Source of the DNA: an uncultured Gemmiger sp.
Lineage (GTDB): Bacteria > Bacillota > Clostridia > Oscillospirales > Ruminococcaceae
Assembly (NCBI GenBank): GCA_944388175.1
Contig: CALXHR010000001.1
Span: forward strand, 476,221-540,220
Length of the DNA: 64,000 nucleotides
Reading direction: 5' to 3'
In this document: piece by piece, positions 1-64,000 of the stretch
Layout: each line of letters starts with the position of its first letter
Numbering within the stretch: position 1 is the first letter of the stretch
Made by a program: the position numbers and the translations under genes
Notes under the pieces: model-generated
What the model was told of the DNA's origin: nothing
The model's database searches: none
What the model saw: the letters and a program-made list of their open reading frames with translations, nothing else

Positions 1-281
1 GGCTGGCCGCCCAAGGCCTGGGGGGTCTGCAGCGTGTGCACCCCTGCAAACCGCAGAAAGCTGACCAGCTCTTCGGGGTCGTCCGGCCTGCCGGCCAGCC
101 AGGCGTAATCGTCTGTCAGGGACAGGACCGCCTGCCCCGCCAGAAACAGCCGCACCGGCGCGCCGGGATTGTCGGCCCACAGGGTCAGGTCGCGGCCCAG
201 CAGGGCGTGCAGCGCCGGTTCCCGCCGGGCGGCGGCAAGGTAACGCTGCTTGTGCGCATCGGTAGAGACCGCTTCGATCAT
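1..281 (-). CDS. Partial hypothetical protein, N-terminal 93 residues (possibly GNAT-like)
   Basis: An open frame runs leftward off the window from an ATG at 281, with GGAG about 10 bases upstream. The visible N-terminus begins MIEAVSTDAHKQRYL and contains VLSLTDDYAWLAGRP followed by a DPEELVSFLRF segment. That layout resembles the N-terminal half of some Firmicutes acetyltransferase-like proteins encoded beside murD, but no catalytic motif is in view, so the function is unassigned. It starts 28 bases after the murD stop on the same strand and is probably co-transcribed with it. GC-rich codon use matches its neighbours. Confidence 0.6.
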   Translation of the reverse strand, partial: MIEAVSTDAHKQRYLAAARREPALHALLGRDLTLWADNPGAPVRLFLAGQAVLSLTDDYAWLAGRPDDPEELVSFLRFAGVHTLQTPQALGGQ

Positions 282-309
282 TTGGCAGGGGCTCCTCTCT
301 TGCTTTGGT

Positions 310-1713
310 TTACCGTGTTTGCAGCGCGTTGACGATGCGTTTGTAGTCGCGGCCGCGGACTTCAAAATTGGGGTACAGGTCAAAGGAAGCCGACGCCGGG
401 GACAGGCTGACAACGTCCCCCGGCGCCGCGGCGGCGCGGGCTTTTTCGACGGCGTCCTGCATGCCGTCGGCGTGCAGGATCGTCAGCCCGCTGGCGGCAA
501 AGTCCGGGTGCTCGCGCACCGCTTTTTCGATGCGCGGGCCGGTTGCGCCCATCAGGATGAGCGTCTTGACATGGGCCAGAATCTCCGGCGCCAGCGGCTC
601 GTAGGGGATTTTTTTGTCGTAGCCGCCGGCGATGAGGATGATCTTCTGGTCAAAGCTGCGCAGCCCGGCGATGGTGCGCGTGGGGCTGGACGCGATGGAG
701 TCGTTATAGTAGGTGACGCCGTCCAGCGTGCGCACCGGCTCGATGCGGTGCTCGACGCCGGTAAAGGTGGAAGCAACCCGGCGCATGGCTTCGACCGGGA
801 CGCGACCCCAGACGGCGGCGATGGCGGCCAGCAGGTTTTCGACGTTGTGCAGCCCGCGCAGCTGGACGTCGGCGCGCGCCACGACCGGCGTGACGACGCC
901 GTTTTCGGCATAGCAGAGCGTATCGTCGGACGCACGCAGGAACGCGCCGTTGTCGGTCTCATGCAGGCGGGTAAACCAGACCTGCTCGCCCTTGCAGTCG
1001 GCCTGCATGGCGCGGCTGACGTCGTTCTCGTACCCGAGGACGGCGCGGCAGGGCGGGGTCTGCCACAGCAGAATGTTGCGCTTGGCGTCGATGTACTCCT
1101 GCATATCCTTGTGGTGGTCCAGGTGGTTGGGCGTCACGTTGGTGACGACGGCCACATTGGGGCTGCGGCGCATGCTGATGAGCTGGAAGCTGGAAAGTTC
1201 CACCACGGCCACGGCGTCGGGCGTGACGTCGGCCAGCTGCGGCAGCAGCGCCGCGCCGATGTTGCCGCCCAGAAAGACCTTGCGGCCGGCGGCTTCCATC
1301 ATTTTGGCAATCAGCGTCGTGGTGGTCGTCTTGCCGTCGGAGCCGGTCACGGCCAAAATCTCGCAGGGGCAGAACTCGAAGAACAGTTCCACCTCGCTGG
1401 TGACCATCGCACCGGCCTGCAGGGCGGCCTGCAGTTCCGGTTTGTAGTACTCGTACCCCGGCGTGCGCATGATGATGTCCTGCTCGGCAAAACCGTCGGT
1501 GTAGTGCGCGCCCAGGCTCAGGCGCACTTGCAGGCGGCGCAGCGTGTCGGCGTAGTCGCCGAAGGCTTCGAGGGTTGCTTTCTGGTCGCACAGCGTGAGC
1601 TGCGCGCCCAGTTCGACGAACTGTTCGATGCAGCGCTTATGGCTGACGCCGGCGCCGATAAAGGCCACTTTTTTGCCCTGGATTAATTGTTGCAGACGTT
1701 CGATGGGCTGCAT
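310..1713 (-). CDS. murD: UDP-N-acetylmuramoylalanine--D-glutamate ligase MurD
   Basis: MurD is the cytoplasmic ATP-dependent ligase that adds D-glutamate to UDP-MurNAc-L-Ala in peptidoglycan synthesis. The 467-residue protein has the Rossmann-type N-domain (KKVAFIGAGVSHKR), the Mur-family ATP loop TGSDGKTTTTT near residue 115, the central EHRIEPV motif, and a C-terminal domain with SIASSPTRT and LSPASASFD. Length is normal for the family. The ATG at 1713 was chosen because GGGGAGAG lies 8-9 bases upstream and the next residues (MQPIERLQQLI) begin the conserved domain; longer in-frame extensions lack this. It stands 3' of prs, separated by a terminator, rather than in a dcw cluster. Confidence 0.93.
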   Translation of the reverse strand: MQPIERLQQLIQGKKVAFIGAGVSHKRCIEQFVELGAQLTLCDQKATLEAFGDYADTLRRLQVRLSLGAHYTDGFAEQDIIMRTPGYEYYKPELQAALQAGAMVTSEVELFFEFCPCEILAVTGSDGKTTTTTLIAKMMEAAGRKVFLGGNIGAALLPQLADVTPDAVAVVELSSFQLISMRRSPNVAVVTNVTPNHLDHHKDMQEYIDAKRNILLWQTPPCRAVLGYENDVSRAMQADCKGEQVWFTRLHETDNGAFLRASDDTLCYAENGVVTPVVARADVQLRGLHNVENLLAAIAAVWGRVPVEAMRRVASTFTGVEHRIEPVRTLDGVTYYNDSIASSPTRTIAGLRSFDQKIILIAGGYDKKIPYEPLAPEILAHVKTLILMGATGPRIEKAVREHPDFAASGLTILHADGMQDAVEKARAAAAPGDVVSLSPASASFDLYPNFEVRGRDYKRIVNALQTR

Positions 1714-1810
1714 GGTGCCACTCTCCCCTGTTTGGTGAAATATTGTCTTTCCCATTATACTCCGGCTGTGCGCCGGGCGCAACTGCAGGCCGGCCGGGCG
1801 GCCGGGCAGC

Positions 1811-1836
1811 AAAATCGGCCCGCCTGCGCGGGCCGA
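1811..1836 (-). terminator. Intrinsic terminator of the PRPP synthetase gene
   Basis: A perfect 9-bp stem (1815-1823 with 1828-1836) has a 4-base loop and is followed on the minus strand by TTTT (1811-1814). It lies 15 bases after the prs stop and separates prs from murD. Confidence 0.75.
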
Positions 1837-1851
1837 AGCTGTGGGTCTTGC

Positions 1852-3021
1852 TTACTCCTGACCGCCGATGGGGATGCCGTGCTTTTCAAGCAGGGCGCGA
1901 ATCTTGGTCATGGGGTCGATGATGCTGGAAACGCTCTTGTCATGGTTGATGGCGGCGATGAAGTACGCCGTGTACTTGGAGACGTCGACGTCGTAGTACC
2001 ACTCGCGCTCGAGCAGTTCGGGCTTGCGGTAGGTCAGGTTGGTGCCCAGCACCGCCTTGAGGATGCCGTCGTGGTAGGCTTTGTCGAACTTGTCCAGCCC
2101 GGCGGTGAACAGCGGGAAAGTCGCGCAGGTGAAGATGTTGCGCGCGCCGCGCATCTTGAGCTCGTAGGCGATGTCCAGCATGCTCTCGCCGGAAGCGATG
2201 ATGTCGTCGGCAATAAAGACGTCCTTGTCCTTGACGCTCTCGCCGAGGTACTCATGCGCGACGATGGGGTTGCGGCCGTTGACGACGCGGCTGTAGTCGC
2301 GACGCTTGTAGAACATGCCCAGGTTACAGCCCAGCACGCTGGAATAGTACATGTTGCGGTTCATGGCGCCTTCGTCGGGCGAGACGACCATGAAATGCTC
2401 TTTGCGGAAGCTGACGTCGGGCACATGGTGCAGCAGGCACTTGAGCACCTGGTAGGTGGGCATGACGTTGTCAAAGCTCATCGTGGGCACGGCGTTCATG
2501 ACGCGGGGGTCATGGGCGTCGAAGGTGATGATGTTCTTGACGCCGACCGAGCGCAGCTGCTGCAGCGCGAACGCGCAGTCAAGGCTTTCGCGGCTGACGC
2601 GGCGGTGCTGGCGGCCGCCGTACAGGCTGGGCATGATGACGCTGATGCGGTGGGCGCGGCCCGCCACGGCCTGGATCAGGCGCAGCAGGTTCTGGAAATG
2701 GTCGTCGGGAGAGAGGTGGTTCTCGTACCCGAAGAGCTGGTAGGTAACGCTGTAGTTGCCCGGGTCGACGAACAGGAACAGGTCGTCGCCACGGGTCGAG
2801 GTCTTGACAAGGCCCTTGGCGTCGCCGGACTGGAAACGCGGGCAGTCGGACGGGATGATAAAGGTGTCGACGTTCATGCCGACTTCCTGCGCCCAGCGGA
2901 CGAGGTGACCGTCCACCAGTTTGCAGAGTTCTTCGGCGCCGGGGCAGGCAATCAGCCCCAGGTCGGCGATCGCATCTTCTTTGGCAAAGAAATCGCGCGG
3001 GCCAAGGTTTTGTTCAGCCAT
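1852..3021 (-). CDS. prs: Divergent ribose-phosphate diphosphokinase (PRPP synthetase)
   Basis: Likely makes phosphoribosyl pyrophosphate from ribose 5-phosphate and ATP for nucleotide, His and Trp synthesis. The protein is 389 residues, longer than the usual ~315. It shows a VVSPDEGAMNRN segment (equivalent to the VSPDxGG motif) and VFIADDIIASGESM, the phosphoribosyl-binding loop of PRT-fold enzymes. The MPSLYGGRQHRR stretch replaces the canonical catalytic flexible-loop context, so this belongs to the divergent clostridial branch. The start at 3021 has AAGGAG 10 bases upstream. It is monocistronic between two terminators. PRPP synthetase activity is inferred from family motifs; another PRT-fold role is possible. 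Confidence 0.8.
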   Translation of the reverse strand: MAEQNLGPRDFFAKEDAIADLGLIACPGAEELCKLVDGHLVRWAQEVGMNVDTFIIPSDCPRFQSGDAKGLVKTSTRGDDLFLFVDPGNYSVTYQLFGYENHLSPDDHFQNLLRLIQAVAGRAHRISVIMPSLYGGRQHRRVSRESLDCAFALQQLRSVGVKNIITFDAHDPRVMNAVPTMSFDNVMPTYQVLKCLLHHVPDVSFRKEHFMVVSPDEGAMNRNMYYSSVLGCNLGMFYKRRDYSRVVNGRNPIVAHEYLGESVKDKDVFIADDIIASGESMLDIAYELKMRGARNIFTCATFPLFTAGLDKFDKAYHDGILKAVLGTNLTYRKPELLEREWYYDVDVSKYTAYFIAAINHDKSVSSIIDPMTKIRALLEKHGIPIGGQE

Positions 3022-3281
3022 ACGTGTTTGCTCCTTACTTCCATGACAAGATGTTGTTGGGGCAGGCGCACTGCCCCACTTACCAATATTGTAACACAGC
3101 CGGTAAAGAAAACCAGCCCTGCGGCGCAACTTTTTGTGTGTTTATGGCATTTTCTGCATTTTACCCAGCCGCACTTTGCCGCCCCGGCGCGAAATCTGTC
3201 GCATTTTACAAAAAATTTGCAATTCTTTCACAAGGGTGCTTCTTTACAGGGTGGGTTATGGGCGCGCGGCCGCCCGGGCGC

Positions 3282-3316
3282 AAAAAAGCAGCGCCTGCCG
3301 GTGGGCAGGCGCTGCT
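3282..3316 (-). terminator. Terminator of the ribosomal protein operon
   Basis: A perfect 13-bp stem (3287-3299 with 3304-3316) and GGTG loop are followed on the minus strand by a run of T (3282-3286). It lies 22 bases beyond the rplQ stop. The rest of the ~316-base gap to prs (3022-3281) shows no gene; an AT-rich stretch near 3180-3240 could hold the prs promoter. Confidence 0.88.
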
Positions 3317-3337
3317 TGGTTTTGCCGTCAGGGCTGA

Positions 3338-3679
3338 TCAGACCAGCTCCAGGATGGCCATCTCGGCGGCATCGCCGCGGCGGGGGCCGATCTTGTAGAT
3401 GCGGGTGTAACCGCCGTTGCGGTCGGCATATTTGGGGCCGTACTCGTCGATGACCTTCTTGGCGACATCCTCCTTGGTGATGTAGGAGAAGATCTGGCGC
3501 TTGGCGTGCAGGCCTTCCTGCTTGCCAAGGGTGACCATCTTTTCGGCCATGGAACGAACTTCCTTGGCGCGGGTCACGGTGGTCTCGATCTTGCCGTTCT
3601 CAAACAGATAGGTCACCATCGCGCGCAGCATGGCGTTGCGGCTGTCGGTGGTACGACCGAGTTTTCTGGTACCGGGCAT
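3338..3679 (-). CDS. rplQ: 50S ribosomal protein bL17
   Basis: 113-residue bL17 of the large subunit near the exit tunnel. It starts with the conserved [19 protein letters not shown] block, followed by [11 protein letters not shown] and the C-terminal [14 protein letters not shown] segment. This is the last gene of the long operon, downstream of rpoA as in most Firmicutes. The start has GGAG about 10 bases upstream. Nothing is odd. Confidence 0.97.
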
Positions 3680-3723
3680 TCCGTTTCACTCCTTATGAAT
3701 TGGTATCCGCGTGTCGCGGGGGG

Positions 3724-4683
3724 TTAGTTTTCGTCCTCCTTGGTCAGAGAGAAACCAAGGCTGTCCAGTTTGGACATGACTTCCTCCAGGCTCTTGCGGC
3801 CCAGATTGCGCACCTTCATCATTTCGTCTTCGCTCTTGTTGATGAGGTCGCCGACGGTATTGATGCCGGCGCGCTTGAGGCAGTTGAAGGAACGGACGCT
3901 GAGGTCCAGCTCTTCGATGGTCATCTCCAGCGCTTTCTCGCGGCCCTGGTTGTCGTTGTCGACCATGATCTCGGTCTCGCCGGTATCATCGCTGAGGTTG
4001 ACAAACAGGTTCAGGTGCTCGGTCAGCACGCGGGCCGCCAGGCTCAGGGCTTCCTGCGCGTTGCAGGTGCCGTCGGTCCAGACTTCGATGATGAGCTTGT
4101 CATAGTCGGTGATCTGGCCTACGCGGGTGTTGTCCACCGTGTAGTTGGCTTTGAGCACCGGGGTGTAGATGCTGTCGACCGGCAGCGTGCTGACGTCGTT
4201 CTTTTCGACCAGCGCCAGCTTGTTGCGCTCGGCAGGCACATACCCGCGGCCTTTGTCGAACGTCAGCTCCATGACGAGCTTGGCCCCCTCGCCCAGGGTG
4301 GCGATGTGCCACTCGGGGTTGAGGATTTCGAGGTCATCGCCGCCTTTAATGGAACCGGCGGTGAGCTCGCAGGGGCCGACGGCCTCTACACGGACGGTCT
4401 TGGGGCCGTCGCCGTAGATTTTGGCGGCAATGCCCTTGAGGTTGAGGACGATCTCGGTCACATCCTCGCGCACGCCCTCGATGGTGGAAAACTCATGCAC
4501 CACGCCGTCGATCTTGACGCTGGTGACCGCCACACCGGGCAGAGAGGACAAAAGCACACGACGCAAGCTGTTGCCCAAGGTCGTGCCGAAACCGCGTTCC
4601 AGCGGCTCGACGACGAACTTCCCGTAGCGGCCGTCCGGCGAAAGGCTGACCGTCTCGATCTTGGGGCGTTCGATCTCCATCAT
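3724..4683 (-). CDS. rpoA: DNA-directed RNA polymerase alpha subunit
   Basis: The 319-residue alpha subunit nucleates RNA polymerase assembly through its N-terminal domain ([20 protein letters not shown]) and contacts UP elements and activators through its C-terminal domain (two helix-hairpin-helix units around [17 protein letters not shown]). The acidic linker between the domains is normal. AGGAGG lies 6 bases before the first of two consecutive ATG codons (4683 and 4680), so the first is preferred. It sits between rpsD and rplQ in standard alpha-operon order. Confidence 0.97.
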
Positions 4684-4758
4684 AAAAACCCTCCTTGTTT
4701 CGCTGGCGCATAGCGGCGCCAGGCAGGTTGTAAAAGACGTAGAAGCAAGCTGAGAGGA

Positions 4759-5361
4759 TTACTTGGAGTACAACTCGACGATGAGGTGCTCGGCGATGGG
4801 CACATCGATGTCCTCACGCACGGGCATCTTGACGACGGTGCCTTTCAGGGCGTTCTTGTCACGCTCCAGCCAGGAGGGCAGCAGCACGACGGGGGCGTCC
4901 TCGCCCAGCAGTTTGCTGAACTTGACGGAGGAACGGCTGGACTCGATGACTTCGATGACATCGCCCGGCTTGACCTGGTAGGAGGGGATGTTGACACGCT
5001 TGCCATTCACAGTGAAATGGTTGTGGGAGACCAGCTGGCGGGCGTCGCGGCGGGTCTTGGCAAAGCCCAGACGGTAGACGACGTTGTCGAGACGGCGCTC
5101 GACGAGGACCAGCAGGTTGACGCCGGTCTGACCCGGCATGCGGGCGGCCTTTTCGTAGTAGGTGTGGAACTGGTTTTCCAGGATGCCGTAGACGAACTTG
5201 ACCTTCTGCTTTTCATTCAGCTGGGTGGCGTACTCGCTCTTTTTCTTTCTCATCTGGCCGCCGGGGTTACGGTTGGTGGTCTTTTTGCCATACCCCATAA
5301 CAGCAGGAGAAATGCCGAGAGCACGGCAACGCTTGGCGATCGGTTGGGTATTTTTAGCCAT
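4759..5361 (-). CDS. rpsD: 30S ribosomal protein uS4
   Basis: 200-residue uS4, a primary 16S rRNA binder. It shows the RNA-binding S4 domain (RRLDNVVYRLGFAKTRRDARQ with VNIPSYQVKPGD). The N-terminus (AKNTQPIAKRCRALGISP) lacks the four zinc cysteines, so this is the C-minus form. In this operon position it may also act as an autoregulator, as S4 does elsewhere. Confidence 0.96.
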   Translation of the reverse strand: MAKNTQPIAKRCRALGISPAVMGYGKKTTNRNPGGQMRKKKSEYATQLNEKQKVKFVYGILENQFHTYYEKAARMPGQTGVNLLVLVERRLDNVVYRLGFAKTRRDARQLVSHNHFTVNGKRVNIPSYQVKPGDVIEVIESSRSSVKFSKLLGEDAPVVLLPSWLERDKNALKGTVVKMPVREDIDVPIAEHLIVELYSK

Positions 5362-5381
5362 AACTCAAATTCTCCTTTCAA

Positions 5382-5786
5382 TCAAACGCGGCGGCGTTTG
5401 GGCGGGCGGCAGCCATTGTGCGGGATGGGGGTCACATCACGGATCATGGTGACTTCCAGGCCGGTGGCCTGCAGGGCGCGGATGGCGCTTTCACGGCCGG
5501 AACCGGGGCCTTTGACGTAGACCTCGACGGTTTTCATGCCATGCTCGATAGCGGCCTTGGCGGCGACCTCAGCGGCGCTCTGGGCGGCGTAAGGGGTGCT
5601 CTTGCGGGAGCCGCGGAAGTTCAGCGCGCCCGTGCTGCACCAGGAGACGGTGTTGCCCTGGGTGTCGGTGATGGTCACAATGGTATTGTTAAACGTGCTC
5701 TGGATGTGAGCAGCACCGGCGCTGATATTCTTGCGCTCTCTTTTCTTGGTGCGGGCTTTTGCCGCAGTAGCTTTGTTAGCAGCCAT
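5382..5786 (-). CDS. rpsK: 30S ribosomal protein uS11
   Basis: 134-residue uS11 of the 30S platform. The core [20 protein letters not shown] and the C-terminal [17 protein letters not shown] are diagnostic. Standard position between rpsM and rpsD. Confidence 0.97.
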
Positions 5787-5801
5787 GTCTTGCGTTCCTC
5801 C

Positions 5802-6173
5802 TTACTTCTTCTTATTCGCGACAGTGCGTTTGGGACCTTTGCGGGTACGCGCATTGGTCTTTGTGCGCTGGCCGCGGCAAGGAAGGCCCTTGCGATGGCG
5901 CACACCACGGTAGCACTGGATTTCCGTCAGGCGCTTGATGTCCAGCGCCACATTGCGGCGCAGGTCGCCTTCCACCATGATGTTGTTTTTGTCGATGTAG
6001 TCACGGATCTTGGCTTCTTCCTCAGAAGTCAGGTCCTTGACGCGGGTATCAGGGTTAATTCCGGTTCCGGCGAGAATCTCGTCGGCAGTGGACTGACCAA
6101 TACCATAAACATAAGTCAGACCAACCTCGATCCGCTTCTCGCGAGGCAGATCAACACCAGCAATACGTGCCAT
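5802..6173 (-). CDS. rpsM: 30S ribosomal protein uS13
   Basis: 123-residue uS13 of the 30S head. [19 protein letters not shown], the helix-hairpin-helix [12 protein letters not shown] and the basic tail with [15 protein letters not shown] identify it. The start at 6173 has GGAGG 6 bases upstream; a longer in-frame start at 6200 lies inside untranslated sequence and was discarded. Confidence 0.97.
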
Positions 6174-6265
6174 AAAGCACCTCCATAGATAACATCCCAT
6201 GTCCTGGTCGGGGCCTGCGCCGGGAATCTACGCACTTGGCCCCCAAGCGTTTTGGGTACGGTTTC

Positions 6266-6283
6266 CGCGGTAGAAGCCGCGGA
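6266..6283. promoter_or_regulatory. Intercistronic hairpin between rpmJ and rpsM
   Basis: CCGCGG, a 6-base spacer, then CCGCGG forms a compact 6-bp hairpin immediately downstream of the rpmJ stop, inside an ~110-base non-coding gap. There is no T-run, so it is not a terminator. RNA processing or translational control of rpsM is possible. Confidence 0.35.
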
Positions 6284-6286
6284 CCT

Positions 6287-6400
6287 TTAGCCCTGACGCT
6301 GCTTATGCTTCGGATTGGCGCAGATGACCATCACGCGACCTTTGCGCTTGATGACCTTGCACTTCTCGCAAATGGGTTTCACGGAAGGTTTTACCTTCAT
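6287..6400 (-). CDS. rpmJ: 50S ribosomal protein bL36 (zinc form)
   Basis: A 37-residue protein. [20 protein letters not shown] followed by the CxxC-partner region ([12 protein letters not shown]) is the Zn-binding C-plus bL36, the smallest large-subunit protein. GGAGG lies 7 bases before the ATG at 6400. Canonical place between infA and rpsM. Confidence 0.95.
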
Positions 6401-6431
6401 GATGTTAACCTCCTTCTATAACACAAGGCGT

Positions 6432-6668
6432 TTATTTGGAACGCCAGGTGATCCGGGCTTTGGTCAGGTCGTAGGGCGACATTTCCATCGTGACCTTATC
6501 CCCGGGCAGGATACGGATGAAGTTCGTCCGCAGTTTGCCGGAAATGTGGGCCAACACCATGTGGCCGTTGGGCTTGCCCTCTTTGTTGAGCAGCTCGACC
6601 TTGAAAACGGTGTTGGGCATGGCCTCCCGTACGATACCTTCTACTTCAATGACATCTTCTTTAGACAA
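6432..6668 (-). CDS. infA: Translation initiation factor IF-1
   Basis: A 78-residue OB-fold factor that occupies the 30S A site during initiation. It contains [33 protein letters not shown] and [20 protein letters not shown]. Length and position after the KOW gene and before rpmJ are typical of clostridia. Confidence 0.97.
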
Positions 6669-6695
6669 GCTGATTGCCTCCTTGGAAGGGTTGCG

Positions 6696-6947
6696 TCAGT
6701 TTGCACAGTCCGCCTCATAGGCGGCGATGGCATTCCTGAGTGATTGGTCGCTATTCAGAAGCTCGTTTTCCAGGACGGTGGACGTGGGCGCCACATGCCG
6801 GGCCTTTTTGCGTTTGGGGTCCCCTACTTTGCGCAGGTCCCCGTCCGCCAGCCAGAGCATCGGCCCCTCTACCGCCAGGACCGCCAGGATGCGGGTCTTG
6901 TCCCGCCCGGCCTTGGAGCGCACCAGTTGACCTCTTACAAAGTCCAT
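6696..6947 (-). CDS. KOW-domain RNA-binding protein (L14e-like)
   Basis: A small protein of 83 residues whose N-terminus (VRGQLVRSKAGRDKTRILAV) matches the KOW/SH3-like fold of archaeal/eukaryotic eL14. In Firmicutes it is regularly found between map and infA and is annotated as a KOW-domain RNA-binding protein; its precise function is unknown. Its start overlaps the end of map by 13 bases, so translation is probably coupled. Confidence 0.85.
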   Translation of the reverse strand: MDFVRGQLVRSKAGRDKTRILAVLAVEGPMLWLADGDLRKVGDPKRKKARHVAPTSTVLENELLNSDQSLRNAIAAYEADCAN

Positions 6948-7708
6948 CCCGGTTCCTCCCAGCCTTGGGTCAGGATCTCCGCCCCGCCTGCGGTGATGGC
7001 GACGGTGTGCTCAAAATGAGCCGCCAGGCCGCCGTCGCAGGTCTTGACGGTCCAACCGTCCTTCAACGTCTTTACCGCGTACTTATACTGGCATACCATC
7101 GGCTCGATGGCGATGCACATCCCCGGCACCAGGCGCGGGCCGCGCCCGGCGTTGCCGTAGTTGGGGACCTCGGGGTCCTCGTGCAGTTCTTTGCCGACGC
7201 CATGGCCGACAAAGCTGCGCACCACCGAGAAGCCGTTTTCCTCGACATAGGCCTGGACGGCATGGCTGATATCGCCGATGCGGTTGCCGCCGCAGGCCAT
7301 TGCAATGCCGCGGTGCAGGCTCTCTTTGGTGACGTCCAGCAGGCGCTGCGCTTCGAGGTCGAGTTTGCCGCAGCCGTAGGTGCAGGCATTGTCGCCGTTG
7401 AAGCCGTCGATCTTGCACCCGGTGTCGATGGATACGATGTCGCCGGGGCGGATCTGCTGCTGGTGGTTGGGGATGCCGTGGATGACGGTGTCGTTCACGC
7501 TGATGCACGCCGTGGCCGGGAAGCCGTACAGGTGCAGGAAGTTGGGCCTGGCACCGTGGCGCACGATAAAGTCGTAGATGATTTTGTCGATCTCCGCCGT
7601 GGTGATCCCGGGTTCGATCGCCTCGCCGCCGGCCTTGAGCGCGGCCGCGCTGATGGCGCAGGCTTTGCGCATCTTTTCCAGCTCAGCGGCATTTTTGATT
7701 TGGATCAT
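6935..7708 (-). CDS. map: Type I methionine aminopeptidase
   Basis: Removes the N-terminal Met from nascent proteins. The 257-residue pita-bread enzyme shows all five metal ligands in order: Asp in VSIDTG, Asp in FNGDNACTY, His in GHGVGKELHEDP, Glu in IAIEPM and Glu in FEHTVAIT. There is no N-terminal zinc-finger extension. Lies 8 bases from adk in the spc-operon arrangement. Confidence 0.96.
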   Translation of the reverse strand: MIQIKNAAELEKMRKACAISAAALKAGGEAIEPGITTAEIDKIIYDFIVRHGARPNFLHLYGFPATACISVNDTVIHGIPNHQQQIRPGDIVSIDTGCKIDGFNGDNACTYGCGKLDLEAQRLLDVTKESLHRGIAMACGGNRIGDISHAVQAYVEENGFSVVRSFVGHGVGKELHEDPEVPNYGNAGRGPRLVPGMCIAIEPMVCQYKYAVKTLKDGWTVKTCDGGLAAHFEHTVAITAGGAEILTQGWEEPGWTL

Positions 7709-7715
7709 GGATGGA

Positions 7716-8348
7716 TCAAGCCTCCAAAAGCTTGAGAAGGAACGCGGTGGTGGCCTCGATGGAACCCTGGTCGGGCACCTCGACGAGCTTGCCGCGCTGG
7801 CGGTAGAACGCGACCAGCGGTTCGGTCTGCTCGTGATAAGCTTTCAGCCGTTCCAGCACGGTGGCCGGCTCGTCGTCCTTGCGGATGACGAGCGCGCCGC
7901 CGCAGCGGTCACACACGCCTTCTTTGGCGCTGGGTTTGTTGATGATATGATAGCTTGCGCCGCACTGGGCACAGACGCGGCGGCCCGACATGCGCCGGGT
8001 AATCGCCTCGTCGGACACAACCAAGTCAATAACCTTGTCGATCTCCACGCCCATCTTCTCCAGGGCTTCGCCCTGGGCGATGGTGCGCGGCATGCCGTCG
8101 AGGATAAAACCGTTCGCGCAGTCCGGCTGCGCCAGACGCTCTTTGACGATGCCGACGATGACGTCGTCGGGCACCAGAGCGCCAGCGTCCATAAAGCTCT
8201 TTGCCTTTTGGCCCATCGGCGTGCCTTCCTTGACGGCGGCGCGCAGGATATTACCGGTCGAAATGGTGGGGATGCCCAGCTTGTCGCAGAGGATCTCTGC
8301 CTGGGTACCCTTACCGGCGCCAGGGGCGCCCAAAAGGATCAATTTCAT
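7716..8348 (-). CDS. adk: Adenylate kinase
   Basis: Interconverts AMP and ATP with 2 ADP. The 210-residue protein has the P-loop LLGAPGAGKGTQ, the AMP-binding DGMPRTIAQ region and a long LID with a four-cysteine zinc site (CAQC...CDRC), usual in Gram-positive Adk. Between secY and map, as expected. Confidence 0.97.
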   Translation of the reverse strand: MKLILLGAPGAGKGTQAEILCDKLGIPTISTGNILRAAVKEGTPMGQKAKSFMDAGALVPDDVIVGIVKERLAQPDCANGFILDGMPRTIAQGEALEKMGVEIDKVIDLVVSDEAITRRMSGRRVCAQCGASYHIINKPSAKEGVCDRCGGALVIRKDDEPATVLERLKAYHEQTEPLVAFYRQRGKLVEVPDQGSIEATTAFLLKLLEA

Positions 8349-8365
8349 CGCACATTCCCTTTCTG

Positions 8366-9670
8366 TTATTCCAGGAACCCTTTGTGGTGACGGGCGGTCA
8401 TGTAGCCTTCCAGCGAACGGCCGGTCTCCAGCGCCACGCCGACGACGATCAGCAGGCTGGTACCACCCAGCTGGATGGACGTGCCGGTGACGTTGCCGAG
8501 GATGATGGGCAGGCCCGCGACGATGGCCAGGAAGATCGCGCCGATGAGGGTGATCTTGGACAGCGTCTTGGTGATGAAATCACTGGTGGGCTTGCCCGGG
8601 CGAATGCCGGGGATGGTGCCGTTGTTCTTGCGCAGCTGGTTGGCGATGTCAACGGGATTGTACTGGATTGCAACGTAGAAGTAGTTGAACGCAACGATCA
8701 GCAGCACATAAACGATGAGGTAGAGAACGCTGTTGTAGTTGAACGCGCTGAAGAACCCGTACAGAAGCGGGTGCGCCGCGGCGTCGATGTTGATGAAGCG
8801 GAAAATCAGGCCCGGCAGGCTGCACAGCGTCGAGGCAAAGATGATCGGCATGACGCCGGACATATTGACCTTGATGGGGATGTAGCTGGCCTGGCCGCCG
8901 TACATCTTGCGGCCGACCACGCGCTTGGCGTACTGCACCGGGATGCGGCGCTCGGCGTTGGTCAGGATGACCACGAAAACCACCGCAGCCAGCGCCAGCA
9001 GGATGAGCGCGGGCAGGAAGACGTAGAACTGGGGTTCCCCGTTCTGCGCGCGGCCCACGATGTTGGTCACCGCACTGTAGATGGAGGACCAGCGGGCCAC
9101 AATACCGGCGAAGATCAGCATGGACAGGCCGTTGCCGATGCCCTTGGAATCAATCTGGTTGCCCAGCCAGGTGCACAGCTGCGAACCGGCGGTGAACGCC
9201 AGAACGATGACCACGGCGCTGAAGATGCCGGCAAAGCCGTCGGTATAGGCGAGCGCGCCCATGTTGCGGATGATGAAGTAGTAGCCGATGGACAGCATCA
9301 GGCCGATGCCCGCGCCCACGTAGTTGGTGATGCGGCGCATCTTGCGCTGGCCTTCCTCGCCTTCTTTGGTGAGGTTTTCCAGGTACGGGATGGCCACCGC
9401 CAGCAGCTGCATGATGATGGACGCGTTGATGGCGGGCTGCACGCCGAGCGCGAAGATGGTGCACTCGCTCAGGGCGCCGCCGGACATCATGTTCAGGTAC
9501 TCCAGCATGTCGCCGGTGCCGCCGGCAAACATGGTGGACAGCGCGTCGGCCGTGATGTAGGGCACGGGGGTCGCGCAGCCCAGGCGGAACAGGACCAGGA
9601 TCAGGAAGGTGAACAGGAGCCGCTTGCGAAGATCGTCGATCTTCCAGGCATTGCGGAAGGTTTCAAACAC
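8366..9670 (-). CDS. secY: Protein translocase subunit SecY
   Basis: Channel subunit of the SecYEG translocon, 434 residues with about ten hydrophobic segments. Conserved pieces include the plug-proximal GALSECTIFALGVQPAINAS and the cytoplasmic loop GIRPGKPTSDFI. The start is GTG at 9670, one base beyond the rplO stop, with an AGGTGAT-like site upstream; GTG is the only start consistent with the conserved FETFRNAWKI N-terminus. Confidence 0.97.
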   Translation of the reverse strand: MFETFRNAWKIDDLRKRLLFTFLILVLFRLGCATPVPYITADALSTMFAGGTGDMLEYLNMMSGGALSECTIFALGVQPAINASIIMQLLAVAIPYLENLTKEGEEGQRKMRRITNYVGAGIGLMLSIGYYFIIRNMGALAYTDGFAGIFSAVVIVLAFTAGSQLCTWLGNQIDSKGIGNGLSMLIFAGIVARWSSIYSAVTNIVGRAQNGEPQFYVFLPALILLALAAVVFVVILTNAERRIPVQYAKRVVGRKMYGGQASYIPIKVNMSGVMPIIFASTLCSLPGLIFRFINIDAAAHPLLYGFFSAFNYNSVLYLIVYVLLIVAFNYFYVAIQYNPVDIANQLRKNNGTIPGIRPGKPTSDFITKTLSKITLIGAIFLAIVAGLPIILGNVTGTSIQLGGTSLLIVVGVALETGRSLEGYMTARHHKGFLE

Positions 9671-9671
9671 C

Positions 9672-10109
9672 TTACATCACCTCAGCCTTCCCGCCCGCTT
9701 TCTCGATTTTTTCCTTGGCAGAGGCGGTGTAGGCAGCCGCTTTGACGTTGACGGCCTTGGTCAGCTCACCGTTGCCCAGCACCTTGACGCCGTCCAGCGT
9801 CTTGGAGATGACGCCGGCTTTCAGCAGGGCCTCGGCGTCGACGGTGGCGCCGGCCTCGAACTTCTCGAGGTCAGACACCTTGATGGTAACATACTTGGTG
9901 GCGAAAATGTTGTTGAAACCGCGTTTCGGCAGGCGGCGCTGCAGCGGCATCTGGCCGCCTTCAAAACCGGCCTTCTTGACGCCGGAACGGGCTTTCTGGC
10001 CCTTGTGGCCGAAGCCGGCGGTCTTGCCGTTGCCGGAGCCGGCACCGCGGCCCTTGCGGGTCACGGCCTTGCGGGCGCCCGCAGACGCTTTGAGTTCATG
10101 AAGTTTCAT
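9672..10109 (-). CDS. rplO: 50S ribosomal protein uL15
   Basis: 145-residue uL15. The glycine/arginine-rich N-terminus ([20 protein letters not shown]), [18 protein letters not shown] and the C-terminal [14 protein letters not shown] are diagnostic. Standard location upstream of secY. Confidence 0.97.
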
Positions 10110-10126
10110 GCTTGCACCTCCTTGCG

Positions 10127-10306
10127 TTACGCCTTGGTCACTTCGACCAGGTGGGAGATCTTGGCGATCTTGCCGCGGGTAGCCGCGTTGTCAGGCTGCT
10201 CGGTGACCTCGCCAGGGCGGTTGAGACCCAGAGAGTGCGCAACGGCGATCTGCTCTTTGCCGCGGCCGATCAGGCTTTTGGCAAGACGAATGGTAAGTTT
10301 CTCCAT
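10127..10306 (-). CDS. rpmD: 50S ribosomal protein uL30
   Basis: A 59-residue uL30. [20 protein letters not shown], then [20 protein letters not shown] and ISHLVEV. The start at 10306 has AGGAGG 7 bases upstream; an in-frame start further upstream overlaps the ribosome binding site and was rejected. Confidence 0.95.
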
Positions 10307-10319
10307 GGTGGTAGCCTCC

Positions 10320-10823
10320 TTAACCCAGGATCTCGGCAACGGTCTTGCCGCGCTTGGCCGCGACGCTTTCGGCGTCGGTCAGGCCGCACAGACCCGCGAA
10401 GGTGGCGGCGGTCACGTTGATGGGGTTGTTGGAGCGCAGGCTCTTGGCGCGGATGTCCTTGATGCCGGCGCATTCCAGCACCGCACGCACCGGGCCGCCG
10501 GCCAGAACGCCGGTACCGGGGGCGGCGGGGCGCATCAGGACGCGGCCCGCGCCAAAGACGCCGACGATCTCATGGGGGATCGTGGTGCCTTTCATGGCGA
10601 CCTTGTGCATATTCTTCTTGGCGGCGCCTTCGCCCTTGCGGATGGCCTCGGGCACTTCGCCGGACTTGCCGACGCCGTAGCCGATGTTGCCCTTGCCGTC
10701 GCCGACGACGATCAGCGCGGCAAATTTCATGACGCGGCCGCCCTTGACGGTCTTGGAAACGCGGTTGATGGAGACGACCTTGGTGATCATGCCGTCATCT
10801 TGTTCTCTATTACGCATGGCCAT
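10320..10823 (-). CDS. rpsE: 30S ribosomal protein uS5
   Basis: 167-residue uS5, important for decoding fidelity. The double-stranded RNA-binding N-domain ([31 protein letters not shown]) and the C-terminal [12 protein letters not shown] segment are intact. Spc-operon position. Confidence 0.97.
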
Positions 10824-10841
10824 TGTATCTTCTCCCTCCTT

Positions 10842-11201
10842 TTACAGTTTCAGGCCGGCTTCGCGGGCGCCCTCAGCAAGCGCCTGGACGCGGCCCTGGT
10901 AGATGAAACCGCCGCGGTCGTAGACCACTTCGGTGATGCCTTTTTCCAGGCACTTTTTGGCGATGGCTTCGCCGACTTTCTTGGCAGCCTCGATGTTGCC
11001 GCCGTAAGCGCCGAAGTCCTTGTCCATGCTGGACGCGCTGGCCAGGGTCACGCCCTTGGTATCGTCGATGACCTGAGCGTAGATGTGCTTGGCAGAGCGG
11101 AAAACATCCAGACGGGGACGCTCGGCAGTGCCGCTGATCTTACCGCGAACGCGGCGGTGACGGCGAAGACGAGCTTCGTTCTTATCAGGCTTGTTGACCA
11201 T
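10842..11201 (-). CDS. rplR: 50S ribosomal protein uL18
   Basis: 119-residue uL18 that binds 5S r[32 protein letters not shown] and the C-terminal [20 protein letters not shown] are typical. Follows rplF. Confidence 0.97.
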
Positions 11202-11219
11202 AATGCTTCTCCCCTCCTA

Positions 11220-11768
11220 TTATTTACCCTTGCCGGCTTTGCCTTCCTTGCGGATGACATACTCGCCAACATAGCGGATGCCCTTGCCCTTGTACGGCTC
11301 GGGCGGGCGCTTGCCGCGCACTTCGGCGGCAAACTGACCGACTTCCTGCTTGTCGATACCGACGATGCTGAAATGCAGCGCGTCTTTGAGCTCGATCTTG
11401 ATGGTGTCGGTCTCCTCGACCTCAACAGGATGAGAGAAGCCCAGCGTCAGGACCAGCTTGTTGCCCTGCTTGGCGGCACGGTAGCCGACGCCCTGGATCT
11501 CGAGGTCTTTCTTGAAGCCTTCGGTGACGCCGACGACCATGTTGTGGACGATGGTGCGGGTCAGGCCGTGGAGGCTGCGGGCCTCCTTCTCGTCATTGGG
11601 GCGGGTAACCAAAATCTCATTGCCCTCGATCTTGATGTTCATGAGGGGATGGTATTTGGAATGCAGGGTACCCTTGGGGCCCTTCACGGTGATGGTGTGC
11701 TCGGCCTCGTCGACCTTGACTTCCACCCCCGCGGGAATGACGATGGGTTTTCTTCCAATTCTCGACAT
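11220..11768 (-). CDS. rplF: 50S ribosomal protein uL6
   Basis: 182-residue uL6 near the factor-binding site. It begins MSRIGRKPIVIPAGVEV and has the second-domain signature RPPEPYKGKGIRYVGEYV. The start at 11768 follows an AAAGGGG motif; the upstream in-frame GTG lies inside the binding site. Confidence 0.97.
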   Translation of the reverse strand: MSRIGRKPIVIPAGVEVKVDEAEHTITVKGPKGTLHSKYHPLMNIKIEGNEILVTRPNDEKEARSLHGLTRTIVHNMVVGVTEGFKKDLEIQGVGYRAAKQGNKLVLTLGFSHPVEVEETDTIKIELKDALHFSIVGIDKQEVGQFAAEVRGKRPPEPYKGKGIRYVGEYVIRKEGKAGKGK

Positions 11769-11785
11769 TGTCTGTTGCCCCTTTC

Positions 11786-12184
11786 TTACCACACAAAGGC
11801 GAGGACTTCACCGCCGACATGCGCCGCGCGGGCAGCCTTGTCGGTCATGACGCCTTTCGAGGTGGAGATGATCGCGGTGCCCAGGCCTTTCATGACCTTG
11901 GGCATCTCTTCGCAGTTGGTGTAGATGCGCAGGCCCGGCTTGGACACGCGCTTGAGGCCGGCGATGACCGGCATACCGTTGTCCTGGTATTTGAGGGTCA
12001 GGGTGATGGTCCCCTGCTTGTTGTCCTCGGTCACTTTCATACCCTTGATGTAGCCCTCATCAACCAGGATCTGGCAAATCGCCTTCTTCAGGTTGGAAGC
12101 GGGGATATCCACGGAAGGGTGTTTGGCAGTGCTCGCGTTGCGGATGCGGGTGAGCAGGTCCGCGATGGGATCGGTGATTTGCAT
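11786..12184 (-). CDS. rpsH: 30S ribosomal protein uS8
   Basis: 132-residue uS8, a 16S rRNA central-domain binder and, in other bacteria, the spc-operon autoregulator. [18 protein letters not shown] and the C-terminal [20 protein letters not shown] are recognisable. Confidence 0.97.
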
Positions 12185-12245
12185 GCCACTAACCTCCTTA
12201 GGTTGTGTTGAGTGTGTTGTTTCGTTCTAACAAGCAGCCAAGGGC

Positions 12246-12431
12246 TTACCAGGAAGCTTTCTTGACGCCGGGGATCTCGCCCTTGTAGGCCAGCTCACGG
12301 AAGCAGATACGGCAGATGCCGTACTTGCGCAGGTAAGCGTGGGGACGGCCGCAGATCTTGCAGCGGTTGTACGCGCGGGTCGAGAACTTGGCGGGGCGCT
12401 GCTGTTTGAGCTTCATAGAAGTTTTTGCCAT
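12246..12431 (-). CDS. rpsN: 30S ribosomal protein uS14, zinc-binding type
   Basis: 61-residue type-Z uS14 with the zinc site CKICGRPH...ICRICFREL and the C-terminal [12 protein letters not shown]. The short Zn form is normal for Gram-positive bacteria. Confidence 0.97.
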
Positions 12432-12446
12432 GGTAAGTTCCCTCCC

Positions 12447-12986
12447 TTAGTTAGCGAACGGGGCGCCCAGAGCCTTGAGCAGCTCCTTGGCTTCCTCGTC
12501 GGTCTTGGCGGTGGTGACGAAGCAGATGTCCATGCCGCGGATGGCGTCGACCTTGTCGAAGTCGATCTCGGGGAAGATAATCTGCTCTTTCAGGCCGAAG
12601 GCGTAGTTGCCACGGCCGTCGAAGGAGTTGCCGTTGATACCGCGGAAGTCGCGCACGCGGGGCAGCGCAACATTGAACAGGCGGTCGACAAACTCGTACA
12701 TACGCTCACCACGCAGGGTGACCTTGGCGCCGATGGGCATGCCCTGGCGCAGCTTGAAGTTCGCAACGCTCTTTTTGGCTTTGCAGACGATGGCCTTCTG
12801 GCCGGTGATCTGGCCAAGGTCCTTGACGATGGCGTCAATGACCTTGGCGTTCTCTTTGGCTTCGCCGGCGGCAACATTGATGATGACCTTGTCCAGCTTG
12901 GGGATCTGCATCACGCTCTTGTAGCCGAACTTTTTGTTCAGGGCCGGAGCGATCTCGTTGACATACTGTTCTTTCAAACGTGCCAT
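12447..12986 (-). CDS. rplE: 50S ribosomal protein uL5
   Basis: 179-residue uL5, a 5S rRNA binder at the central protuberance. [41 protein letters not shown] and [20 protein letters not shown] identify it. Confidence 0.97.
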
Positions 12987-13000
12987 TGTGTACTCCTCCC

Positions 13001-13315
13001 TTACAGTTCAGCGCCGCACTTGCGGCAGACGCGGACGTTCTTGCCGTCCTTGATGGTATGGGCAACGCGGGTGGGCTTGCCGCACTTGGGGCAGACAGGC
13101 TGCACCTTGCAGGCGTAGATGGCGCCCTCGGCCTTGACGATGCCGCCCTGCTCGCCCTGACGGCGAGGTTTGACGTGCTTGGTAACCATGTTCAGGCCCT
13201 CGACAATGACCTTGCCCTCTTTGGGGGAGGTCTGCAGGACCTTGCCGGTCTTGCCCTTATCCTTGCCGGAGATGATCATAACGTTGTCGCCGGTTTTAAC
13301 ATGAAGATTGTTCAT
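13001..13315 (-). CDS. rplX: 50S ribosomal protein uL24
   Basis: 104-residue uL24 with the KOW motif ([17 protein letters not shown]). The C-terminus carries a CPKC...CRKC ribbon, a feature of many Firmicutes uL24 proteins. Confidence 0.96.
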
Positions 13316-13331
13316 TCTTATTAAAACCTCC

Positions 13332-13700
13332 TTACAGCGATTCGGGAGCCAGGCTCAGGATCTTGGTGAAGCCGGCGTCGCGCAGCTCGCGCGCCACAGG
13401 TCCAAAGATACGGGTGCCCTTGGGGCTCTTGTCGGCCATGACGATGACGGCGGCGTTCTCGTCAAAACGGATGTAGCTGCCGTCGTCGCGGCGCAGGCCG
13501 TGCTTGCTACGGACGATGACGGCCTTGACCACGTCGCCCTTCTTCACGGTGCCACCGGGCGCAGCCTTTTTGACGCTGCAGACCACGATGTCGCCGATGT
13601 TGGCATATCTCTTGCGGGTACCGCCCAGTACACGGAAGCACATTAACTCCTTGGCACCGGTATTGTCGGCCACTTTGAGATAAGTTTGCATCTGAACCAT
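13332..13700 (-). CDS. rplN: 50S ribosomal protein uL14
   Basis: 122-residue uL14 at the subunit interface. [35 protein letters not shown] and the C-terminal [13 protein letters not shown] are conserved. AGGAGG lies upstream of the ATG at 13700. Confidence 0.97.
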
Positions 13701-13733
13701 CTTTCAGGTCCTCCTTTCAAAGTACCAGGCTGA

Positions 13734-13988
13734 TTATTTCGCTTTCTCGACGATCTTGACCAGGCGCCAGTTGACATCCTTGGAAAGTTTGCGGGTCTCC
13801 ATGATCTCGACGCGGTCGCCGATGCCGGCTTCGTTGTTTTCGTCATGGGCCTTGAACTTCTTGGTACGCTTCAAGATCTTTTTGTAGAGGGGGTGCTGGA
13901 CGCTGTCCTTGACGGCGACGACGATGGTCTTGTCCATCTTGTCGGAGACAACAGTGCCCACACGGGTCTTTCTCAGATTACGTTCCAT
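13734..13988 (-). CDS. rpsQ: 30S ribosomal protein uS17
   Basis: 84-residue uS17 OB-fold protein. [36 protein letters not shown] and [20 protein letters not shown] are diagnostic. Confidence 0.97.
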
Positions 13989-14003
13989 GTCTTACCCTCC
14001 CTC

Positions 14004-14201
14004 TTACGCGTTTTTGGCATTCTTCTCGGCCAGGACGGTCATCACGCGGGCGATGTCCTTCTTGACGGTATCGATCCGAATGGGGTTGTCCAACTGGTTG
14101 ATGGCGTGCTGAAAGCGCAGGTTGAAGAGCTCGGCCTTCAGGTCTTTGAGCTGCTTGTTCAGCTCGACGTCGGTCATTTCACGCAGTTCCGTGGCTTTCA
14201 T
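14004..14201 (-). CDS. rpmC: 50S ribosomal protein uL29
   Basis: 65-residue helical hairpin uL29 near the exit tunnel ([20 protein letters not shown]). Its ATG overlaps the rplP stop in an ATGA arrangement, implying translational coupling. Confidence 0.95.
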
Positions 14202-14638
14202 TCAGCGTCACCCTCCTTTACGGTGCCAAGCTCTTCACGCTTGACGAATTTGCAGCGCACCGGCAGCTTGTGGCTGGCCAGGCGCAGGGCCTCGCGGGCG
14301 GTCTCCTCGCTGACGTCGGCCAGTTCAAAGAGCACGCGGCCCGGCTTGACGACGGCCACCCAGTACTCGGGGCTGCCTTTACCGGAACCCATGCGGGTGC
14401 CGGCGGGCTTTTCGGTAACAGGCTTGTCGGGGAAGATCTTGATCCAGACCTTGCCGCCGCGCTTGATATAACGGGTCATGGCAACACGGGCCGCCTCGAT
14501 CTGGTTGGAGGTGATCCAGGCCGGCTCCAGCGCGATCAGGCCGTAATCGCCCTGATTGACTTTGTTGCCGCGCATGGCCTTGCCGGTCATGCGGCCGCGC
14601 TGCACGCGGCGGTACTTAACACGTTTGGGCAGTAACAT
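14198..14638 (-). CDS. rplP: 50S ribosomal protein uL16
   Basis: 146-residue uL16 near the A/P sites. [25 protein letters not shown]-type region and [17 protein letters not shown] are typical. The ATG at 14638 forms a TAATG junction with the rpsC stop; in-frame upstream sequence lies inside rpsC and is not part of the gene. Confidence 0.96.
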
Positions 14639-15342
14639 TACTGTTTGCCTCCTTCCTTCTTGGCGGGGGCTTTGGCGCCCTTCAGGATCTCGCCTTTGTA
14701 GACCCACACTTTGACGCCGACCTTGCCGTAGGTGGTGTTGGCCTCGGCAAAGCCGTAGTCGATATCGGCGCGCAGCGTCTGCAGGGGGATGGTGCCCTCG
14801 TGGTAGCTTTCGGTGCGGGCGATATCGGCGCCGGCCAGACGGCCGGAGCAGGTGACCTTGATGCCCTTGGCCGGCGTGGCGCTGCGGTCACGCGGCTGCA
14901 TGGCGTTGCGGATGGCCTGCTTCATCGCGCGGCGGAAGGCGATGCGGCGCTCCAGCTGGGAAGCGACGTCCTCGGCCACGAGCTGGGCGTTGGTGGTGGT
15001 GCCTTTGACCTCGATGATGTTGAGGTTGACAGCTTTGCCGGTCAGCTTGGCGAGCTGCTTTTCGAGCTTGGCGCTCTCCGCACCGCCCTTGCCAATGACC
15101 ATGCCGGGCTTGGCGCAGAACACGTTGACCTTGACGCGGGGAGCGCCGGTCTGGCTGTCCACGGTACGCTCGATCTCGATCTTGGGGATACCGGCGGAGT
15201 AGAGCTGCTTTTTCAGGGTCTTGCGGATCTTGTGATCCTCGACCAGGGTGTCGCCGAAGGCCTGCTTAGAGGTAAACCAGCGGCTGTCCCAATCTTTGAT
15301 AACACCCACGCGCATGCCGTGGGGATTGACTTTCTGGCCCAT
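14638..15342 (-). CDS. rpsC: 30S ribosomal protein uS3
   Basis: 234-residue uS3 at the mRNA entry tunnel. [20 protein letters not shown], the KH-domain loop [11 protein letters not shown] and [20 protein letters not shown] are intact. The basic C-terminal tail is of normal length. Confidence 0.97.
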
Positions 15343-15354
15343 TTGTTTACCTCC

Positions 15355-15690
15355 TTACTCTTTCTCTTTCAGCACAACCGTCATGTGGCTGGTGCGCTTG
15401 AGGATGCGGTACGCACGGCCCTGGGCGCGCGGCATGATGCGCTTGAGCGTGGGGCCGGGGCAGACATAGCATTCTGCGACGTACAGGTTGTTGCGGTCCA
15501 TTTGGAAATTGTTTTCCGCGTTCGCGGCGGCAGAGTTCACCAGTTTGAGAAGGGGCTCGCAGGCGGCCTTCGGGGTGTACTGCAGGATAGCCAGCGCTTC
15601 GTCCAGGGGTTTGTTACGGATGAGGTCCATCACGATCGAAACCTTGCGGGGACTGATGCGGGCGTAACGGAGAATAGCCCGTGCTTCCAT
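15355..15690 (-). CDS. rplV: 50S ribosomal protein uL22
   Basis: 111-residue uL22 lining the exit tunnel. [37 protein letters not shown] and the beta-hairpin [16 protein letters not shown] are conserved. Confidence 0.97.
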
Positions 15691-15707
15691 TCGATGTTCC
15701 TCCTCTC

Positions 15708-15983
15708 TTATTTGCCGGCGGTCTTGCCGCCGCCGTGGCCGGTGAATTTGCGGGTGGGGGCAAACTCGCCCAGCTTGTGGCCGACCATATCCTCGGTGAC
15801 GTAGACGGGCACATGCTTGCGGCCGTCATGGACGGCGAAGGTGTGGCCGACAAACTCGGGGAAGATGGTGGAGGAACGGCTCCAGGTCTTGACGACGCTC
15901 TTTTTGCCGCTCTCGTTCATGGCCTCGACCTTTTTCATCAGGGAAGGCAGAACGTAAGGGCCCTTCTTGGTGCTTCTAGACAT
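15708..15983 (-). CDS. rpsS: 30S ribosomal protein uS19
   Basis: 91-residue uS19 of the 30S head. [40 protein letters not shown] and [17 protein letters not shown] are diagnostic. Confidence 0.97.
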
Positions 15984-15999
15984 TGTTCAATTACCTCCC

Positions 16000-16830
16000 T
16001 TAGCCGTTGGCGCGCTTGACGATGAACTTGTCGCTGCGCGCTTTGTGTTTGCGGGTCTTCAGGCCCAGAGCGGGCTTGCCCCACGGGGTACGCGGGCTGG
16101 AGTGACCGACCGGGGCGCGGCCCTCGCCGCCGCCGTGCGGGTGGTCGCAGGGGTTCATGACGGAACCGCGGCTGCCGGGGCGCACGCCGATGTGGCGCTT
16201 GCGGCCGGCCTTGCCCAGGTTGACGTTCTCGTGGTCGAGGTTGGAGACGACGCCCACGGTGGCGATGCAGTTCAGGCGGACATTGCGCATCTCGCCGGAG
16301 GGCAGACGCACCAGCGCGTAGCCGTTCTCTTTCGCCATCAGCTGCGCCATGACGCCGGCGGAACGGACCAGCTGGCCGCCCTTGCCGGGGTAGAGCTCGA
16401 TGTTGTGGATCATGGTACCGACGGGGATGTTCTCAAACGGCAGGGCGTTGCCGGGCTTGATGTCGGCGTTGGGGCCGGCCATCACGGTGTCGCCGACCTT
16501 GAGGCCGTCGGGCGCCAGGATGTAGCTCTTGACGCCGTCCTCATACTCGATGAGGGCGATGAACGCGGAGCGGTTCGGGTCGTATTCCAGCGTCTTGACC
16601 GTGGCGGGGACGTCAAACTTGTTGCGCTTGAAGTCGATGACGCGGTACTTGACGCGGTTGCCGCCGCCGTGGTGGCGGACGGTGATCTTGCCGGTGTTGT
16701 TGCGGCCGGCATGCTTTTTCTTGGGCTCGAGCAGGCTGCGCTCCGGCTCGACCTTGCTCAGCACGCTGTAGTCAGTCACAGTCATGCCGCGGCGGCCGGG
16801 GGTAGTCGGCTTGTACTTTTTAATAGCCAT
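16000..16830 (-). CDS. rplB: 50S ribosomal protein uL2
   Basis: 276-residue uL2 near the peptidyl-transferase centre. The RNA-binding centre [20 protein letters not shown] and the C-terminal [19 protein letters not shown] are conserved. Confidence 0.98.
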
Positions 16831-16866
16831 GGTGCTCTCCTTTGTAATATCTTATGAATTTTTGTC

Positions 16867-16948
16867 GGGGTCATATCCCCATAGTCGAACCCCTCGGCGG
16901 GGTTCCATAGCGGGCCGCTGGGGCCCGGGGCGGCAGGCTTTGCTGCCG
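16867..16948 (-). promoter_or_regulatory. Four tandem hairpins between rplW and rplB
   Basis: The ~127-base gap upstream of rplB holds four consecutive inverted repeats: 16867-16880, 16887-16905 (7-bp stem), 16911-16927 (6-bp stem) and 16931-16948 (6-bp stem). None is followed by a T-run, so termination is unlikely. Most other junctions in this operon are under 20 bases, which makes the gap stand out. A leader for rplB or a processing region is inferred. Confidence 0.45.
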
Positions 16949-16957
16949 CAGGGGTCA

Positions 16958-17251
16958 TCAGACCATGCTGTTGAAGAACTCGATCTCCTTGGAGTCGGGC
17001 GTCAGGGTCACGATGGCCTTTTTGCTCTTGGCGGTGTAACCGGCATGCATGCCCTGGCGGCGATAACGGCCGCGCACCGAGATGGTGTTGACCTTGGCGA
17101 CCTTGACGCCGAACAGTTCTTCGACCGCGTTGGCGATGTCGACCTTGGTGGCGTCGGTTGCGACCTTGAAGGTGTACTTCTTATCGGCAATGCCGGCCAT
17201 GGAGTTCTCGGTGATGACGGGGGCGAGAACGATGTCCTGTGCGAATTTCAT
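16958..17251 (-). CDS. rplW: 50S ribosomal protein uL23
   Basis: 97-residue uL23, docking site for trigger factor and SRP at the exit tunnel. VLAPVITENSM, YTFKVATDATKVDIANAVEE and NTISVRGRYRRQG are typical. The rplD stop TGA overlaps the ATG at 17251 (TGATG). A GTG one codon earlier is also possible. Translation is probably coupled. Confidence 0.95.
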   Translation of the reverse strand: MKFAQDIVLAPVITENSMAGIADKKYTFKVATDATKVDIANAVEELFGVKVAKVNTISVRGRYRRQGMHAGYTAKSKKAIVTLTPDSKEIEFFNSMV

Positions 17252-17871
17252 CACGCATATACCTCCTCAAGTTTCTTGGCGGCGTCCAGGCTGAGGATCA
17301 GCTTGTCGGCGTTGACCACGTCGTAGGTGTTGACGCCGGTCGCGGCGGTCTTGACGCCGGGGATGTTGGCGGCGCTCTTGACGAACTTCTCGTCCAGGGT
17401 GTCATTGACGATCAGGTTCTTTTTGCCGGCGCCGACGGCCGCCAGGAAGGCGACGACAGTCTTGGTCTTGTATTCATCGGCGGCGATCTTGTCGACGATG
17501 ATCAGGTTGCCGTTGGCAGCCTTGTCAGACAGCGCGCTGAGCAGCGCCAGGCGCTTGACCTTTTTGTTGATGGTGTAGTAGTAGCTGCGGGGCTTGGGGC
17601 CGAGCGCAACGCCGCCGTGGGTCCACTGCGGCGCGCGGATGGAGCCCTGGCGCGCATGGCCGGTGCCCTTCTGGCGCCAAGGCTTCTTGCCGCCGCCGCG
17701 CACTTCCTTGCGGATCTTGGTGTTCTGGGTGCCCTGGCGCTGGTTGGCCAGGAAGTTGACGACTGCCTCGTGGACAGCCTTCTCGTTCGGGGTGATGCCG
17801 AACACGGCGTCGGAAAGCTCAACGGTGGAAACCTTCTTGCCGTTCATATCGACGACAGTAAACTGTGCCAT
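17251..17871 (-). CDS. rplD: 50S ribosomal protein uL4
   Basis: 206-residue uL4; its loop lines the exit tunnel. The basic loop GGGKKPWRQKGTGHARQGSI and GGVALGPKPRSYYYTINKK are diagnostic. In other bacteria uL4 represses the S10 operon via its leader, relevant to the long leader seen here. Confidence 0.97.
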   Translation of the reverse strand: MAQFTVVDMNGKKVSTVELSDAVFGITPNEKAVHEAVVNFLANQRQGTQNTKIRKEVRGGGKKPWRQKGTGHARQGSIRAPQWTHGGVALGPKPRSYYYTINKKVKRLALLSALSDKAANGNLIIVDKIAADEYKTKTVVAFLAAVGAGKKNLIVNDTLDEKFVKSAANIPGVKTAATGVNTYDVVNADKLILSLDAAKKLEEVYA

Positions 17872-17885
17872 TGTGTTTTCCTCCT

Positions 17886-18518
<633 letters not shown>

Positions 18519-18683
18519 TGTTGTTTCCTCCTGTAAAGGTTATTGGTTGGTGGTTTCCCATCAACATGACCTCTCCGCTGCTTGCGGCAGCGAGATGTTG
18601 CGGCAGCGCTTTGGTTTTACGCGGCCGGCCGTTCGCAGATCACGGCTGCGCGTGCCGGCATTATACTGTAAAACGTATAGCGC
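18519..18683 (-). promoter_or_regulatory. rpsJ-rplC intercistronic region with hairpin and possible internal promoter
   Basis: 165 bases separate rpsJ from rplC. On the minus strand a TATAAT (18660-18665) lies just after the rpsJ stop but has no good -35. Downstream, an interrupted stem (18562-18600) pairs CAACAT with ATGTTG around an inner GCTGC/GCAGC hairpin. An internal promoter or control of rplC translation is inferred. Confidence 0.4.
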
Positions 18684-18995
18684 TTACAGCTTGATCTCGA
18701 TGTCGACGCCCGCGGGGAGCTGCAGGCTCATGAGAGCCTCGACCGTCTTGTTGGACGGCTTCAGAATGTCGATCAGACGCTTGTGGGTGCGGGTCTCGAA
18801 CTGCTCGCGGCTGTCCTTGTATTTGTGGACCGCGCGCAGGATCGTGACGATCTCCTTATCGGTGGGCAGGGGGATCGGGCCGGACACGCGGGCGCCGGTG
18901 CGCTTTGCGGTCTCCACGATCTTCTGTGCCGCTGCATCGATGAGGGATGCATCGTAGCTCTTAAGACGGATTCTGATTTTTTCTTTGACTGCCAT
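18684..18995 (-). CDS. rpsJ: 30S ribosomal protein uS10
   Basis: 103-residue uS10 (NusE), a ribosomal protein and antitermination partner of Nus[37 protein letters not shown] and the C-terminal [11 protein letters not shown] are diagnostic. First gene of the operon; the ATG at 18995 follows a GGAGGCG site. Confidence 0.97.
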
Positions 18996-19336
18996 TACTT
19001 TCGCCTCCTACTAAAATTTGTGCCTTAGGCGAGCCGATAAATTACACACGTTTCCGGGTGTTTCACTGCTTCGCATGACAAAATCCGGTGAACCGCTGTG
19101 CGCAGTTCTCCCGGAAAGAATCATCACAAAGTAGCTGAACATTGGTCCGTGCCGCAGAATGCAGCGCCGTACATATCCCTTTGTTTCCGTAATTCTTTCG
19201 CCCGGTTCTAAGATCGGACATACTCCGCGGAAAAACCCGCCTGCCCTAAGGCGTAGCGGCGGCAACCTCCCGCATCAACGCATATCGCGGCTTGCGCAGA
19301 ACGCTTGCAGCAATCTGCCCAAGCCTTTCGCAGCCG
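18996..19336 (-). promoter_or_regulatory. Long structured 5' leader of the S10 operon
   Basis: About 340 nt lie between the operon promoter and rpsJ with no convincing gene. On the minus strand, a GC-rich stem followed by GTTTTT (stem within 19237-19260, T-run 19231-19235) looks like an attenuator. The same CCGC/GCGG segment (19237-19240) can instead pair with 19227-19230, which would hide the T-run in a loop. A further interrupted hairpin (CCGG...GAACTGC/GCGGTTC...CCGG) lies at 19084-19113. Autogenous control is inferred, not shown. Confidence 0.5.
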
Positions 19337-19342
19337 TGATTG

Positions 19343-19371
19343 ATTATAGCACACGTCCCCCGGCGTTGCAA
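19343..19371 (-). promoter_or_regulatory. Main promoter of the S10-spc-alpha operon
   Basis: Reading the minus strand: TTGCAA (19366-19371), a 17-base spacer and TATAAT (19343-19348) preceded by TGC, an extended -10. Oligo-A/T tracts immediately upstream (19372-19410) resemble an UP element, as expected for a strong growth-rate-controlled promoter. Confidence 0.82.
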
Positions 19372-19541
19372 GTGTTTTTTGGGCGTTTTTCTAAATTTTT
19401 TTCTGAAATTTCTGCGTTTTGCCGAAAATCGCCCCCGCCGCCTCGCAAAGCAGCGAAGCCCATGCGGTTTTGCGCCGGGGCAGTCTGTTTCGTAGTATAC
19501 ATTATGTATATTTTCTTAAAAAAATACAAATCGGCGTCGCG

Positions 19542-20675
19542 TTATGGCAGTTCCCGCCTGTGCCAGCCGCCAGCATCCTTGACCCAGAGGGTCGTGCCCT
19601 CCCAGGCAACGCCCGGTTCCGCGCAGGGGATGACCTCGGCGCCGGTGGAATCCAGCAGGCCCCAAGTGTCGCCGCGGCGCACGGCCGCATAGCCGTTTTG
19701 CAGCGGCGCGGCATAGAGCGGCGCTGCAGTAAAGTCCCCGGTGTCGGGGTCGCGGGTGCGGTCGTAGGTAGCGTCGTAGACGGCATCGGTCACCGGCTCC
19801 TGGCTGTCGCGGCCCAGGTAAGCCCACGAACCGCTGGTCAGCCGGATGGGGGCCAGCGCTTCGTCAAAAAAGAAGCCGGCAAGCTGTACGTCGCGGGGGC
19901 TGTACAGGCTTCCCGCACGCGACGCATACTGGTAAATGATCTGACCGTCGTCCATCTCCGTTACGACCGGGTCGGAGGGATAAAACGGGTCCGAGGGAGA
20001 GGGCGGGTAGAGGGAGTCCTCCCCTGTTTCCTGCACTTCATGTACCGTGCTGACCGGAAGCGGGTCGCCGTAGGCAGCCCACATTTCTTCGGTGATCTCC
20101 TGGAAGGTGCCCGGACCGTCCGGCTCCACATAGACCCGCAGCGCCCCGGGGTCGTAGGCATGGACATCCCTGCCGGGGGCATCCAGATCGTACACGAAAC
20201 GGACCTGTACCCCGCCATGCCCGCCGCAGATCGCAGGCTCGCCCCCGGCGTCCAGGCGGGCCGTGAGCTCGTCGATCTCCGCCCAACTCATGCCGGTAAC
20301 ATCCCAGATCCAATGCTGCCCGCAGCTGCTCACCGGCGTATCGGCCCGGCAGGGCAGCAGTTCGGTGCCGTCAGCGCGGATCAGCCCCCATTTGCCGTCT
20401 TTGCTGACGGTAAAGTACCCCTCAAGGGCGGTGGACGGCACGGCGTCGTGCACCGCCACGCTGCGCATCTCGTCGTAGTCCAAACCGGGCTCCGGCGTGG
20501 GACTGGGGGCCGGCGCGGGCTGCAGCGTCGCGGTGGGCGCGGGCGTCGCCGCTGGGGCGGCGGATGCCGCGGGCGCAGGCGTGGCGGCAGGCTGCGCCGG
20601 GGCGCAGGCCGCCAGCAGCGCGGCGGCCAGGGCCAGCGCGGGCAGGGCGCGAACGGTTTGCAGGCGGCGTTTCAT
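19542..20675 (-). CDS. WG-repeat-like lipoprotein
   Basis: 377 residues. The signal peptide MKRRLQTVRALPALALAAAL ends in a lipobox LAAC at about residue 24, so the protein should be anchored outside the membrane. An Ala/Pro/Thr-rich linker follows. The body holds KWGLIRADGTELLPC and TWGLLDSTGAEVIPC, two WG/KWG-type repeats found in surface proteins of gut Firmicutes. Function unknown. AGGAGG lies 6 bases before the ATG at 20675. The first ~145 bases are nearly identical to the next gene upstream, so the pair arose by duplication or gene conversion of the export cassette. Confidence 0.8.
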   Translation of the reverse strand: MKRRLQTVRALPALALAAALLAACAPAQPAATPAPAASAAPAATPAPTATLQPAPAPSPTPEPGLDYDEMRSVAVHDAVPSTALEGYFTVSKDGKWGLIRADGTELLPCRADTPVSSCGQHWIWDVTGMSWAEIDELTARLDAGGEPAICGGHGGVQVRFVYDLDAPGRDVHAYDPGALRVYVEPDGPGTFQEITEEMWAAYGDPLPVSTVHEVQETGEDSLYPPSPSDPFYPSDPVVTEMDDGQIIYQYASRAGSLYSPRDVQLAGFFFDEALAPIRLTSGSWAYLGRDSQEPVTDAVYDATYDRTRDPDTGDFTAAPLYAAPLQNGYAAVRRGDTWGLLDSTGAEVIPCAEPGVAWEGTTLWVKDAGGWHRRELP

Positions 20676-20746
20676 ACATGACCTCCTGTTCCTGCGGCGC
20701 ATCGAACTTTGCGGATGCACCTTATACCTCTTATATAGAGGGACCT

Positions 20747-22701
20747 TTACACGGCCAATTCGATCTCGGCCACCCGCCAGCCGTCGGCGGCGGGCGCCAG
20801 GCGGATGGTATGCCACACCGCCTGCACCGGCGCGGCCCCGTCGTCGAGGAGGTCGGCCTGTGTGCCGCGCTCCAGCCCCAGCAGGCCAAAGACGATGCTG
20901 CCGTCCGGCTGCGTTTGGGGCGCGGTGCACAGCTGCGCCAGCACCAGCAGGTTCGCGCCGCGCGCGCCGTTGCCAAAGCAGAGTTCGTCGTTTTCGCCGG
21001 GCAGGTAGCCGGTATAATATCCGTTTTGTTCGTCGTACCCGCCGCTGGCGTAGGCTGCGGCCAGTTCCGGGGTAAAAATCTGCTCCAGGTGGGCTTTGAG
21101 TTCGCTGTAGCGGGTAAACCGCGCGCCCTCGGCCGCGCGGTTGAGATTTTCCTCCTGCCCGGGCACCGGCTCCGCCGGGAAATACCCAAGGCGGACGTTG
21201 TAATGCCACAGGAAGTCCAGCGCTTCGGCCACCGTGACGGCCGCCTGGTGGTCAAGCTGTGCGGGTAGGCAGTAGCGGTGGATGCCCTGGTAATCCTCCC
21301 ACGGGAGGTGGATCTGCACCACCCGCTGGGTGGTATCAGGCACCGGATAGCCCGGGTTGATCAGCAGCGTGCCAGCGCCGAGCAGGCCGTTTTCATCGGG
21401 CTGCACCTCGGGGTTCAGCGCCTGCAGGTCCGCCGCCGGGACGCCAAACCGTTCGGCGGCCTGCTGCCAGGTCAGCCCGCCGCCGTTTTCCGTGCCGGTC
21501 AGGTTGACTACCAGCGGCAATGCAGCCGGCAGGGGCTGCCCGTTTTTCAGGCGGACGCGCGTCTCCCAGGTCTGATACTCCGGCGTTTTGTCGCCGCCGG
21601 TCCAATCGGCGCGCAGGATGGCCCAGCTGCCGTCGCCGTTGGCGCGCATCGTGTACGTCACCTGCTGGCCGGGCTGCATCCACAGCGCGTTGGCCCCGCG
21701 GGCGATGGTCAGCGCGGCGGTGCCGTCGGCGTTTTGGGTGAAAGCGGTCATGCGCTGGTTGCGGCCGGTGTAACCGGGGCTGGCGGCGAGGTCAAAGGTG
21801 TCGGTCGCTTCCTCGTAGATCGCGCCGTAATCCTCCTGCGTGAAAGCCGCGGCCGAGCGGTGCTGGAAGAAATACGGAGTGACGCCGAACGCGTCCTGCG
21901 CTTGCTGCGCCAGTTCTTCGCCGGACCAGGCGGCGACGGCCGGTTCCAACCCGCGGCCGGACGCAAAGCCCGCCAGATAGTAGGCAGTCGACACCGGGGG
22001 CAGGTCGTCGACGTTCTGCCAGGGCTGGGTGGTGACCCAGGTGCGGAAACTGTTGACCGCGGTATACGCGCTGCCGCTTTGGGGCAGGTAGCTGACCTGC
22101 GGCACCAGCGCTTCCACGCAGCCGGAAGCAGTATAAAACCCGTTGCCGAACGTTACGGCATAGGTGGTGACGCCGGCGGGCAGCGGTGTCGCGCCGGGGT
22201 CGGCGACCGAGATCGTCAGCCACAGCGGCTCCCCTGCCCCGCCGCCGGAGAACGCGACGCCCTCCACCGTCAGACCGGTCAGGTCGGCAAAGGGAAAGAC
22301 GTCGTCCCGGCTTTCCCTGCCGCTTGCCGGCGGGTGAAGGTATCGGGGTAAAAATCACAGGCCTGCGCCGCCGCGTGGGCGTCCCCGGTATAGAGCGCCG
22401 CCGCCAGCGCATAGGCGTTTTGCAGGCAGGTCTCGGCGTCGGTGTACATCGAGTCCAACTCCTGCTGCGTATAGCCGCACCCTGCCACCGCGGCCACCGC
22501 CTGCGCGTAGTCCGGGCAGCCTGCCGGGGCAGCCACCGGCGCGGGCTGCGGCATCGCGGTGGGCGCGGGGGTACCCGCCGGGGCGGCGGATGCCGTGGGC
22601 GCAGGCGTGGCGGCAGGCTGCGCCGGGGTGCAGGCCGCCAGCAGCGCGGCGGCCAGGGCCAGCGCGGGCAGGGTGCGAAGAGGTTGCAAGCGGCGTTTCA
22701 T
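20747..22701 (-). pseudogene. Frameshifted LysM-like lipoprotein gene
   Basis: The frame from ATG 22701 (AGGAGG upstream) encodes the same lipoprotein signal and Ala/Pro linker as the neighbouring gene, then a body ending at a stop at 22279. The body continues in another frame from about 22330 to 20747 with DDVFPFADLTGLTVEGVAF, a LysM-like stretch (LTWQQAAERFGVPAADLQAL) and a C-terminal region starting near YCLPAQLDHQ. One extra C in the CCCG at about 22330-22334 would join both halves in frame. It is either a recent inactivation or a sequencing error. If intact, a ~650-residue lipoprotein. Confidence 0.72.
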
Positions 22702-22853
22702 GGGGCAGGACCTCCTTTTATGCGGCGGCAAACGGGCTGTTGGTTCCAGTATACCACAAAATGTTCCTGCGCGGCAGGCGGCAGAAGGGTTTGCGGTAAA
22801 ATTTACGCCCCGCGCCGCAGACCCCGGCGCACACGGCCGGGGGTATCTTTTCC

Positions 22854-22882
22854 TTGACGCGGCAGGCCCGGTCCCCTATAAT
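22854..22882 (+). promoter_or_regulatory. Promoter of the DegV gene
   Basis: TTGACG (22854-22859), 17-base spacer, perfect TATAAT (22877-22882), 45 bases upstream of the DegV start. Confidence 0.85.
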
Positions 22883-22927
22883 AATGGTAAAAGACTGGTA
22901 AAACCAGATAAAAGGAGGCACTGCCGT

Positions 22928-23767
22928 ATGTCTTGGATGATCGTATGCGATACTTCCTGCGAGATCCGAGCTTTGGAACATCCCGCCCCCGGGGTGCAGT
23001 TTGCCCTGGCCCCGTTCAAAATCCGCATCGGCACGCGCGAATACGTGGACCTGCCGACGCTGAACGTGCCGCAGATGTTGCAGGCCATGACCGATTACAA
23101 CGGCGCCAGCACCAGCGCCTGCCCCAGCCCCGAAGAATGGGCCGAATATTTTTTGCAGGCCGACCAGGTCATTGCGATCACGATCAGCAGCAATCTTTCG
23201 GGCAGTTACAACGCGGCGCTCTCGGCCCGGCAGATGGTGCTGGACGAGCACCCCGAAAAGAAGATTTTCATTTTGGACACGCTGAGCTGCGGCGGCGCGC
23301 TGGGCGATGCCGCCGAGCTGGCCAACAAACTGATTGGCGAAGGGCTCGACTTTGACGACGTCTGCTTTGCGCTGCAAAAATTTGCCGAGACGACGCATAT
23401 CCTGTTTGCACTGGCCAGCTTTGACAACCTGGCCAAAAACGGCCGCGTGAGCAAGGTCGTAGGCTTTATTGCCGGGCGGCTGAACATGCGCGTGCTGGGC
23501 CGCCGCACCCACGACGGGCGCATCGACTTTTTCTACAAGACGCGCGGCGAGACCCGCGTGCTGGCCAAAATTCTGGAACAGATGGACGCCGACAAATACG
23601 ACGGCGTGCACCCGGTGTTCATCAGCGAGTGCAACAACCAGAACGCCGCCAGCCTGCTGGAGCATGGCATCCACGCCAAATGGCCGGATGCCAAGGTGCG
23701 CATTTTGCCCTGCGCCGGGCTGTGCAGCTTTTACGCACAGGACCAGGGCATCATCATCACCTACTGA
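22928..23767 (+). CDS. DegV family fatty-acid-binding protein
   Basis: 279 residues. The DegV fold binds a fatty acid and in Firmicutes serves as the FakB-type partner of fatty acid kinase. Seen here: N-terminal IVCDTSCEI, GASTSACPSPEEW (the T/SS-type loop), ITISSNLSGSYNAAL (the conserved S-x-LSGTYQ-like signature) and the domain-2 RVSKVVGFIAGRL. AGGAGG is 7 bases before the ATG at 22928. Monocistronic, between its own promoter and terminator. The exact lipid partner cannot be told from sequence. Confidence 0.88.
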   Translation: MSWMIVCDTSCEIRALEHPAPGVQFALAPFKIRIGTREYVDLPTLNVPQMLQAMTDYNGASTSACPSPEEWAEYFLQADQVIAITISSNLSGSYNAALSARQMVLDEHPEKKIFILDTLSCGGALGDAAELANKLIGEGLDFDDVCFALQKFAETTHILFALASFDNLAKNGRVSKVVGFIAGRLNMRVLGRRTHDGRIDFFYKTRGETRVLAKILEQMDADKYDGVHPVFISECNNQNAASLLEHGIHAKWPDAKVRILPCAGLCSFYAQDQGIIITY

Positions 23768-23792
23768 GCGCTCCCCTGCCCCGTATACACAG

Positions 23793-23826
23793 CGCCCCGC
23801 AGCCACAAACGGCCGCGGGGCGTTTT
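23793..23826 (+). terminator. Terminator of the DegV gene
   Basis: CGCCCCGC (23793-23800) pairs with GCGGGGCG (23815-23822), followed by TTTT. It lies in the 64-base gap between convergent genes. Confidence 0.8.
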
Positions 23827-23831
23827 CCTTG

Positions 23832-24806
23832 TTATGCTTCGGGGGGTGCAGCCTGGGCGTCGCGCGCCTGCCGGCGGCGCAGGCGCTCCACAAAGGCGGC
23901 GCGCTGCTTTTTCCAGCGGGCGTCGGCTTCCGGCGTGGGCGGGCAGGTGCAGCGGGCGAAACTCCAGTGCAGCCCGTCCCGCCGGCTGAGTTTGAACCGC
24001 ACGTACCAGTGCCCGCAATAGGGGCATGTGCTGCGGGTATAGTAGCCGGTGTTGCCGCGCTTGAGCCAGATTTCGTCATGCGTCAGGCGCGCGCCGCACT
24101 CGGGGCAAAAAACCGCGTTGAGTTCCTCGGCATTGCGGTAGTCGTCGTGGTCCAGGCGGTCCATGAACACCCGAACGTCCCGCGCCGCGGCGTCAGCATC
24201 CAACAGGGCTTCGCGCAGCTGTTCTTCCTCCGTCGGGTAGGTGGCCAGGCCTTCGGCCAGCGGCAGTTTGCGGCAGATTTTTGCGGTGTACAGCGCGTCG
24301 TCCAGCGCGTGGTGGAACGGCTCCTCCTTGGGGATGCCCAGGCGGTCGACGACGCTTTCCAGCGTCATGCCCTCACCCTCTTTGCGCGGGTAGGTCTGCA
24401 AAAAGAGCCGCTGCAGATCATACCAGTGCGCGGGCCAGCGCTCGTCCAGGCCGACGAGGAACAGGTTCTGTTTCAGCACCGGCACGTCGTCCAGGCCCCA
24501 TTCAGCCAGTTCAGCGTCGGGGCCGGCCCAGTCGATGAATTTTTGCAGCCCCTCGCGCATCGGCAGGCCGCTGTCCAGGTCGCCCTGCGACAGGCCGGTG
24601 ACCTTGGCGATGTGGTGCTGCAATTTGCGGAAGATGCGCGGGCGCAAGTTGACTTCAAAGGTATCCAGCACGTCGCCGCGCGCGTTGATGCGCACCGCGC
24701 CGATCTGGATGATCTCGCCGCGCAGCGTCAGTTCGGCGCCGTGGTAGGTAAAGGTCTTGGGCTTATAGCCGATGTTCCATTCCAGGTCAAATACGATCAG
24801 GTTCAC
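23832..24806 (-). CDS. DEDDh-family 3'-5' exonuclease with C-terminal zinc ribbon
   Basis: 324 residues. The exonuclease domain shows the acidic DxE motif (IVFDLEWN), a second Asp (EWGLDDVPVL) and the HxAxxD motif (FHHALDDALYT), the catalytic set of DnaQ/KapD-like nucleases. The C-terminus adds a CPEC...CPYC zinc-ribbon and a basic helical tail (RRRQARDA), which suggests nucleic-acid binding. It follows the HAD gene by 4 bases, so the two are an operon. Substrate (RNA or DNA) is unknown. Confidence 0.82.
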   Translation of the reverse strand: MNLIVFDLEWNIGYKPKTFTYHGAELTLRGEIIQIGAVRINARGDVLDTFEVNLRPRIFRKLQHHIAKVTGLSQGDLDSGLPMREGLQKFIDWAGPDAELAEWGLDDVPVLKQNLFLVGLDERWPAHWYDLQRLFLQTYPRKEGEGMTLESVVDRLGIPKEEPFHHALDDALYTAKICRKLPLAEGLATYPTEEEQLREALLDADAAARDVRVFMDRLDHDDYRNAEELNAVFCPECGARLTHDEIWLKRGNTGYYTRSTCPYCGHWYVRFKLSRRDGLHWSFARCTCPPTPEADARWKKQRAAFVERLRRRQARDAQAAPPEA

Positions 24807-24810
24807 GGGT

Positions 24811-25629
24811 TCAGCGCTCCTCCTGCAAAATATAGCGTTCCACGGCCAGGCCGACGCCGTCGTGGTCGTTGTCGGCGGTGACGAACGCCGCGGCCGCTTT
24901 CACCGGCGGCTGGGCGTTGCCCATCGCCACGCCCAGGCCCGCGTAGCGGATCATCGGCAGGTCGTTCCAGCCGTCGCCGCAGGCCATCAGGTTTTGCGCC
25001 GTCAGGCCCTTGTGGCGCAGCAGCAGTTCCAGCGCGGCGGCCTTTTCCACATGCAGGGGCATCGTCTCGATAAAAAACGGCTGTGAGCGGTAGATGGAAA
25101 GCCGGCCGGCAAATTCCTGCTGCATCAGTTCCTCCACGTGCGGCATATCCACCGGGTCGCCGGTCAGCAGCAGTTTGTGGATGGGCCAGCGGATTTCTCC
25201 CGGCAGGTCGGAGACTTCGCGCACCGGAATTTTGTTGATGCGCGCTTCCTCCTGCACATAGGGGCTGGCGGCGTGCTCGGTCACGATGCCGCCGGCGTCA
25301 TAGGTCAGCACCACGGTGTTCCAGTAGCGGCTGAAGGTGCATACCGGCTCGATGAGTTCGGACGGGAACGCCCGGCTGACCAGCGTCTCGCCGGTGCGGC
25401 AGTCAATGACCTTGCCGCCGTTGTAGCTTAAAATGCAGCCGCCGGTTTTTTCCAGTTCCAGTTCGCGCGCCAACGGCCAGATGCCCACCGTCGGCCGGCC
25501 GCTGGCCAACACAATGCAGACGCCGCGGCGCGCCGCCTGCTGCAGCGCCGCTTTGGTGCGCGGCGTGATGATCTTGTCGCGGTTGGTCAGCGTGCCGTCC
25601 AGATCCAGTGCCAACACTTGGTATTGCAT
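24811..25629 (-). CDS. Cof-type HAD-IIB phosphatase
   Basis: 272 residues. Motif I is LDLDGTLTN, motif II VLASGRPT, motif III K in IHKLLL, and motif IV GDGWNDLPMIRYAG, all HAD signatures, with a C2B cap between motifs II and III. Such enzymes dephosphorylate sugar phosphates or flavin precursors; the substrate is not predictable. The start ATG 25629 has a GGGGGCGA site. First gene of a two-gene operon with the exonuclease. Confidence 0.9.
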   Translation of the reverse strand: MQYQVLALDLDGTLTNRDKIITPRTKAALQQAARRGVCIVLASGRPTVGIWPLARELELEKTGGCILSYNGGKVIDCRTGETLVSRAFPSELIEPVCTFSRYWNTVVLTYDAGGIVTEHAASPYVQEEARINKIPVREVSDLPGEIRWPIHKLLLTGDPVDMPHVEELMQQEFAGRLSIYRSQPFFIETMPLHVEKAAALELLLRHKGLTAQNLMACGDGWNDLPMIRYAGLGVAMGNAQPPVKAAAAFVTADNDHDGVGLAVERYILQEER

Positions 25630-25660
25630 ACAGTCGCCCCCGGGTGCATAGTTTGCCCTT

Positions 25661-25689
25661 ATTGTACCGTAAACGCGCCGAATGTGCAA
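25661..25689 (-). promoter_or_regulatory. Promoter of the HAD-exonuclease operon
   Basis: On the minus strand TTGCAC (25684-25689), 17-base spacer, TACAAT (25661-25666). It lies back to back with the mntP promoter. Confidence 0.75.
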
Positions 25690-25698
25690 GATGCGCGC

Positions 25699-25727
25699 TT
25701 GACAACGCCACGCCCCCATGGTAAGAT
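25699..25727 (+). promoter_or_regulatory. Promoter of the mntP riboswitch transcript
   Basis: TTGACA (25699-25704), 17-base spacer, TAAGAT (25722-25727), ending about 8 bases before the riboswitch aptamer. Confidence 0.78.
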
Positions 25728-25734
25728 ACCCCCA

Positions 25735-25836
25735 GAGTAAGGGAGTAGTCGGCGCCGTGTGGAGCAGATGCGGCGCAGTTCTGCCAACACATTGGGCCGC
25801 ACGGCCCTGGCTTGACTTGAAATGACGAGACTTACC
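25735..25836 (+). ncRNA. yybP-ykoY manganese riboswitch aptamer
   Basis: The P1 strand GTAAGGGAGTAGTC pairs at its base with CTTAC near the 3' end. The conserved internal loops are seen as CTGCCAACAC and GACGAGACTTACC, the hallmarks of the yybP-ykoY Mn2+-sensing family. It directly precedes mntP, a manganese exporter known to be controlled by this class. Expected behaviour is ON with Mn2+, because P1 uses bases (25831-25836) that the terminator also needs. Confidence 0.85.
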
Positions 25837-25871
25837 TGTTCCGCCAACTGCGGGGCAGGTAGGTCTTTTTT
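25828..25871 (+). terminator. Riboswitch-controlled intrinsic terminator
   Basis: AGACTTACCTG (25828-25838) pairs with CAGGTAGGTCT (25856-25866, one G-U) and is followed by six T. It overlaps the aptamer P1 3' strand, so the two folds exclude each other. Confidence 0.82.
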
Positions 25872-25911
25872 GTTTCGGGCCGCGCCGTCACACAAAACGG
25901 AGGAATTGTTT

Positions 25912-26469
25912 ATGTCGTTGCTCGATCTTATCCTGATCGCGGTCAGTCTCTCGATGGATGCGTTCGCGGTCTCCATCTGCAAAGGGCTTTCGGTGCGCAG
26001 CGTCAGCGCCCGCCACGCGCTGGCCTGCGGGCTGTGGTTCGGCGGGTTCCAGGCGTTGATGCCGGCGCTGGGGTATTTCCTTGGCGGGCAGTTCTCGGCC
26101 TGGCTGACCCGGTTTGGCCCGTGGGTGGCGTTTTTGCTGTTGAGCATCATCGGCGCGAACATGGTCAAGGAGAGCTTTGGCGCGGACGAAGCCCTCAACG
26201 ACGACTTCTCGCCCGCCGCGATGCTGCCGCTGGCCATTGCCACCAGCATCGACGCGTTTGCCATCGGCGTCAGCTTTGCCGCCATGCAGGTGCGCATCGT
26301 GCCGGCCGTGGCGCTCATCGGCTGCATCACCTGCGCGCTGTCGGCGGTGGGCGTCAAGGTCGGTGCGGTGTTCGGCGCCAAATACCGCGCCCTGGCCGAG
26401 CGTGTGGGCGGCGCGGTGCTGATCGCCATCGGCCTGAAAACGCTGATGAGCGGTATGGGTATGCTGTAA
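25912..26469 (+). CDS. mntP: Manganese efflux pump MntP
   Basis: 185-residue inner-membrane exporter with six hydrophobic segments in two homologous halves. The repeated acidic motif occurs as SLSMDAFAVSICKG and ATSIDAFAIGVSF, the paired Asp sites of the MntP family. Protects against Mn excess. AGGAG-type site before ATG 25912. Transcribed behind the manganese riboswitch and terminator. Confidence 0.94.
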   Translation: MSLLDLILIAVSLSMDAFAVSICKGLSVRSVSARHALACGLWFGGFQALMPALGYFLGGQFSAWLTRFGPWVAFLLLSIIGANMVKESFGADEALNDDFSPAAMLPLAIATSIDAFAIGVSFAAMQVRIVPAVALIGCITCALSAVGVKVGAVFGAKYRALAERVGGAVLIAIGLKTLMSGMGML

Positions 26470-26479
26470 AATACAAGGG

Positions 26480-26516
26480 GGCCGGGGCGCGCAGACTTGC
26501 GCACCTCGGCCTTTTT
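26480..26516 (+). terminator. Terminator of mntP
   Basis: GGCCG (26480-26484) pairs with CGGCC (26507-26511), with an inner GCGCA/TGCGC stem and a following run of T. Confidence 0.78.
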
Positions 26517-26547
26517 ATCGGTACATCGCCTGTAAACGGAACGTCGG

Positions 26548-26575
26548 TTGCCATTTTGCGCATTCGTGCTATACT
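26548..26575 (+). promoter_or_regulatory. Promoter of the XRE-membrane regulator
   Basis: TTGCCA (26548-26553), 16-base spacer, TATACT (26570-26575) preceded by TGC (extended -10). Confidence 0.7.
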
Positions 26576-26596
26576 GTGGGCAAGGAGGTGGCCCCA

Positions 26597-27229
26597 ATGG
26601 ATGCCCCTACGTTTGGCGCCTTTTTGGCCGAGACACGCCGCGCCCGCGGCCTGACCCAGCGCGACCTGGCCGAACGGCTGCATGTGACCGACAAGGCCGT
26701 CAGCCGCTGGGAGCGCGGCGTCGGCCTGCCCGACATCAACACGCTGGAACCGCTGGCCGACGCGCTGGGCCTGACGTTGAGCCAGCTCATGCACGCCGAC
26801 CGCGGCGGCTCTGCCGCACAGCCCACGCAGACGCTGGCCGAGTTTTTTGCCCTGATGACGCCCGCGCAGATCGCCTGGACCGATGTGCGCCGGGCGATCT
26901 TTTGGCTGACGATCGGGTTGGCGGTGTGGGCGCAGTGCACGCTGCCGTGGCAGGTCGCCATCCACTGGCATTGGGCAGACGGGGCCTGGCACCCCGACGG
27001 CGCCGTCCCCGGCTTGTTGGCGTACCTGGGCTGTATCGCCCTGTGCGCCATGCTGCTGTGGTTTTGGCAGGGCTGGCAGCGCAATGTCATGGACGCGGCG
27101 GCCCTCGCGTGGCTGCGAGCATTCCACCCGCGGCTTGGCGCGGCCATGCAGCTTGCCTTGCAGATGTTTTGGATGGCCTGGGCGCTGGCCCCGGCGCTGT
27201 GCATAGCGATGATCTTGCTGTTGAACTAA
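26597..27229 (+). CDS. XRE-family regulator with C-terminal membrane segments
   Basis: 210 residues. The N-terminal helix-turn-helix (GLTQRDLAERLHVTDKAVSR WERG, broken here for length) is of the class typical in Firmicutes; the C-terminal half holds three hydrophobic helices (IFWLTIGLAVWAQCTL, GLLAYLGCIALCAMLLWFW, LALQMFWMAWALAPALC). A membrane-tethered DNA-binding protein is inferred. Start ATG 26597 with AAGGAGG. Targets unknown; no adjacent operator is obvious. Confidence 0.82.
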   Translation: MDAPTFGAFLAETRRARGLTQRDLAERLHVTDKAVSRWERGVGLPDINTLEPLADALGLTLSQLMHADRGGSAAQPTQTLAEFFALMTPAQIAWTDVRRAIFWLTIGLAVWAQCTLPWQVAIHWHWADGAWHPDGAVPGLLAYLGCIALCAMLLWFWQGWQRNVMDAAALAWLRAFHPRLGAAMQLALQMFWMAWALAPALCIAMILLLN

Positions 27230-27278
27230 AGCCGCCTTGGGCAGGCCTAACGCGTGTATGAATATACCCGCACATAAG

Positions 27279-27310
27279 CAGCCCCGGCACTGAAAACAGT
27301 GCCGGGGCTG
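27279..27310. terminator. Perfect 14-bp palindrome, bidirectional terminator candidate
   Basis: A 14-bp perfect stem with an AAAA loop lies between convergent genes. The T-runs on both sides are short, so termination efficiency is uncertain. Confidence 0.6.
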
Positions 27311-27368
27311 TTACCTATGTCGTTCAAAAATTCCTGCTGTCATTTTGCATCCGCTTGCTCGACGCTTA

Positions 27369-28598
27369 TTATCGAAAAAAGAGGATCCCACCCCCTTGTG
27401 AAAACTGATAAAAGAGTTCGCCATCTTGTTGAAAGGCACCTTTCGGACCGTACCAATCCGTAGCCTGGAAGATGTGAGTTTCCAATTCGGGTGCGCCATC
27501 ACCGTCGTCCATAATGGTTGCCGTCCCAAGTGCAGTGGCTCCCATACCCCAATCGAGAGGACCGGAAAACAGAACCTGCAGGCCCTCGCCTTCCTTCCAG
27601 ACAAACGCATTGTATTCCGTATACCTGGCCCCGCCAATTTTAGGCAGCGTGTAGCATTGAACATCCACCAGCTTTTCGTTCTCTCTGTCCAGCGACATTG
27701 TTATAAGCCGATGTTGAGGTTTATCTTTATGGCGCAACAAGGCATATCCGCGATCTCCAACTATATAGGTCTCTGTCACGCTATAGTTTTTATCCAAAGG
27801 ATAGCTGTCCAGCAAATCACCTTGTTCATTGCTCACGACAAGGTACTTTTCCACATCGAGAGACTTTTCTTGGAAATCCCCCCCGTAGTCACGCCAAAAA
27901 CCCAGATATTGCCCGTTGCCCAGAGGGGTTGGAGCAAAAGAACTCATGCACACTTCTACGGGTTCTGTAGCCGTCCGCTGCCGCGTGGCGCTGTCATAAT
28001 GGTTTATGTAGGCGGAGTTTTCCCCCTGCCAGCTGAGCAAGATTTGGCCGTCGCTTGATTCCAGAAACACAGGTGCTCCGGCGGCTTCCATCCTGTCTAC
28101 GGTAGTCATGGTCCCGTCTGTACAATCCAGCCAGAGCAGTTCATACCAATCCAGAATATCTGCATGCCGGTAAACTGCATCTCCCCGTTCCTCCACGAGA
28201 AGATAGTATCCGTCCTCCTGCTCAAGGTAGTCCCAAACCATCACATCCCCCAGGGAAAAACTCTGCATCTCATCAAAGTTTGGCTGCAGCCCTTCCATGG
28301 GAACTACGATGTAGGATATTCCATAGGTATCCGGCAGTTTTGCCGTGCCCACCAGTCTTTGCTTCGGGGTGACATGGAGCGTGCCCTCGCCAGGGCTTTT
28401 GTATTCACCGACCTGCGTGAGCGGTGTTCCTGTGCTGACTTTGAGCATTTTGGGCTGAAACGGCGCCAAGATGCCCACCAAGATGCCAGGGATGAGCACG
28501 AAGACCACAAGCGCAATAAGCGCCGGAACAGCCAGTATCGTCCGTATAGTCCTGTACACAGTGTACACAGTATCCATAGACCGTATAGTCTTTGCCAC
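27369..28598 (-). CDS. Hypothetical membrane-anchored extracytoplasmic protein
   Basis: About 409 residues. One N-terminal hydrophobic helix (AVPALIALVVFVLIPGILVG) is followed by a large soluble domain of beta-rich character rich in Asp/Glu/Trp. I do not recognise the family. The GTG at 28598 was chosen because AAAGGCGGTGAT, one base off a perfect Shine-Dalgarno, lies 7 bases upstream; an ATG at 28631 is the alternative. The sequence is less GC-rich than the chromosome to its left and opens the accessory region. Confidence 0.7.
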   Translation of the reverse strand: MAKTIRSMDTVYTVYRTIRTILAVPALIALVVFVLIPGILVGILAPFQPKMLKVSTGTPLTQVGEYKSPGEGTLHVTPKQRLVGTAKLPDTYGISYIVVPMEGLQPNFDEMQSFSLGDVMVWDYLEQEDGYYLLVEERGDAVYRHADILDWYELLWLDCTDGTMTTVDRMEAAGAPVFLESSDGQILLSWQGENSAYINHYDSATRQRTATEPVEVCMSSFAPTPLGNGQYLGFWRDYGGDFQEKSLDVEKYLVVSNEQGDLLDSYPLDKNYSVTETYIVGDRGYALLRHKDKPQHRLITMSLDRENEKLVDVQCYTLPKIGGARYTEYNAFVWKEGEGLQVLFSGPLDWGMGATALGTATIMDDGDGAPELETHIFQATDWYGPKGAFQQDGELFYQFSQGGGILFFR

Positions 28599-28734
28599 AG
28601 TATCACCGCCTTTCTTGGGACGTTTCGGCATTTCGCCGCCGCAACAGATCTATGCATGGTAGAAGCGGCAGCAGCACCCCCAAACCGTCTCACGACCCGT
28701 CTATCCGGCCAAGTCACGTTCCCCAAACGTGCGT

Positions 28735-29367
28735 TTACAACTTGTGCAGGGCGCCGTTGGTTGCGGTGTACTTGATCCCGCTGTTCGTACCTGCCTGTAT
28801 TGTACCATCCGATTGCTCTGTTGGATACCATATCCCGATATATCCGTCGACCGAATGAAACTTGAACTTGTCCAACTCGTCCGATGTGTTTTGCGCGATA
28901 GCTTTGTCAATATCTTCCTGGCTCCAAATCTCGAGCATAAGGATTCCGGTGTCCTGATATTCCCCTGTTGCCACCGCTCTGAACAGTACACGTACGCTAT
29001 AAGTGGCGATATCTGTATCGAAACTATAGGTGGCGCAGATTTCTTTTTGATAGCCTCCTGCTTTTACTGAATCCGTTACATAATAGTTTTTCATGGACCG
29101 AGAGGAAATGCTGCCCGAGAAGTATCCCATAATATGGTGGATATCTTCCTCCAAAGCGCCATCCTGATTTGTTTGCTCTATGACAAACGGCGCAAATGCA
29201 TTTTTTAACCCGTCACCGTCTTGCTTCTCAAACAGCAACGCCAAATTTTCCATGGTTTCAAGCGCTGCGCTTTCTTCTCGCGCCGAACTGGTACAGGAAC
29301 ATAAAAACAAAGAGATCATCACCGCCAGTATGGCGTATGTTTTTCTCAATCCTCTCCCCCCTGCCAT
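28735..29367 (-). CDS. DUF5104-like lipoprotein
   Basis: About 210 residues with a lipoprotein signal (ILAVMISLFLCSC, Cys near residue 26). The region LALLFEKQDGDGLKNAFAPF resembles DUF5104, a family of secreted gut-Firmicutes proteins of unknown role. An alternative TTG start at 29349, directly preceded by GGGGGGAGAGGA, is also reasonable. Lies in the accessory island. Confidence 0.72.
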   Translation of the reverse strand: MAGGRGLRKTYAILAVMISLFLCSCTSSAREESAALETMENLALLFEKQDGDGLKNAFAPFVIEQTNQDGALEEDIHHIMGYFSGSISSRSMKNYYVTDSVKAGGYQKEICATYSFDTDIATYSVRVLFRAVATGEYQDTGILMLEIWSQEDIDKAIAQNTSDELDKFKFHSVDGYIGIWYPTEQSDGTIQAGTNSGIKYTATNGALHKL

Positions 29368-29381
29368 TTGCTCATATACTC

Positions 29382-29738
29382 CTAGTCTACACGCTTGTTC
29401 CTACCGGTTGCAAGCGCCAAATTTAAAGTATCGCAGCTGAAATTGGTCACTTCTTTGGCGTTCTCGCTGGACACCATACGGTTCAGCTCGTCGCAGGTGT
29501 AGATATGGGTGCCCTTGTTGGCTTTGTTGGCCTTCTTATCGTCCTTATCCTCGGTGCCCGAATTCTCGGGTTTGGAGGGCTTATTGGAGTTGTCCGGCTT
29601 GTCGATCTTGTCGCCGCGGTTCGGGCCTGGCGCCACATTGCCGCCAAGTATGACAAAGAAGATTTGACAAATATAAATATGTAAGTCGACCATATGGTGT
29701 CTGCCGCTTGTATATGGAATTCTTGAATTTGCTGACAC
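29382..29738 (-). pseudogene. C-terminal fragment of an unknown secreted or membrane protein
   Basis: The frame holds a hydrophobic stretch, then GGNVAPGPNRGDKIDKPDNS, a Lys/Asp-rich linker and THIYTCDELNRMVSSENAKE followed by NFSCDTLNLALATGRNKRVD. A similar 3' end recurs at 30740-30838, showing a duplicated family. No good start or ribosome binding site is visible, so it is read as the remnant of a longer gene. Function not recognised. Confidence 0.4.
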
Positions 29739-29914
29739 TCTATCCCATCAGGAAAATTTAACTGCTCTGCACTTATTAAAAGATTCTGCACTTGTTCATC
29801 ATTGAGCTTTTCGGCTTTTTGACTGTGCCCTTAATTGTGGCGTTATGATAATTTGAGCCACTGATAAACGTATATGCTCCTTCCCGTATCTCTTCTAAAC
29901 GCGTTGCTGTGAGG
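29739..29914 (-). other. Decayed coding sequence between two remnants
   Basis: Short protein-like stretches occur in different frames (LPDLTATRLEEIREGAYTFI in one, EKLNDEQVQNLLISAEQLNF in another). This suggests the neighbouring lipoprotein gene once ran further and was broken by frameshifts. Confidence 0.35.
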
Positions 29915-30586
29915 TCAGGAAGCGTCTGATTCCGGAGCCGAAGCCTGCTTTTCCAATACGCCGAAGGGATCGGGCCAGAAATCTGACAGGCCAAACCAAG
30001 TAATCTTCTTTTGGGGTGGATCTTCCACATACATCTCCATTCCCAGTTCCAATAATTTACCCGGTTCAAAATCCGCTTTGAGATTTTCTTCTTCATCCCA
30101 CGGAAGCAATGGAAGCAGCTCTTCCTGTGTGCAATCATATCGCACAAATGTCAGCGGCATGTCATCATCGGAAAGGAGCGGATATTTTCTTCCGCTGTCG
30201 AATGTTTTTTCCAGCGTAAACTCTTTCCTGCTATAATCGATATAACCCCGCCATAGGTATTTATCGGCCTCGATTTCGGGTGTAAAAATCGTTTCGTAAG
30301 AATACGCTTTATTGAAATCAAGAAGCGCGCCCTGGAGCCCATTAAAGTAAACAATCGTAATCGGAACAGCTTTTCCATCGCGTTCGATTTCCCCATAAGA
30401 GTAGGCCTGAGATTCCCGCTCTGTTACAGCTATACAAACATGTGCTTCTTCACATACCCAAACACTATTCAGAAAATTATAGGGCTTATTCCGATCTGGA
30501 TTGCATCCGCTGAGCAACAACATAACCGCAACGCCAAGAACAATTGTCCACAGCAAGTGACACCTCTTATTTGACAATAATCCCAT
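29915..30586 (-). CDS. Hypothetical lipoprotein, possibly truncated
   Basis: 223 residues from ATG 30586. The signal peptide ends in LLLSGC (lipobox). The body (SVWVCEEAHVCIAV...SYGEIERDGKAVPITIVYFN) matches a loosely conserved class of clostridial lipoproteins that start NKPYxFxxSxWVCEE. Protein-like sequence continues out of frame past the stop, so the C-terminus may be lost. Ribosome binding site is weak. Confidence 0.55.
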   Translation of the reverse strand: MGLLSNKRCHLLWTIVLGVAVMLLLSGCNPDRNKPYNFLNSVWVCEEAHVCIAVTERESQAYSYGEIERDGKAVPITIVYFNGLQGALLDFNKAYSYETIFTPEIEADKYLWRGYIDYSRKEFTLEKTFDSGRKYPLLSDDDMPLTFVRYDCTQEELLPLLPWDEEENLKADFEPGKLLELGMEMYVEDPPQKKITWFGLSDFWPDPFGVLEKQASAPESDAS

Positions 30587-30739
30587 ATACAAATTCTGAC
30601 CCCCATTGTTCCAATCCAATCGGTTGCGTTTCCCGATACGCTGTGATTATATGTAACGTACTGATTTCCTTTTTTCTGCGCAAAAAACGGTTATCGTTGG
30701 GGCGAATCAATTCAGAGCGCCGGGGCTCACACTACTCAT

Positions 30740-30838
30740 AGTCTACACTCTTGTTCTTGACAGTTTCAAGTACCAAGTTGCCCAAAGTATCGCAGGTATA
30801 ATTGGTCCGTTCTTTGGCCTGCCCGCGGGAAAGTATGG
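30740..30838 (-). pseudogene. Second copy of the CDTL-type gene 3' end
   Basis: On the minus strand this reads AKERTNYTCDTLGNLVLETV then KNKSVDYE and stop, clearly related to the fragment ending at 29382 (roughly 70 % by eye over 90 bases). The similarity stops abruptly near 30838, where the recombinase-linked DNA starts, marking a rearrangement junction. Confidence 0.5.
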
Positions 30839-32362
30839 CGGATCATCCTGTTTTTGCATGCAAAAAACGCCCGCTCCTTTACAGAACAGGCGTTTTTGGT
30901 TTGGTGACCCATTGCGCCCAGTAACAGAACCTTTCACGTCAGATAGCGTAATCCTTCTTTGCCCGTCGGTGCAGTTAAAATTGACCACAAGCGAATCATC
31001 AAAAATGTATACGCTGTTCACGAAACTGTCAATCACATACTTCTGAATTTTCAAATCATTGAGATCTTTGCGTTTAAACCCCAGCAGCCATTCTTTAATC
31101 TCATCTTTTGCTAAAATGGGCACACTGACCTGTTCCTGGTCAATGCTATGTTGCAGGGTATTGCGTTGCAGTTCAAGCTCATCCAGCCTCTGTTTTGTTG
31201 TCTCTGTGACTATGCCGTTTTCCAGTGCTCGCAACAGGTTGTTGATTTTTCGGTCCACACCATGCAGCTCTTCGCGCAATACAGGCAGCCTTGTGTTTTC
31301 CTGCATTTGATAGCGATCAACCAAATCAACGATTTCATTGACTACATTATCTTGCAGCACATATTGAACGGCCGTCTGTGCAACAACTTTTTCCAGCACT
31401 TCTTTGCGTATTGCCTTCAGATTGCAATGCCGCTTTCCCGCTCTTTTATGATTTCCACACTTATAATAGTAATGTATGTCCCCCGTCTTACTGGTTCCGC
31501 TATCCCCTACCACCATAGCACCGCATTTTCCGCAGAAAACTTTTGTGGTGAGAATAAACTTTGCACCATTTTTAAAGTGGGAAGGAGCCCTGCGGTTACT
31601 TTCCGCATGCATTTGAACTTTTTCAAAGGTGATCGGGTCAATAATAGCCGGTATCGCGCCTTCAATAACAACGTCTTTGTATCGGTATTCACCCAAATAG
31701 CGTCGGTTTTTCAGCAAATTCTGGAAGCTGCTTTTTGTGAACAATCGGCCTGCCCCCGTCCTGATTCCACGGGCGTTGAGATCATCGCAAAGCTCTTTAA
31801 CGGTTTCCCCGTCTGCATAGCGGCCGAATACTTCCTGCACGATGGGCGCTGTTGCCGGATCAATCTGGTAGTGCCTCTGTTCATCAATACGGTATCCCAG
31901 CGGAATCACTCCGCCGTTGAATTTTGCTTTCAAGGCATTTTCTTTATGCCCTCGGCTCACCTTTTCCGAAAGTTCTGCAGAATAATACTCCGCCATACCT
32001 TCAAGCAGGCTTTCCAACATGATGCCTTCCGGGCTGTTAGAAATCGGTTCCGTGACGGAAATTACTTGAACGCGGTTGTTTTTGAGTATCCTTTTGTAGT
32101 GGGCGGAGTCGTAACGATTTCTGGAGAAGCGATCCAATTTCCAGACCAAGACCGCATCGAAAGTCTTTGCATCGCTGTCTTTGATCATTTGCCGGAATTG
32201 GGGCCGGTTGTCCGTTTTCGCCGAAAATGCACGATCAATATAAGTGCTTATGATTCGGATGCCATTACGGGATGCATATTCTTTGCATTCACGCAGTTGC
32301 CCTTCGATAGATTCTTCACGCTGGTTGTCACTGCTGTAGCGCGCGTAAATAACACCGTTCAT
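30743..32362 (-). CDS. Large serine site-specific recombinase
   Basis: 539 residues. Resolvase domain: YARYSSDNQREESIEGQ with the nucleophilic Ser near residue 10, and LVWKLDRFSRNRYDSAHYK. The recombinase domain has PLGYRIDEQRHYQIDP, and a zinc ribbon FCGKCGAM...YYKCGNHKRAGKRHC with a downstream coiled coil follows. This is the integrase type of mobilizable elements. The last ~45 codons run through a terminator-like hairpin (30863-30897) and the gene remnant at 30740-30838, so the native C-terminus is probably replaced by flanking sequence. Lies next to relaxase and MobC fragments. Confidence 0.88.
   Translation of the reverse strand: MNGVIYARYSSDNQREESIEGQLRECKEYASRNGIRIISTYIDRAFSAKTDNRPQFRQMIKDSDAKTFDAVLVWKLDRFSRNRYDSAHYKRILKNNRVQVISVTEPISNSPEGIMLESLLEGMAEYYSAELSEKVSRGHKENALKAKFNGGVIPLGYRIDEQRHYQIDPATAPIVQEVFGRYADGETVKELCDDLNARGIRTGAGRLFTKSSFQNLLKNRRYLGEYRYKDVVIEGAIPAIIDPITFEKVQMHAESNRRAPSHFKNGAKFILTTKVFCGKCGAMVVGDSGTSKTGDIHYYYKCGNHKRAGKRHCNLKAIRKEVLEKVVAQTAVQYVLQDNVVNEIVDLVDRYQMQENTRLPVLREELHGVDRKINNLLRALENGIVTETTKQRLDELELQRNTLQHSIDQEQVSVPILAKDEIKEWLLGFKRKDLNDLKIQKYVIDSFVNSVYIFDDSLVVNFNCTDGQRRITLSDVKGSVTGRNGSPNQKRLFCKGAGVFCMQKQDDPPYFPAGRPKNGPIIPAILWATWYLKLSRTRV
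30863..30897. terminator. Symmetrical terminator-like hairpin inside the recombinase 3' end
   Basis: AAAAACGCC (30863-30871) and GGCGTTTTT (30889-30897) form a bidirectional intrinsic-terminator shape. It is expected beyond, not inside, a coding region. Confidence 0.6.
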
Positions 32363-32595
32363 GCTTGGCCCTTTCGTTTGATAGGTTTAGTCATGAAATG
32401 ACCTTGGTGTTCATTCTATACGCTACACAGACTACATTTTTCAACAGAGTTGGGCAGTCAGAGAGCAGCCCCTTCCATGATTTATTGAATTTCTGTCGAA
32501 GATGTCGAATTCGTAAGCATGCGAAGTGTCATTAGGAATCCGAAAAGGCCTGCTGATAATATGAATGAGCTGGCAGCCTGTATGAGTTGTGACGA

Positions 32596-32935
32596 AAAAG
32601 CGTACTTACCCTTTGTCCTGCGCATTGCCGTTTTGTAGCCTACCTGGTTTGCCCCCTCTGGGGTGACCTCTCCCGCCTTAAATGACTGGCGAATCTGATA
32701 GCACAACACATCGACATCCCACCGCTGTTCCCTTCTCGTGGTGGTCTTGTACTTGGTCTTGGAGAGCAGGAACTCCGCATCGCGGCTGTCATGTAGTCAC
32801 ATTCGTGGAAGGAAATCAATTCGACGCCCTGCGTCTTGTCCGGGTTCCGCCGATAGTCAAAACTCTCCTTTAATAATTGAGCGACGTTTTCTCCCTTGCT
32901 GATCTTGTGCTTTTTGAAATAGGTTGTGGCCGTAG
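32596..32935 (-). pseudogene. Relaxase N-terminal fragment (MobA/VirD2-like)
   Basis: On the minus strand ATTYFKKHKISKGENVAQLL, then KESFDYRRNPDKTQGVELIS and FHECDYMTA, continue after a one-base shift with DAEFLLSKTKYK and LCYQIRQSFKAGEVTPEGAN, ending at KGKYAF. These are the N-terminal blocks of Firmicutes relaxases, including the region just before the His triad, which is missing. Frameshifted and truncated, so inactive. Confidence 0.7.
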
Positions 32936-32979
32936 GCAGTCCTCTATTGGTAAAAATCAGCCAGCTCGCCTGAGGATTT

Positions 32980-34044
32980 CTATAATTTTATGTTTTCCTG
33001 ATCTTCCTTGCTGCTCTTTGTGTCCTTTATCATATCCAGATTATGAATTACAATATCTCGCTCTTTCTGATAATCACGAAAGAACTCCCTAAACTCCCGT
33101 TTTTCTTCTTCCCCGTCATTAAGATATTTATATAGAGCCTCTAATCCTACCATAGAAAAAGTACAGGCCAGTGAAAAAGTAGAGCTTCCCCCCACGGGAT
33201 TTCTTATGTATTTCAAACTAATTCCATTTTCGTCAACGCTCATATCCATTGTTGAATTCAATGCGTGCGTTTCAAATGAAAGTCCTCCATATATGGCCTG
33301 ATAATATCGTTCATATCCTGTCTCTTTCATTAACCTATGAAAATTCGATACATTGCTACAGACTTCATACCAATGAATATAGACCCTATTCTTTTTATTG
33401 TTATTGCGCCGTTTCTGTCGTTGCTTTTGTTTTAATTTTGCTTTTCTATCATTGTCTACTTGTTGAAATATCTCTTTCGACTTAATTATTCTTTCAAAAG
33501 CGGCTTTCTTCTTTTTATATCGTTCATAACCATCATTAAACTGCTTTTCCCGTCCTTTTCCGAGAAGCTCATTTCGATAATTTGAGTTTTCCGAAAACTG
33601 TTCATCTCCCAATTCTATCTCCTGATAATGGTGCTCTAATAAATATGCCGCAGCTCTTTTCTTAGTGTCTTCTTTTACTATAAACTTCATGCTTATGATA
33701 TTTTCAATCAGTGATCTCAATATGATTTGAGCTTGAGTAAACAAACCAACTGAATAAAGTACATTGATTGCATCCAGCTGCTCCATAATTTTTCTAACAA
33801 ATAGGCAAATAACTGTGTCAACAAAATCATCTTGCCTGGAAGTCCCATAAGAAATTTCGTTTTCAATTTCTCCATACCTGGTTATTATAGATGATAAAAC
33901 AGAACCAACCTGATCAATAGTGCTTTTCACTGGCTCAGATTCTTCGACATCGAAAAACATACCCTTAAATGTTCTTAAATAATCATCAACCATTGCTGCT
34001 CTCCAATCTGTTGATTTTGCAAACAAATGATCTCCGCCAATCAT
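32980..34044 (-). CDS. DUF5677-like protein
   Basis: 354 residues, alpha-helical, no signal or membrane segment. The central part (TQAQIILRSLIENIISMKFI) resembles DUF5677 proteins, which occur in accessory islands and have no proven function. A very basic stretch (KAKLKQKQRQKRRNNNKKNR) suggests nucleic-acid contact. AT-rich and intact between two decayed mobilisation genes, so probably cargo of that element; a defence role is a guess only. Confidence 0.55.
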   Translation of the reverse strand: MIGGDHLFAKSTDWRAAMVDDYLRTFKGMFFDVEESEPVKSTIDQVGSVLSSIITRYGEIENEISYGTSRQDDFVDTVICLFVRKIMEQLDAINVLYSVGLFTQAQIILRSLIENIISMKFIVKEDTKKRAAAYLLEHHYQEIELGDEQFSENSNYRNELLGKGREKQFNDGYERYKKKKAAFERIIKSKEIFQQVDNDRKAKLKQKQRQKRRNNNKKNRVYIHWYEVCSNVSNFHRLMKETGYERYYQAIYGGLSFETHALNSTMDMSVDENGISLKYIRNPVGGSSTFSLACTFSMVGLEALYKYLNDGEEEKREFREFFRDYQKERDIVIHNLDMIKDTKSSKEDQENIKL

Positions 34045-34148
34045 CAGTTTGTTTAATCAGTGTATCACACTTCTACCAACAAGCAACCACTTCTCACGGC
34101 AAAATATCCAAAAAGCCGGGGAGCGACCTTTTGCCGCTCCCCAACAGG

Positions 34149-34640
34149 TTAGAGTTCTACCACCACTGACAGCTCTTTCAATAGATTTAACAGCGGCCCT
34201 CAAAGATCCGCATTGTCCTGTTTCAGGGCCTTAATCTCATCGGGGCAAATACCGCCGTAGGCGCTCACATGGATTGCCATTTGGTTAAGTTTGTTGGCGT
34301 ACCATCGCTGGGCGGGACATCAGTCCCCGGGTATCCGAGGGATCAATATGGAGCATATAGCCATTCAAGGCCATTTTTCGCATATAGCCCCCTATGCTGG
34401 AAATGCCCGCCTCGGTCACGCACTTCCCAATCAGCGCCGGCTTCTCCAGTGCCTCCATCACATGAAGATGGACACAGCGGCAGCGTTTCTTTGTCTCCAC
34501 CCTCACTCTCCCGGCTCCTGTGCTTGTTGGGCAGCTTCTTTATCTTGTTCAATTCCTTTCCCGGGGGCTTGAGTGGCAGCGTCGGGGCATTGTTCAGCAG
34601 GCCTTCGCTCATATTGTAGTTCTGCTCGGTGAATAGATTC
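34149..34640 (-). pseudogene. MobC-like relaxosome protein remnant
   Basis: Minus-strand pieces LHVMEALEKPALIGKCVTEA, GGYMRKMALNGYMLHIDPSD and, after a frameshift, ANKLNQMAIHVSAYGGICPD EIKALKQ (split here) match the MobC family that helps a relaxase nick oriT. A stop follows QDNADL and a second piece (GPLLNLLKELSVVVEL) continues beyond it. Inactive. Confidence 0.7.
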
Positions 34641-34855
34641 ACAGCTTTCAGCGGGTTACTCTTTTAGCGCACAGTGTCTCCTATCACAGCTGTGGTGTGC
34701 ATCAATAGTGCCATTCATGCCAAGCCCCATCGTTCAAAGGTTCTGGTTGTTGATTGACTTTGGTTATAATCTTCTATACTCTTGACTCATTTCTATTTCA
34801 TCAAAAATAGCATGGAAGCATTAAGCTTTCGTGTCAAATCAGGTTTAATCGCAAA
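34641..34855. other. Intergenic stretch without recognised feature
   Basis: About 215 AT-rich bases between the MobC remnant and the methylase stop. I see no gene or strong hairpin. Confidence 0.3.
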
Positions 34856-35734
34856 TTACATCTGTGCAGCATTTGCCACAGGAAACGGGGGAAGCGGCAA
34901 ATTTGAAATCAATAATTCTTGTCCCTGTGTGCGCACCCGCGAGGCGCAAGTGTAATCCAAAAAGAATGGTTGGTACCTGGCGCCAGTATCTCCATATAAC
35001 CCACAAATAAAAGGATCGTCATCATAGCTGATAATCCAATCTAGACGATGGGCGCCTCGAACATATTGCGATAATGCAATATGGTCTTGATTTGTATAAT
35101 AATGCCTATAGATTTTTGATCCTTTGACATAATAGGGGGGATCAAAATAGGCGAAGCAATCCTCTTGCTGAAAGCGAGCATTCTGTGTGCGCATAAATTG
35201 CAATGCATCGCCCAAGTGAACATCTACTCTATCCCTAAAGGCAGCCAGTTGATTAATAATCGCGACAATCTTTGCCTTATTAAATCGACAATCAATCGTA
35301 TACTTAGAAGTTTGGTTAATTCCTCCTATGGGGTTTGCCATGAGGATTCCAGAAAAATTGGTGCGATTAAAGAACAGCCCCGCGAAGGCTAATTCAATCA
35401 ATGGTGCTTGGTCTAATTGTGTCATTTCCCGATAGGGTAGCTGTTGGAGCCAAGTGTCAATTGTTATGGGGGTAACCTCAATTAAGTTGCACAGAGCTTC
35501 AGTATCATGAAATACACAATGCCAGAACGCATACAAGAGAATATCTTTTTCGCATAGCACTAAATGCCCAATACGATTACGCTGGAGCAACTCAAGCCCC
35601 ACAGCAGCACTTCCCGCATAAGGCTCATAAAATGTACACCCGAGGAGATTGTTTGCCTCTAAGAGTGCATCGATATAACCTACTAATGATCTTTTTGCGC
35701 CGGGATAGCGCAAAGGGTTAATTGTCTCGGGCAA
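34856..35734 (-). CDS. DNA adenine N6-methyltransferase (Dam/D12 class)
   Basis: 292 residues. The N-terminal PLRYPGAKRSLVGYI, motif I YEPYAGSAAVGLELL and motif IV DPPYYVKGSKIY define a D12-class (alpha-group) adenine methylase; FFNRTNFSGI is also typical. The target sequence cannot be read. It starts 12 bases after the ParB-like gene ends and is probably translated with it. No restriction endonuclease gene is adjacent. Confidence 0.85.
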   Translation of the reverse strand: MPETINPLRYPGAKRSLVGYIDALLEANNLLGCTFYEPYAGSAAVGLELLQRNRIGHLVLCEKDILLYAFWHCVFHDTEALCNLIEVTPITIDTWLQQLPYREMTQLDQAPLIELAFAGLFFNRTNFSGILMANPIGGINQTSKYTIDCRFNKAKIVAIINQLAAFRDRVDVHLGDALQFMRTQNARFQQEDCFAYFDPPYYVKGSKIYRHYYTNQDHIALSQYVRGAHRLDWIISYDDDPFICGLYGDTGARYQPFFLDYTCASRVRTQGQELLISNLPLPPFPVANAAQM

Positions 35735-35746
35735 AATACCATCCCC

Positions 35747-37300
35747 TCAATTAATCATGTTAATGATGCCTTGAATGAGTGCAAACATTCCACCTGCTGC
35801 AATGGCTTCAAGGGACGCAGCTGTCACATTAATGTTACCAGGATAATGAATGTTGGCGTTCAAGAAATCACGGTGCGTCGCGGCGATTACACGATCATAG
35901 AATAATACCATATCTCGATTGGGAAAGACTGTCGCTTTATTTGCTTCAATATTAATAAAGTCTTCCATGGATTTCAATGTAGGGAAAGAACTGTTTCTTA
36001 AGGTCTGACAATATGCACCCCAAAGCCCAACTTGCATTAGGCGAAGCCGTAATGCCTGCTCGTACACCGTTCTTAGAACCATACCAGAGGCAATGGGGAA
36101 CGACTCATAGGCCTTATGTCTCCCACAATTAGTATTCGACAGTCCATAAAGTTCATTAATTGCGTAGAGTAGTCCTTGATGCTGCTGATTTGCAGGATCA
36201 AGCTTTCCGTTCCAGCATATTGTTTCAAAGAACGATCTGGGGGAAGGACCTCCGGGGCGAGGGCCACCGGTTGTGTTAGCCGTGTTGTTTCCTGCCGGAT
36301 TGTCATTCCCGTGATTGGCAGGTGGAGGCGTATCGCCGTGTGGATGCCCACCTCCTTCACCCGCAGGAGGTTCTTCTGTTCCGTTTTCATCTTGAGGAGG
36401 AGGCATATCGGGATCGTCTTCCGCCGCATTATATTCGGCATCAACAACTGCTTGCAAAAGGGAATGGATTCCTTCTACATCAGTTAGTACATGTCGCGTT
36501 GTAACCGTTTCTTCAACGATTGCTTTTTCAAAGACCAATTGAGTAATTCGATCAAAAAGATCAACAGGCAGAGAACTGATGGTATTAAAGGTATCATCAA
36601 AAGAGATGCCCAAAAATTCTCTCGGGCTTACCTTGGTGCCGACCGGGAATTCGAATTTTGCCTTAAAAATTCTCCAAAAAGGGTCTGTTTTAAGTACAAC
36701 GATTTCCTTGTTGAAATCGGGGTGGGCGGCACAGTACTTTTCATATACAGAGTAAAAGAACTTATAGTCTCTAATATCCTCTTTGATGTCCCCCTCGCGT
36801 ACCCCTGTGATTCTTGACAAATCATGAACACTCTGGCCTTGCCCGTTTTTATAGTTTGCAGCAAAAAACTGTTTCTTAGCCAAAGGTTTCCATTGCTTCA
36901 CGCCATCAATATGACGTTTGGTCATTAGCTCAAGTGCAGAATTTCTATCGGGAAGAATGTCAACTTCAATGTTGCTGCAGTTTGTAAGGATGGATGCAGA
37001 TGTATGCGGAATGCGATGTGCAAACCCATCTGGAATGAGTTCGCGGTTTAATAACATTTGGAGCGAACATGTACGGCGATTGCCCTCAACCACAACATAC
37101 CTATCGCCTTCTTGCAAAACAACAATACGCTCTCCAGGCAAAAGGCTGCCATAGGTATTAATATCAGTTGCTAACTGACACACATCTTCATAGGTGACTA
37201 AATACTTTCTTATGTCCGCTTGTTCACGACTTTGCAATATAACAAAGCGCGGATTTTCAGTATCCAGCAATAGATCTAATGGAGAAACCCGGATGGCCAT
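35747..37300 (-). CDS. ParB/Srx-fold protein with unknown C-terminal domain
   Basis: 517 residues. Residues ~1-110 form a ParB N-terminal-like (Srx/ParB nuclease) domain (SPLDLLLDTENPRF...YGSLLPGERIVVL...YVVVEGNRRTCSLQML), with the conserved GNRR patch. A HTH-like middle follows (NGQGQSVHDLSRITGVREGD), then a Pro/Gly/Asn-rich linker (~310-370) and a helical C-terminal domain I do not recognise. Such proteins are nucleotide-dependent switches or nucleases. The operon with a DNA methylase suggests a modification/defence module, which is inference. ATG 37300 has AAGGGGGG upstream. Confidence 0.72.
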   Translation of the reverse strand: MAIRVSPLDLLLDTENPRFVILQSREQADIRKYLVTYEDVCQLATDINTYGSLLPGERIVVLQEGDRYVVVEGNRRTCSLQMLLNRELIPDGFAHRIPHTSASILTNCSNIEVDILPDRNSALELMTKRHIDGVKQWKPLAKKQFFAANYKNGQGQSVHDLSRITGVREGDIKEDIRDYKFFYSVYEKYCAAHPDFNKEIVVLKTDPFWRIFKAKFEFPVGTKVSPREFLGISFDDTFNTISSLPVDLFDRITQLVFEKAIVEETVTTRHVLTDVEGIHSLLQAVVDAEYNAAEDDPDMPPPQDENGTEEPPAGEGGGHPHGDTPPPANHGNDNPAGNNTANTTGGPRPGGPSPRSFFETICWNGKLDPANQQHQGLLYAINELYGLSNTNCGRHKAYESFPIASGMVLRTVYEQALRLRLMQVGLWGAYCQTLRNSSFPTLKSMEDFINIEANKATVFPNRDMVLFYDRVIAATHRDFLNANIHYPGNINVTAASLEAIAAGGMFALIQGIINMIN

Positions 37301-37339
37301 AATCGTGCCCCCCTTAATCAACACATAGAAACACTTCTC

Positions 37340-37367
37340 ATAATATAAATATACCATATTTTGTCGA
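37340..37367 (-). promoter_or_regulatory. Promoter of the ParB-methylase operon
   Basis: Minus strand TCGACA (37362-37367), 16-base spacer, TATTAT (37340-37345), about 40 bases before the ParB-like start. Confidence 0.65.
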
Positions 37368-37541
37368 AAAGAAAAGGCCTATTTTACTATTGTCAAGTGC
37401 CTTCAGAAGCACGACCACCCATTTTAGCGAAGTTATAACATCAGGAGAATGGCATCCCATCATTTGTCACACCTTCTGTTTATAATCAGAGAAATCATGT
37501 GCAGATAAGAAATGCTGGACAGAATTCCCTCTTGCCTATGT

Positions 37542-37702
37542 TTATAAAATTTCAGCCTTGCGACATTCTTGCACAAAATCCGCACAGTAAAGTGCTTTCC
37601 CCGGTGAACCCTCTGTGCTAAACTGAATACACACAAAGCTGCCCCTCATTGCGGGCATTCCAAGAGCTGTACACGGCACAATGCCGTGTGCGGCTCTTTT
37701 TC
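37542..37702 (+). ncRNA. Possible small RNA or leader ending in a strong terminator
   Basis: This plus-strand stretch contains a small hairpin (TGCCC...GGGCA, 37640-37657) and then a 15-bp stem with a CAA loop (37664-37696) followed by TTTTT. No convincing promoter was found, so it could also be the end of a longer transcript. The opposite strand has a short open frame (37542-37658) of doubtful value. Confidence 0.4.
37664..37702 (+). terminator. Strong intrinsic terminator before the conjugative element genes
   Basis: Stem GAGCTGTACACGGCA with its complement (two G-U pairs), 3-base loop, T-run at 37697-37701. It insulates the following transfer-type operon from upstream transcription. Confidence 0.8.
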
Positions 37703-37762
37703 TTTGTGTCAATTTACACAGGAGGTACCCCACATGACCACGCCACCCTTTTACCTTTGTTA

Positions 37763-37924
37763 GACGTACATAGTACGCCGCCGGGACGCAAACGGCCAAG
37801 GCGGTAAGCCTATTACGTCAATATTGCGTCCTGCATACGTTGACTCGCGCCTTTGGCGTACTCTATGCGTCTCCACGGCGTATACCCAAAAACGTGGACG
37901 CATCCACTGCGTCACGATTACGTC
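37763..37924 (+). repeat. Helically phased CGT-core repeats (~11 bp period)
   Basis: Copies of a loose T/G-A/G-CGT-C/A motif or its complement recur at about 11-base steps: 37763, 37774, 37785, then 37814, 37825, 37836, 37846, 37855, 37866, 37877, and again 37908 and 37919. Clear units are TACGTC, TGCGTC, TACGTT and GGCGTA. The array ends 18 bases before the first gene of the transfer-type operon, overlapping where its promoter or leader should be. Iterated sites for a multimeric DNA-binding protein (operator, iteron or oriT accessory) are inferred. Confidence 0.6.
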
Positions 37925-37941
37925 TAAAGAAGGTGATTTCT

Positions 37942-38475
37942 ATGAAACTGCGCGCCGATCTGTACCGCCGGGAAGCCGGCGAACTGCTGCGCAATATTTC
38001 CATGTACCCTGGGCTGTCCGAAACACAGCTTTGCCACTTCTTCCCTGGCAAGGAAGACACCGTCCACACGCTGTTGGCCCGCATGGTACATACCGGGCGG
38101 GCCATTCTCTCTGCCGAGAGTCACTACTTTGCCAGCGTCGATCAACTTGAACAACACGATCCGAACACTTCCCGCGCCGTGTGGGTGTTGTTAGACCTTC
38201 TTCCGCAGGTAGAGTACCACGCCGCAGCCGAGTTCCCGGCCACGTTGCTCTGCTTTGCCGGCGGGCAGGCGAGTGAAATCGTCTGCGTCCCCATCGGACG
38301 GGAGGTACTGATCGATCAGGTACTACAACAGCGCGAAAAAAGCGACACCCAGGTCATCGCCCTGGTGGACGATGTTGCGCAGATTTCCTCGCTAACTGCC
38401 GCTTGTATCTCGGCTTTTTGCACTGTGGATGCGGACGGTCATGTCAGCTACTACCAGAAAGCAGGCAAAGCATGA
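37942..38475 (+). CDS. DUF5697-like winged-helix protein
   Basis: 177 residues. The N-terminal LRNISMYPGLSETQLCHFFP followed by TVHTLLARMVHTGRAIL reads as a winged helix. The rest resembles DUF5697, encoded at the head of transfer operons in Firmicutes conjugative elements. ATG 37942 was chosen for its AAGAAGGTGAT site; an earlier in-frame ATG at 37840 lies inside the repeat array. Stop overlaps the next ATG (ATGA). It is a candidate binder of the phased repeats just upstream, untested. Confidence 0.72.
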   Translation: MKLRADLYRREAGELLRNISMYPGLSETQLCHFFPGKEDTVHTLLARMVHTGRAILSAESHYFASVDQLEQHDPNTSRAVWVLLDLLPQVEYHAAAEFPATLLCFAGGQASEIVCVPIGREVLIDQVLQQREKSDTQVIALVDDVAQISSLTAACISAFCTVDADGHVSYYQKAGKA

Positions 38476-39191
38476 ACCGTGAAAAGCTATACGACCGTAT
38501 CATGCTCGAACACCGCAACCTGATCCAGATCCATAAAAAGCTGTACGAAGCTCAGCACCTTCCGGTGGGCTCGGTGCTCGACGAGGTCGCTGCCCTTTTG
38601 ACTGATGCGGCCCTTTTGGCCGAGAAGACCACCTGCCGCCTGCGCAATCTGTTGTTCGATACCGCTCCCATACCGCGGCCCGACTATCTTTCCCGCGCTG
38701 CCGCCGCACAGGGCGTTTCCGTTTCTTATCAGGACGGCATTCTTTGCGTGCGGCTTCCGCGTTTGCTGCCAAAAAAACGGCAGAAAAGCAGTACCGCCTA
38801 TTTGCTTTCGCCGTTGCAGGCGGCGCTGGACAGTTTTTGCAAAGCACACCCTTTTCCCCTGTTCGGTCGCTGCGTGGTCTGTGTGGAACATGTATACGAC
38901 GCCGCGCTGCTCCGCTTCCAGATGCGGGACTACGATAACCTGCAACTCAAGCCTGTGCTGGACATAGTCACCCTCTATGCCATGCAGGACGACAGCGGGT
39001 CACTCTGCGACCTCTACCAAACTTCCTGCCTGGAATATGAACCATGTACCCGCGTGACCGTTCTGCCACCGGAGGCCTTTTTGCGCTGGCTTAAAGACCA
39101 TGGGAAGGTCTCCAACACCCTGTCCGAAAACCACTCGATTTTGCCTCAAACTTCGCCGACAGCCGCCCAAGTGCCGCCGGCGCTCCTGTGA
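38472..39191 (+). CDS. DUF6100-like protein of conjugative elements
   Basis: 239 residues, helical N-terminus (EHRNLIQIHKKLYEAQHLPV) then an alpha/beta region with PRLLPKKRQKSSTAYLLSPL. Resembles DUF6100, always found beside DUF5697 in such elements; no biochemical role known. Its ATG overlaps the previous stop, so translation is coupled. Confidence 0.72.
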   Translation: MNREKLYDRIMLEHRNLIQIHKKLYEAQHLPVGSVLDEVAALLTDAALLAEKTTCRLRNLLFDTAPIPRPDYLSRAAAAQGVSVSYQDGILCVRLPRLLPKKRQKSSTAYLLSPLQAALDSFCKAHPFPLFGRCVVCVEHVYDAALLRFQMRDYDNLQLKPVLDIVTLYAMQDDSGSLCDLYQTSCLEYEPCTRVTVLPPEAFLRWLKDHGKVSNTLSENHSILPQTSPTAAQVPPALL

Positions 39192-39277
39192 TGCAGCATC
39201 TGACACCTGCACGGCGAGCATTTTGCACCGAAGCCAGAAGCCGCCCCGGTACAATTCACCTTTTGGAACGAGGAAAC

Positions 39278-40384
39278 ATGGAAAAACAAATGCAACTTCC
39301 TACGCCCGGCACCAGAGCCTACGACCTCCTTGCCTTGACCGCCCTTTCCGGCGAGTACCCGGCAAGTTCGGTCAGCCGCCTGGTCGGCAGTACAGCCTAT
39401 GCCGAAAAGGTTGTGACCCGGCTCAAAGCAGATGGATTTCTCCGCACTGTGTACCGTGACAGGCTTCGGGGCTATCGGCTGACGGCCGCGGCCAAACACA
39501 GGCTGCTGGCCTCAGACTCCCGCCGTTTTGCCTTCTATCTGACCGGCAGCACCGACACCAACCGCGTTAAATCCGAGGCGATTCGCCGGCTACGGCTGCA
39601 TCGGGTCGCACAGGTGTACACTGTGGTCCACAAGGCCGGAATCGCGCTGTTCCGCGACGAAAAGCCCTGCCCTTTTTCCTCCGCTTCTCTTCACCATTAC
39701 GCCCCAACCGCCTTCTACAGTTCCCGGGAAGTCAAGGAGATCGGCGTTGAGACCGTCAAAATTCGCGGTTCCCGCATGGTCGGGGTGCTGTCCGCCCCCG
39801 GCGGGCCCTGCCTCTGCTACAACTGTGCCGGGAATATGCCCACCTTTGATCATCAATCCGAACTGCGGGCCAAAGTGTTCTTCCAGAACCTGGCGCGCCG
39901 TAACGGTACTGCCCAGAGCAACGTCACCGGCCTGCTGTTTGCCGACCGCATTGAGACCTTGGGCCAGGTACTGGCCCAGGCCCACACCCGCGACCGGGAA
40001 TACTTTTTGTTCGGGGACGGTTGTGAGCCATTCTACTTTCTCACCAGCGACCACCGCGGCGACGCGCTGCTGCGGTTATTGTGTGCTCCCTCTTTGATGC
40101 AAGCGTTTGGGAGGGTGCTGCATCAGGGCTTTGCGCCGTCGATCCCTGGCAGTCAAATCGAGCAAGACGCCATGACTGCCGCCGGGCAGCCGGTTCTGTT
40201 CGCTTGCCTGCCCGATTTGCCCCGCCTGTTCCGCTTTTGCTCGGCGCTGGAACTGTACGACCGGCAGGGTGTGCTGGTCTGCTTCGATTTCCAGGCAGCC
40301 GCTCTGAAACAGAGCTGCGGCGGCCACATCACCCTGCAACTCATCGACTTCGATAAATTTGAGAGGGGGTTCTTATCCATTTGA
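39278..40384 (+). CDS. Hypothetical winged-helix protein of the transfer operon
   Basis: 368 residues. The N-terminal TPGTRAYDLLALTALSGEYP then SRLVGSTAYAEKVVTRLKAD looks like a MarR/wHTH fold with RLRGYRLTAAAKHRL as the wing. The C-terminal ~250 residues are unassigned and end with an alpha/beta pattern (FLFGDGCEPFYFLTSDH). Start chosen at 39278 for GAGG; the reading frame extends upstream to 39188. The stop overlaps the TTG start of the VirD4-like gene. Confidence 0.65.
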   Translation: MEKQMQLPTPGTRAYDLLALTALSGEYPASSVSRLVGSTAYAEKVVTRLKADGFLRTVYRDRLRGYRLTAAAKHRLLASDSRRFAFYLTGSTDTNRVKSEAIRRLRLHRVAQVYTVVHKAGIALFRDEKPCPFSSASLHHYAPTAFYSSREVKEIGVETVKIRGSRMVGVLSAPGGPCLCYNCAGNMPTFDHQSELRAKVFFQNLARRNGTAQSNVTGLLFADRIETLGQVLAQAHTRDREYFLFGDGCEPFYFLTSDHRGDALLRLLCAPSLMQAFGRVLHQGFAPSIPGSQIEQDAMTAAGQPVLFACLPDLPRLFRFCSALELYDRQGVLVCFDFQAAALKQSCGGHITLQLIDFDKFERGFLSI

Positions 40385-42321
40385 AGTTGCCGTCCAAAAA
40401 AATCCTGTTGTCCGCCACAGGCAGCGCCCTGCTGCTCGGCTATGCTGGCGGTTTTCTCTCCCAGATTTTGAACGGCTATGCTGCCTGGCGAGAGAGCGGC
40501 GGCATCCCGGGCAGTGGGACTTCCCCGCCGTTGCCATCTCTATCCCCAGCCGCCTGCCTGCGAGGTCTACTGACTTTCCCGTATGGCCTGTACGGTCTTT
40601 TGCTGTGCGGCGGCACGGTGGTTTTGTTGATTCTTTATCGCAGGCTCTCTGCTGACAGCGGTGAGTACGACATCGACCGCAACTTTACTTACGCGTCCAG
40701 CGGCACTTATGGCACATCCGGCTGGATGACCCGGCAGGAACTCAGCGGCGTCCTGGAACTTGTCCATGACCTGCGCGGCCATACTGGCACCGTTTTGGGA
40801 ATGTTGGGCAGCGAAATCGTCTGCGTGCCAGAGAAGAGCCGACTCAACCGCAACATCGCCGTGTACGGTGTCAGTGGCAGCATGAAGACCCGCTCCTATT
40901 GCCTGAACCGTATCCTTCAGGGCGTAGCCGCCGGGGAATCGCTGGTCATCAACGACCCGAAATCCGAGCTCTACGAGACTACCAGCGAATATCTCGCAAC
41001 CAAGGGCTACATCGTCCGCGTGTTCAATCTGGTCAGCCCGGATTGTTCCGACGCCTGGAACTGTCTGGAGGAAGTGGACGGTCAGGAATTGAACGCGCAG
41101 CTCTTTGTGGAGGTGGTCATCAAGAACACCCAGGGCAACAGCAAAGGCGACCGTTTTTGGGACAGCGCCGAAATGAATCTGCTCAAGGCGCTGGTGCTGT
41201 ATATAGACCTCAACTATCCGCCAGAGCAGCGTAACATCGGGCAAGTCTATCGCCTGCTGACCGAATGTTCTGACACCGAGCTGAGACAGATATTTGAAAT
41301 GCTTCCGATCCAGCACCCGGCCAAGGGGCCTTTCAACCTGTTTCAGCAGGCATCGGACACAGTGCGCAGCGGCGTCATCATTGGGCTCGGCACCCGGCTG
41401 CAGGTGTTCCAGTCGCAGCTGATCCGTCAAATCACCAGCGCCAAGGAGATCGACCTGGAGCTGCCCGGCCAAAAGCCCTGCGCCTATTTTCTTGTGACCA
41501 GCGACCAGGACAGTACTTTTGACTTTCTGGCCTCGCTGTTTCTCTCATTTGTGTTCATCAAGCTGGTGCGCTATGCCGACCGCAACTGCAAGGGCGGACA
41601 ACTGCCCGTTCCCGTCCACATTCTGGCCGAGGAGATCACCGCCTGCGGCACCATCTCGGAACTTTCCCGGCGGATCAGTGTGATCCGTTCCCGCGGCATT
41701 TCCATTTCCTGCGTGTTCCAGAATCTGGCCGGTCTGCAGAACCGCTACCCGCAGAACCAGTGGCAGGAGATCTTGGGCAACTGCGACATCCAGCTGTTCC
41801 TGGGCTGCACCGACCCGCTGACCGCCGAGTATGTCTCAGCACGCACCGGTGTCGCCAGTGTGGCGGTGTCCAGCAGTTCCAAGGTGCTCAATACCTTCCG
41901 GCTGTCAAACTACACGCCGGAATATCGGGAGACCAGCGGCGTTGGCCGCCGCCCGGTGCTGACGCCGGACGAGGTGCTGCGCCTGCCCATTGAGGAAGCC
42001 CTGGTCATTGTGCGTGGCAAAAAGGTTCTGCGTGTCCGCAAAATGGACTATTCACAACATCCTGCCTACCGCAAATTGAGAAACTGTAAGGCATCCGCCC
42101 ATGTGCCGGCGTGGCGGGCTGCTTTGGAAACTGGCGGCGAGGAACAGGACATGACGGTAGAGCCGCTGCCCCAGGCTGCTGCCAAGCCGCCCACCGGGAA
42201 AAAGAAGGCCACCAAAACCAAACAGCCTGCGAAAGCATTGAGCCCCAAACCCTCTGACCCCAAACCGTCAACCGATGGCGTTGTCGCCATCGACAAGGAA
42301 TCCATTCTTTTCAAACCATAA
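40381..42321 (+). CDS. VirD4/TraG-type conjugal coupling protein
   Basis: 646 residues. Two N-terminal membrane helices (LLLGYAGGFLSQIL; GLLLCGGTVVLLILY), Walker A GVSGSMKTRSY, then VINDPKSELYETTSEYL, Walker B-like VHILAEEITACG and the FQNLAGLQNRYP segment, all typical of T4CP ATPases that pass the relaxosome to the secretion channel. The C-terminus is a Lys/Pro-rich tail. TTG start at 40381 overlaps the previous stop, with AGAGGGGG upstream. No VirB4 or relaxase accompanies it in this window. Confidence 0.88.
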   Translation: MKLPSKKILLSATGSALLLGYAGGFLSQILNGYAAWRESGGIPGSGTSPPLPSLSPAACLRGLLTFPYGLYGLLLCGGTVVLLILYRRLSADSGEYDIDRNFTYASSGTYGTSGWMTRQELSGVLELVHDLRGHTGTVLGMLGSEIVCVPEKSRLNRNIAVYGVSGSMKTRSYCLNRILQGVAAGESLVINDPKSELYETTSEYLATKGYIVRVFNLVSPDCSDAWNCLEEVDGQELNAQLFVEVVIKNTQGNSKGDRFWDSAEMNLLKALVLYIDLNYPPEQRNIGQVYRLLTECSDTELRQIFEMLPIQHPAKGPFNLFQQASDTVRSGVIIGLGTRLQVFQSQLIRQITSAKEIDLELPGQKPCAYFLVTSDQDSTFDFLASLFLSFVFIKLVRYADRNCKGGQLPVPVHILAEEITACGTISELSRRISVIRSRGISISCVFQNLAGLQNRYPQNQWQEILGNCDIQLFLGCTDPLTAEYVSARTGVASVAVSSSSKVLNTFRLSNYTPEYRETSGVGRRPVLTPDEVLRLPIEEALVIVRGKKVLRVRKMDYSQHPAYRKLRNCKASAHVPAWRAALETGGEEQDMTVEPLPQAAAKPPTGKKKATKTKQPAKALSPKPSDPKPSTDGVVAIDKESILFKP

Positions 42322-42339
42322 CACAATGGAGGTATTTCT

Positions 42340-43464
42340 ATGGAACTTTACAACGACCCGACCACCCTGCCCATCGCTGAACAAACCACCGAGGAAGAAG
42401 TGTTGATTCCCGCGTCTGCGGAGGGGGAACCCGATACCGAAATGCCCACGCCGCTTCCCGCCTCTCTACTGGACGATAGCCAAGATGATCCCTCGTCTAC
42501 ACCCCCGGCGGTCGCTGAAGAACCGGCTCCGTCCCGCTCCCGCCGCAGAACGAGCACTGCCAGCTCGATTTTGACCATCGCCAGCCGCGGCAGCGTGGAG
42601 AGTGAGGACGCCAGAGAAGCCGCCGCCTGGCATGAGATCCACAACGCCTACCGCACCCGTAAGATTTTGAGCGGTCATTTGGGTGGCATCGAGCAGACGG
42701 AAGGCGGCAAAACCATTGCTACTGTCGAATACAACGGTTTTCGCATTGCCATCCCGCTGAAAGAAATGATGATCCAGCTCGGGAATTCCACTGCTCAGGG
42801 CACCTCCGCAAGGACGCTGCGCCAGAACAAACTCCTGGGTAATATGCTCGGCGCCGAGATCGACTTTGTGGTGCGCGGCATCGACTCGGGCAGCCGCAGC
42901 GTTGTTGCCAGCCGCCGCGATGCCATGCTGCGCAAGCGCCAACTGTTTTATCTCACCCCCGGGCCCGGCGGCCGCCCCCGTATCGAGCCAAACAGCATTG
43001 TGCAGGCGCGGGTGATCGCAGTGGCTGAAAAGACAGTGCGCGTCGAAGTGTTCGGCGTCGAGACTTCCATCCTGGCCCGCGACCTTTCCTGGGACTGGAT
43101 CGGCGACGCTCATGACCGTTTTGCGGTCGGCGATGAGGTTCTTGTACGCGTACAAGAGGTGCGCGGCGATACCCCCGAAACGCTGTCTGTCCGTGCGGAT
43201 ATTAAGAGCACCACTCCCAACACCTGCGCTGAAAATCTGAAGAAATGCCGTGTACAGAGCCGTTATGCCGGCCGTGTCACCGATGTACACCGCGGTATCG
43301 TCTATGTACGGCTTGCCAACGGGGTCAACGCGGTTGCTCACTCCTGCTATGACCACCGTATGCCTGGCAAGAAGGATGATGTCAGCTTTGTGGTCACCAA
43401 GCTGGATACCGAGCACAGTATCGCCGTGGGCATCATCACCAGGATCATCCGGCAGAATCTGTAA
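42340..43464 (+). CDS. S1-domain RNA-binding-like protein
   Basis: 374 residues. An acidic, Pro-rich N-terminus (~1-70) precedes a domain with S1/OB-like strands (GGHLGGIEQT-type, IVQARVIAVAEKTVRVEVFG; SRYAGRVTDVHRGIVYVRLA). Proteins of this type are regular companions of VirD4-like genes in clostridial elements. Likely binds nucleic acid; role in transfer unknown. GGAGG before ATG. Confidence 0.72.
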   Translation: MELYNDPTTLPIAEQTTEEEVLIPASAEGEPDTEMPTPLPASLLDDSQDDPSSTPPAVAEEPAPSRSRRRTSTASSILTIASRGSVESEDAREAAAWHEIHNAYRTRKILSGHLGGIEQTEGGKTIATVEYNGFRIAIPLKEMMIQLGNSTAQGTSARTLRQNKLLGNMLGAEIDFVVRGIDSGSRSVVASRRDAMLRKRQLFYLTPGPGGRPRIEPNSIVQARVIAVAEKTVRVEVFGVETSILARDLSWDWIGDAHDRFAVGDEVLVRVQEVRGDTPETLSVRADIKSTTPNTCAENLKKCRVQSRYAGRVTDVHRGIVYVRLANGVNAVAHSCYDHRMPGKKDDVSFVVTKLDTEHSIAVGIITRIIRQNL

Positions 43465-43503
43465 AACTTTCTCATACATCCCGTTGTTTAGGAGGGCGGT
43501 TCC

Positions 43504-44379
43504 ATGTCTGTGTTTCGAGTCGAACGCAATCGCAATTATACCGTCATGAGCAATTACCATTTGCGCGACAGGCGCTTGTCGCTGAAGGCAAAGGGACTTC
43601 TCTCCCAGATGTTGTCACTGCCGGAGGACTGGGATTATACCCTGGGCGGCCTGGCCCAGATCAACCGCGAGAAGGTCGACGCGATCCGCGCCGCCGTGCG
43701 TGAACTGGAAGCGGCCGGATATATCGTCCGCTCCCGCGAGCGGGATGCGAAAGGTCGGCTGCGCGGCGCAGACTATGTGATCTACGAGCACCCCCAAGTG
43801 CAAACGCCTGTGTCGGATTCACCTACGTTGGAAAATCCAATGTTGGAGGATCCTGCGTTGGATTTCCCTGCGTCGGGAAATCCAACGCAATTAAATAAAG
43901 ATAAACAAAGCAAAGAATTACAAAATACCGATTCTCTTCCTTTCTGTGTTTTGCAGGGCAAAGACAGCCATACCAGCCCGCGCGCCACGCCAGCCTCAGA
44001 ACCGGCTTCATTCTGCCCCAAGGCTGTGCACGATCAGATCGAACTGGACACCCTATGCCGCCAAAACCCGGAAGATGCCCCCCTGTATCAGGAAATCGCA
44101 GGCCTGCTGACCGATACCCTTGCCAGCCGCCGCGAGACCATCCGTGTATCTGGTATGGATCTGCCAAAAGACACCGTGCGCAAGCGGCTGTATCAACTCT
44201 CCAGCGAACATGTACGTTTTGTGGTCGAAAGCCTCAAGCAAAACCGAACCCAAGTACGCAACCCCAAACAGTACATACTGGCCGCTCTGTTCAATGCACC
44301 GGTGAGTATGTACACAAAAACGGCGCTGGATGTCGGGCGCGGGCTCGCCGTCGGCTTCCAGCCGCCCGAAAAGTGTTAA
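43504..44379 (+). CDS. Replication-type DUF6017 protein with N-terminal winged helix
   Basis: 291 residues. N-terminal MSVFRVERNRNYTVMSNYHL and LSLKAKGLLSQMLSLPEDWD are the winged helix shared with replication initiators of conjugative elements. The middle contains degenerate repeats (PTLENPMLEDPALDFPASGN). The C-terminal SSEHVRFVVESLKQNRTQVR NPKQYILAALFNAP (split) matches DUF6017. Probably handles element replication or its control. AGGAGG precedes ATG 43504. Confidence 0.78.
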   Translation: MSVFRVERNRNYTVMSNYHLRDRRLSLKAKGLLSQMLSLPEDWDYTLGGLAQINREKVDAIRAAVRELEAAGYIVRSRERDAKGRLRGADYVIYEHPQVQTPVSDSPTLENPMLEDPALDFPASGNPTQLNKDKQSKELQNTDSLPFCVLQGKDSHTSPRATPASEPASFCPKAVHDQIELDTLCRQNPEDAPLYQEIAGLLTDTLASRRETIRVSGMDLPKDTVRKRLYQLSSEHVRFVVESLKQNRTQVRNPKQYILAALFNAPVSMYTKTALDVGRGLAVGFQPPEKC

Positions 44380-44508
44380 TTTTCTGTAAATTCACGCAAA
44401 ATCGGCCGAAAAAGCCCGATTTTCCTCATGAACAAACTGTGAACGTGACAGTAATAAGGGTAAACAGTTTTTTCTGCTGAAATTTGTTTCCCTGTTCACA
44501 CCCAGGAG

Positions 44509-44928
44509 GTGATCACCACGAAACACACTCGCATCCATTGCCCTTACTGTGGTTCTTTGGCCGTACTTCGCCCCGCTCGGGTCGTATACGGCGACCGTCC
44601 AGAATCAAAAGACACCTGGCTTTATATGTGCCGGCGGTGGCCTGCCTGTGACGCTTATGTCAAGGCACATCCCGGCGACAGCCACCGCCCGATGGGGCGG
44701 CTTGCCAATGAAACCGTTCGCCGCAAACGCGTACAAGCCCACCAGGCCTTGACCGACTTGCAGAATCGCTGGGGGCTTGACAAGGAAGGCATTTATTACT
44801 GGCTGCAAAACGAGCTGGGACTCCCGGCCAGTGAAGTACATATTGCCATGTTTGGCGAATACCGCTGCGACCAGGTCATCCGTCTCTGCCTCCAAGCCGC
44901 CGCCCCACACACGCCGCGATCCGCATAG
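44509..44928 (+). CDS. Zinc-finger-containing small protein (DUF3268-like)
   Basis: About 135-139 residues. CPYCGSLAVLRPARVVYGDR, then MCRRWPACDAYVKAHPG supplies four cysteines of a zinc ribbon, like phage/ICE DUF3268 proteins. The only standard in-frame start (GTG 44509) lies inside the AGGAGGTGATC ribosome binding site; the codon at normal spacing (44518) is ACG where relatives would have ATG. Start therefore uncertain. Confidence 0.7.
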   Translation: MITTKHTRIHCPYCGSLAVLRPARVVYGDRPESKDTWLYMCRRWPACDAYVKAHPGDSHRPMGRLANETVRRKRVQAHQALTDLQNRWGLDKEGIYYWLQNELGLPASEVHIAMFGEYRCDQVIRLCLQAAAPHTPRSA

Positions 44929-44944
44929 AGAGGAGGTTCCGCCT

Positions 44945-45526
44945 GTGAAACGCGATCTTCGACTGACTGCCGACCAACAACTTCTCGTAGAAGAAAACAC
45001 CAACATCGTCCACTGGACGATCCTGCGCCGCATCCGCCAGAACCGCCGGGTCTGCGGCCTGGAATATGACGATCTGTTCCAGGAAGGCTGCTTGTGGCTG
45101 TGCCTTGCCGCCCGTACCTTCCGCCCCGGCAAAGTCCAGTTTGCTACATATGCAAAGAAGGTCGTCTATCACGGCCTAGTCAGCCACTGCCGCCGCGTTG
45201 CCGCCAGAGAACGTCACATAGCCCGCCCCAATACGCAGGATGACGCCGACTTCCTGCTGGAGCAAGAGGGAGATCTCCGCAGCGATCCCTACGCCGCCGC
45301 CCGCAGTCTGGTCGAAACGCTGGATTTGCTGGAACGCTATAAGCAGAGCTACGCGGGCACCACCCGGCGGGGCATTGAAGCACTGGAACTCCAGTTGCAG
45401 GGAATGCGTCTGACCGATATTGCCAAGCAGTTCGGCGTGCCGGCCAACCACGTTGGAGCCTGGATCTCCCGCGCCGCTTCCAAGATGCGGGAGGATGCGG
45501 GGCTGTATGATGCCCTTTTGAATTAG
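44945..45526 (+). CDS. Sigma-70-like factor of the element
   Basis: 193 residues. Region 2-like LEYDDLFQEGCLWLCLAART with FATYAKKVVYHGLVSHCRR, and a C-terminal region 4 helix-turn-helix (MRLTDIAKQFGVPANHVGAW). Resembles ECF-type or Tn916-type regulatory sigma factors. GTG 44945 has GGAGG 8 bases upstream. Follows the zinc-finger gene by 16 bases. Confidence 0.82.
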   Translation: MKRDLRLTADQQLLVEENTNIVHWTILRRIRQNRRVCGLEYDDLFQEGCLWLCLAARTFRPGKVQFATYAKKVVYHGLVSHCRRVAARERHIARPNTQDDADFLLEQEGDLRSDPYAAARSLVETLDLLERYKQSYAGTTRRGIEALELQLQGMRLTDIAKQFGVPANHVGAWISRAASKMREDAGLYDALLN

Positions 45527-45535
45527 TCTTTCCCA

Positions 45536-45564
45536 TTGGCAAGCACGACGTTTTCGGTTATAAT
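45536..45564 (+). promoter_or_regulatory. Promoter of the HipA-like gene
   Basis: TTGGCA (45536-45541), exactly 17-base spacer, perfect TATAAT (45559-45564), 33 bases before the start. Confidence 0.82.
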
Positions 45565-45597
45565 ACAAATACATGGACAGGAAAGGCGGCGAATCTT

Positions 45598-46761
45598 TTG
45601 AAATGCACCCTAATGCACAGAGAACTGCCGGTAGCAGTGCTCGGTGTGAATGACATCAGCGGCACCATATACCGCGTGGACGAAGTCTTTCACGTTGAAC
45701 ACTTGCCACTCGGCACCCCTGGGCGTACCAAGAAAGAGACCGCAAAGAATTTGAATGCCTGGCTTTCCGGCCGTATGATCCCGGCCAGCCGTTCCGGGTT
45801 CCAGCAGGCAATGCAAGCCGCCATGCTTCAAAAGAACACCGAAGTTTCCGCTTCTATTCTTTTGTTGAAATGCTACGGACTAAGCCTTTCCGACCAGTAC
45901 TGGCTCAACCCGGCGGCCGCACCGCTCCAGTGGAGGGAAATCAACTTCTACAACAACCCCTTCAGCGATGATGTGGGCGACCTGCTGTTCGGGAAGATAC
46001 CCCGCAACGATTCGCTCGACCTGGTCTCCCCCTGCAATACTTCCGACGGCTGGTTACAGAAAAAGTGGAAGATTTCAGATGGCCGGCGCGTCCTCATCAA
46101 AGGCGGCAGCGGCATGGCGCAGCAGGAGCCTTTCAACGAGGTAGTAGCGTCCGCTGTCTGCCGCCGGCTGAACATTCCGCATGTGGACTACTCCCTGATT
46201 TGGGAGGATGGCAAACCGTACAGCCTCTGCGCCAATATGACCGCTGACCGACAGGATCTGGTCAGCGCCTACGCACTGTACACATCTGCCGAAAAGCCAG
46301 ACGGGGTTTCTACCTTTGACTATATCCTGGCGCGCTGTGAGGCGCTGGGGATCCCCAGCGCCCGGAAGTTCCTGAGCCAGATGATCGTTCTGGATTTCCT
46401 GCTCTGCAACCAGGACCGCCACATGGGCAATTTTGGCGCGATCCGCGACGCTGTCACGCTGGAGTGGCAGAGCATGGCGCCAGTCTATGACAGCGGCACC
46501 AGCCTGTGGTTCGACCAATATGCCAGCCAGATCGATGCTGTCGCGGACGCCGCAGCCAAACCGTTTTGCGCTACCCACAACCAGCAGCTTGCATTGGTTG
46601 CCGGTGACTTGGATTGGCTTGACCCGTCTGCCTTGAACGGGTTGGAAGATGAGGTTTTCTCCATCTTCGAACAAGCTCGCTTCGGCGAAGCTTCCCGTGC
46701 CGAGATTTTGAGTCAGGCGGTTGCACAGCGTTGCAAACTGCTTTGCCAGCTTGTTCCATAA
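45598..46761 (+). CDS. HipA-like kinase-fold protein
   Basis: 387 residues. The kinase-like C-terminal half has IKGGSGMAQQEPFNEVVASA (nucleotide loop) and LDFLLCNQDRHMGNFG, the catalytic NxDRHxxNF motif of HipA/PI-kinase-like proteins; VYDSGTSLW supplies the DSG metal motif. HipA kinases phosphorylate translation factors, but this ICE-borne group has no HipB partner here and its role is open. TTG 45598 was chosen because MKCTLMH is the usual N-terminus of this group. Own promoter and terminator. Confidence 0.8.
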   Translation: MKCTLMHRELPVAVLGVNDISGTIYRVDEVFHVEHLPLGTPGRTKKETAKNLNAWLSGRMIPASRSGFQQAMQAAMLQKNTEVSASILLLKCYGLSLSDQYWLNPAAAPLQWREINFYNNPFSDDVGDLLFGKIPRNDSLDLVSPCNTSDGWLQKKWKISDGRRVLIKGGSGMAQQEPFNEVVASAVCRRLNIPHVDYSLIWEDGKPYSLCANMTADRQDLVSAYALYTSAEKPDGVSTFDYILARCEALGIPSARKFLSQMIVLDFLLCNQDRHMGNFGAIRDAVTLEWQSMAPVYDSGTSLWFDQYASQIDAVADAAAKPFCATHNQQLALVAGDLDWLDPSALNGLEDEVFSIFEQARFGEASRAEILSQAVAQRCKLLCQLVP

Positions 46762-46792
46762 CCCATTTCAAACGCTTTTCAAGCTCAACTTT

Positions 46793-46832
46793 GCCCTCCG
46801 ATCGTTCAACGCCTGACGGTCGGAGGGCTTTT
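46793..46832 (+). terminator. Terminator of the HipA-like gene
   Basis: GCCCTCCGATCG (46793-46804) pairs with CGGTCGGAGGGC (46817-46828), one G-U, followed by TTTT. Confidence 0.82.
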
Positions 46833-46962
46833 GGCTGCAAAGTCAAATCGGTAATGCAAGAAACTTGCAGATTCTTTTCATCTTTTGTTGCAAAATCCTC
46901 CCTACCAAGCGTAGAGAATATACGAAATGATTCACACTCAGCCAAGCCAGGGAGGTTTTTCC

Positions 46963-47655
46963 ATGACCATGCAAACTTTGTATACCGCCAACGGCAATTT
47001 GATCCGCCGCCGCACGCCGGACGGCGTCGTCCCCGTTATCCGCATCTGCCAGGATGAGTATGAAGTAGACCAACAGGAACTGCTGGTCTGGGCGCTGCTC
47101 AACTGGCGGATCGTCACTTTCGCGCAGATCGGCCCACTGTATGAGAAAGCCAACCGCCAGAACCCGCTTCCCACTTCTCGCTCCTGGCAGGACTGTACCC
47201 ACCGTCTGCTGACCCGCGGGCTGTTGATTTCCGGCATCGGCAACACCGAGTATGATGCCCTGTACAACCTTTTGGCCCGGCGGTTTGTACGACCGGTATC
47301 TGGCGGGCTCGCGTCCACGGTCCTGACATTCCTGCGGGTTACACTGTTTGACGGCATATCGCTGCGCACTGCCCTGGCTCTGTTCCGCATGGACCACCGC
47401 AGCGCCAGCGAGCGCAAGGTCATGCGCCTGGCCAAACAGGTACCGCTCTCCTGCGCCGAAATCATTCAATGCTTGAACCTGGGCGTTCGCGTCATTCCCA
47501 GCGAGGATGCGGTCATGGAAGCCTTGTACACCGAACCCAACCTGACTTGCGACAACTTTCCGCAGAAAGTCTATGGCAGTCAGCACAGCCGCGAAGTCAT
47601 TGAGGCGGTAGCCGGGCTCTATCTGCGCAAGCAGATTTTGCTGGATACATATTGA
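46963..47655 (+). CDS. Hypothetical winged-helix-like protein
   Basis: 230 residues, no membrane segment. The region ELLVWALLNWRIVTFAQIGP followed by WQDCTHRLLTRGLLISGIGN looks like a winged helix. Family not recognised. ATG 46963 has GGGAGG 7 bases upstream. Between two terminated units of the element. Confidence 0.65.
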   Translation: MTMQTLYTANGNLIRRRTPDGVVPVIRICQDEYEVDQQELLVWALLNWRIVTFAQIGPLYEKANRQNPLPTSRSWQDCTHRLLTRGLLISGIGNTEYDALYNLLARRFVRPVSGGLASTVLTFLRVTLFDGISLRTALALFRMDHRSASERKVMRLAKQVPLSCAEIIQCLNLGVRVIPSEDAVMEALYTEPNLTCDNFPQKVYGSQHSREVIEAVAGLYLRKQILLDTY

Positions 47656-47742
47656 GGCAAGGAGCACAGTTTCCCGTATGTCCAACAGACATTCTTGCAT
47701 GCAAATTGCATGCCTGCAGCATAGTCTTCGCAGAATCAACGA

Positions 47743-47771
47743 TTGACAGTCATTTTTCCGCATGATATAGT
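47743..47771 (+). promoter_or_regulatory. Consensus promoter of an intergenic RNA
   Basis: Perfect TTGACA (47743-47748), 17-base spacer, TATAGT (47766-47771). No gene starts for 300 bases downstream. Confidence 0.82.
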
Positions 47772-47777
47772 TATGAT

Positions 47778-47902
47778 GTAATTGATTTTTGTGCCGCCAA
47801 AATGGCGTGCGGAGATTGCTCCGCTGCACACGCTGTTATTTTTGCAAGCACGTGCCAGTAGAAGTTTGGCCCTTTGGGGCCATGGTTCTGCTGGCACTTT
47901 TT
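47778..47902 (+). ncRNA. Candidate ~125-nt structured small RNA
   Basis: From the promoter just upstream, the transcript would contain a CGCC/GGCG hairpin, a perfect GCGGAG-ATTG-CTCCGC hairpin and a long terminator hairpin (GTGCCAG...CTGGCAC, 47852-47897) followed by TTTTT. No open frame with a ribosome binding site. It may act in trans or as an attenuated leader of the next gene. Confidence 0.6.
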
Positions 47903-47987
47903 ATATAGATAGTTTTGCCTTCAGGCAGAAAGGATGTGAAAAAAGTTTCTTTGCGGCAGACGCGACCATGCTTCTGCCAACAAGCCA

Positions 47988-48038
47988 AGCGCCGCACCAT
48001 GTGTACAGGATGACCTGTCATATGGTGCGGCGCTTTTT
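47988..48038 (+). terminator. Second strong terminator upstream of the membrane protein gene
   Basis: A perfect 13-bp stem (47988-48000 with 48022-48034) with an inner ACAGG/CCTGT stem and TTTTT. It lies only 36 bases before the next start codon, so it could be a leader attenuator. Confidence 0.8.
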
Positions 48039-48074
48039 GTTTTTGCACATAGTTTTAGAAAGGATCGATACTCC

Positions 48075-48881
48075 ATGAAAAAGGAATCTCCCTTGTGGCA
48101 CAGCATCGGCATTCTGGCCGGCGTTGTCATCTTGATCGTTGCATTCACCCGCGGTTGGCTGATGACTTCTTTGCTGCTCATCGCCGCCTGTACCTGGGGT
48201 GCCTGGCTGTTCAGTACCCAACGCCCGCTGGAATCAAAACGCAAACCGATGCGTCGCCCCCGGGCAGCCGACGCAGCCCCCACCCCCACCGAAGCGCAGG
48301 ACGCAGCTGCCATCAACACGTTGCTGCTTTTGCACGTCAACCGGCGTATCACTGAAATGCTGCACGCACCATTTCCCAGTGCGACTTGGAAATGGTGCGT
48401 CAAGAATCCGCTCCGCTTGATCCTGAAAGGCGGCGTCGGACGCATCCGCGTTTTTGGCGTGGAAGGTTTTGAGTATGCTGACATTGCCATTGAGACCTCC
48501 GGCAATGTGAGCTGCAATATGTTGCGTATGGTACCGTTGAGCGCCGCACAGGTCAGTGAGTTACAGGATTTTTCCCAGACGGTGACCCCGTTGGAGCAGT
48601 TGAATGACGGGCCCGACCCGAAAATCTGGTATGAGGAATCCGGGCGCAAGACGCTGGAACAGGTCGTCAACGATTTGAACTCGCGCGGCTACCATAGCCT
48701 GACGATCAACGTGGACGGTTCCATCTACATTTCCGGGGAAGAACCTCAGGATGGCGCCACGCCCTCAGCCTCGTTGGCTGGGTTTCCGCCCGCCAAGAAA
48801 TGGTCGGAACTGGTAGACCTCTTTGCAGAAGACGGCCTCAACGCCACGTTGAACCAGGACGCCCTTGAACTAAGCTGGTGA
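48075..48881 (+). CDS. Hypothetical membrane-anchored protein of the element
   Basis: 268 residues. Two N-terminal hydrophobic segments (IGILAGVVILIVAFTRGWL; TSLLLIAACTWGAWLF), a basic linker, and a cytoplasmic-looking domain with IRVFGVEGFEYADIAIETSG. Family not recognised; a part of a transfer apparatus or entry exclusion is possible. Two terminators precede it. Confidence 0.62.
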   Translation: MKKESPLWHSIGILAGVVILIVAFTRGWLMTSLLLIAACTWGAWLFSTQRPLESKRKPMRRPRAADAAPTPTEAQDAAAINTLLLLHVNRRITEMLHAPFPSATWKWCVKNPLRLILKGGVGRIRVFGVEGFEYADIAIETSGNVSCNMLRMVPLSAAQVSELQDFSQTVTPLEQLNDGPDPKIWYEESGRKTLEQVVNDLNSRGYHSLTINVDGSIYISGEEPQDGATPSASLAGFPPAKKWSELVDLFAEDGLNATLNQDALELSW

Positions 48882-48897
48882 GAGGAGGTACGGTTCT

Positions 48898-49971
48898 ATG
48901 AAGTCCGGCATTTCTCTCCAACAGATGTTGACCGAGGTCAAGCGGCAGAGCGAGGCCAAGGTAGACTATCTTGTTGCCACGCCACGGCTCAAGTTGGAAC
49001 CTTTCGGCGGCAGCGTATACCTACACCTGTATGACGAATCCGGCAGCGAACCTATCGAACCGTTGTCCATCAGTTCTATTGCACACCGGCAGATCGGCAC
49101 CCATCTCAAGGTGCCCGCTGTTTACTATGACCGGATGCTGAAAGAAGCCCCTGAACTGCTGGCACAAAACCTCAACTGCTGGTTTGCCAAAGAACCCGCG
49201 CAGCGGATGCTCCGCACGTTGGACGGCACGGCCCGCGCCTACTTGAGCAATCGCTATCGGCGCATCGACAACCTGGATATCGCCAGAGTCGTGTTGCCGA
49301 TTTTGGGTGCCTTACCCGAAGCCAGCTTTGAAAGCTGCCAGATCACGGACAGCCGTATGTACATCAAAGTAGTGAACCCGCGGTTGCAGTCCGAGGTTGC
49401 CCCCGGTGACATTGTACAAGCAGGCGTCGTTGTTTCCAACAGCGAAGTCGGGCTAGGCTCTGTATGTATTCAGCCGCTGATTTTCCGTCTGGTCTGCTCC
49501 AACGGCATGGTTGTCAATGAAGCTGAGGCGCGCCGCAACCATATCGGCCGCGTTTCGACGACGGAGAACAGCCACATGATCTACTCGGACGCCACGTTGG
49601 CCGCGGAGGACCGGGCTTTCGTCTTGAAACTTCAGGACACGGTTCGTGCTGCCGTGGATGAAGCACGCTTTTCTCGCGTGGTGAACACCATGCGTGAGGC
49701 AAAGGAAGCCCGCATGAACACGGCCAACATTCCGGGCCTTGTAAAGCTGGCCAGCAAGGAATTTCACATTACCGAGAGCGAAAACGATCGTGTGCTGCAA
49801 CATCTGATCGAAGGCAACGACCTGACTCTGTACGGTCTTTCCAATGCTGTGACCCGTTACAGCCAAGATGTAGAGAACTATGACCGTGCCAGCGAACTGG
49901 AGAGCATCGGTTATAGTATTTTGACCATGCCTGCCCGGCAATGGTCCCGCATCAACCAAATGGCAGCCTGA
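48898..49971 (+). CDS. DUF932 (phage/plasmid-like) protein
   Basis: 357 residues. AHRQIGTHLKVPAVYYDRML, LRTLDGTARAYLSNRYRRID and FRLVCSNGMVV are typical DUF932 blocks. The family is common on phages, plasmids and integrative elements next to ssDNA-handling genes; role unknown. AGGAGG before the start. First of a run of closely spaced genes. Confidence 0.85.
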   Translation: MKSGISLQQMLTEVKRQSEAKVDYLVATPRLKLEPFGGSVYLHLYDESGSEPIEPLSISSIAHRQIGTHLKVPAVYYDRMLKEAPELLAQNLNCWFAKEPAQRMLRTLDGTARAYLSNRYRRIDNLDIARVVLPILGALPEASFESCQITDSRMYIKVVNPRLQSEVAPGDIVQAGVVVSNSEVGLGSVCIQPLIFRLVCSNGMVVNEAEARRNHIGRVSTTENSHMIYSDATLAAEDRAFVLKLQDTVRAAVDEARFSRVVNTMREAKEARMNTANIPGLVKLASKEFHITESENDRVLQHLIEGNDLTLYGLSNAVTRYSQDVENYDRASELESIGYSILTMPARQWSRINQMAA

Positions 49972-50016
49972 CTTACAGCTGTCAACCATTTTTGCAAACA
50001 CAGGAGGAAAACGAAA

Positions 50017-50859
50017 ATGATCAACAACACCATGAACATGACCGCTGCCAATGCTGCCGCCCCGGTCCCCGTTGACTTTGAACTGCCCACTCTGACAGAC
50101 TGCGATTTCAGTTCCGACGAGTTGGCCGAGGATATGGACGGCCTGAGCATGAGCCTTCCCCGGGTCAAGATCCCGGCGGGGGGTGCGTTGCAGTTTGAGA
50201 TCCCCACCGGCGACCCGCAAAATCCCGACTATGCGCGCAGTCTGGTGGGGGTGATCCTGTACAATCACGCCAGCAACGCCTACTGGCCGGAAGGGAAAGA
50301 ATTCGATGACAACGAACCGCCGCTCTGTCAGTCGGTGGACGGAAAGCAGGGCCACGGCGAACCCGGCGGCGCCTGCGCGACCTGTGTTCTGAACACGTTC
50401 GGGTCCAGTTCCACCGGCCGCGGCAAAGCCTGTAAGAATATGCGGGTCTTGTATCTGCTGCGCAGCGGCGAATATATGCCGTTGCAGCTTACGCTCTCGC
50501 CTACCAGCATCAGCCCGTTCCGCGAATTCATGAGCCAGGCATTCATCGCCCGGCGTCGCGGCACCTATGGCAGCTTGGTCGAGATCGGGCTCAAGCGGAT
50601 GAATAATGGCAACGATTACAGTGTCGCCACCTTCCGCCGGCTGGCCGATTTCAGTGGTGAACAGCTCAAACAGATCACTGCCTATGCGCTGGGCTTCCGC
50701 GAACAGATCCGCGCCATGAATGCGCAGCGCGCTTCGCTGCAGCAGGAGCTGTTGGAAAGTGACTGCCAGGTCGAAGACGCTGTATCCCCTACCCTGAGCG
50801 ACAATTCGTTCTGCGTTGCTTCCACAGTGGATGGTGACAAAGAGTCACTCCCGGCCTAA
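50017..50859 (+). CDS. Hypothetical protein, possibly ssDNA-metabolism related
   Basis: 280 residues, acidic N-terminus, a Cys cluster (GGACATCVLNTFGSS..GKACKNM) that may bind zinc, and a C-terminal helix-rich part. The arrangement LPRVKIPAGGALQFEIPTGD then YWPEGKEFDDNEPPLCQSVD recalls phage-borne proteins of recombination modules, but I cannot name a family. Follows DUF932 by 45 bases with AGGAGG. Confidence 0.6.
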   Translation: MINNTMNMTAANAAAPVPVDFELPTLTDCDFSSDELAEDMDGLSMSLPRVKIPAGGALQFEIPTGDPQNPDYARSLVGVILYNHASNAYWPEGKEFDDNEPPLCQSVDGKQGHGEPGGACATCVLNTFGSSSTGRGKACKNMRVLYLLRSGEYMPLQLTLSPTSISPFREFMSQAFIARRRGTYGSLVEIGLKRMNNGNDYSVATFRRLADFSGEQLKQITAYALGFREQIRAMNAQRASLQQELLESDCQVEDAVSPTLSDNSFCVASTVDGDKESLPA

Positions 50860-50948
50860 AAGACAAGTACCTACACCTTATACACCTTATAAGGGACCGC
50901 CGAGTATATGCCCGGCGGTTCCTCTATATGGTAGCAAAGGAGGACCTT

Positions 50949-51479
50949 ATGCCCTTTGATGGACCTTTGACCGAAGAGCAGCGCCGTTTTGCTGAACAGA
51001 ACCACAACCTTGTCTATAAGTTCCTGCATCAGCACGGCCTTTCGATCGACGAATACTATGACATCGTGATATTCGGCTTCTTGCTGGCTGTACAGCGGTA
51101 TCTGACGGATGTCAGCCTGGCCCCTTACGCCTTTTCGACCGTCGCCTGGAGCGCCATGGAAAGCGCACTGCGGAACCACCGCCGCACCGCGCGGCGCAGA
51201 CTGCGGTTGCATACCAAAAGCAGCCGACATGGACGGTACCGGATTTGCCGCCCGGAACTTCCCTCGGAAAGCGAGTGGATGTCCCAGTTAGAGACCACAT
51301 TGCTGCTTCACACGCTGAGCGCCATGGTTTCAGCGCAGCAAATGCAGGTTTTACAGTTGCGGGCGCAGGGCGTTTCTGTCCGAGCTATTGCGACACGGCT
51401 GAAAACAAATATCCAGCAGGTAAATGAACTCTTGGAGGATGTGCGCAACATTCTTCACAAGTTGAGCGACGAATGCTGA
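50949..51479 (+). CDS. Second sigma-like factor of the element
   Basis: 176 residues. Region 2-like LVYKFLHQHGLSIDEYYDIV and FSTVAWSAMESALRNHRRTA, and a C-terminal helix-turn-helix (GVSVRAIATRLKTNIQQVNE). ATG 50949 with AAAGGAGG. Likely regulates element genes; compare the factors at 44945 and 57514. Confidence 0.72.
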   Translation: MPFDGPLTEEQRRFAEQNHNLVYKFLHQHGLSIDEYYDIVIFGFLLAVQRYLTDVSLAPYAFSTVAWSAMESALRNHRRTARRRLRLHTKSSRHGRYRICRPELPSESEWMSQLETTLLLHTLSAMVSAQQMQVLQLRAQGVSVRAIATRLKTNIQQVNELLEDVRNILHKLSDEC

Positions 51480-51492
51480 AGGAGGATTTGCT

Positions 51493-51741
51493 ATGAAAAA
51501 GGCCGTCAAACCCACTCTGTATCTGAACGGAAAATTGCTTTGTCCCCTCGCGGTGGGCCGAGCCGCGATTTTTTCGGTAGGTGATCAAATCTATCACACC
51601 TCGGCAGTCGTCCGCATCCATGCGGTCAACTCTAACGAGGTACATTTCGAAACCCAGCACACCCACTATTATCTCAACACCCGCCCTTTCGTAGCAGCGG
51701 TCCGCCGGGCGCCCATCCCGGTTCTGGCAGCCTGCGCATGA
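51493..51741 (+). CDS. Small hypothetical protein
   Basis: 82 residues, beta-rich pattern (TLYLNGKLLCPLAVGRAAIF; HTSAVVRIHAVNSNEVHFET). No family recognised. AAGGAGG before ATG and 13 bases after the sigma-like gene, so co-transcribed. Confidence 0.62.
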   Translation: MKKAVKPTLYLNGKLLCPLAVGRAAIFSVGDQIYHTSAVVRIHAVNSNEVHFETQHTHYYLNTRPFVAAVRRAPIPVLAACA

Positions 51742-51828
51742 GTGGGTAACGCCAATCTTACATAAAATCGCAATATTCTCGCGACAGTAGTATACTCAAA
51801 ATATTCTCATCCTTGTGTAGAATGTCAA

Positions 51829-51857
51829 TTGTTTTACCTCTGTTCTCGTGGTATACT
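51829..51857 (+). promoter_or_regulatory. Promoter of the coiled-coil protein gene
   Basis: TTGTTT (51829-51834), 17-base spacer, TATACT (51852-51857) preceded by TGG, an extended -10. Confidence 0.68.
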
Positions 51858-51900
51858 ATGTTCAAACCAAATGCATTCATACTCCCTTAAGGAGGTTTCT

Positions 51901-52164
51901 ATGGCACTGACCAAAGACGATTTGCAGGCAATCAGTCAAATGATGGATGAAAAGCTTAAGCCTATCCATACCCGGCTCGATAAAATGGACGATCGGCTTG
52001 ACAAAATGGACGATCGGCTTGATTCCATCGAAGAACGCCTGGGCACCATCGAAGAAGACACCAAGATCACCCGCGAAGCGGTCAATACCCTCATCGAATG
52101 GGTAGATACTGCCGCGCCGGTGGTGGAGATTCGTTATCCGGTTAAGCATCGCAAAGCCGAATAA
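51901..52164 (+). CDS. Small coiled-coil protein with tandem heptads
   Basis: 87 residues. RLDKMDDRLDKMDDRLDSIE then ERLGTIEEDTKITREAVNTL is a strong heptad coiled coil. It includes a 21-base unit repeated in tandem (51979-51999 and 52000-52020, 20 of 21 bases equal), so it can grow or shrink by slippage. Similar small proteins occur widely in Firmicutes with no known role. ATG 51901 follows AAGGAGG. Confidence 0.72.
   Translation: MALTKDDLQAISQMMDEKLKPIHTRLDKMDDRLDKMDDRLDSIEERLGTIEEDTKITREAVNTLIEWVDTAAPVVEIRYPVKHRKAE
51979..52020 (+). repeat. 21-bp tandem repeat encoding heptads
   Basis: Two consecutive copies of a 21-base unit encoding DKMDDRL, differing at one base. Confidence 0.85.
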
Positions 52165-52180
52165 AGTTAGCTAGACCAGC

Positions 52181-52210
52181 AGGCCGCAGCGTATTATCAC
52201 GCTGCGGCCT
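52181..52210. repeat. 30-bp palindrome, copy 1
   Basis: AGGCCGCAGC, a 10-base AT-rich middle, GCTGCGGCCT. One of three related palindromes in 3.5 kb. Located after the coiled-coil gene, probably serving as its terminator. Confidence 0.75.
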
Positions 52211-52253
52211 ATTAGTCTTATTTGAGAAAATTGATTGAAGTACTGCTAATTCC

Positions 52254-52283
52254 TTGTCAGTTGTCCGCCATACGTGATATAAT
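52254..52283 (+). promoter_or_regulatory. Promoter of the orphan antitoxin gene
   Basis: TTGTCA (52254-52259), 18-base spacer, perfect TATAAT (52278-52283), 30 bases before the start. Confidence 0.75.
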
Positions 52284-52312
52284 AAAGTAAACTTAGAGGA
52301 GGCGAAAGCGCA

Positions 52313-52504
52313 ATGTGTGTACCCACAAACGACCCTGATATCACCTGCGGGATGACAGATCAGGAAATGGACGAGCGTTTTACCAAAATCGTTGAACTTG
52401 CCAACCAGGAAAAACTGATCAAGGGCACACCGCTTCCCAAATTTGACCCCATCACCAAAAAGGCATACTTGGAATACCCCGATGGGAGGCGCGAGTATGC
52501 CTGA
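52313..52504 (+). CDS. Orphan copy of the zeta-linked antitoxin
   Basis: 63 residues (TNDPDITCGMTDQEMDERF...KKAYLEYPDGRREYA). Nearly the same protein and DNA as the gene at 54869, which directly precedes a zeta-type toxin. Here the toxin is missing: the next frame (ATG 52497) breaks off after a few codons. Role: neutraliser or a leftover of a duplicated toxin-antitoxin pair. Confidence 0.75.
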   Translation: MCVPTNDPDITCGMTDQEMDERFTKIVELANQEKLIKGTPLPKFDPITKKAYLEYPDGRREYA

Positions 52505-52574
52505 TGAGGGGAACCTCTGCAAAAACGGCCAGCCAATAACGCAATTCCATATTTTCCATTTTTATAAGACTCAC

Positions 52575-52604
52575 AGGCCGCAGCATAATAATACGCTGCG
52601 GCCT
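52575..52604. repeat. 30-bp palindrome, copy 2
   Basis: AGGCCGCAGC ... GCTGCGGCCT around a 10-base AT-rich middle. It lies between the orphan antitoxin remnant and the convergent YolD gene, 9 bases from the latter's stop. Confidence 0.75.
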
Positions 52605-52612
52605 GCTGCTGT

Positions 52613-53074
52613 TTATATTTCCTCTGTATCTGTTGTGCAGAGCCGGAACAGATCACCTTCCAAAGAAACGATATCTTGCAGTGCCACCTCTTGGTGATTG
52701 GTAAACTGCAAAGTCCCTTGCGCGAGATCAACGCGGCGAACTTCTGCTTCACGGCTCAGGTACGCGCCGCCCTCTTTATGAGCATCAGGCTGAAACCAGG
52801 TTACCCTCACGATGGGGCGCTGCGGCGCGGCCTGGGCTACAAGCGCAATGCGCTCGTTAAGCTGCGCCTGCGTTTCTTCATCCAGTTCCCGGCGGGCATC
52901 CGTCAGGCGGGCAGTCTCAGCAATGGCATCACCATGGCCGCTGAGCGCCGCAAAAGGTGAGAACTGCGCCGCACGGTCAATCATCGGCATCGGTCGGTGC
53001 CTGGCCGATACATGATGCGGCAGATCGATGATGTCATCGTATCGGTGCGGATCATTCGGATCGACACGTTCCAT
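52613..53074 (-). CDS. YolD-like protein
   Basis: 153 residues. YDDIIDLPHHVSARHRPMPM and IDRAAQFSPFAALSGHGDAI are the YolD-like signature, a family found beside Y-family polymerases on mobile elements and thought to modulate them. It follows the polymerase gene by 21 bases on the same strand (ribosome binding site AAAGGGGAGG). Confidence 0.85.
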   Translation of the reverse strand: MERVDPNDPHRYDDIIDLPHHVSARHRPMPMIDRAAQFSPFAALSGHGDAIAETARLTDARRELDEETQAQLNERIALVAQAAPQRPIVRVTWFQPDAHKEGGAYLSREAEVRRVDLAQGTLQFTNHQEVALQDIVSLEGDLFRLCTTDTEEI

Positions 53075-53095
53075 GTCACCCTCCCCTTTCTGTCA

Positions 53096-54640
53096 TTATG
53101 CCTTATGCCCGCCAATGGTCGCGTTGCGTTCGCGGGCGGTCGCGCCTTCCTGCAGGTCCATGCCTTTAAGGATCGCGTTTTTGCCGAACTTCTTTTGGAT
53201 GTCCAGCATCGCGTGTTGGATATTTTTCTCCTTTACCTCTTCACGTTCCTCCACTGCCCGTTGCTGCGCCCGTGCGGTGTAGTCGGTGAAAAGATCGAGC
53301 TGTTCCACACTGGCGGCGCGGGCCTCTGCCGCTTCCGCCTCACCGACTACATGGCAGGCGGTCAGGTTCAACCGGCGCGTCAGCAGTGTCGGGTCAATGA
53401 TGCGGTCATACAGCGCCAGAACCGCCTCTACGATTTTCCGGCTGGAAGACGTTGGCTGTGCCAGGTTGGCGGTGCCGTGGGCATGTTTGGGGATTTGTCG
53501 GCCGTAACGGTCGGTCGTGACCGCACCATGGTATGTTTTGCGGCGCGCTGGATCGGTCAGATTTTCCCGGTCATAGCCCACCGTCAGCACCAACTGGTCG
53601 GTGACAAGACTTTTGTCCACCAGGCCCAGTGCCAGACTCTCGGCCATCTCCCGCACGACCAGCCGGGTTTTCTCCGCCGTATATGCGCAAGGCAGGATCT
53701 GACCATTGCCGACGCTGTTGCTCTGCGGTTTGTACGCCTTGATATCCGCCATCGTGCAGGGTTCCCACCCCCAGGCATGGTCGATCAACAATTCCGCATT
53801 GACGCCAAATAGCCGGTAGAGCAATTCTTCGTTATAAAAGTCATTCGGCCCGCCCAGTGAGCAGCGGGCAATGTCGCCCATCGTATATAGGCCGTGGGTC
53901 TCCAACTTTTTTGTGTAACCCGCACCCACCCGCCAGAAGTCGGTCAGGGGGCGGTGCGTCCAAAGGGTGCGGCGGTAGCTCTGTTCATCCAACTCTGCGA
54001 TTCGCACGCCGTCTGCATCGGGCGCCACGTGCTTGGCGCCGATATCCATGGCCACCTTGCACAGATACAGATTCGTGCCGATGCCTCCCGCAGCCGTCAG
54101 GCCGGTAGTTTCGAGCACATCCCGGATCATCGTCTTGACCAGCTGGCGCGGGGTCATGTCGTAGGTTTTCAAATACCCCGTCAGATCGATCATCACTTCG
54201 TCGATGGAATAGACATGGATATCCTCCGGCGCGATGTATTTCAGGTACACGTTGTAGACTTCAGTACTGCGGGTGATATAATGCGCCATGCGGGGCGGCG
54301 CGACAATGTAATCCACGGCCAGCGCCGGATTAGCCTTGAGCTCATTGTCATAGCAGGAACTGCCGGTCAATGTCCGATTTGGCGCGTCCCATTTGCGGCG
54401 GGCATTGACCTGTGCCACCCGATGGATGACTTCAAACAATCGTGCCCGGCCGGAAATACCGTAGGCTTTGAGCGAGGGCGAAACAGCCAGGCAGATGGTT
54501 TTTTCGGTGCGGGATTTGTCCGCCACGACCAGGTTGGTGTTCAGCGGGTCAAGGTCACGTTCCAGGCACTCCACCGAGGCATAGAAGGATTTCAGATCGA
54601 TGGCAGCATATACGCGCTGTTTGGCTGGTGCCTTTCCCAT
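53096..54640 (-). CDS. Y-family DNA polymerase (UmuC/DinB-like)
   Basis: 514 residues, an error-prone translesion polymerase. Palm motifs YAAIDLKSFYASVECLER and VYSIDEVMIDLTGY contain the catalytic Asp and Asp-Glu. Little-finger domain follows, then QLDLF at about residue 445, a beta-clamp binding peptide, and a basic tail. Carried by the element with YolD, as on many clostridial ICEs. No obvious LexA box was seen upstream. Confidence 0.92.
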   Translation of the reverse strand: MGKAPAKQRVYAAIDLKSFYASVECLERDLDPLNTNLVVADKSRTEKTICLAVSPSLKAYGISGRARLFEVIHRVAQVNARRKWDAPNRTLTGSSCYDNELKANPALAVDYIVAPPRMAHYITRSTEVYNVYLKYIAPEDIHVYSIDEVMIDLTGYLKTYDMTPRQLVKTMIRDVLETTGLTAAGGIGTNLYLCKVAMDIGAKHVAPDADGVRIAELDEQSYRRTLWTHRPLTDFWRVGAGYTKKLETHGLYTMGDIARCSLGGPNDFYNEELLYRLFGVNAELLIDHAWGWEPCTMADIKAYKPQSNSVGNGQILPCAYTAEKTRLVVREMAESLALGLVDKSLVTDQLVLTVGYDRENLTDPARRKTYHGAVTTDRYGRQIPKHAHGTANLAQPTSSSRKIVEAVLALYDRIIDPTLLTRRLNLTACHVVGEAEAAEARAASVEQLDLFTDYTARAQQRAVEEREEVKEKNIQHAMLDIQKKFGKNAILKGMDLQEGATARERNATIGGHKA

Positions 54641-54671
54641 GCCGTTTCACTCCCTTGTTCTTGATAAGAAT

Positions 54672-54699
54672 ATCATACACGATTCGGAGAGAAAAACAA
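54672..54699 (-). promoter_or_regulatory. Promoter of the polymerase-YolD operon
   Basis: Minus strand TTGTTT (54694-54699), 16-base spacer, TATGAT (54672-54677) preceded by TG. Confidence 0.55.
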
Positions 54700-54868
54700 A
54701 GCCTCTTCGTGGATGATGCACTATAAACGGGTCTTATCTTCCGTGCAGACATATTGCCGCCTTTTTTCGTAAACAATGCATGGTTCACGACATCTTTTTG
54801 CACGGAAAGCCTGTTATAATAGAAGCATAATTCCATGTGTAAAGTAAACTTAGAGGAGCGAAAGCGCA

Positions 54869-55060
54869 ATGCATATACCCACAAACGACCCTGATATCAC
54901 CTGCGGGATGACAGATCAGGAAATGGACGAGCGTTTTGCCGAAATCATCGAACTCGCCAATCAGGAGAAGCTGATCAAAGGCACGCCACTTCCCATATTT
55001 GCCCCCATCACTAAAAAGGCGTATCTGGAATATCCAGACGGGAGGCGCGAGTATGCCTAA
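54869..55060 (+). CDS. Antitoxin of the zeta-type toxin-antitoxin pair
   Basis: 63 residues, near-identical to the gene at 52313 from the GTAAACTTAGAGGAG leader to the stop, with changes such as IEL/VEL and IFAPI/KFDPI. Its stop overlaps the toxin start by 8 bases, the classic coupled arrangement. A TGTTATAAT extended -10 (54812-54820) lies upstream. Confidence 0.78.
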   Translation: MHIPTNDPDITCGMTDQEMDERFAEIIELANQEKLIKGTPLPIFAPITKKAYLEYPDGRREYA

Positions 55061-55760
55061 AATCGAGCGACTACCAGGAATCATTGTTTTTGCAGGGCTG
55101 AACGGCTCCGGGAAATCAACGGTAACCAGAATCGCAAAGGTAGTCCAGCCCTATATCAACGCCGATGACATCAAGACTGCATTGAACTGTTCTGATCTGG
55201 AGGCAGCGCAGGTTGCCGAAAAAATGCGTAATGCACAAGTCGATGCCGGAGAAGGTTTCACCTTCGAAACGGTATTATCCACCTCTAGAAATTTGGAACT
55301 ACTGAAGCGGGCCAAAGCAAAAGGTTTCTTTATCCGCTGCATTTATATATTGACAGCTTCCCCAGACATCAATGTGATTCGCGTCAAAGCACGTGAAGCC
55401 GCAGGCGGACATGGTGTCCCAGAGGATAAAGTTTGCTCTCGTTACGAAAGAGCGTTGGCCTTGATTCCTGAACTTGTATCTGTTTGCGATATATGTCATA
55501 TCTATGACAACAGTGAACGTCCTTTCCGCATCTTCAAAAAGCGAAAAGAGCGGTGCTATTTTTTCAAAAAATGCTTTTTGGCACAGACAAGATATTATTG
55601 CCCTTACAAAGGTCAGCGACATAGTCCCGTTTCCTTCAGTGTGAAATCAATTCATATGCATATAAACCCACAGGCCGCAGCGCATCAGCACGTTGCGGCT
55701 TGCTCCAGTTATATGTTCTCTTTATCTGTTGCGCAGAAGCGAAGCCGTTCGTTCCCATGA
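55053..55760 (+). CDS. Zeta-type toxin kinase, probably C-terminally frameshifted
   Basis: 235 residues. FAGLNGSGKSTVTR is the P-loop; INADDIKTAL and EGFTFETVLSTSRNLELLKR are the other conserved parts of zeta/PezT-like kinases that phosphorylate UDP-GlcNAc and block wall synthesis. After ICHIYDNSERPFRIFKKR the usual end (AFWHRQDIIALTKVSDIV) is found in another frame, so a shift near 55545 gives a foreign C-terminus that reads through the palindrome at 55672. Activity may be altered or lost. Confidence 0.78.
   Translation: MPKIERLPGIIVFAGLNGSGKSTVTRIAKVVQPYINADDIKTALNCSDLEAAQVAEKMRNAQVDAGEGFTFETVLSTSRNLELLKRAKAKGFFIRCIYILTASPDINVIRVKAREAAGGHGVPEDKVCSRYERALALIPELVSVCDICHIYDNSERPFRIFKKRKERCYFFKKCFLAQTRYYCPYKGQRHSPVSFSVKSIHMHINPQAAAHQHVAACSSYMFSLSVAQKRSRSFP
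55672..55701. repeat. 30-bp palindrome, copy 3 (imperfect)
   Basis: AGGCCGCAGC ... CGTTGCGGCTT, a decayed copy of the elements at 52181 and 52575, located in the zeta toxin's shifted 3' end. Confidence 0.65.
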
Positions 55761-55870
55761 GAATAATGTTTCCTGTGCTCGTCTGGAGTTTTTTCACCTG
55801 GCCCAGTTTCTTTCTCCGGTTCCGGGGCGGCAGGGGCAAGACGTTGTTCGGCAGCACTCCAATCATGTTG
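55727..55870 (-). pseudogene. Remnant resembling the YolD gene 3' end
   Basis: The minus strand reads GNERLRFCATDKENI and stop, next to palindrome copy 3. The intact YolD gene ends GDLFRLCTTDTEEI next to copy 2. The shared downstream DNA shows this is the 3' remnant of a second YolD-type gene. The remaining bases to 55949 show nothing clear. Confidence 0.45.
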
Positions 55871-55949
55871 CAATCCTAATTGTTGGACAAGTTAGCGGCC
55901 CTTAGGTGGATGTGATTTTGGGCCGCAGATAACTCCCACACACTTTTCA

Positions 55950-55978
55950 TTGAAGCCTTCACCAAGACTTGATATAAT
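55950..55978 (+). promoter_or_regulatory. Promoter of the FRG-domain gene
   Basis: TTGAAG (55950-55955), 17-base spacer, perfect TATAAT (55973-55978), 22 bases before the start. Confidence 0.8.
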
Positions 55979-56000
55979 AAAGCCCAAAAGAGGTGAACAC

Positions 56001-56918
56001 ATGGTAACTAAGATTCATAATTTAAGCGAGTTTTTGAACCTATTAAATGACTACAAGACTCAATTCTCTAAGACGTACCGAACAGGAGGCTTCATGTTCC
56101 GTGGCATGAGCGATATATCATGGAGCCTCCTTCCCGGGATATTTAGAAAGTACCCCGAGAAGCAAAATTCCAAAAAGATTACCAGTGCTTCATACTCGGG
56201 GAATATTTTCTCTATCAACGAGTATGAAATTCTATCACATTTCAGAAAAGAGGCAAGTGGTTTACTTACTCACATATCTCCTAAAGACGACTTCACTTGG
56301 CTTCAATACGCACAGCATTATGGCGTCCCCACACGTCTTCTAGATTTTACAGCAAATCCGTTAGTCGCCATGTATTTTTGCTGCCAAAGCGAAAGTGAGA
56401 CCGACGGTGTAGTCTGGATAATTAACACCGTGACCTTTGAAAGGTGGACAACCAGTGAACTGCCTTGTAACGATAGGCACATTGCTTATACCCGAGAGGC
56501 AGTTATAAATTCTATCATGAGAGAAATGCGCGGTGAACTTGACAGAGGTGAAGTTAACAGTGAACCTCATGAAAAGAAAAATCTACCAATCATGTTTATC
56601 CCTCCCTATATTGATCAACGCATGAGTGCACAATCCAGCCGCTTTTTGCTTTGGGGGAACAACCAATCCGCATTAGAGAACATGATAAAAGCCGACAACG
56701 AAATGCAACTGTGCCCAGGGGTAAGGTTTGATGTGCAAGGCGACCAACGCTTTTGGGCTAAGACAATCATTCCTGCCAGATGTAAACATAGCATTATGAG
56801 AGAGCTCGATCTTCTCAATATTAACGAAAAAAGTATATTCCCTGGGTTGGACGGTATAGGAAAATACATCAACAAATACTATCAAAATAATGTTGATGAC
56901 ATGCTAGAACTTCTATAA
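56001..56918 (+). CDS. FRG-domain protein
   Basis: 305 residues. Named for the motif seen here as FMFRGMSDISWSLLPGIFRK; also WLQYAQHYGVPTRLLDFTAN PLVAMYF (split), the second conserved FRG block. FRG proteins occur in phages, mobile elements and defence islands; the biochemical activity is not settled. Alone behind its own promoter with GAGGTGA before the ATG. Clearly more AT-rich than the transfer genes to its left. Confidence 0.88.
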   Translation: MVTKIHNLSEFLNLLNDYKTQFSKTYRTGGFMFRGMSDISWSLLPGIFRKYPEKQNSKKITSASYSGNIFSINEYEILSHFRKEASGLLTHISPKDDFTWLQYAQHYGVPTRLLDFTANPLVAMYFCCQSESETDGVVWIINTVTFERWTTSELPCNDRHIAYTREAVINSIMREMRGELDRGEVNSEPHEKKNLPIMFIPPYIDQRMSAQSSRFLLWGNNQSALENMIKADNEMQLCPGVRFDVQGDQRFWAKTIIPARCKHSIMRELDLLNINEKSIFPGLDGIGKYINKYYQNNVDDMLELL

Positions 56919-56972
56919 TATTCAAGTGGACACGCCAACAAACAATATAGACATATTCGTTTTCATTATTAT

Positions 56973-57004
56973 GTCAGCCCTATTTTCACAAAACCGGGGC
57001 TGAC
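56973..57004. terminator. Inverted repeat after the FRG gene
   Basis: GTCAGCCC (56973-56980) and GGGCTGAC (56997-57004). No clear T-run; weak terminator candidate. Confidence 0.45.
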
Positions 57005-57076
57005 GCAAAATGCATACCCGCTTCCGAACCTCCTACGGAAAAACTTGTAATAGGCTGGTCTATATTTGCACTTCTG

Positions 57077-57106
57077 ATGACATCTTTTGGCCGAATAGCG
57101 TATAAT
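57077..57106 (+). promoter_or_regulatory. Promoter without a downstream gene
   Basis: ATGACA (57077-57082), 18-base spacer, perfect TATAAT (57101-57106). A second extended -10 (TGGTATAAT, 57245-57253) lies further down. Confidence 0.6.
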
Positions 57107-57112
57107 GTGCCC

Positions 57113-57330
57113 TGCCGTCACAAGCAAACTTGTTTATTCTCTACAGTTGCTTAAGCGCGGTCTTACATATGCCGCGTTTGCAAATTAGCAAACACTTTGC
57201 ACTATATTTGCAGGCTTGCGCACATTTTTTCCGCAGAGACCTTATGGTATAATGCAAATGGGATAAATCCGAGACAAAAGAATATAGAGAAGAGGCATTG
57301 CGAACTTAAACTTCGCAATGCCTCTTTTTT
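57113..57330 (+). ncRNA. Candidate intergenic RNA ending in a strong terminator
   Basis: Two promoter-like sequences point at a 14-bp hairpin (57291-57304 with 57312-57325) followed by six T, with no open frame between. Inner repeats include CGCGG/CCGCG and TTTGC/GCAAA. Two forms (about 215 and about 70 nt) could result. Alternatively the hairpin only serves the convergent gene at 57351. Confidence 0.45.
57291..57330. terminator. Strong 14-bp terminator hairpin
   Basis: Perfect stem, 7-base loop, T6 on the plus strand. It lies 21 bases beyond the stop of the minus-strand regulator. Confidence 0.8.
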
Positions 57331-57350
57331 GAATCAAAACGACCTATGGA

Positions 57351-57527
57351 TCAGAAAGTCCGGATGCAGCGCATAAGTACGATCCCGAGTTCCTGAAACA
57401 GGTCCTCATCCAGCGCACCATCATGCCAAGACACTGACTTCATCAGGCGCTCATATTGGCGATACAGTTCTTCAAAAGCGTCTGCGTCGCCACGCTTGGC
57501 ACGGTATAACACTTCAGTAAAATTCAT
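57351..57527 (-). CDS. Small helix-turn-helix regulator of conjugative-element type
   Basis: 58 residues (FTEVLYRAKRGDADAFEELY...DEDLFQELGIVLMRC). Resembles the short sigma-70-region-2-like HTH proteins of Tn916-family elements. GGAGG 6-7 bases before ATG 57527. Its start overlaps the end of the next upstream gene by 14 bases. Confidence 0.72.
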   Translation of the reverse strand: MNFTEVLYRAKRGDADAFEELYRQYERLMKSVSWHDGALDEDLFQELGIVLMRCIRTF

Positions 57528-57909
57528 GGTCGCCTCCATACTTTTTGCGAATCTTTTTTATCGCGCGATAGTAGAGGGCTGCCACCCCCTTATAACTTCT
57601 ATTCATTTCAGACGCAATTTGCACAAAGCTTTTATCATGTACCGTGCGTGCCAGTACCACATATTTTTCATGCGGTTTCAGTGTGTTAACTGCGCTCCAC
57701 ACTTCTTCCATCTCTGCTTTTCGCAGACCTGGTTCAACAAATCCATGGCGATTGAGCTCTTGCCGCATATCATCTTGCAAAGACCACATTTCCTGACGGC
57801 GTTTTTCCTTGTTGCAATATCGAATTTTGTAGCGCAGCATCGCCACCATAAGATATCCTGTAAAACGATTCTTTAGTATTTGGCCTTCTTTCTTAATATG
57901 GCTTTCCAT
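57514..57909 (-). CDS. Third sigma-like factor (region 4 type)
   Basis: 131 residues. LRYKIRYCNKEKRRQEMW, then a C-terminal HTH (SFVQIASEMNRSYKGVAALY YRAIKKIRKKY, split). With the small HTH gene it forms the two-gene regulatory module typical of Tn916-like elements. ATG 57909 was chosen over the ATG two codons earlier, which touches the GGAGG site. Confidence 0.75.
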   Translation of the reverse strand: MESHIKKEGQILKNRFTGYLMVAMLRYKIRYCNKEKRRQEMWSLQDDMRQELNRHGFVEPGLRKAEMEEVWSAVNTLKPHEKYVVLARTVHDKSFVQIASEMNRSYKGVAALYYRAIKKIRKKYGGDHEFY

Positions 57910-58166
57910 TGTCATCCTCCGAGAAATTCCATTGTGCTTTGGACGGAACTTCTCTTGGAGGAGAACGGCAGCCAACGGAAAGGCGCCATTGGCCTTCTGC
58001 CACGAATACGAACGTTCTATTCTTTAGTAATTAACAGGATCGCCACTACACCTCACGGGACACGAAAACTTTAAGAGTAAAATTTGCAGAACAAACGGCT
58101 CTTTTTTCCTCTATTGGTATAGATCCGTTTTCTAAAACCGATAAAATTTAGCACGAGGTAGTCAAA

Positions 58167-58700
58167 ATGAAGAAAGGACATATTCTTGAACCGCACCCCT
58201 TGTATCACAACACTCTGAAACTGCTCCAAAACTACCGCGATGTACACTGGAGCTTAGAAGTTTCCTCTCTCGACTTGCAATCTGAGTTTCGCGCTGAATA
58301 CGGAAGGGGCCCTTCCTCTTTGGTAGATGATGTCGCTCCAAATGCCGATGCGCGGTCAGCGTCGCGGATCGAGGCCTTTTCAAATTCTCTTGAAAAAAGC
58401 AAGCGGATGCTGCAGATAATTGACAGCGCCATTGAGCTACTCCGGCAAAAGCATAAAAAGGGTGAACTATACTATTGGATCTTGTATTATACCTATCTCT
58501 CCGCGCAAGAGCCTGACACGATCAATGAGATTTTGATCCAGCTGGAAAAGCATTTCCCCGCCATGTCAATCCGTACATACTACAGCCGCCGGGAAGAAGC
58601 CATCCAAATACTAAGTTCTATTCTATGGGGGTACACCTCAAAAGAATGCCAAGGGATCCTTGACCAATTTGATCTGGGGTGCTATCAGCAAACCAAATAA
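58167..58700 (+). CDS. Hypothetical protein, possibly a phage-type transcription regulator
   Basis: 177 residues. Helical; LHNTLKLLQNYRDVHW-like N-terminus (YHNTLKLLQNYRDVHWSLEV) and a C-terminal HTH-like segment (MSIRTYYSRREEAIQILSSI). The layout recalls ArpU-type late regulators, but assignment is weak. GAGGTAG before ATG. Divergent from the sigma-like gene across a ~260-base intergenic region. Confidence 0.55.
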   Translation: MKKGHILEPHPLYHNTLKLLQNYRDVHWSLEVSSLDLQSEFRAEYGRGPSSLVDDVAPNADARSASRIEAFSNSLEKSKRMLQIIDSAIELLRQKHKKGELYYWILYYTYLSAQEPDTINEILIQLEKHFPAMSIRTYYSRREEAIQILSSILWGYTSKECQGILDQFDLGCYQQTK

Positions 58701-58936
58701 GAAACGGTGGATTCGCCTCGATTCCTCTATTCCTCGCCTCTTCCGCAATCACTCTACTTTGCACAATTTTCTTGGTCAACTTCTTTGGCACGAACGGCCA
58801 TTTTGAAGGCAAAAATGGTTTACTCGGGTTCTTGATTGTGCAGTGGCACTACTATATAATAACAGTATCATTCGCTTTACGCTTTAACAGTAATGCTCTA
58901 TGATTTTAGATAGTATTATTGTGCGTGGTGAATGTT

Positions 58937-59275
58937 ATGGATTCTCTGGCAAGCAAAATCGGAATTATAATTCGCAAAAGACGGGAAGGCCTTGGCATGT
59001 CGCGGGAGAGTTTTGCCGAAAAAATAGATAAGACTGTTGGGTTCGTCGGTCAAATGGAACGCGGAGAATCTCTGCCCAAATTTGAAACACTTCGTAGTAT
59101 TGTCAATGTCCTTAATATGGATGCCAACGTGTTATTCAAAGAAGGCGACGTCGACCCCGACCAGTTCGCAGAACTCGAAACCGTTTTTCGTCAGCTGAAC
59201 GAAAATGACCGTCAATTCCTTTTATCCTTTGCTCGCCTATTGCTTCAATACTCTAAAGGAGATCCTCAAAAATGA
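58937..59275 (+). CDS. XRE-family regulator
   Basis: 112 residues. IRKRREGLGMSRESFAEKID then TVGFVGQMERGESLPKFETL is a classical HTH_3 domain; a short helical tail follows. ATG 58937. Its stop overlaps the start of the LytTR regulator (ATGA), making a three-gene operon with that gene and the kinase. Confidence 0.85.
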   Translation: MDSLASKIGIIIRKRREGLGMSRESFAEKIDKTVGFVGQMERGESLPKFETLRSIVNVLNMDANVLFKEGDVDPDQFAELETVFRQLNENDRQFLLSFARLLLQYSKGDPQK

Positions 59276-59964
59276 CCACGTGGAATATCGCTGTGTGTGA
59301 TGATGAGCAGGATGAGCGCGAAGAAGTCCTGCGATTGATCAACCGTTACAATGAAGAGCTGATTCCTTTATCTTTTAGCAGTGCAAAGGAACTGCTGCGC
59401 GCCGCTGAAAACACGAAATTTGATTTGATCCTTCTGGACATTGAAATGACCGCCCCAACCGGTTTTGAAGCCGCCAAACAAATCATTGCCACACAGGAAC
59501 CCCGCCCTCTCATTGTCTTTATAACAAAAAGCAACGCCTATACCACAAAGGGGTATGGCGTTGCTTTTCGCTATTTGGTAAAACCAGTTCCTTGGGATGA
59601 TTTTGTTATCACCATGGACGCTGTAGTTGATGAACTAACGGCCAACCGCTTTTCTTTCGAGTTGAACGGGAAATTGCACTCGCTGCCTTTGCAGTCCATC
59701 TATTTCATTGAAAGTTTTGCGCATATCGCAGTCATTCATACCGCCGACGAAGAATACCGCATTCGAGCAACTTTATCGGAACTAAAGCAGACGCTTCCGA
59801 TGAGCCGCTTTGCCACACCGCATAAGAGTTATCTTGTGAATATGGCATATATCAACTCTGTTGCAGCGGAAGATATCATTCTCACAAATGGTGTGCGCGT
59901 TCCCATCAGCCGCAGGCGAAAGCAGGATTTTAACAAAGATTTTTGTCGCTTTTTGGGTAGGTGA
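59272..59964 (+). CDS. LytTR-type response regulator
   Basis: 230 residues. Receiver domain: AVCDDEQDEREEV (acidic pocket), LILLDIEMTAPTGFEAA (phospho-acceptor Asp), then FRYLVKPV (Lys). LytTR DNA-binding domain: IYFIESFAHIAVIHTADEEY and PHKSYLVNMAYINSVAAEDI. An AgrA/ComE-type output regulator, partner of the kinase that follows. A strong terminator-shaped inverted repeat lies inside the gene (59527-59568). Confidence 0.9.
   Translation: MTTWNIAVCDDEQDEREEVLRLINRYNEELIPLSFSSAKELLRAAENTKFDLILLDIEMTAPTGFEAAKQIIATQEPRPLIVFITKSNAYTTKGYGVAFRYLVKPVPWDDFVITMDAVVDELTANRFSFELNGKLHSLPLQSIYFIESFAHIAVIHTADEEYRIRATLSELKQTLPMSRFATPHKSYLVNMAYINSVAAEDIILTNGVRVPISRRRKQDFNKDFCRFLGR
59527..59568 (+). repeat. 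Terminator-shaped inverted repeat inside the LytTR gene
   Basis: AAAAGCAACGCC (59527-59538) pairs with GGCGTTGCTTTT (59557-59568), extended inward by ATACC/GGTAT after one unpaired T. The 3' arm ends in TTTT. It overlaps codons for SNAYTTKGYGVAF. Confidence 0.75.
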
Positions 59965-59974
59965 AAGTCACGGC

Positions 59975-61240
59975 ATGTTAACTATAGTTGAAATTCTTGG
60001 GTCTGTTTCAAGCATACTACTTTTGTTTTTATATATTCGCAGCTTTTTGCGTCTGAAAGAATCCTATAAAAAGTGGCACCTTGCCGTATTCCTTACTGTG
60101 TTCGCTGTAATTCTTTCGGCTATAAATCTGTTTCCCAATTTGGTTGTGCCTAGGGTGTGCTGTCTTATCGCCGGTTGCTTTTGTCTTTGTTATTTCTTTT
60201 TTGCTTCTTCGCCTTGGCAGTCTCTGTTTATGGGGATTTCCTTAGAGGTCGTTGCCGCTCTCGTTGAAGTTGGCGTGATGGGCATTTTAGGATTGTTCCA
60301 TTTTGACGCCGCAATGCTTATGTCGAGCAGCAACATGAGAATGGTTTTCATTGTAACGACTCAATTAACTCTGTTGCCAATACTTGTTTTTGTTGGAACC
60401 TTTGGCAATGAGCAAGAAGGCCTTCTTCCTCTAAAATGGCTCATTCCTCTTTTCCCGTGTCAACTGTTAAGTGTCTTTGTTTGCTATATCGTTCTCCGCA
60501 ACGCCGTTCGTGACAGTTTTGACTCGTTTCTGATTTTTGTTCTGCTCACTCTTCTCTATATTAACATTACCATTGTCTTTTATGCAGAAGCTATGCGGGC
60601 AAGCGAGCATCGCCGCAGACATTCCGAGCTCGCCGAGCAGCAATATGCAATGCAAAAAGAGTATTACCAACGCCTTCATGAAAACCAGGAAGAAACCCGC
60701 GCACTTTGGCACGACATAAAGAAGTATGTGCTTGCAATGCAAGCTTTTGCTAACCAGAAAGATGCCCCACAGCTTTGTCAAATCGTACAGCAGGCAGATG
60801 AGACCTTGACCAGCATCAGTACAGTCGTTGATGTTGATAATGTTGTCATAAGTTCTATCCTGGACAACTATGCTCGCGCCGCTCAAGAGGCTGAAATACC
60901 ATTGCACCTAGACGTTTTAGTTCCACCCACACTGTCGATATCTCCGGTGGATCTATACATAATCTTGGGGAACACTTTAGATAATGCAATTGAAGCTTGC
61001 ACCCCACTCCCTAAAGAGCAGCGTCGTATTGATGTCATGCTCAGAAAAGAGAATGCTATTTTGTTCTATCGTATTCAAAACAGCTGCGACGTTAGCGAAA
61101 AGGTTCACCTTCATGGTCGCTATCATGGCTACGGATTGAGTAATGTTCGTAAATGTGCTGCACGCTATAATGGTGTCGTCAATCTGACCAAAACGTCCAA
61201 CTCCTATACGGTCGAAGTTCTTTTAAACTGTAAATGCTAA
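59975..61240 (+). CDS. AgrC-like GHKL sensor histidine kinase
   Basis: 421 residues. Six or so N-terminal membrane helices, a coiled-coil linker (RRRHSELAEQQYAMQKEYYQ), the phosphoacceptor region ALWHDIKKYVLAMQ, and an HATPase with ILGNTLDNAIEACTPL (N box) and YHGYGLSNVRKCA (G box). Matches peptide-sensing AgrC-type kinases. No agrB- or agrD-like gene is adjacent. ATG 59975 has GGTGA upstream. Confidence 0.88.
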   Translation: MLTIVEILGSVSSILLLFLYIRSFLRLKESYKKWHLAVFLTVFAVILSAINLFPNLVVPRVCCLIAGCFCLCYFFFASSPWQSLFMGISLEVVAALVEVGVMGILGLFHFDAAMLMSSSNMRMVFIVTTQLTLLPILVFVGTFGNEQEGLLPLKWLIPLFPCQLLSVFVCYIVLRNAVRDSFDSFLIFVLLTLLYINITIVFYAEAMRASEHRRRHSELAEQQYAMQKEYYQRLHENQEETRALWHDIKKYVLAMQAFANQKDAPQLCQIVQQADETLTSISTVVDVDNVVISSILDNYARAAQEAEIPLHLDVLVPPTLSISPVDLYIILGNTLDNAIEACTPLPKEQRRIDVMLRKENAILFYRIQNSCDVSEKVHLHGRYHGYGLSNVRKCAARYNGVVNLTKTSNSYTVEVLLNCKC

Positions 61241-61273
61241 ATGTGGATTTTGATTTGAAGAGAGGCGAAGAAG

Positions 61274-61774
61274 ATGAACGCTCCCGCCAAAAAGCATCTC
61301 ATTAATCTTGCGAATCAGAGCAATTCAACTATTGCCACCGCTTTGATGAAGGATTTTCTTTCCAGGTCCGATGAAAACAGGAAGGATTGGTCATATTTTG
61401 GCAAGCGTAAAACTTCTGACGGCCTATTTGTCTACTTGTACATGGAAGCTGATGCTTTATTGGATTCCTATACACTTATTTGCCACAATTTCGGCACCGG
61501 CTCGCCCGAGGCACTTCTATTCCAGAAAGCCCTCTCGGCTTTTGAATTGGACACCGAAACTGCACGAAATGATATAAGAGAGCACTTGCTCTCGATGGGT
61601 TTCAATTTTTCATATAGTCATTGGGCACATAGCAAGCTCGATACTATTGAAAAATGGGAAGAAATAGCCATTCCACTGGCAAATCAGCAAGAAGAGTTTC
61701 AACGCAGCGGACATTTTGCGGAAGCCAAAGCCATACAAGAAGCTATTGATCTTGGCGACGAGATCTATACCTAA
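61274..61774 (+). CDS. Hypothetical protein
   Basis: 166 residues, helical, no signal or membrane segment. It starts MNAPAKKHLINLANQSNSTI. Not recognised. AGAGGCGAAG site before the ATG; 33 bases after the kinase gene, so possibly in the same transcript. Confidence 0.62.
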   Translation: MNAPAKKHLINLANQSNSTIATALMKDFLSRSDENRKDWSYFGKRKTSDGLFVYLYMEADALLDSYTLICHNFGTGSPEALLFQKALSAFELDTETARNDIREHLLSMGFNFSYSHWAHSKLDTIEKWEEIAIPLANQQEEFQRSGHFAEAKAIQEAIDLGDEIYT

Positions 61775-61837
61775 CCCCTTGTCACCTCAACACAGAATAT
61801 ATAACACTTAGAGAGATCACGGATAACAGGAGGAGTC

Positions 61838-62314
61838 ATGGCTATATACGGAATTCAGAAGCAGATTTATTCTCGCATCGAAGAGTTGGAGACATTTCCG
61901 CGGTCGGTAAAAGCACAAACAATGGATCCCACTTTGTTACATGATCGTCTGCAAAAAAATACTGCCGAATTGCAGATCCTCTACGACTTGGCCGCCGTAT
62001 TGAAAAAGCATCATGCCACCTTGCAATCCTTAAAACCCAAAACAACACATTCTCAAGTACCGCGCAGAATAGAACTCTGGAAAAACGAAATGCGCGATGC
62101 ACCGCCGTTTGAAAGTTTAACAGACGATCAGACTCTCATCAACTATGGAAATGATTTGCAGGCAGGTTTAACCCCACGAGAAATTGCTTTAAAATACGGT
62201 GTCAGCTTCTCTTGCGTCGTTGAAAGACTTCACAAGCTTGTAAATATGTGTTTTAGCTACAAGGTTAAAGCCGGCATCGTTTCAAGTGGAAGGAACTCCA
62301 TTGAAGAGGCTTAA
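61838..62314 (+). CDS. Hypothetical HTH-like protein
   Basis: 158 residues. The C-terminal GNDLQAGLTPREIALKYGVS followed by FSCVVERLHKL is helix-turn-helix-like; the N-terminal half is a helical hairpin. Family unknown. AGGAGGAGTC before ATG. Followed with overlap by the OmpR-type domain gene. Confidence 0.62.
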   Translation: MAIYGIQKQIYSRIEELETFPRSVKAQTMDPTLLHDRLQKNTAELQILYDLAAVLKKHHATLQSLKPKTTHSQVPRRIELWKNEMRDAPPFESLTDDQTLINYGNDLQAGLTPREIALKYGVSFSCVVERLHKLVNMCFSYKVKAGIVSSGRNSIEEA

Positions 62315-62642
62315 TTTTAGAATGTCACATAGCAGATTTCCAAGCGAGCATTCCGAAGCGAATGGCTTTACCCCAGAAAATTACGCAGGTGCTATTCCGT
62401 TAACTCCGAAAGAGTATTGCCTCCTCTGCTACCTGTTTCAAAACGCCAACAAATCTTTGAGTCGGGAACAGATTTTACTCCGTGTTTGGGGATACCCGCA
62501 CAGCACACATACCAGAACAGTTGATGTTCATATCCAGCATTTGCGTAAAAAGTTATCTCCACAGGTGAATATTCAAACGGTATTTAATTTTGGATATCGG
62601 CTTGTTACAGCATCGCCTCCACAAAGAGAATCAGCCTTGTGA
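62301..62642 (+). CDS. Orphan OmpR/PhoB-type DNA-binding domain protein
   Basis: About 113 residues. IPLTPKEYCLLCYLFQNANK, then REQILLRVWGYPHSTHTRTV and VDVHIQHLRKKLSPQ plus FNFGYRLV are a complete trans_reg_C winged helix, but the receiver domain is absent. Start uncertain: TTG 62301 has AAGGA 6 bases upstream and overlaps the previous stop; ATG 62322 is the alternative. It lies just before the recombinase gene. Confidence 0.72.
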   Translation: MKRLNFRMSHSRFPSEHSEANGFTPENYAGAIPLTPKEYCLLCYLFQNANKSLSREQILLRVWGYPHSTHTRTVDVHIQHLRKKLSPQVNIQTVFNFGYRLVTASPPQRESAL

Positions 62643-62700
62643 CAGAGCAATCGAAACTAACAAGCGGAACAAATCCCACACCTGTTATAAATAGTCCTTT

Positions 62701-62731
62701 GGGGCAGAGTTATGTACTCTGCCCCGTTTTT
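62701..62731 (+). terminator. Terminator before the tyrosine recombinase gene
   Basis: GGGGCAGAGT (62701-62710), 5-base loop, ACTCTGCCCC (62716-62725), then GTTTTT. The remaining ~195 bases to the recombinase show no gene. Confidence 0.85.
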
Positions 62732-62925
62732 ATATCCGTCATCAATTATTAGTCACTTCACCACGTTGCCGCCGCTTATAACAAGGGTGCCTGTTTTCCC
62801 TATTGTCTTCGGCAGCTCCAATACTCTTCTCTTCTGCAAAGCCCCTTTTGTCTCTCCCCCATTTTCTAAACGCCGCTTTTATTGTAGCATATGTCTACTA
62901 CGAATAATCTGAGGAGGCACCTGCT

Positions 62926-63843
62926 ATGATAGGAAACCAGATACTAACCGCATACCTTTCGTATTGTAAACTGCAAAAAAATTTGGATAGTAAAACAATC
63001 AAAGCGTACTCGATTGATCTAAACCAATTCTCGTGTTTGTATCCATGCCCCACCGCTGTATCGCGCAGCGAAATGGAACAATATATAGAACATCTAATGT
63101 CACAACATAAAGCATCCACAGTCAAAAGAAAAATCGCAGCATTAAAGGCGTTTTACCGTTACCTTGTTTATGAGGATATCCTTGAGTGCAGCCCGTTTGA
63201 AAAAATACAGCTTCATATTCGCCAAGAAAACCTCTTGCCAAGAATAATTGATCGGCGTACTCTTGAGTCCATCTTTTCTGCCGCATATGAAGAGCTGTAT
63301 AGACCAAGATCTTTTAGCGCCCACAGAAATGCCATTCGGGATGTTGCCATATTAGAGCTACTGTTTGCCAGCGGAGTCCGCGTTTCGGAGCTTTGTACCA
63401 TCACATGTGATAATTTGAATTTAGATGGTCAGGTTGTACTCATTCGCGGGAAAAGAAGCAAAGAACGTCGAATATACTTATCCTCACATTTTGTGCTCCA
63501 ATCGCTTAGGGCCTATTCTCAAGTAAGATCTCCGAGAGACCCAAGCGAGCAATTCTTTTTCTTGAATCGTGACGGGAAGCGATTATCAGAGCAATCTGTT
63601 CGTAGGATCATCAACCATTATACTAATTTGGCTCATGAACCCGGGCATTACACACCACACATGTTTCGCCACTCATTTGCAACATACTTATGGGACGCCT
63701 GTGGGGACGTTTATGAGGTGAAAGAAATCCTGGGGCACAGTTCGATTAAAACCACCGAGCGCTATGTTCACGCCAGCTTTGAAAGGCAGAAAAAAGTCCT
63801 CTCGGCTATGAACCCGAGAGAACAACTCAATGTGTCCTATTAA
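62926..63843 (+). CDS. Tyrosine recombinase (XerC/D-like integrase)
   Basis: 305 residues. N-terminal SAM-like core-binding domain (LQKNLDSKTIKAYSIDLNQF), then the catalytic domain with Arg in ASGVRVSELC, Lys in RGKRSKERR, HxxR in HMFRHSFATY, His in LGHSSIKTTERY and the nucleophilic Tyr in that motif. Probably mobilises this element or an island within it. GAGGAGG before ATG. Attachment sites were not identified. Confidence 0.9.
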   Translation: MIGNQILTAYLSYCKLQKNLDSKTIKAYSIDLNQFSCLYPCPTAVSRSEMEQYIEHLMSQHKASTVKRKIAALKAFYRYLVYEDILECSPFEKIQLHIRQENLLPRIIDRRTLESIFSAAYEELYRPRSFSAHRNAIRDVAILELLFASGVRVSELCTITCDNLNLDGQVVLIRGKRSKERRIYLSSHFVLQSLRAYSQVRSPRDPSEQFFFLNRDGKRLSEQSVRRIINHYTNLAHEPGHYTPHMFRHSFATYLWDACGDVYEVKEILGHSSIKTTERYVHASFERQKKVLSAMNPREQLNVSY

Positions 63844-63964
63844 AATAGATGGAATCTTCCCGCCGCCCGATTTCTCCGGCCCTTACACAGAGGCAGCTGC
63901 TCTTATCCGCTCCAGCCTTGCGGAATAAAGGATAATCTCTAATTATCTACTATGGAGAAAGTAA

Positions 63965-64000
63965 ATGCTTTTTATCGGTTATTCAAGCAAAGATCGCTAC
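63965..64000 (+). CDS. Partial CDS, start of a TIR-like protein
   Basis: Only 12 codons are visible before the window ends: MLFIGYSSKDRY, with GGAGA 8 bases upstream of the ATG. This is the beta-A opening (FIxYSxxD) usual for TIR domains, which in bacteria often act as NAD+-degrading defence effectors. The rest is outside the window, so the call is tentative. Confidence 0.5.
   Translation, partial: MLFIGYSSKDRY

Follow-up and report, generated by a model that had tools for sequence, protein, structure and literature searches.

How is a series of short CG-centred sites to be understood when it fills the gap before a putative transfer operon and is not explained by coding? The question is raised by positions 37763-37924 of a 64,000-nucleotide stretch of DNA from an uncultured Gemmiger sp. 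(the whole stretch is referred to here as the window). A preliminary description had placed there at least ten copies of a CGT-containing motif recurring about every 11 bases. The coordinates given in it are correct and the array is indeed unexplained by coding. The recurrence is real as well, since 12 RCGY cores occur at 11-bp steps, but they do not form an unbroken ladder, being grouped as four triplets (steps 11 and 11 bp in each) that are separated by 29, 19 and 20 bp (A to B, B to C and C to D, respectively). Triplet A covers 37763-37790 (GACGTA, TACGCC and GACGCA, with cores at 37764, 37775 and 37786), triplet B 37814-37841 (TACGTC, TGCGTC and TACGTT; cores at 37815, 37826 and 37837), triplet C 37855-37882 (GGCGTA, TGCGTC and GGCGTA; cores at 37856, 37867 and 37878) and triplet D 37897-37924 (GACGCA, TGCGTC and TACGTC; cores at 37898, 37909 and 37920). 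No strand is assigned to the triplets, and their sites are present in both orientations. Two additional RCGY cores, at 37847 and 37892, lie off the 11-bp step. Within triplets the core spacing is constant and the sequence between cores is variable.

The strength of this pattern was assessed by counting RCGY pairs at a distance of exactly 11 bp. There are eight such pairs, whereas 5000 shuffles that preserve dinucleotides average 0.41 and never reach eight, and none matches the array when the maximum is taken over all gaps from 3 to 40; the runner-up place within the 64-kb window holds two pairs. Autocorrelation of the sequence, the check proposed in the preliminary description, gives z 2.4 (p 0.017) for plain letters at lag 11, but p 0.41, i.e. 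not significant, when 60 lags are considered. Plain autocorrelation was therefore dropped as proof of phasing, and its weakness implies that the signal resides in the cores and not in whole 11-mers. Since the RCGY motif was picked after inspection of the window, the independent test is provided by the relatives described below, and with them the observation of a phased array is confirmed.

The five genes next to the array on its downstream side are on the plus strand. The start codon of the first one lies 18 bp past the end of the last core; it encodes a 177-aa DUF5697 protein (37942-38475; PF18954, E 4e-38) and is followed by a gene for a 239-aa DUF6100 protein that overlaps the preceding stop codon in an ATGA sequence (38472-39191; PF19595, E 3.9e-46), by a third gene, also present in relatives, that matches no family searched (39188-40384, with a start at 39320 used in the searches), by a gene for a VirD4-like, CD1115-family coupling protein (40381-42321; PF02534, E 6e-48; NF045973, E 7.2e-118) and, next in the conserved gene order, by a gene for an S1-domain protein (42340-43464; PF00575, E 1e-13), after which comes a gene for an HTH_36/DUF6017 protein. 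The earlier designation of these genes as a transfer operon is thus borne out by the VirD4-like CD1115 match (E 7e-118 in round figures), and the operon resembles a coupling module such as conjugative elements have. The annotated order in plasmid pMM35_02 of Vescimonas fastidiosa is PrgI-family, DUF5697, DUF6100, hypothetical, VirD4 CD1115 and S1, with a virB4 relative upstream of DUF5697. No virB4 relative was detected at positions 33001-46000 of the window, and the window's own genome (69% complete) gives only a weak AAA_10 match.

The leader that precedes the array contains an intrinsic-terminator-like hairpin (37662-37698, plus strand; a 17-pair stem, a loop of 3 and a T-run), and a similar hairpin was seen by eye in Gemmiger relatives. 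A putative leader ORF of nine codons (MTTPPFYLC, stop TAG; 37734-37763, plus strand) was read from the sequence behind an AGGAGG, and its stop codon ends where the array starts. A search of the window array for sigma-70 promoters gave none, and the candidates detected in 5 of 16 relative arrays share no common position, so that the idea of a promoter within the array, for which nothing convincing emerged in the window or in relatives, was abandoned. Just upstream of the array, on the strand opposite to the operon (34856-37357, minus strand), a ParB-like protein that weakly resembles Noc (phrog_9592, E 1.7e-53) is encoded next to a D12-class adenine methyltransferase.

Relatives were collected through DUF5697 (PF18954), which is present in 5 of 35 genomes at the level of the genus, in 30 of 394 at that of the order, in 19 of 391 at that of the class and in 5 of 398 at that of the phylum, these sets being overlapping. 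A scan of the contigs of named genomes yielded 30 loci with DUF5697, to which two plasmid records were added, along with two contigs labelled 'Bacteriophage sp.' The latter, unannotated and taken from a phage collection, encode virB4 and for this reason look like conjugative elements; a collection of viral contigs contained no relative. Matches below the family cut-off (L041, L086, L087 and L092) and listed matches without a locus were left out, and one locus (L022) begins at a contig edge. Altogether, 36 of the 83 loci with a DUF5697 match and a readable upstream region satisfy a simple array rule (at least two 11-bp pairs and at least four linked cores within 400 bp), which can admit coding sequence (L016, L046 and L047), and these 36 loci were dereplicated to 16 arrays. 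Arrays occur in named genomes labelled Gemmiger, Fournierella, Flavonifractor, Pseudoflavonifractor, Hungatella, Enterocloster and Eisenbergiella, among others.

The 11-bp step stands out in these sequences by two further counts. Under a stricter cluster rule (at least three pairs within 100 bp), applied to 565,892 bp that consist mostly of DUF5697 flanks and include overlaps and near-copies, there are 34 clusters at step 11, 18 at step 22, which are related to the former as 22 is twice 11, and 0-4 at every other step from 6 to 25. No locus has more than one step-11 cluster, and in the 31 cases with a mapped DUF5697 start this gene directly follows the cluster, the remaining three clusters being the window locus again and several others being near-copies. 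Likewise, in 66 upstream regions in transfer context, near-copies included, 94 CG-core triplets have an even spacing of 11 bp where 1.7 are expected, with 0-8 at each of the other steps from 8 to 23 bp. The 17 loci of the 83 that are not among these 66 have a weak match or lie outside a virB4/DUF6100 context (L030-L035, L038, L040, L072, L075, L081-L085, L088 and L090), and none of them satisfies the simple array rule. Thus, the recurrence of the same array before other DUF5697/DUF6100 operons, a check suggested in the preliminary description, is observed, but not before all of them. According to labels given partly by eye, 28 of the 66 transfer-context loci are outside the 11-bp class (five with 18-bp spacing, one with 10-bp spacing, two with another geometry and 20 with none), which indicates that the array is dispensable; DUF5697 in transfer context without a scored 11-bp array is encountered in L018, L020, L021, L049, L063, L069, L070 and L071, among others. 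The label 'none' covers L011, in which a single 11-bp triplet is present (p 0.035), as well as L063 and L071, each with a single triplet at 10 bp. Single 18-bp triplets characterize a separate DUF5697 subfamily (significant in L024, L027 and L077, assigned by eye in L025 and L074), and two triplets with a 10-bp step are present in L073. Other arrangements were also observed, namely core steps of 7, 16, 31, 7 and 21 bp in L037 and of 16, 31, 7 and 21 bp in L039, both before a divergent DUF5697, and repeated AGGAGTATTAAA and ATACGCG elements that replace the 11-bp array upstream of DUF5697 in L080.

What remains constant in the arrays is their geometry. Site letters and orientation differ among elements and the 11-bp step is kept; the sites and their flanks vary by clade (GACGCC, TACGCA or AACGTT), and orientation is near-uniform in some arrays only (L046 and L017) and mixed even within runs in others (the window, L013, L048 and L059). 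Individual sites are low in information, hence specificity would have to come from cooperativity. In the 16 dereplicated arrays, distances between pairs of cores peak at 11, 22, 30-33, 41, 52 and 63 bp, and phase coherence is best at 10.4 bp (mean R 0.85) versus 0.57 at 11.0 bp. Of the gaps between runs, 17 of 22 fall within 13-48 bp, and all 17 are of 18-22 or 27-31 bp and none of 23-26 bp, the five gaps beyond this range (52, 73, 185, 198 and 208 bp) being omitted from the count. Two gaps of 31 bp contain an extra core (14+17 in L058 and 19+12 in L078). When gaps were jittered by up to 5 bp in the 15 arrays that have them, none of 5000 trials reached the observed coherence. Taken alone, the gaps give R 0.74 at 10.5 and R 0.74 at 11.0 and so cannot separate these two periods, which means that the preference for 10.4 bp stems from all positions jointly. 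Whole arrays therefore fit B-DNA best, with a period of 10.4 bp, and the earlier proposal that the sites lie on one face of the DNA is supported by this best period over the 16 arrays. A step of 11 bp is longer than the B-DNA turn and the excess is made good by the gaps, a geometry that favours recognition of double-stranded DNA from one face.

Which protein recognizes the array is suggested by the genes that accompany it. Spacing class tracks the DUF5697 tree with 12 changes versus a shuffled mean of 21.9, and none of 200 shuffles is as low; this was determined on a quick tree of 50 rows after removal of near-identical ones, where remaining near-copies help, labels are partly by eye and 22 of 47 inner branches are weakly supported. 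Moreover, in 8 of the 30 named loci a gene is inserted between virB4 and the array, and the array keeps its place beside DUF5697. The inserted gene is radical-SAM-like by eye (L048, L052, L053, L059, L060, L061, L064 and L068). In another locus (L067), the S1 gene comes immediately after DUF5697, with no DUF6100, third gene or VirD4 detected, yet the array is retained. Seven DUF6100 loci without detected DUF5697 in the fetched flank (five of them divergent, with E 1.5e-25 or weaker) include none with an 11-bp cluster, a comparison that is weak because the three DUF5697-bearing comparison loci are also without a cluster, two of them beginning at the gene with the upstream DNA missing. Two DUF6100 loci below the cut-off (L127 and L129) and listed matches without a locus were left out of this set. 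DUF5697 is, on these grounds of sequence and linkage, most likely the binder of the array. Since the operon genes share one history, DUF6100 or the third protein could also be the binder, as could the product of a gene located elsewhere.

The preliminary description had named the same candidate, taking the DUF5697 product for a winged-helix protein. This fold was read by eye only, and searches of Pfam, NCBIfam, PHROGs and PDB sequences matched the protein neither to it nor to another known DNA-binding fold; a PDB sequence search with DUF5697 and the third protein gave no credible fold for either. A relationship between these two proteins was discarded, with a profile comparison probability of 1.2%. 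The ParB-like gene (35747-37357) was likewise considered and rejected as a general binder, its protein being without relatives in the flanks fetched for the other 82 loci, although one could sit elsewhere in those elements.

We favour, with a probability of roughly 55%, the view that the array is a cooperative multi-site target on double-stranded DNA, most likely bound by DUF5697, that serves as the operator of its own DUF5697-DUF6100-VirD4 operon. It is based on the observed geometry, phasing, conservation and position of the sites, together with their linkage to DUF5697 and the synteny of the genes, from which we infer the binder, the cooperativity and the regulation. The sites would be weak and near-symmetric (centre RCGY), placed at 11-bp intervals with about three to a set, and the separation of sets, often about 19 or 29 bp, would return them to one B-DNA face. 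A protein of the element, most likely DUF5697, would bind with about one unit per helical turn, and bound units would give rise to a short filament or wrap of nucleoprotein. Since the array is located between the preceding stop codon and the DUF5697 ribosome-binding site, this assembly would sit on or just downstream of any operon promoter in that gap and would most likely repress or tune the operon, including its third gene, which would amount to autoregulation of a conjugative coupling module. One feature of the window fits less well: with a terminator-like hairpin before it, the array may belong to a leader that is transcribed, and a simple operator would be less natural there.

Such an operator would have relatives in function among well-studied systems. 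Those of the recombination directionality factors (RDFs) Apl of phage 186, Xis of lambda and Cox of P2 have several weak sites 10-11 bp apart that are bound with high cooperativity, and Apl also represses two promoters (excerpts of PMC7498355). On an extended promoter site, BldC protects tracts spaced by one helical turn and assembles head to tail into a filament (excerpts of PMC5859096), while RdfS, a wHTH oligomer of an ICE, binds its own promoter too (excerpts of PMC11963761). By analogy, these phased RDF operators and BldC, in which cooperative wHTH proteins occupy weak sites at one DNA turn per unit, are the closest working analogues of the array, whose sites are one DNA turn apart and share the 10-11 bp spacing. 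However, RDF operators are direct repeats, as are BldC targets, whereas orientation in the array is mixed even inside runs; moreover, RDF operators are associated with a small excisionase and the array adjoins the gene of a 177-aa DUF5697, and neither BldC nor RdfS shows a sequence relationship with DUF5697 in the PDB sequence search. Since mixed orientation departs from the defining direct-repeat feature, the array is not classed with RDF/BldC operators, though it may work alike. TraN of pIP501 offers another parallel as a wHTH repressor of a T4SS operon that controls its own promoter too, with the difference that its targets are a 34-bp site located upstream of oriT and a further promoter, a phased array not being described in the excerpts of PMC10877727. 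The array geometry, with 11-bp triplets re-phased to about 10.4 bp per turn and sites in either orientation, is thus unlike the phased operators compared here. The words DUF5697 and DUF6100 were found in no paper of the open-access literature searched, and with the proposed operator these unnamed families would gain a testable role and a defined DNA target. That an 11-bp spacing is kept across many related gut-bacterial elements despite differing letters points to a DNA-binding protein assembly that probably controls or marks DNA transfer.

Among the alternative readings at the DNA level, an accessory region of oriT, already mentioned in the preliminary description, is the least unlikely. DUF5697 or another protein would load onto the array and bring the relaxosome or the coupling protein to the DNA, in analogy with TcpK of the clostridial conjugative plasmid pCW3, a wHTH protein encoded adjacent to a 150-bp oriT that binds tandem short boxes three nucleotides apart (excerpts of PMC6137059). 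In many relatives the array is flanked by virB4 and the VirD4 operon, a position that would suit this role. In pCW3, however, the boxes are of 9 nt with 3-nt linkers and the relaxase gene tcpM lies beside oriT (same excerpts), whereas no tested relaxase family is found beside the array. The families searched were PF03432, PF03389 and PF02486 (the last in four records only, L065 not among them), and where a distance is readable the nearest match is at least 22 kb away, so that the oriT reading received no positive support: about 22 kb in L055 and 35 kb in W02 (both PF03389), 47 kb in L060 and 52 kb in L052, the closest matches in L065 (PF03432) and L053 (PF02486) being at about 1.5 Mb and 2.75 Mb. 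L043, L050 and L068 were searched but give no distance, their contigs being unmatched, and L061 is outside the set. All three families are absent in the 142 kb of W01 (L095, NZ_AP023417.1), and PF03432 is absent from the window's own genome (69% complete). As an observation in itself, W01 and the L053 and L065 genomes have the array and T4SS genes, with the tested relaxase families not nearby. The idea that the elements lack a common relaxase was nevertheless weakened by the PF03432 genes that lie, on the operon strand, about 52 and 47 kb upstream of the array in the L052 and L060 chromosomes; the two relaxases (L134 and L136) are 98% identical over 408 residues, and this identity and the shared strand mean that they may belong to the element. 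A variant that does without proximity to a relaxase gene, and that we regard as similarly doubtful, would make DUF5697 and the array an undescribed cis-acting DNA module of conjugative elements of gut Clostridia, in which a DUF5697 filament on re-phased, near-symmetric, CG-centred triplets would select the element for VirD4/T4SS away from that gene. A role as a centromere-like partition site, comparable to parC or tubC and bound by DUF5697 as its centromere-binding protein, is improbable. TubR binds tubC via a winged HTH and forms a superhelix (excerpts of PMC9178275), parC has repeat sets, in both systems the site is bound by an adaptor protein (ParR or TubR), and an array directly upstream of the gene of its putative binder would reproduce their layout if DUF5697 does bind it; yet the array has a triplet organization and a near-symmetric RCGY core, and no filament NTPase, ParM- or TubZ-like, is encoded among the operon genes tested (DUF5697, DUF6100, third, VirD4 and S1), the ParM/StbA gene of pMM35_02 being about 28 kb off with its own neighbour. 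Replication iterons, serving an autonomous stage of the element, are the least probable of all, and this reading likewise received no positive support. The same region does encode an HTH_36/DUF6017 protein resembling phage replication initiators (43504-44379; phrog_4707, E 1.5e-25), but the array follows DUF5697 and not this replication-like gene 5.5 kb away, and a step of 11 bp is short for iterons.

A reading at the RNA level competes with the proposed operator in a different manner, as it would make the array part of a structured leader or attenuator, the transcript forming a long rod that pairs the end of the leader ORF with the DUF5697 ribosome-binding region. In the window the fold is strong, with z -4.6 for the array (-6.2 in a separate run), -7.7 for array and leader, -2.7 for the minus strand and -5.0 when folded as DNA, and the outer arms of 16 nt (37753-37768 and 37919-37934) are 88% complementary. 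The 16 arrays have a raw mean z of -3.1, and 13 are below 0. This signal shrinks once the sites are accounted for, and much of it is thus a by-product of sites in both orientations: the mean z is only -1.25 when linkers are shuffled with the site 6-mers kept, and +0.15 when sites are randomly flipped (-2.1 for the window). Three of the 16 arrays (L017, L047 and L052) fold no better than shuffles, no Rfam family matches at the array, and the array period of 10.4 bp is unlike that of A-form RNA, which is about 11. A fold common to the 16 arrays beyond the effect of the sites was accordingly not found, and a conserved RNA rod, strong in the window but not in all relatives after site control, was rejected as a general explanation; as an account of the array itself, a structured RNA is about as improbable as a centromere. 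Residual signal with linkers shuffled and 6-mers kept persists in L064 (-4.8), L042 (-3.2), L079 (-3.0) and the window (-2.7), where RNA may have a local role.

Other features of the window concern regions outside the array. The sole Rfam match at gathering score is the S10-Clostridia ribosomal protein leader RF03136 (49.3 bits), at 19198-19286 on the minus strand. The region of the transfer genes also codes for a protein with a HipA-like C-terminal domain (45598-46761, just under the cut-off), a zeta-toxin-like protein (54999-55760) and an FRG-domain protein (55950-56918).
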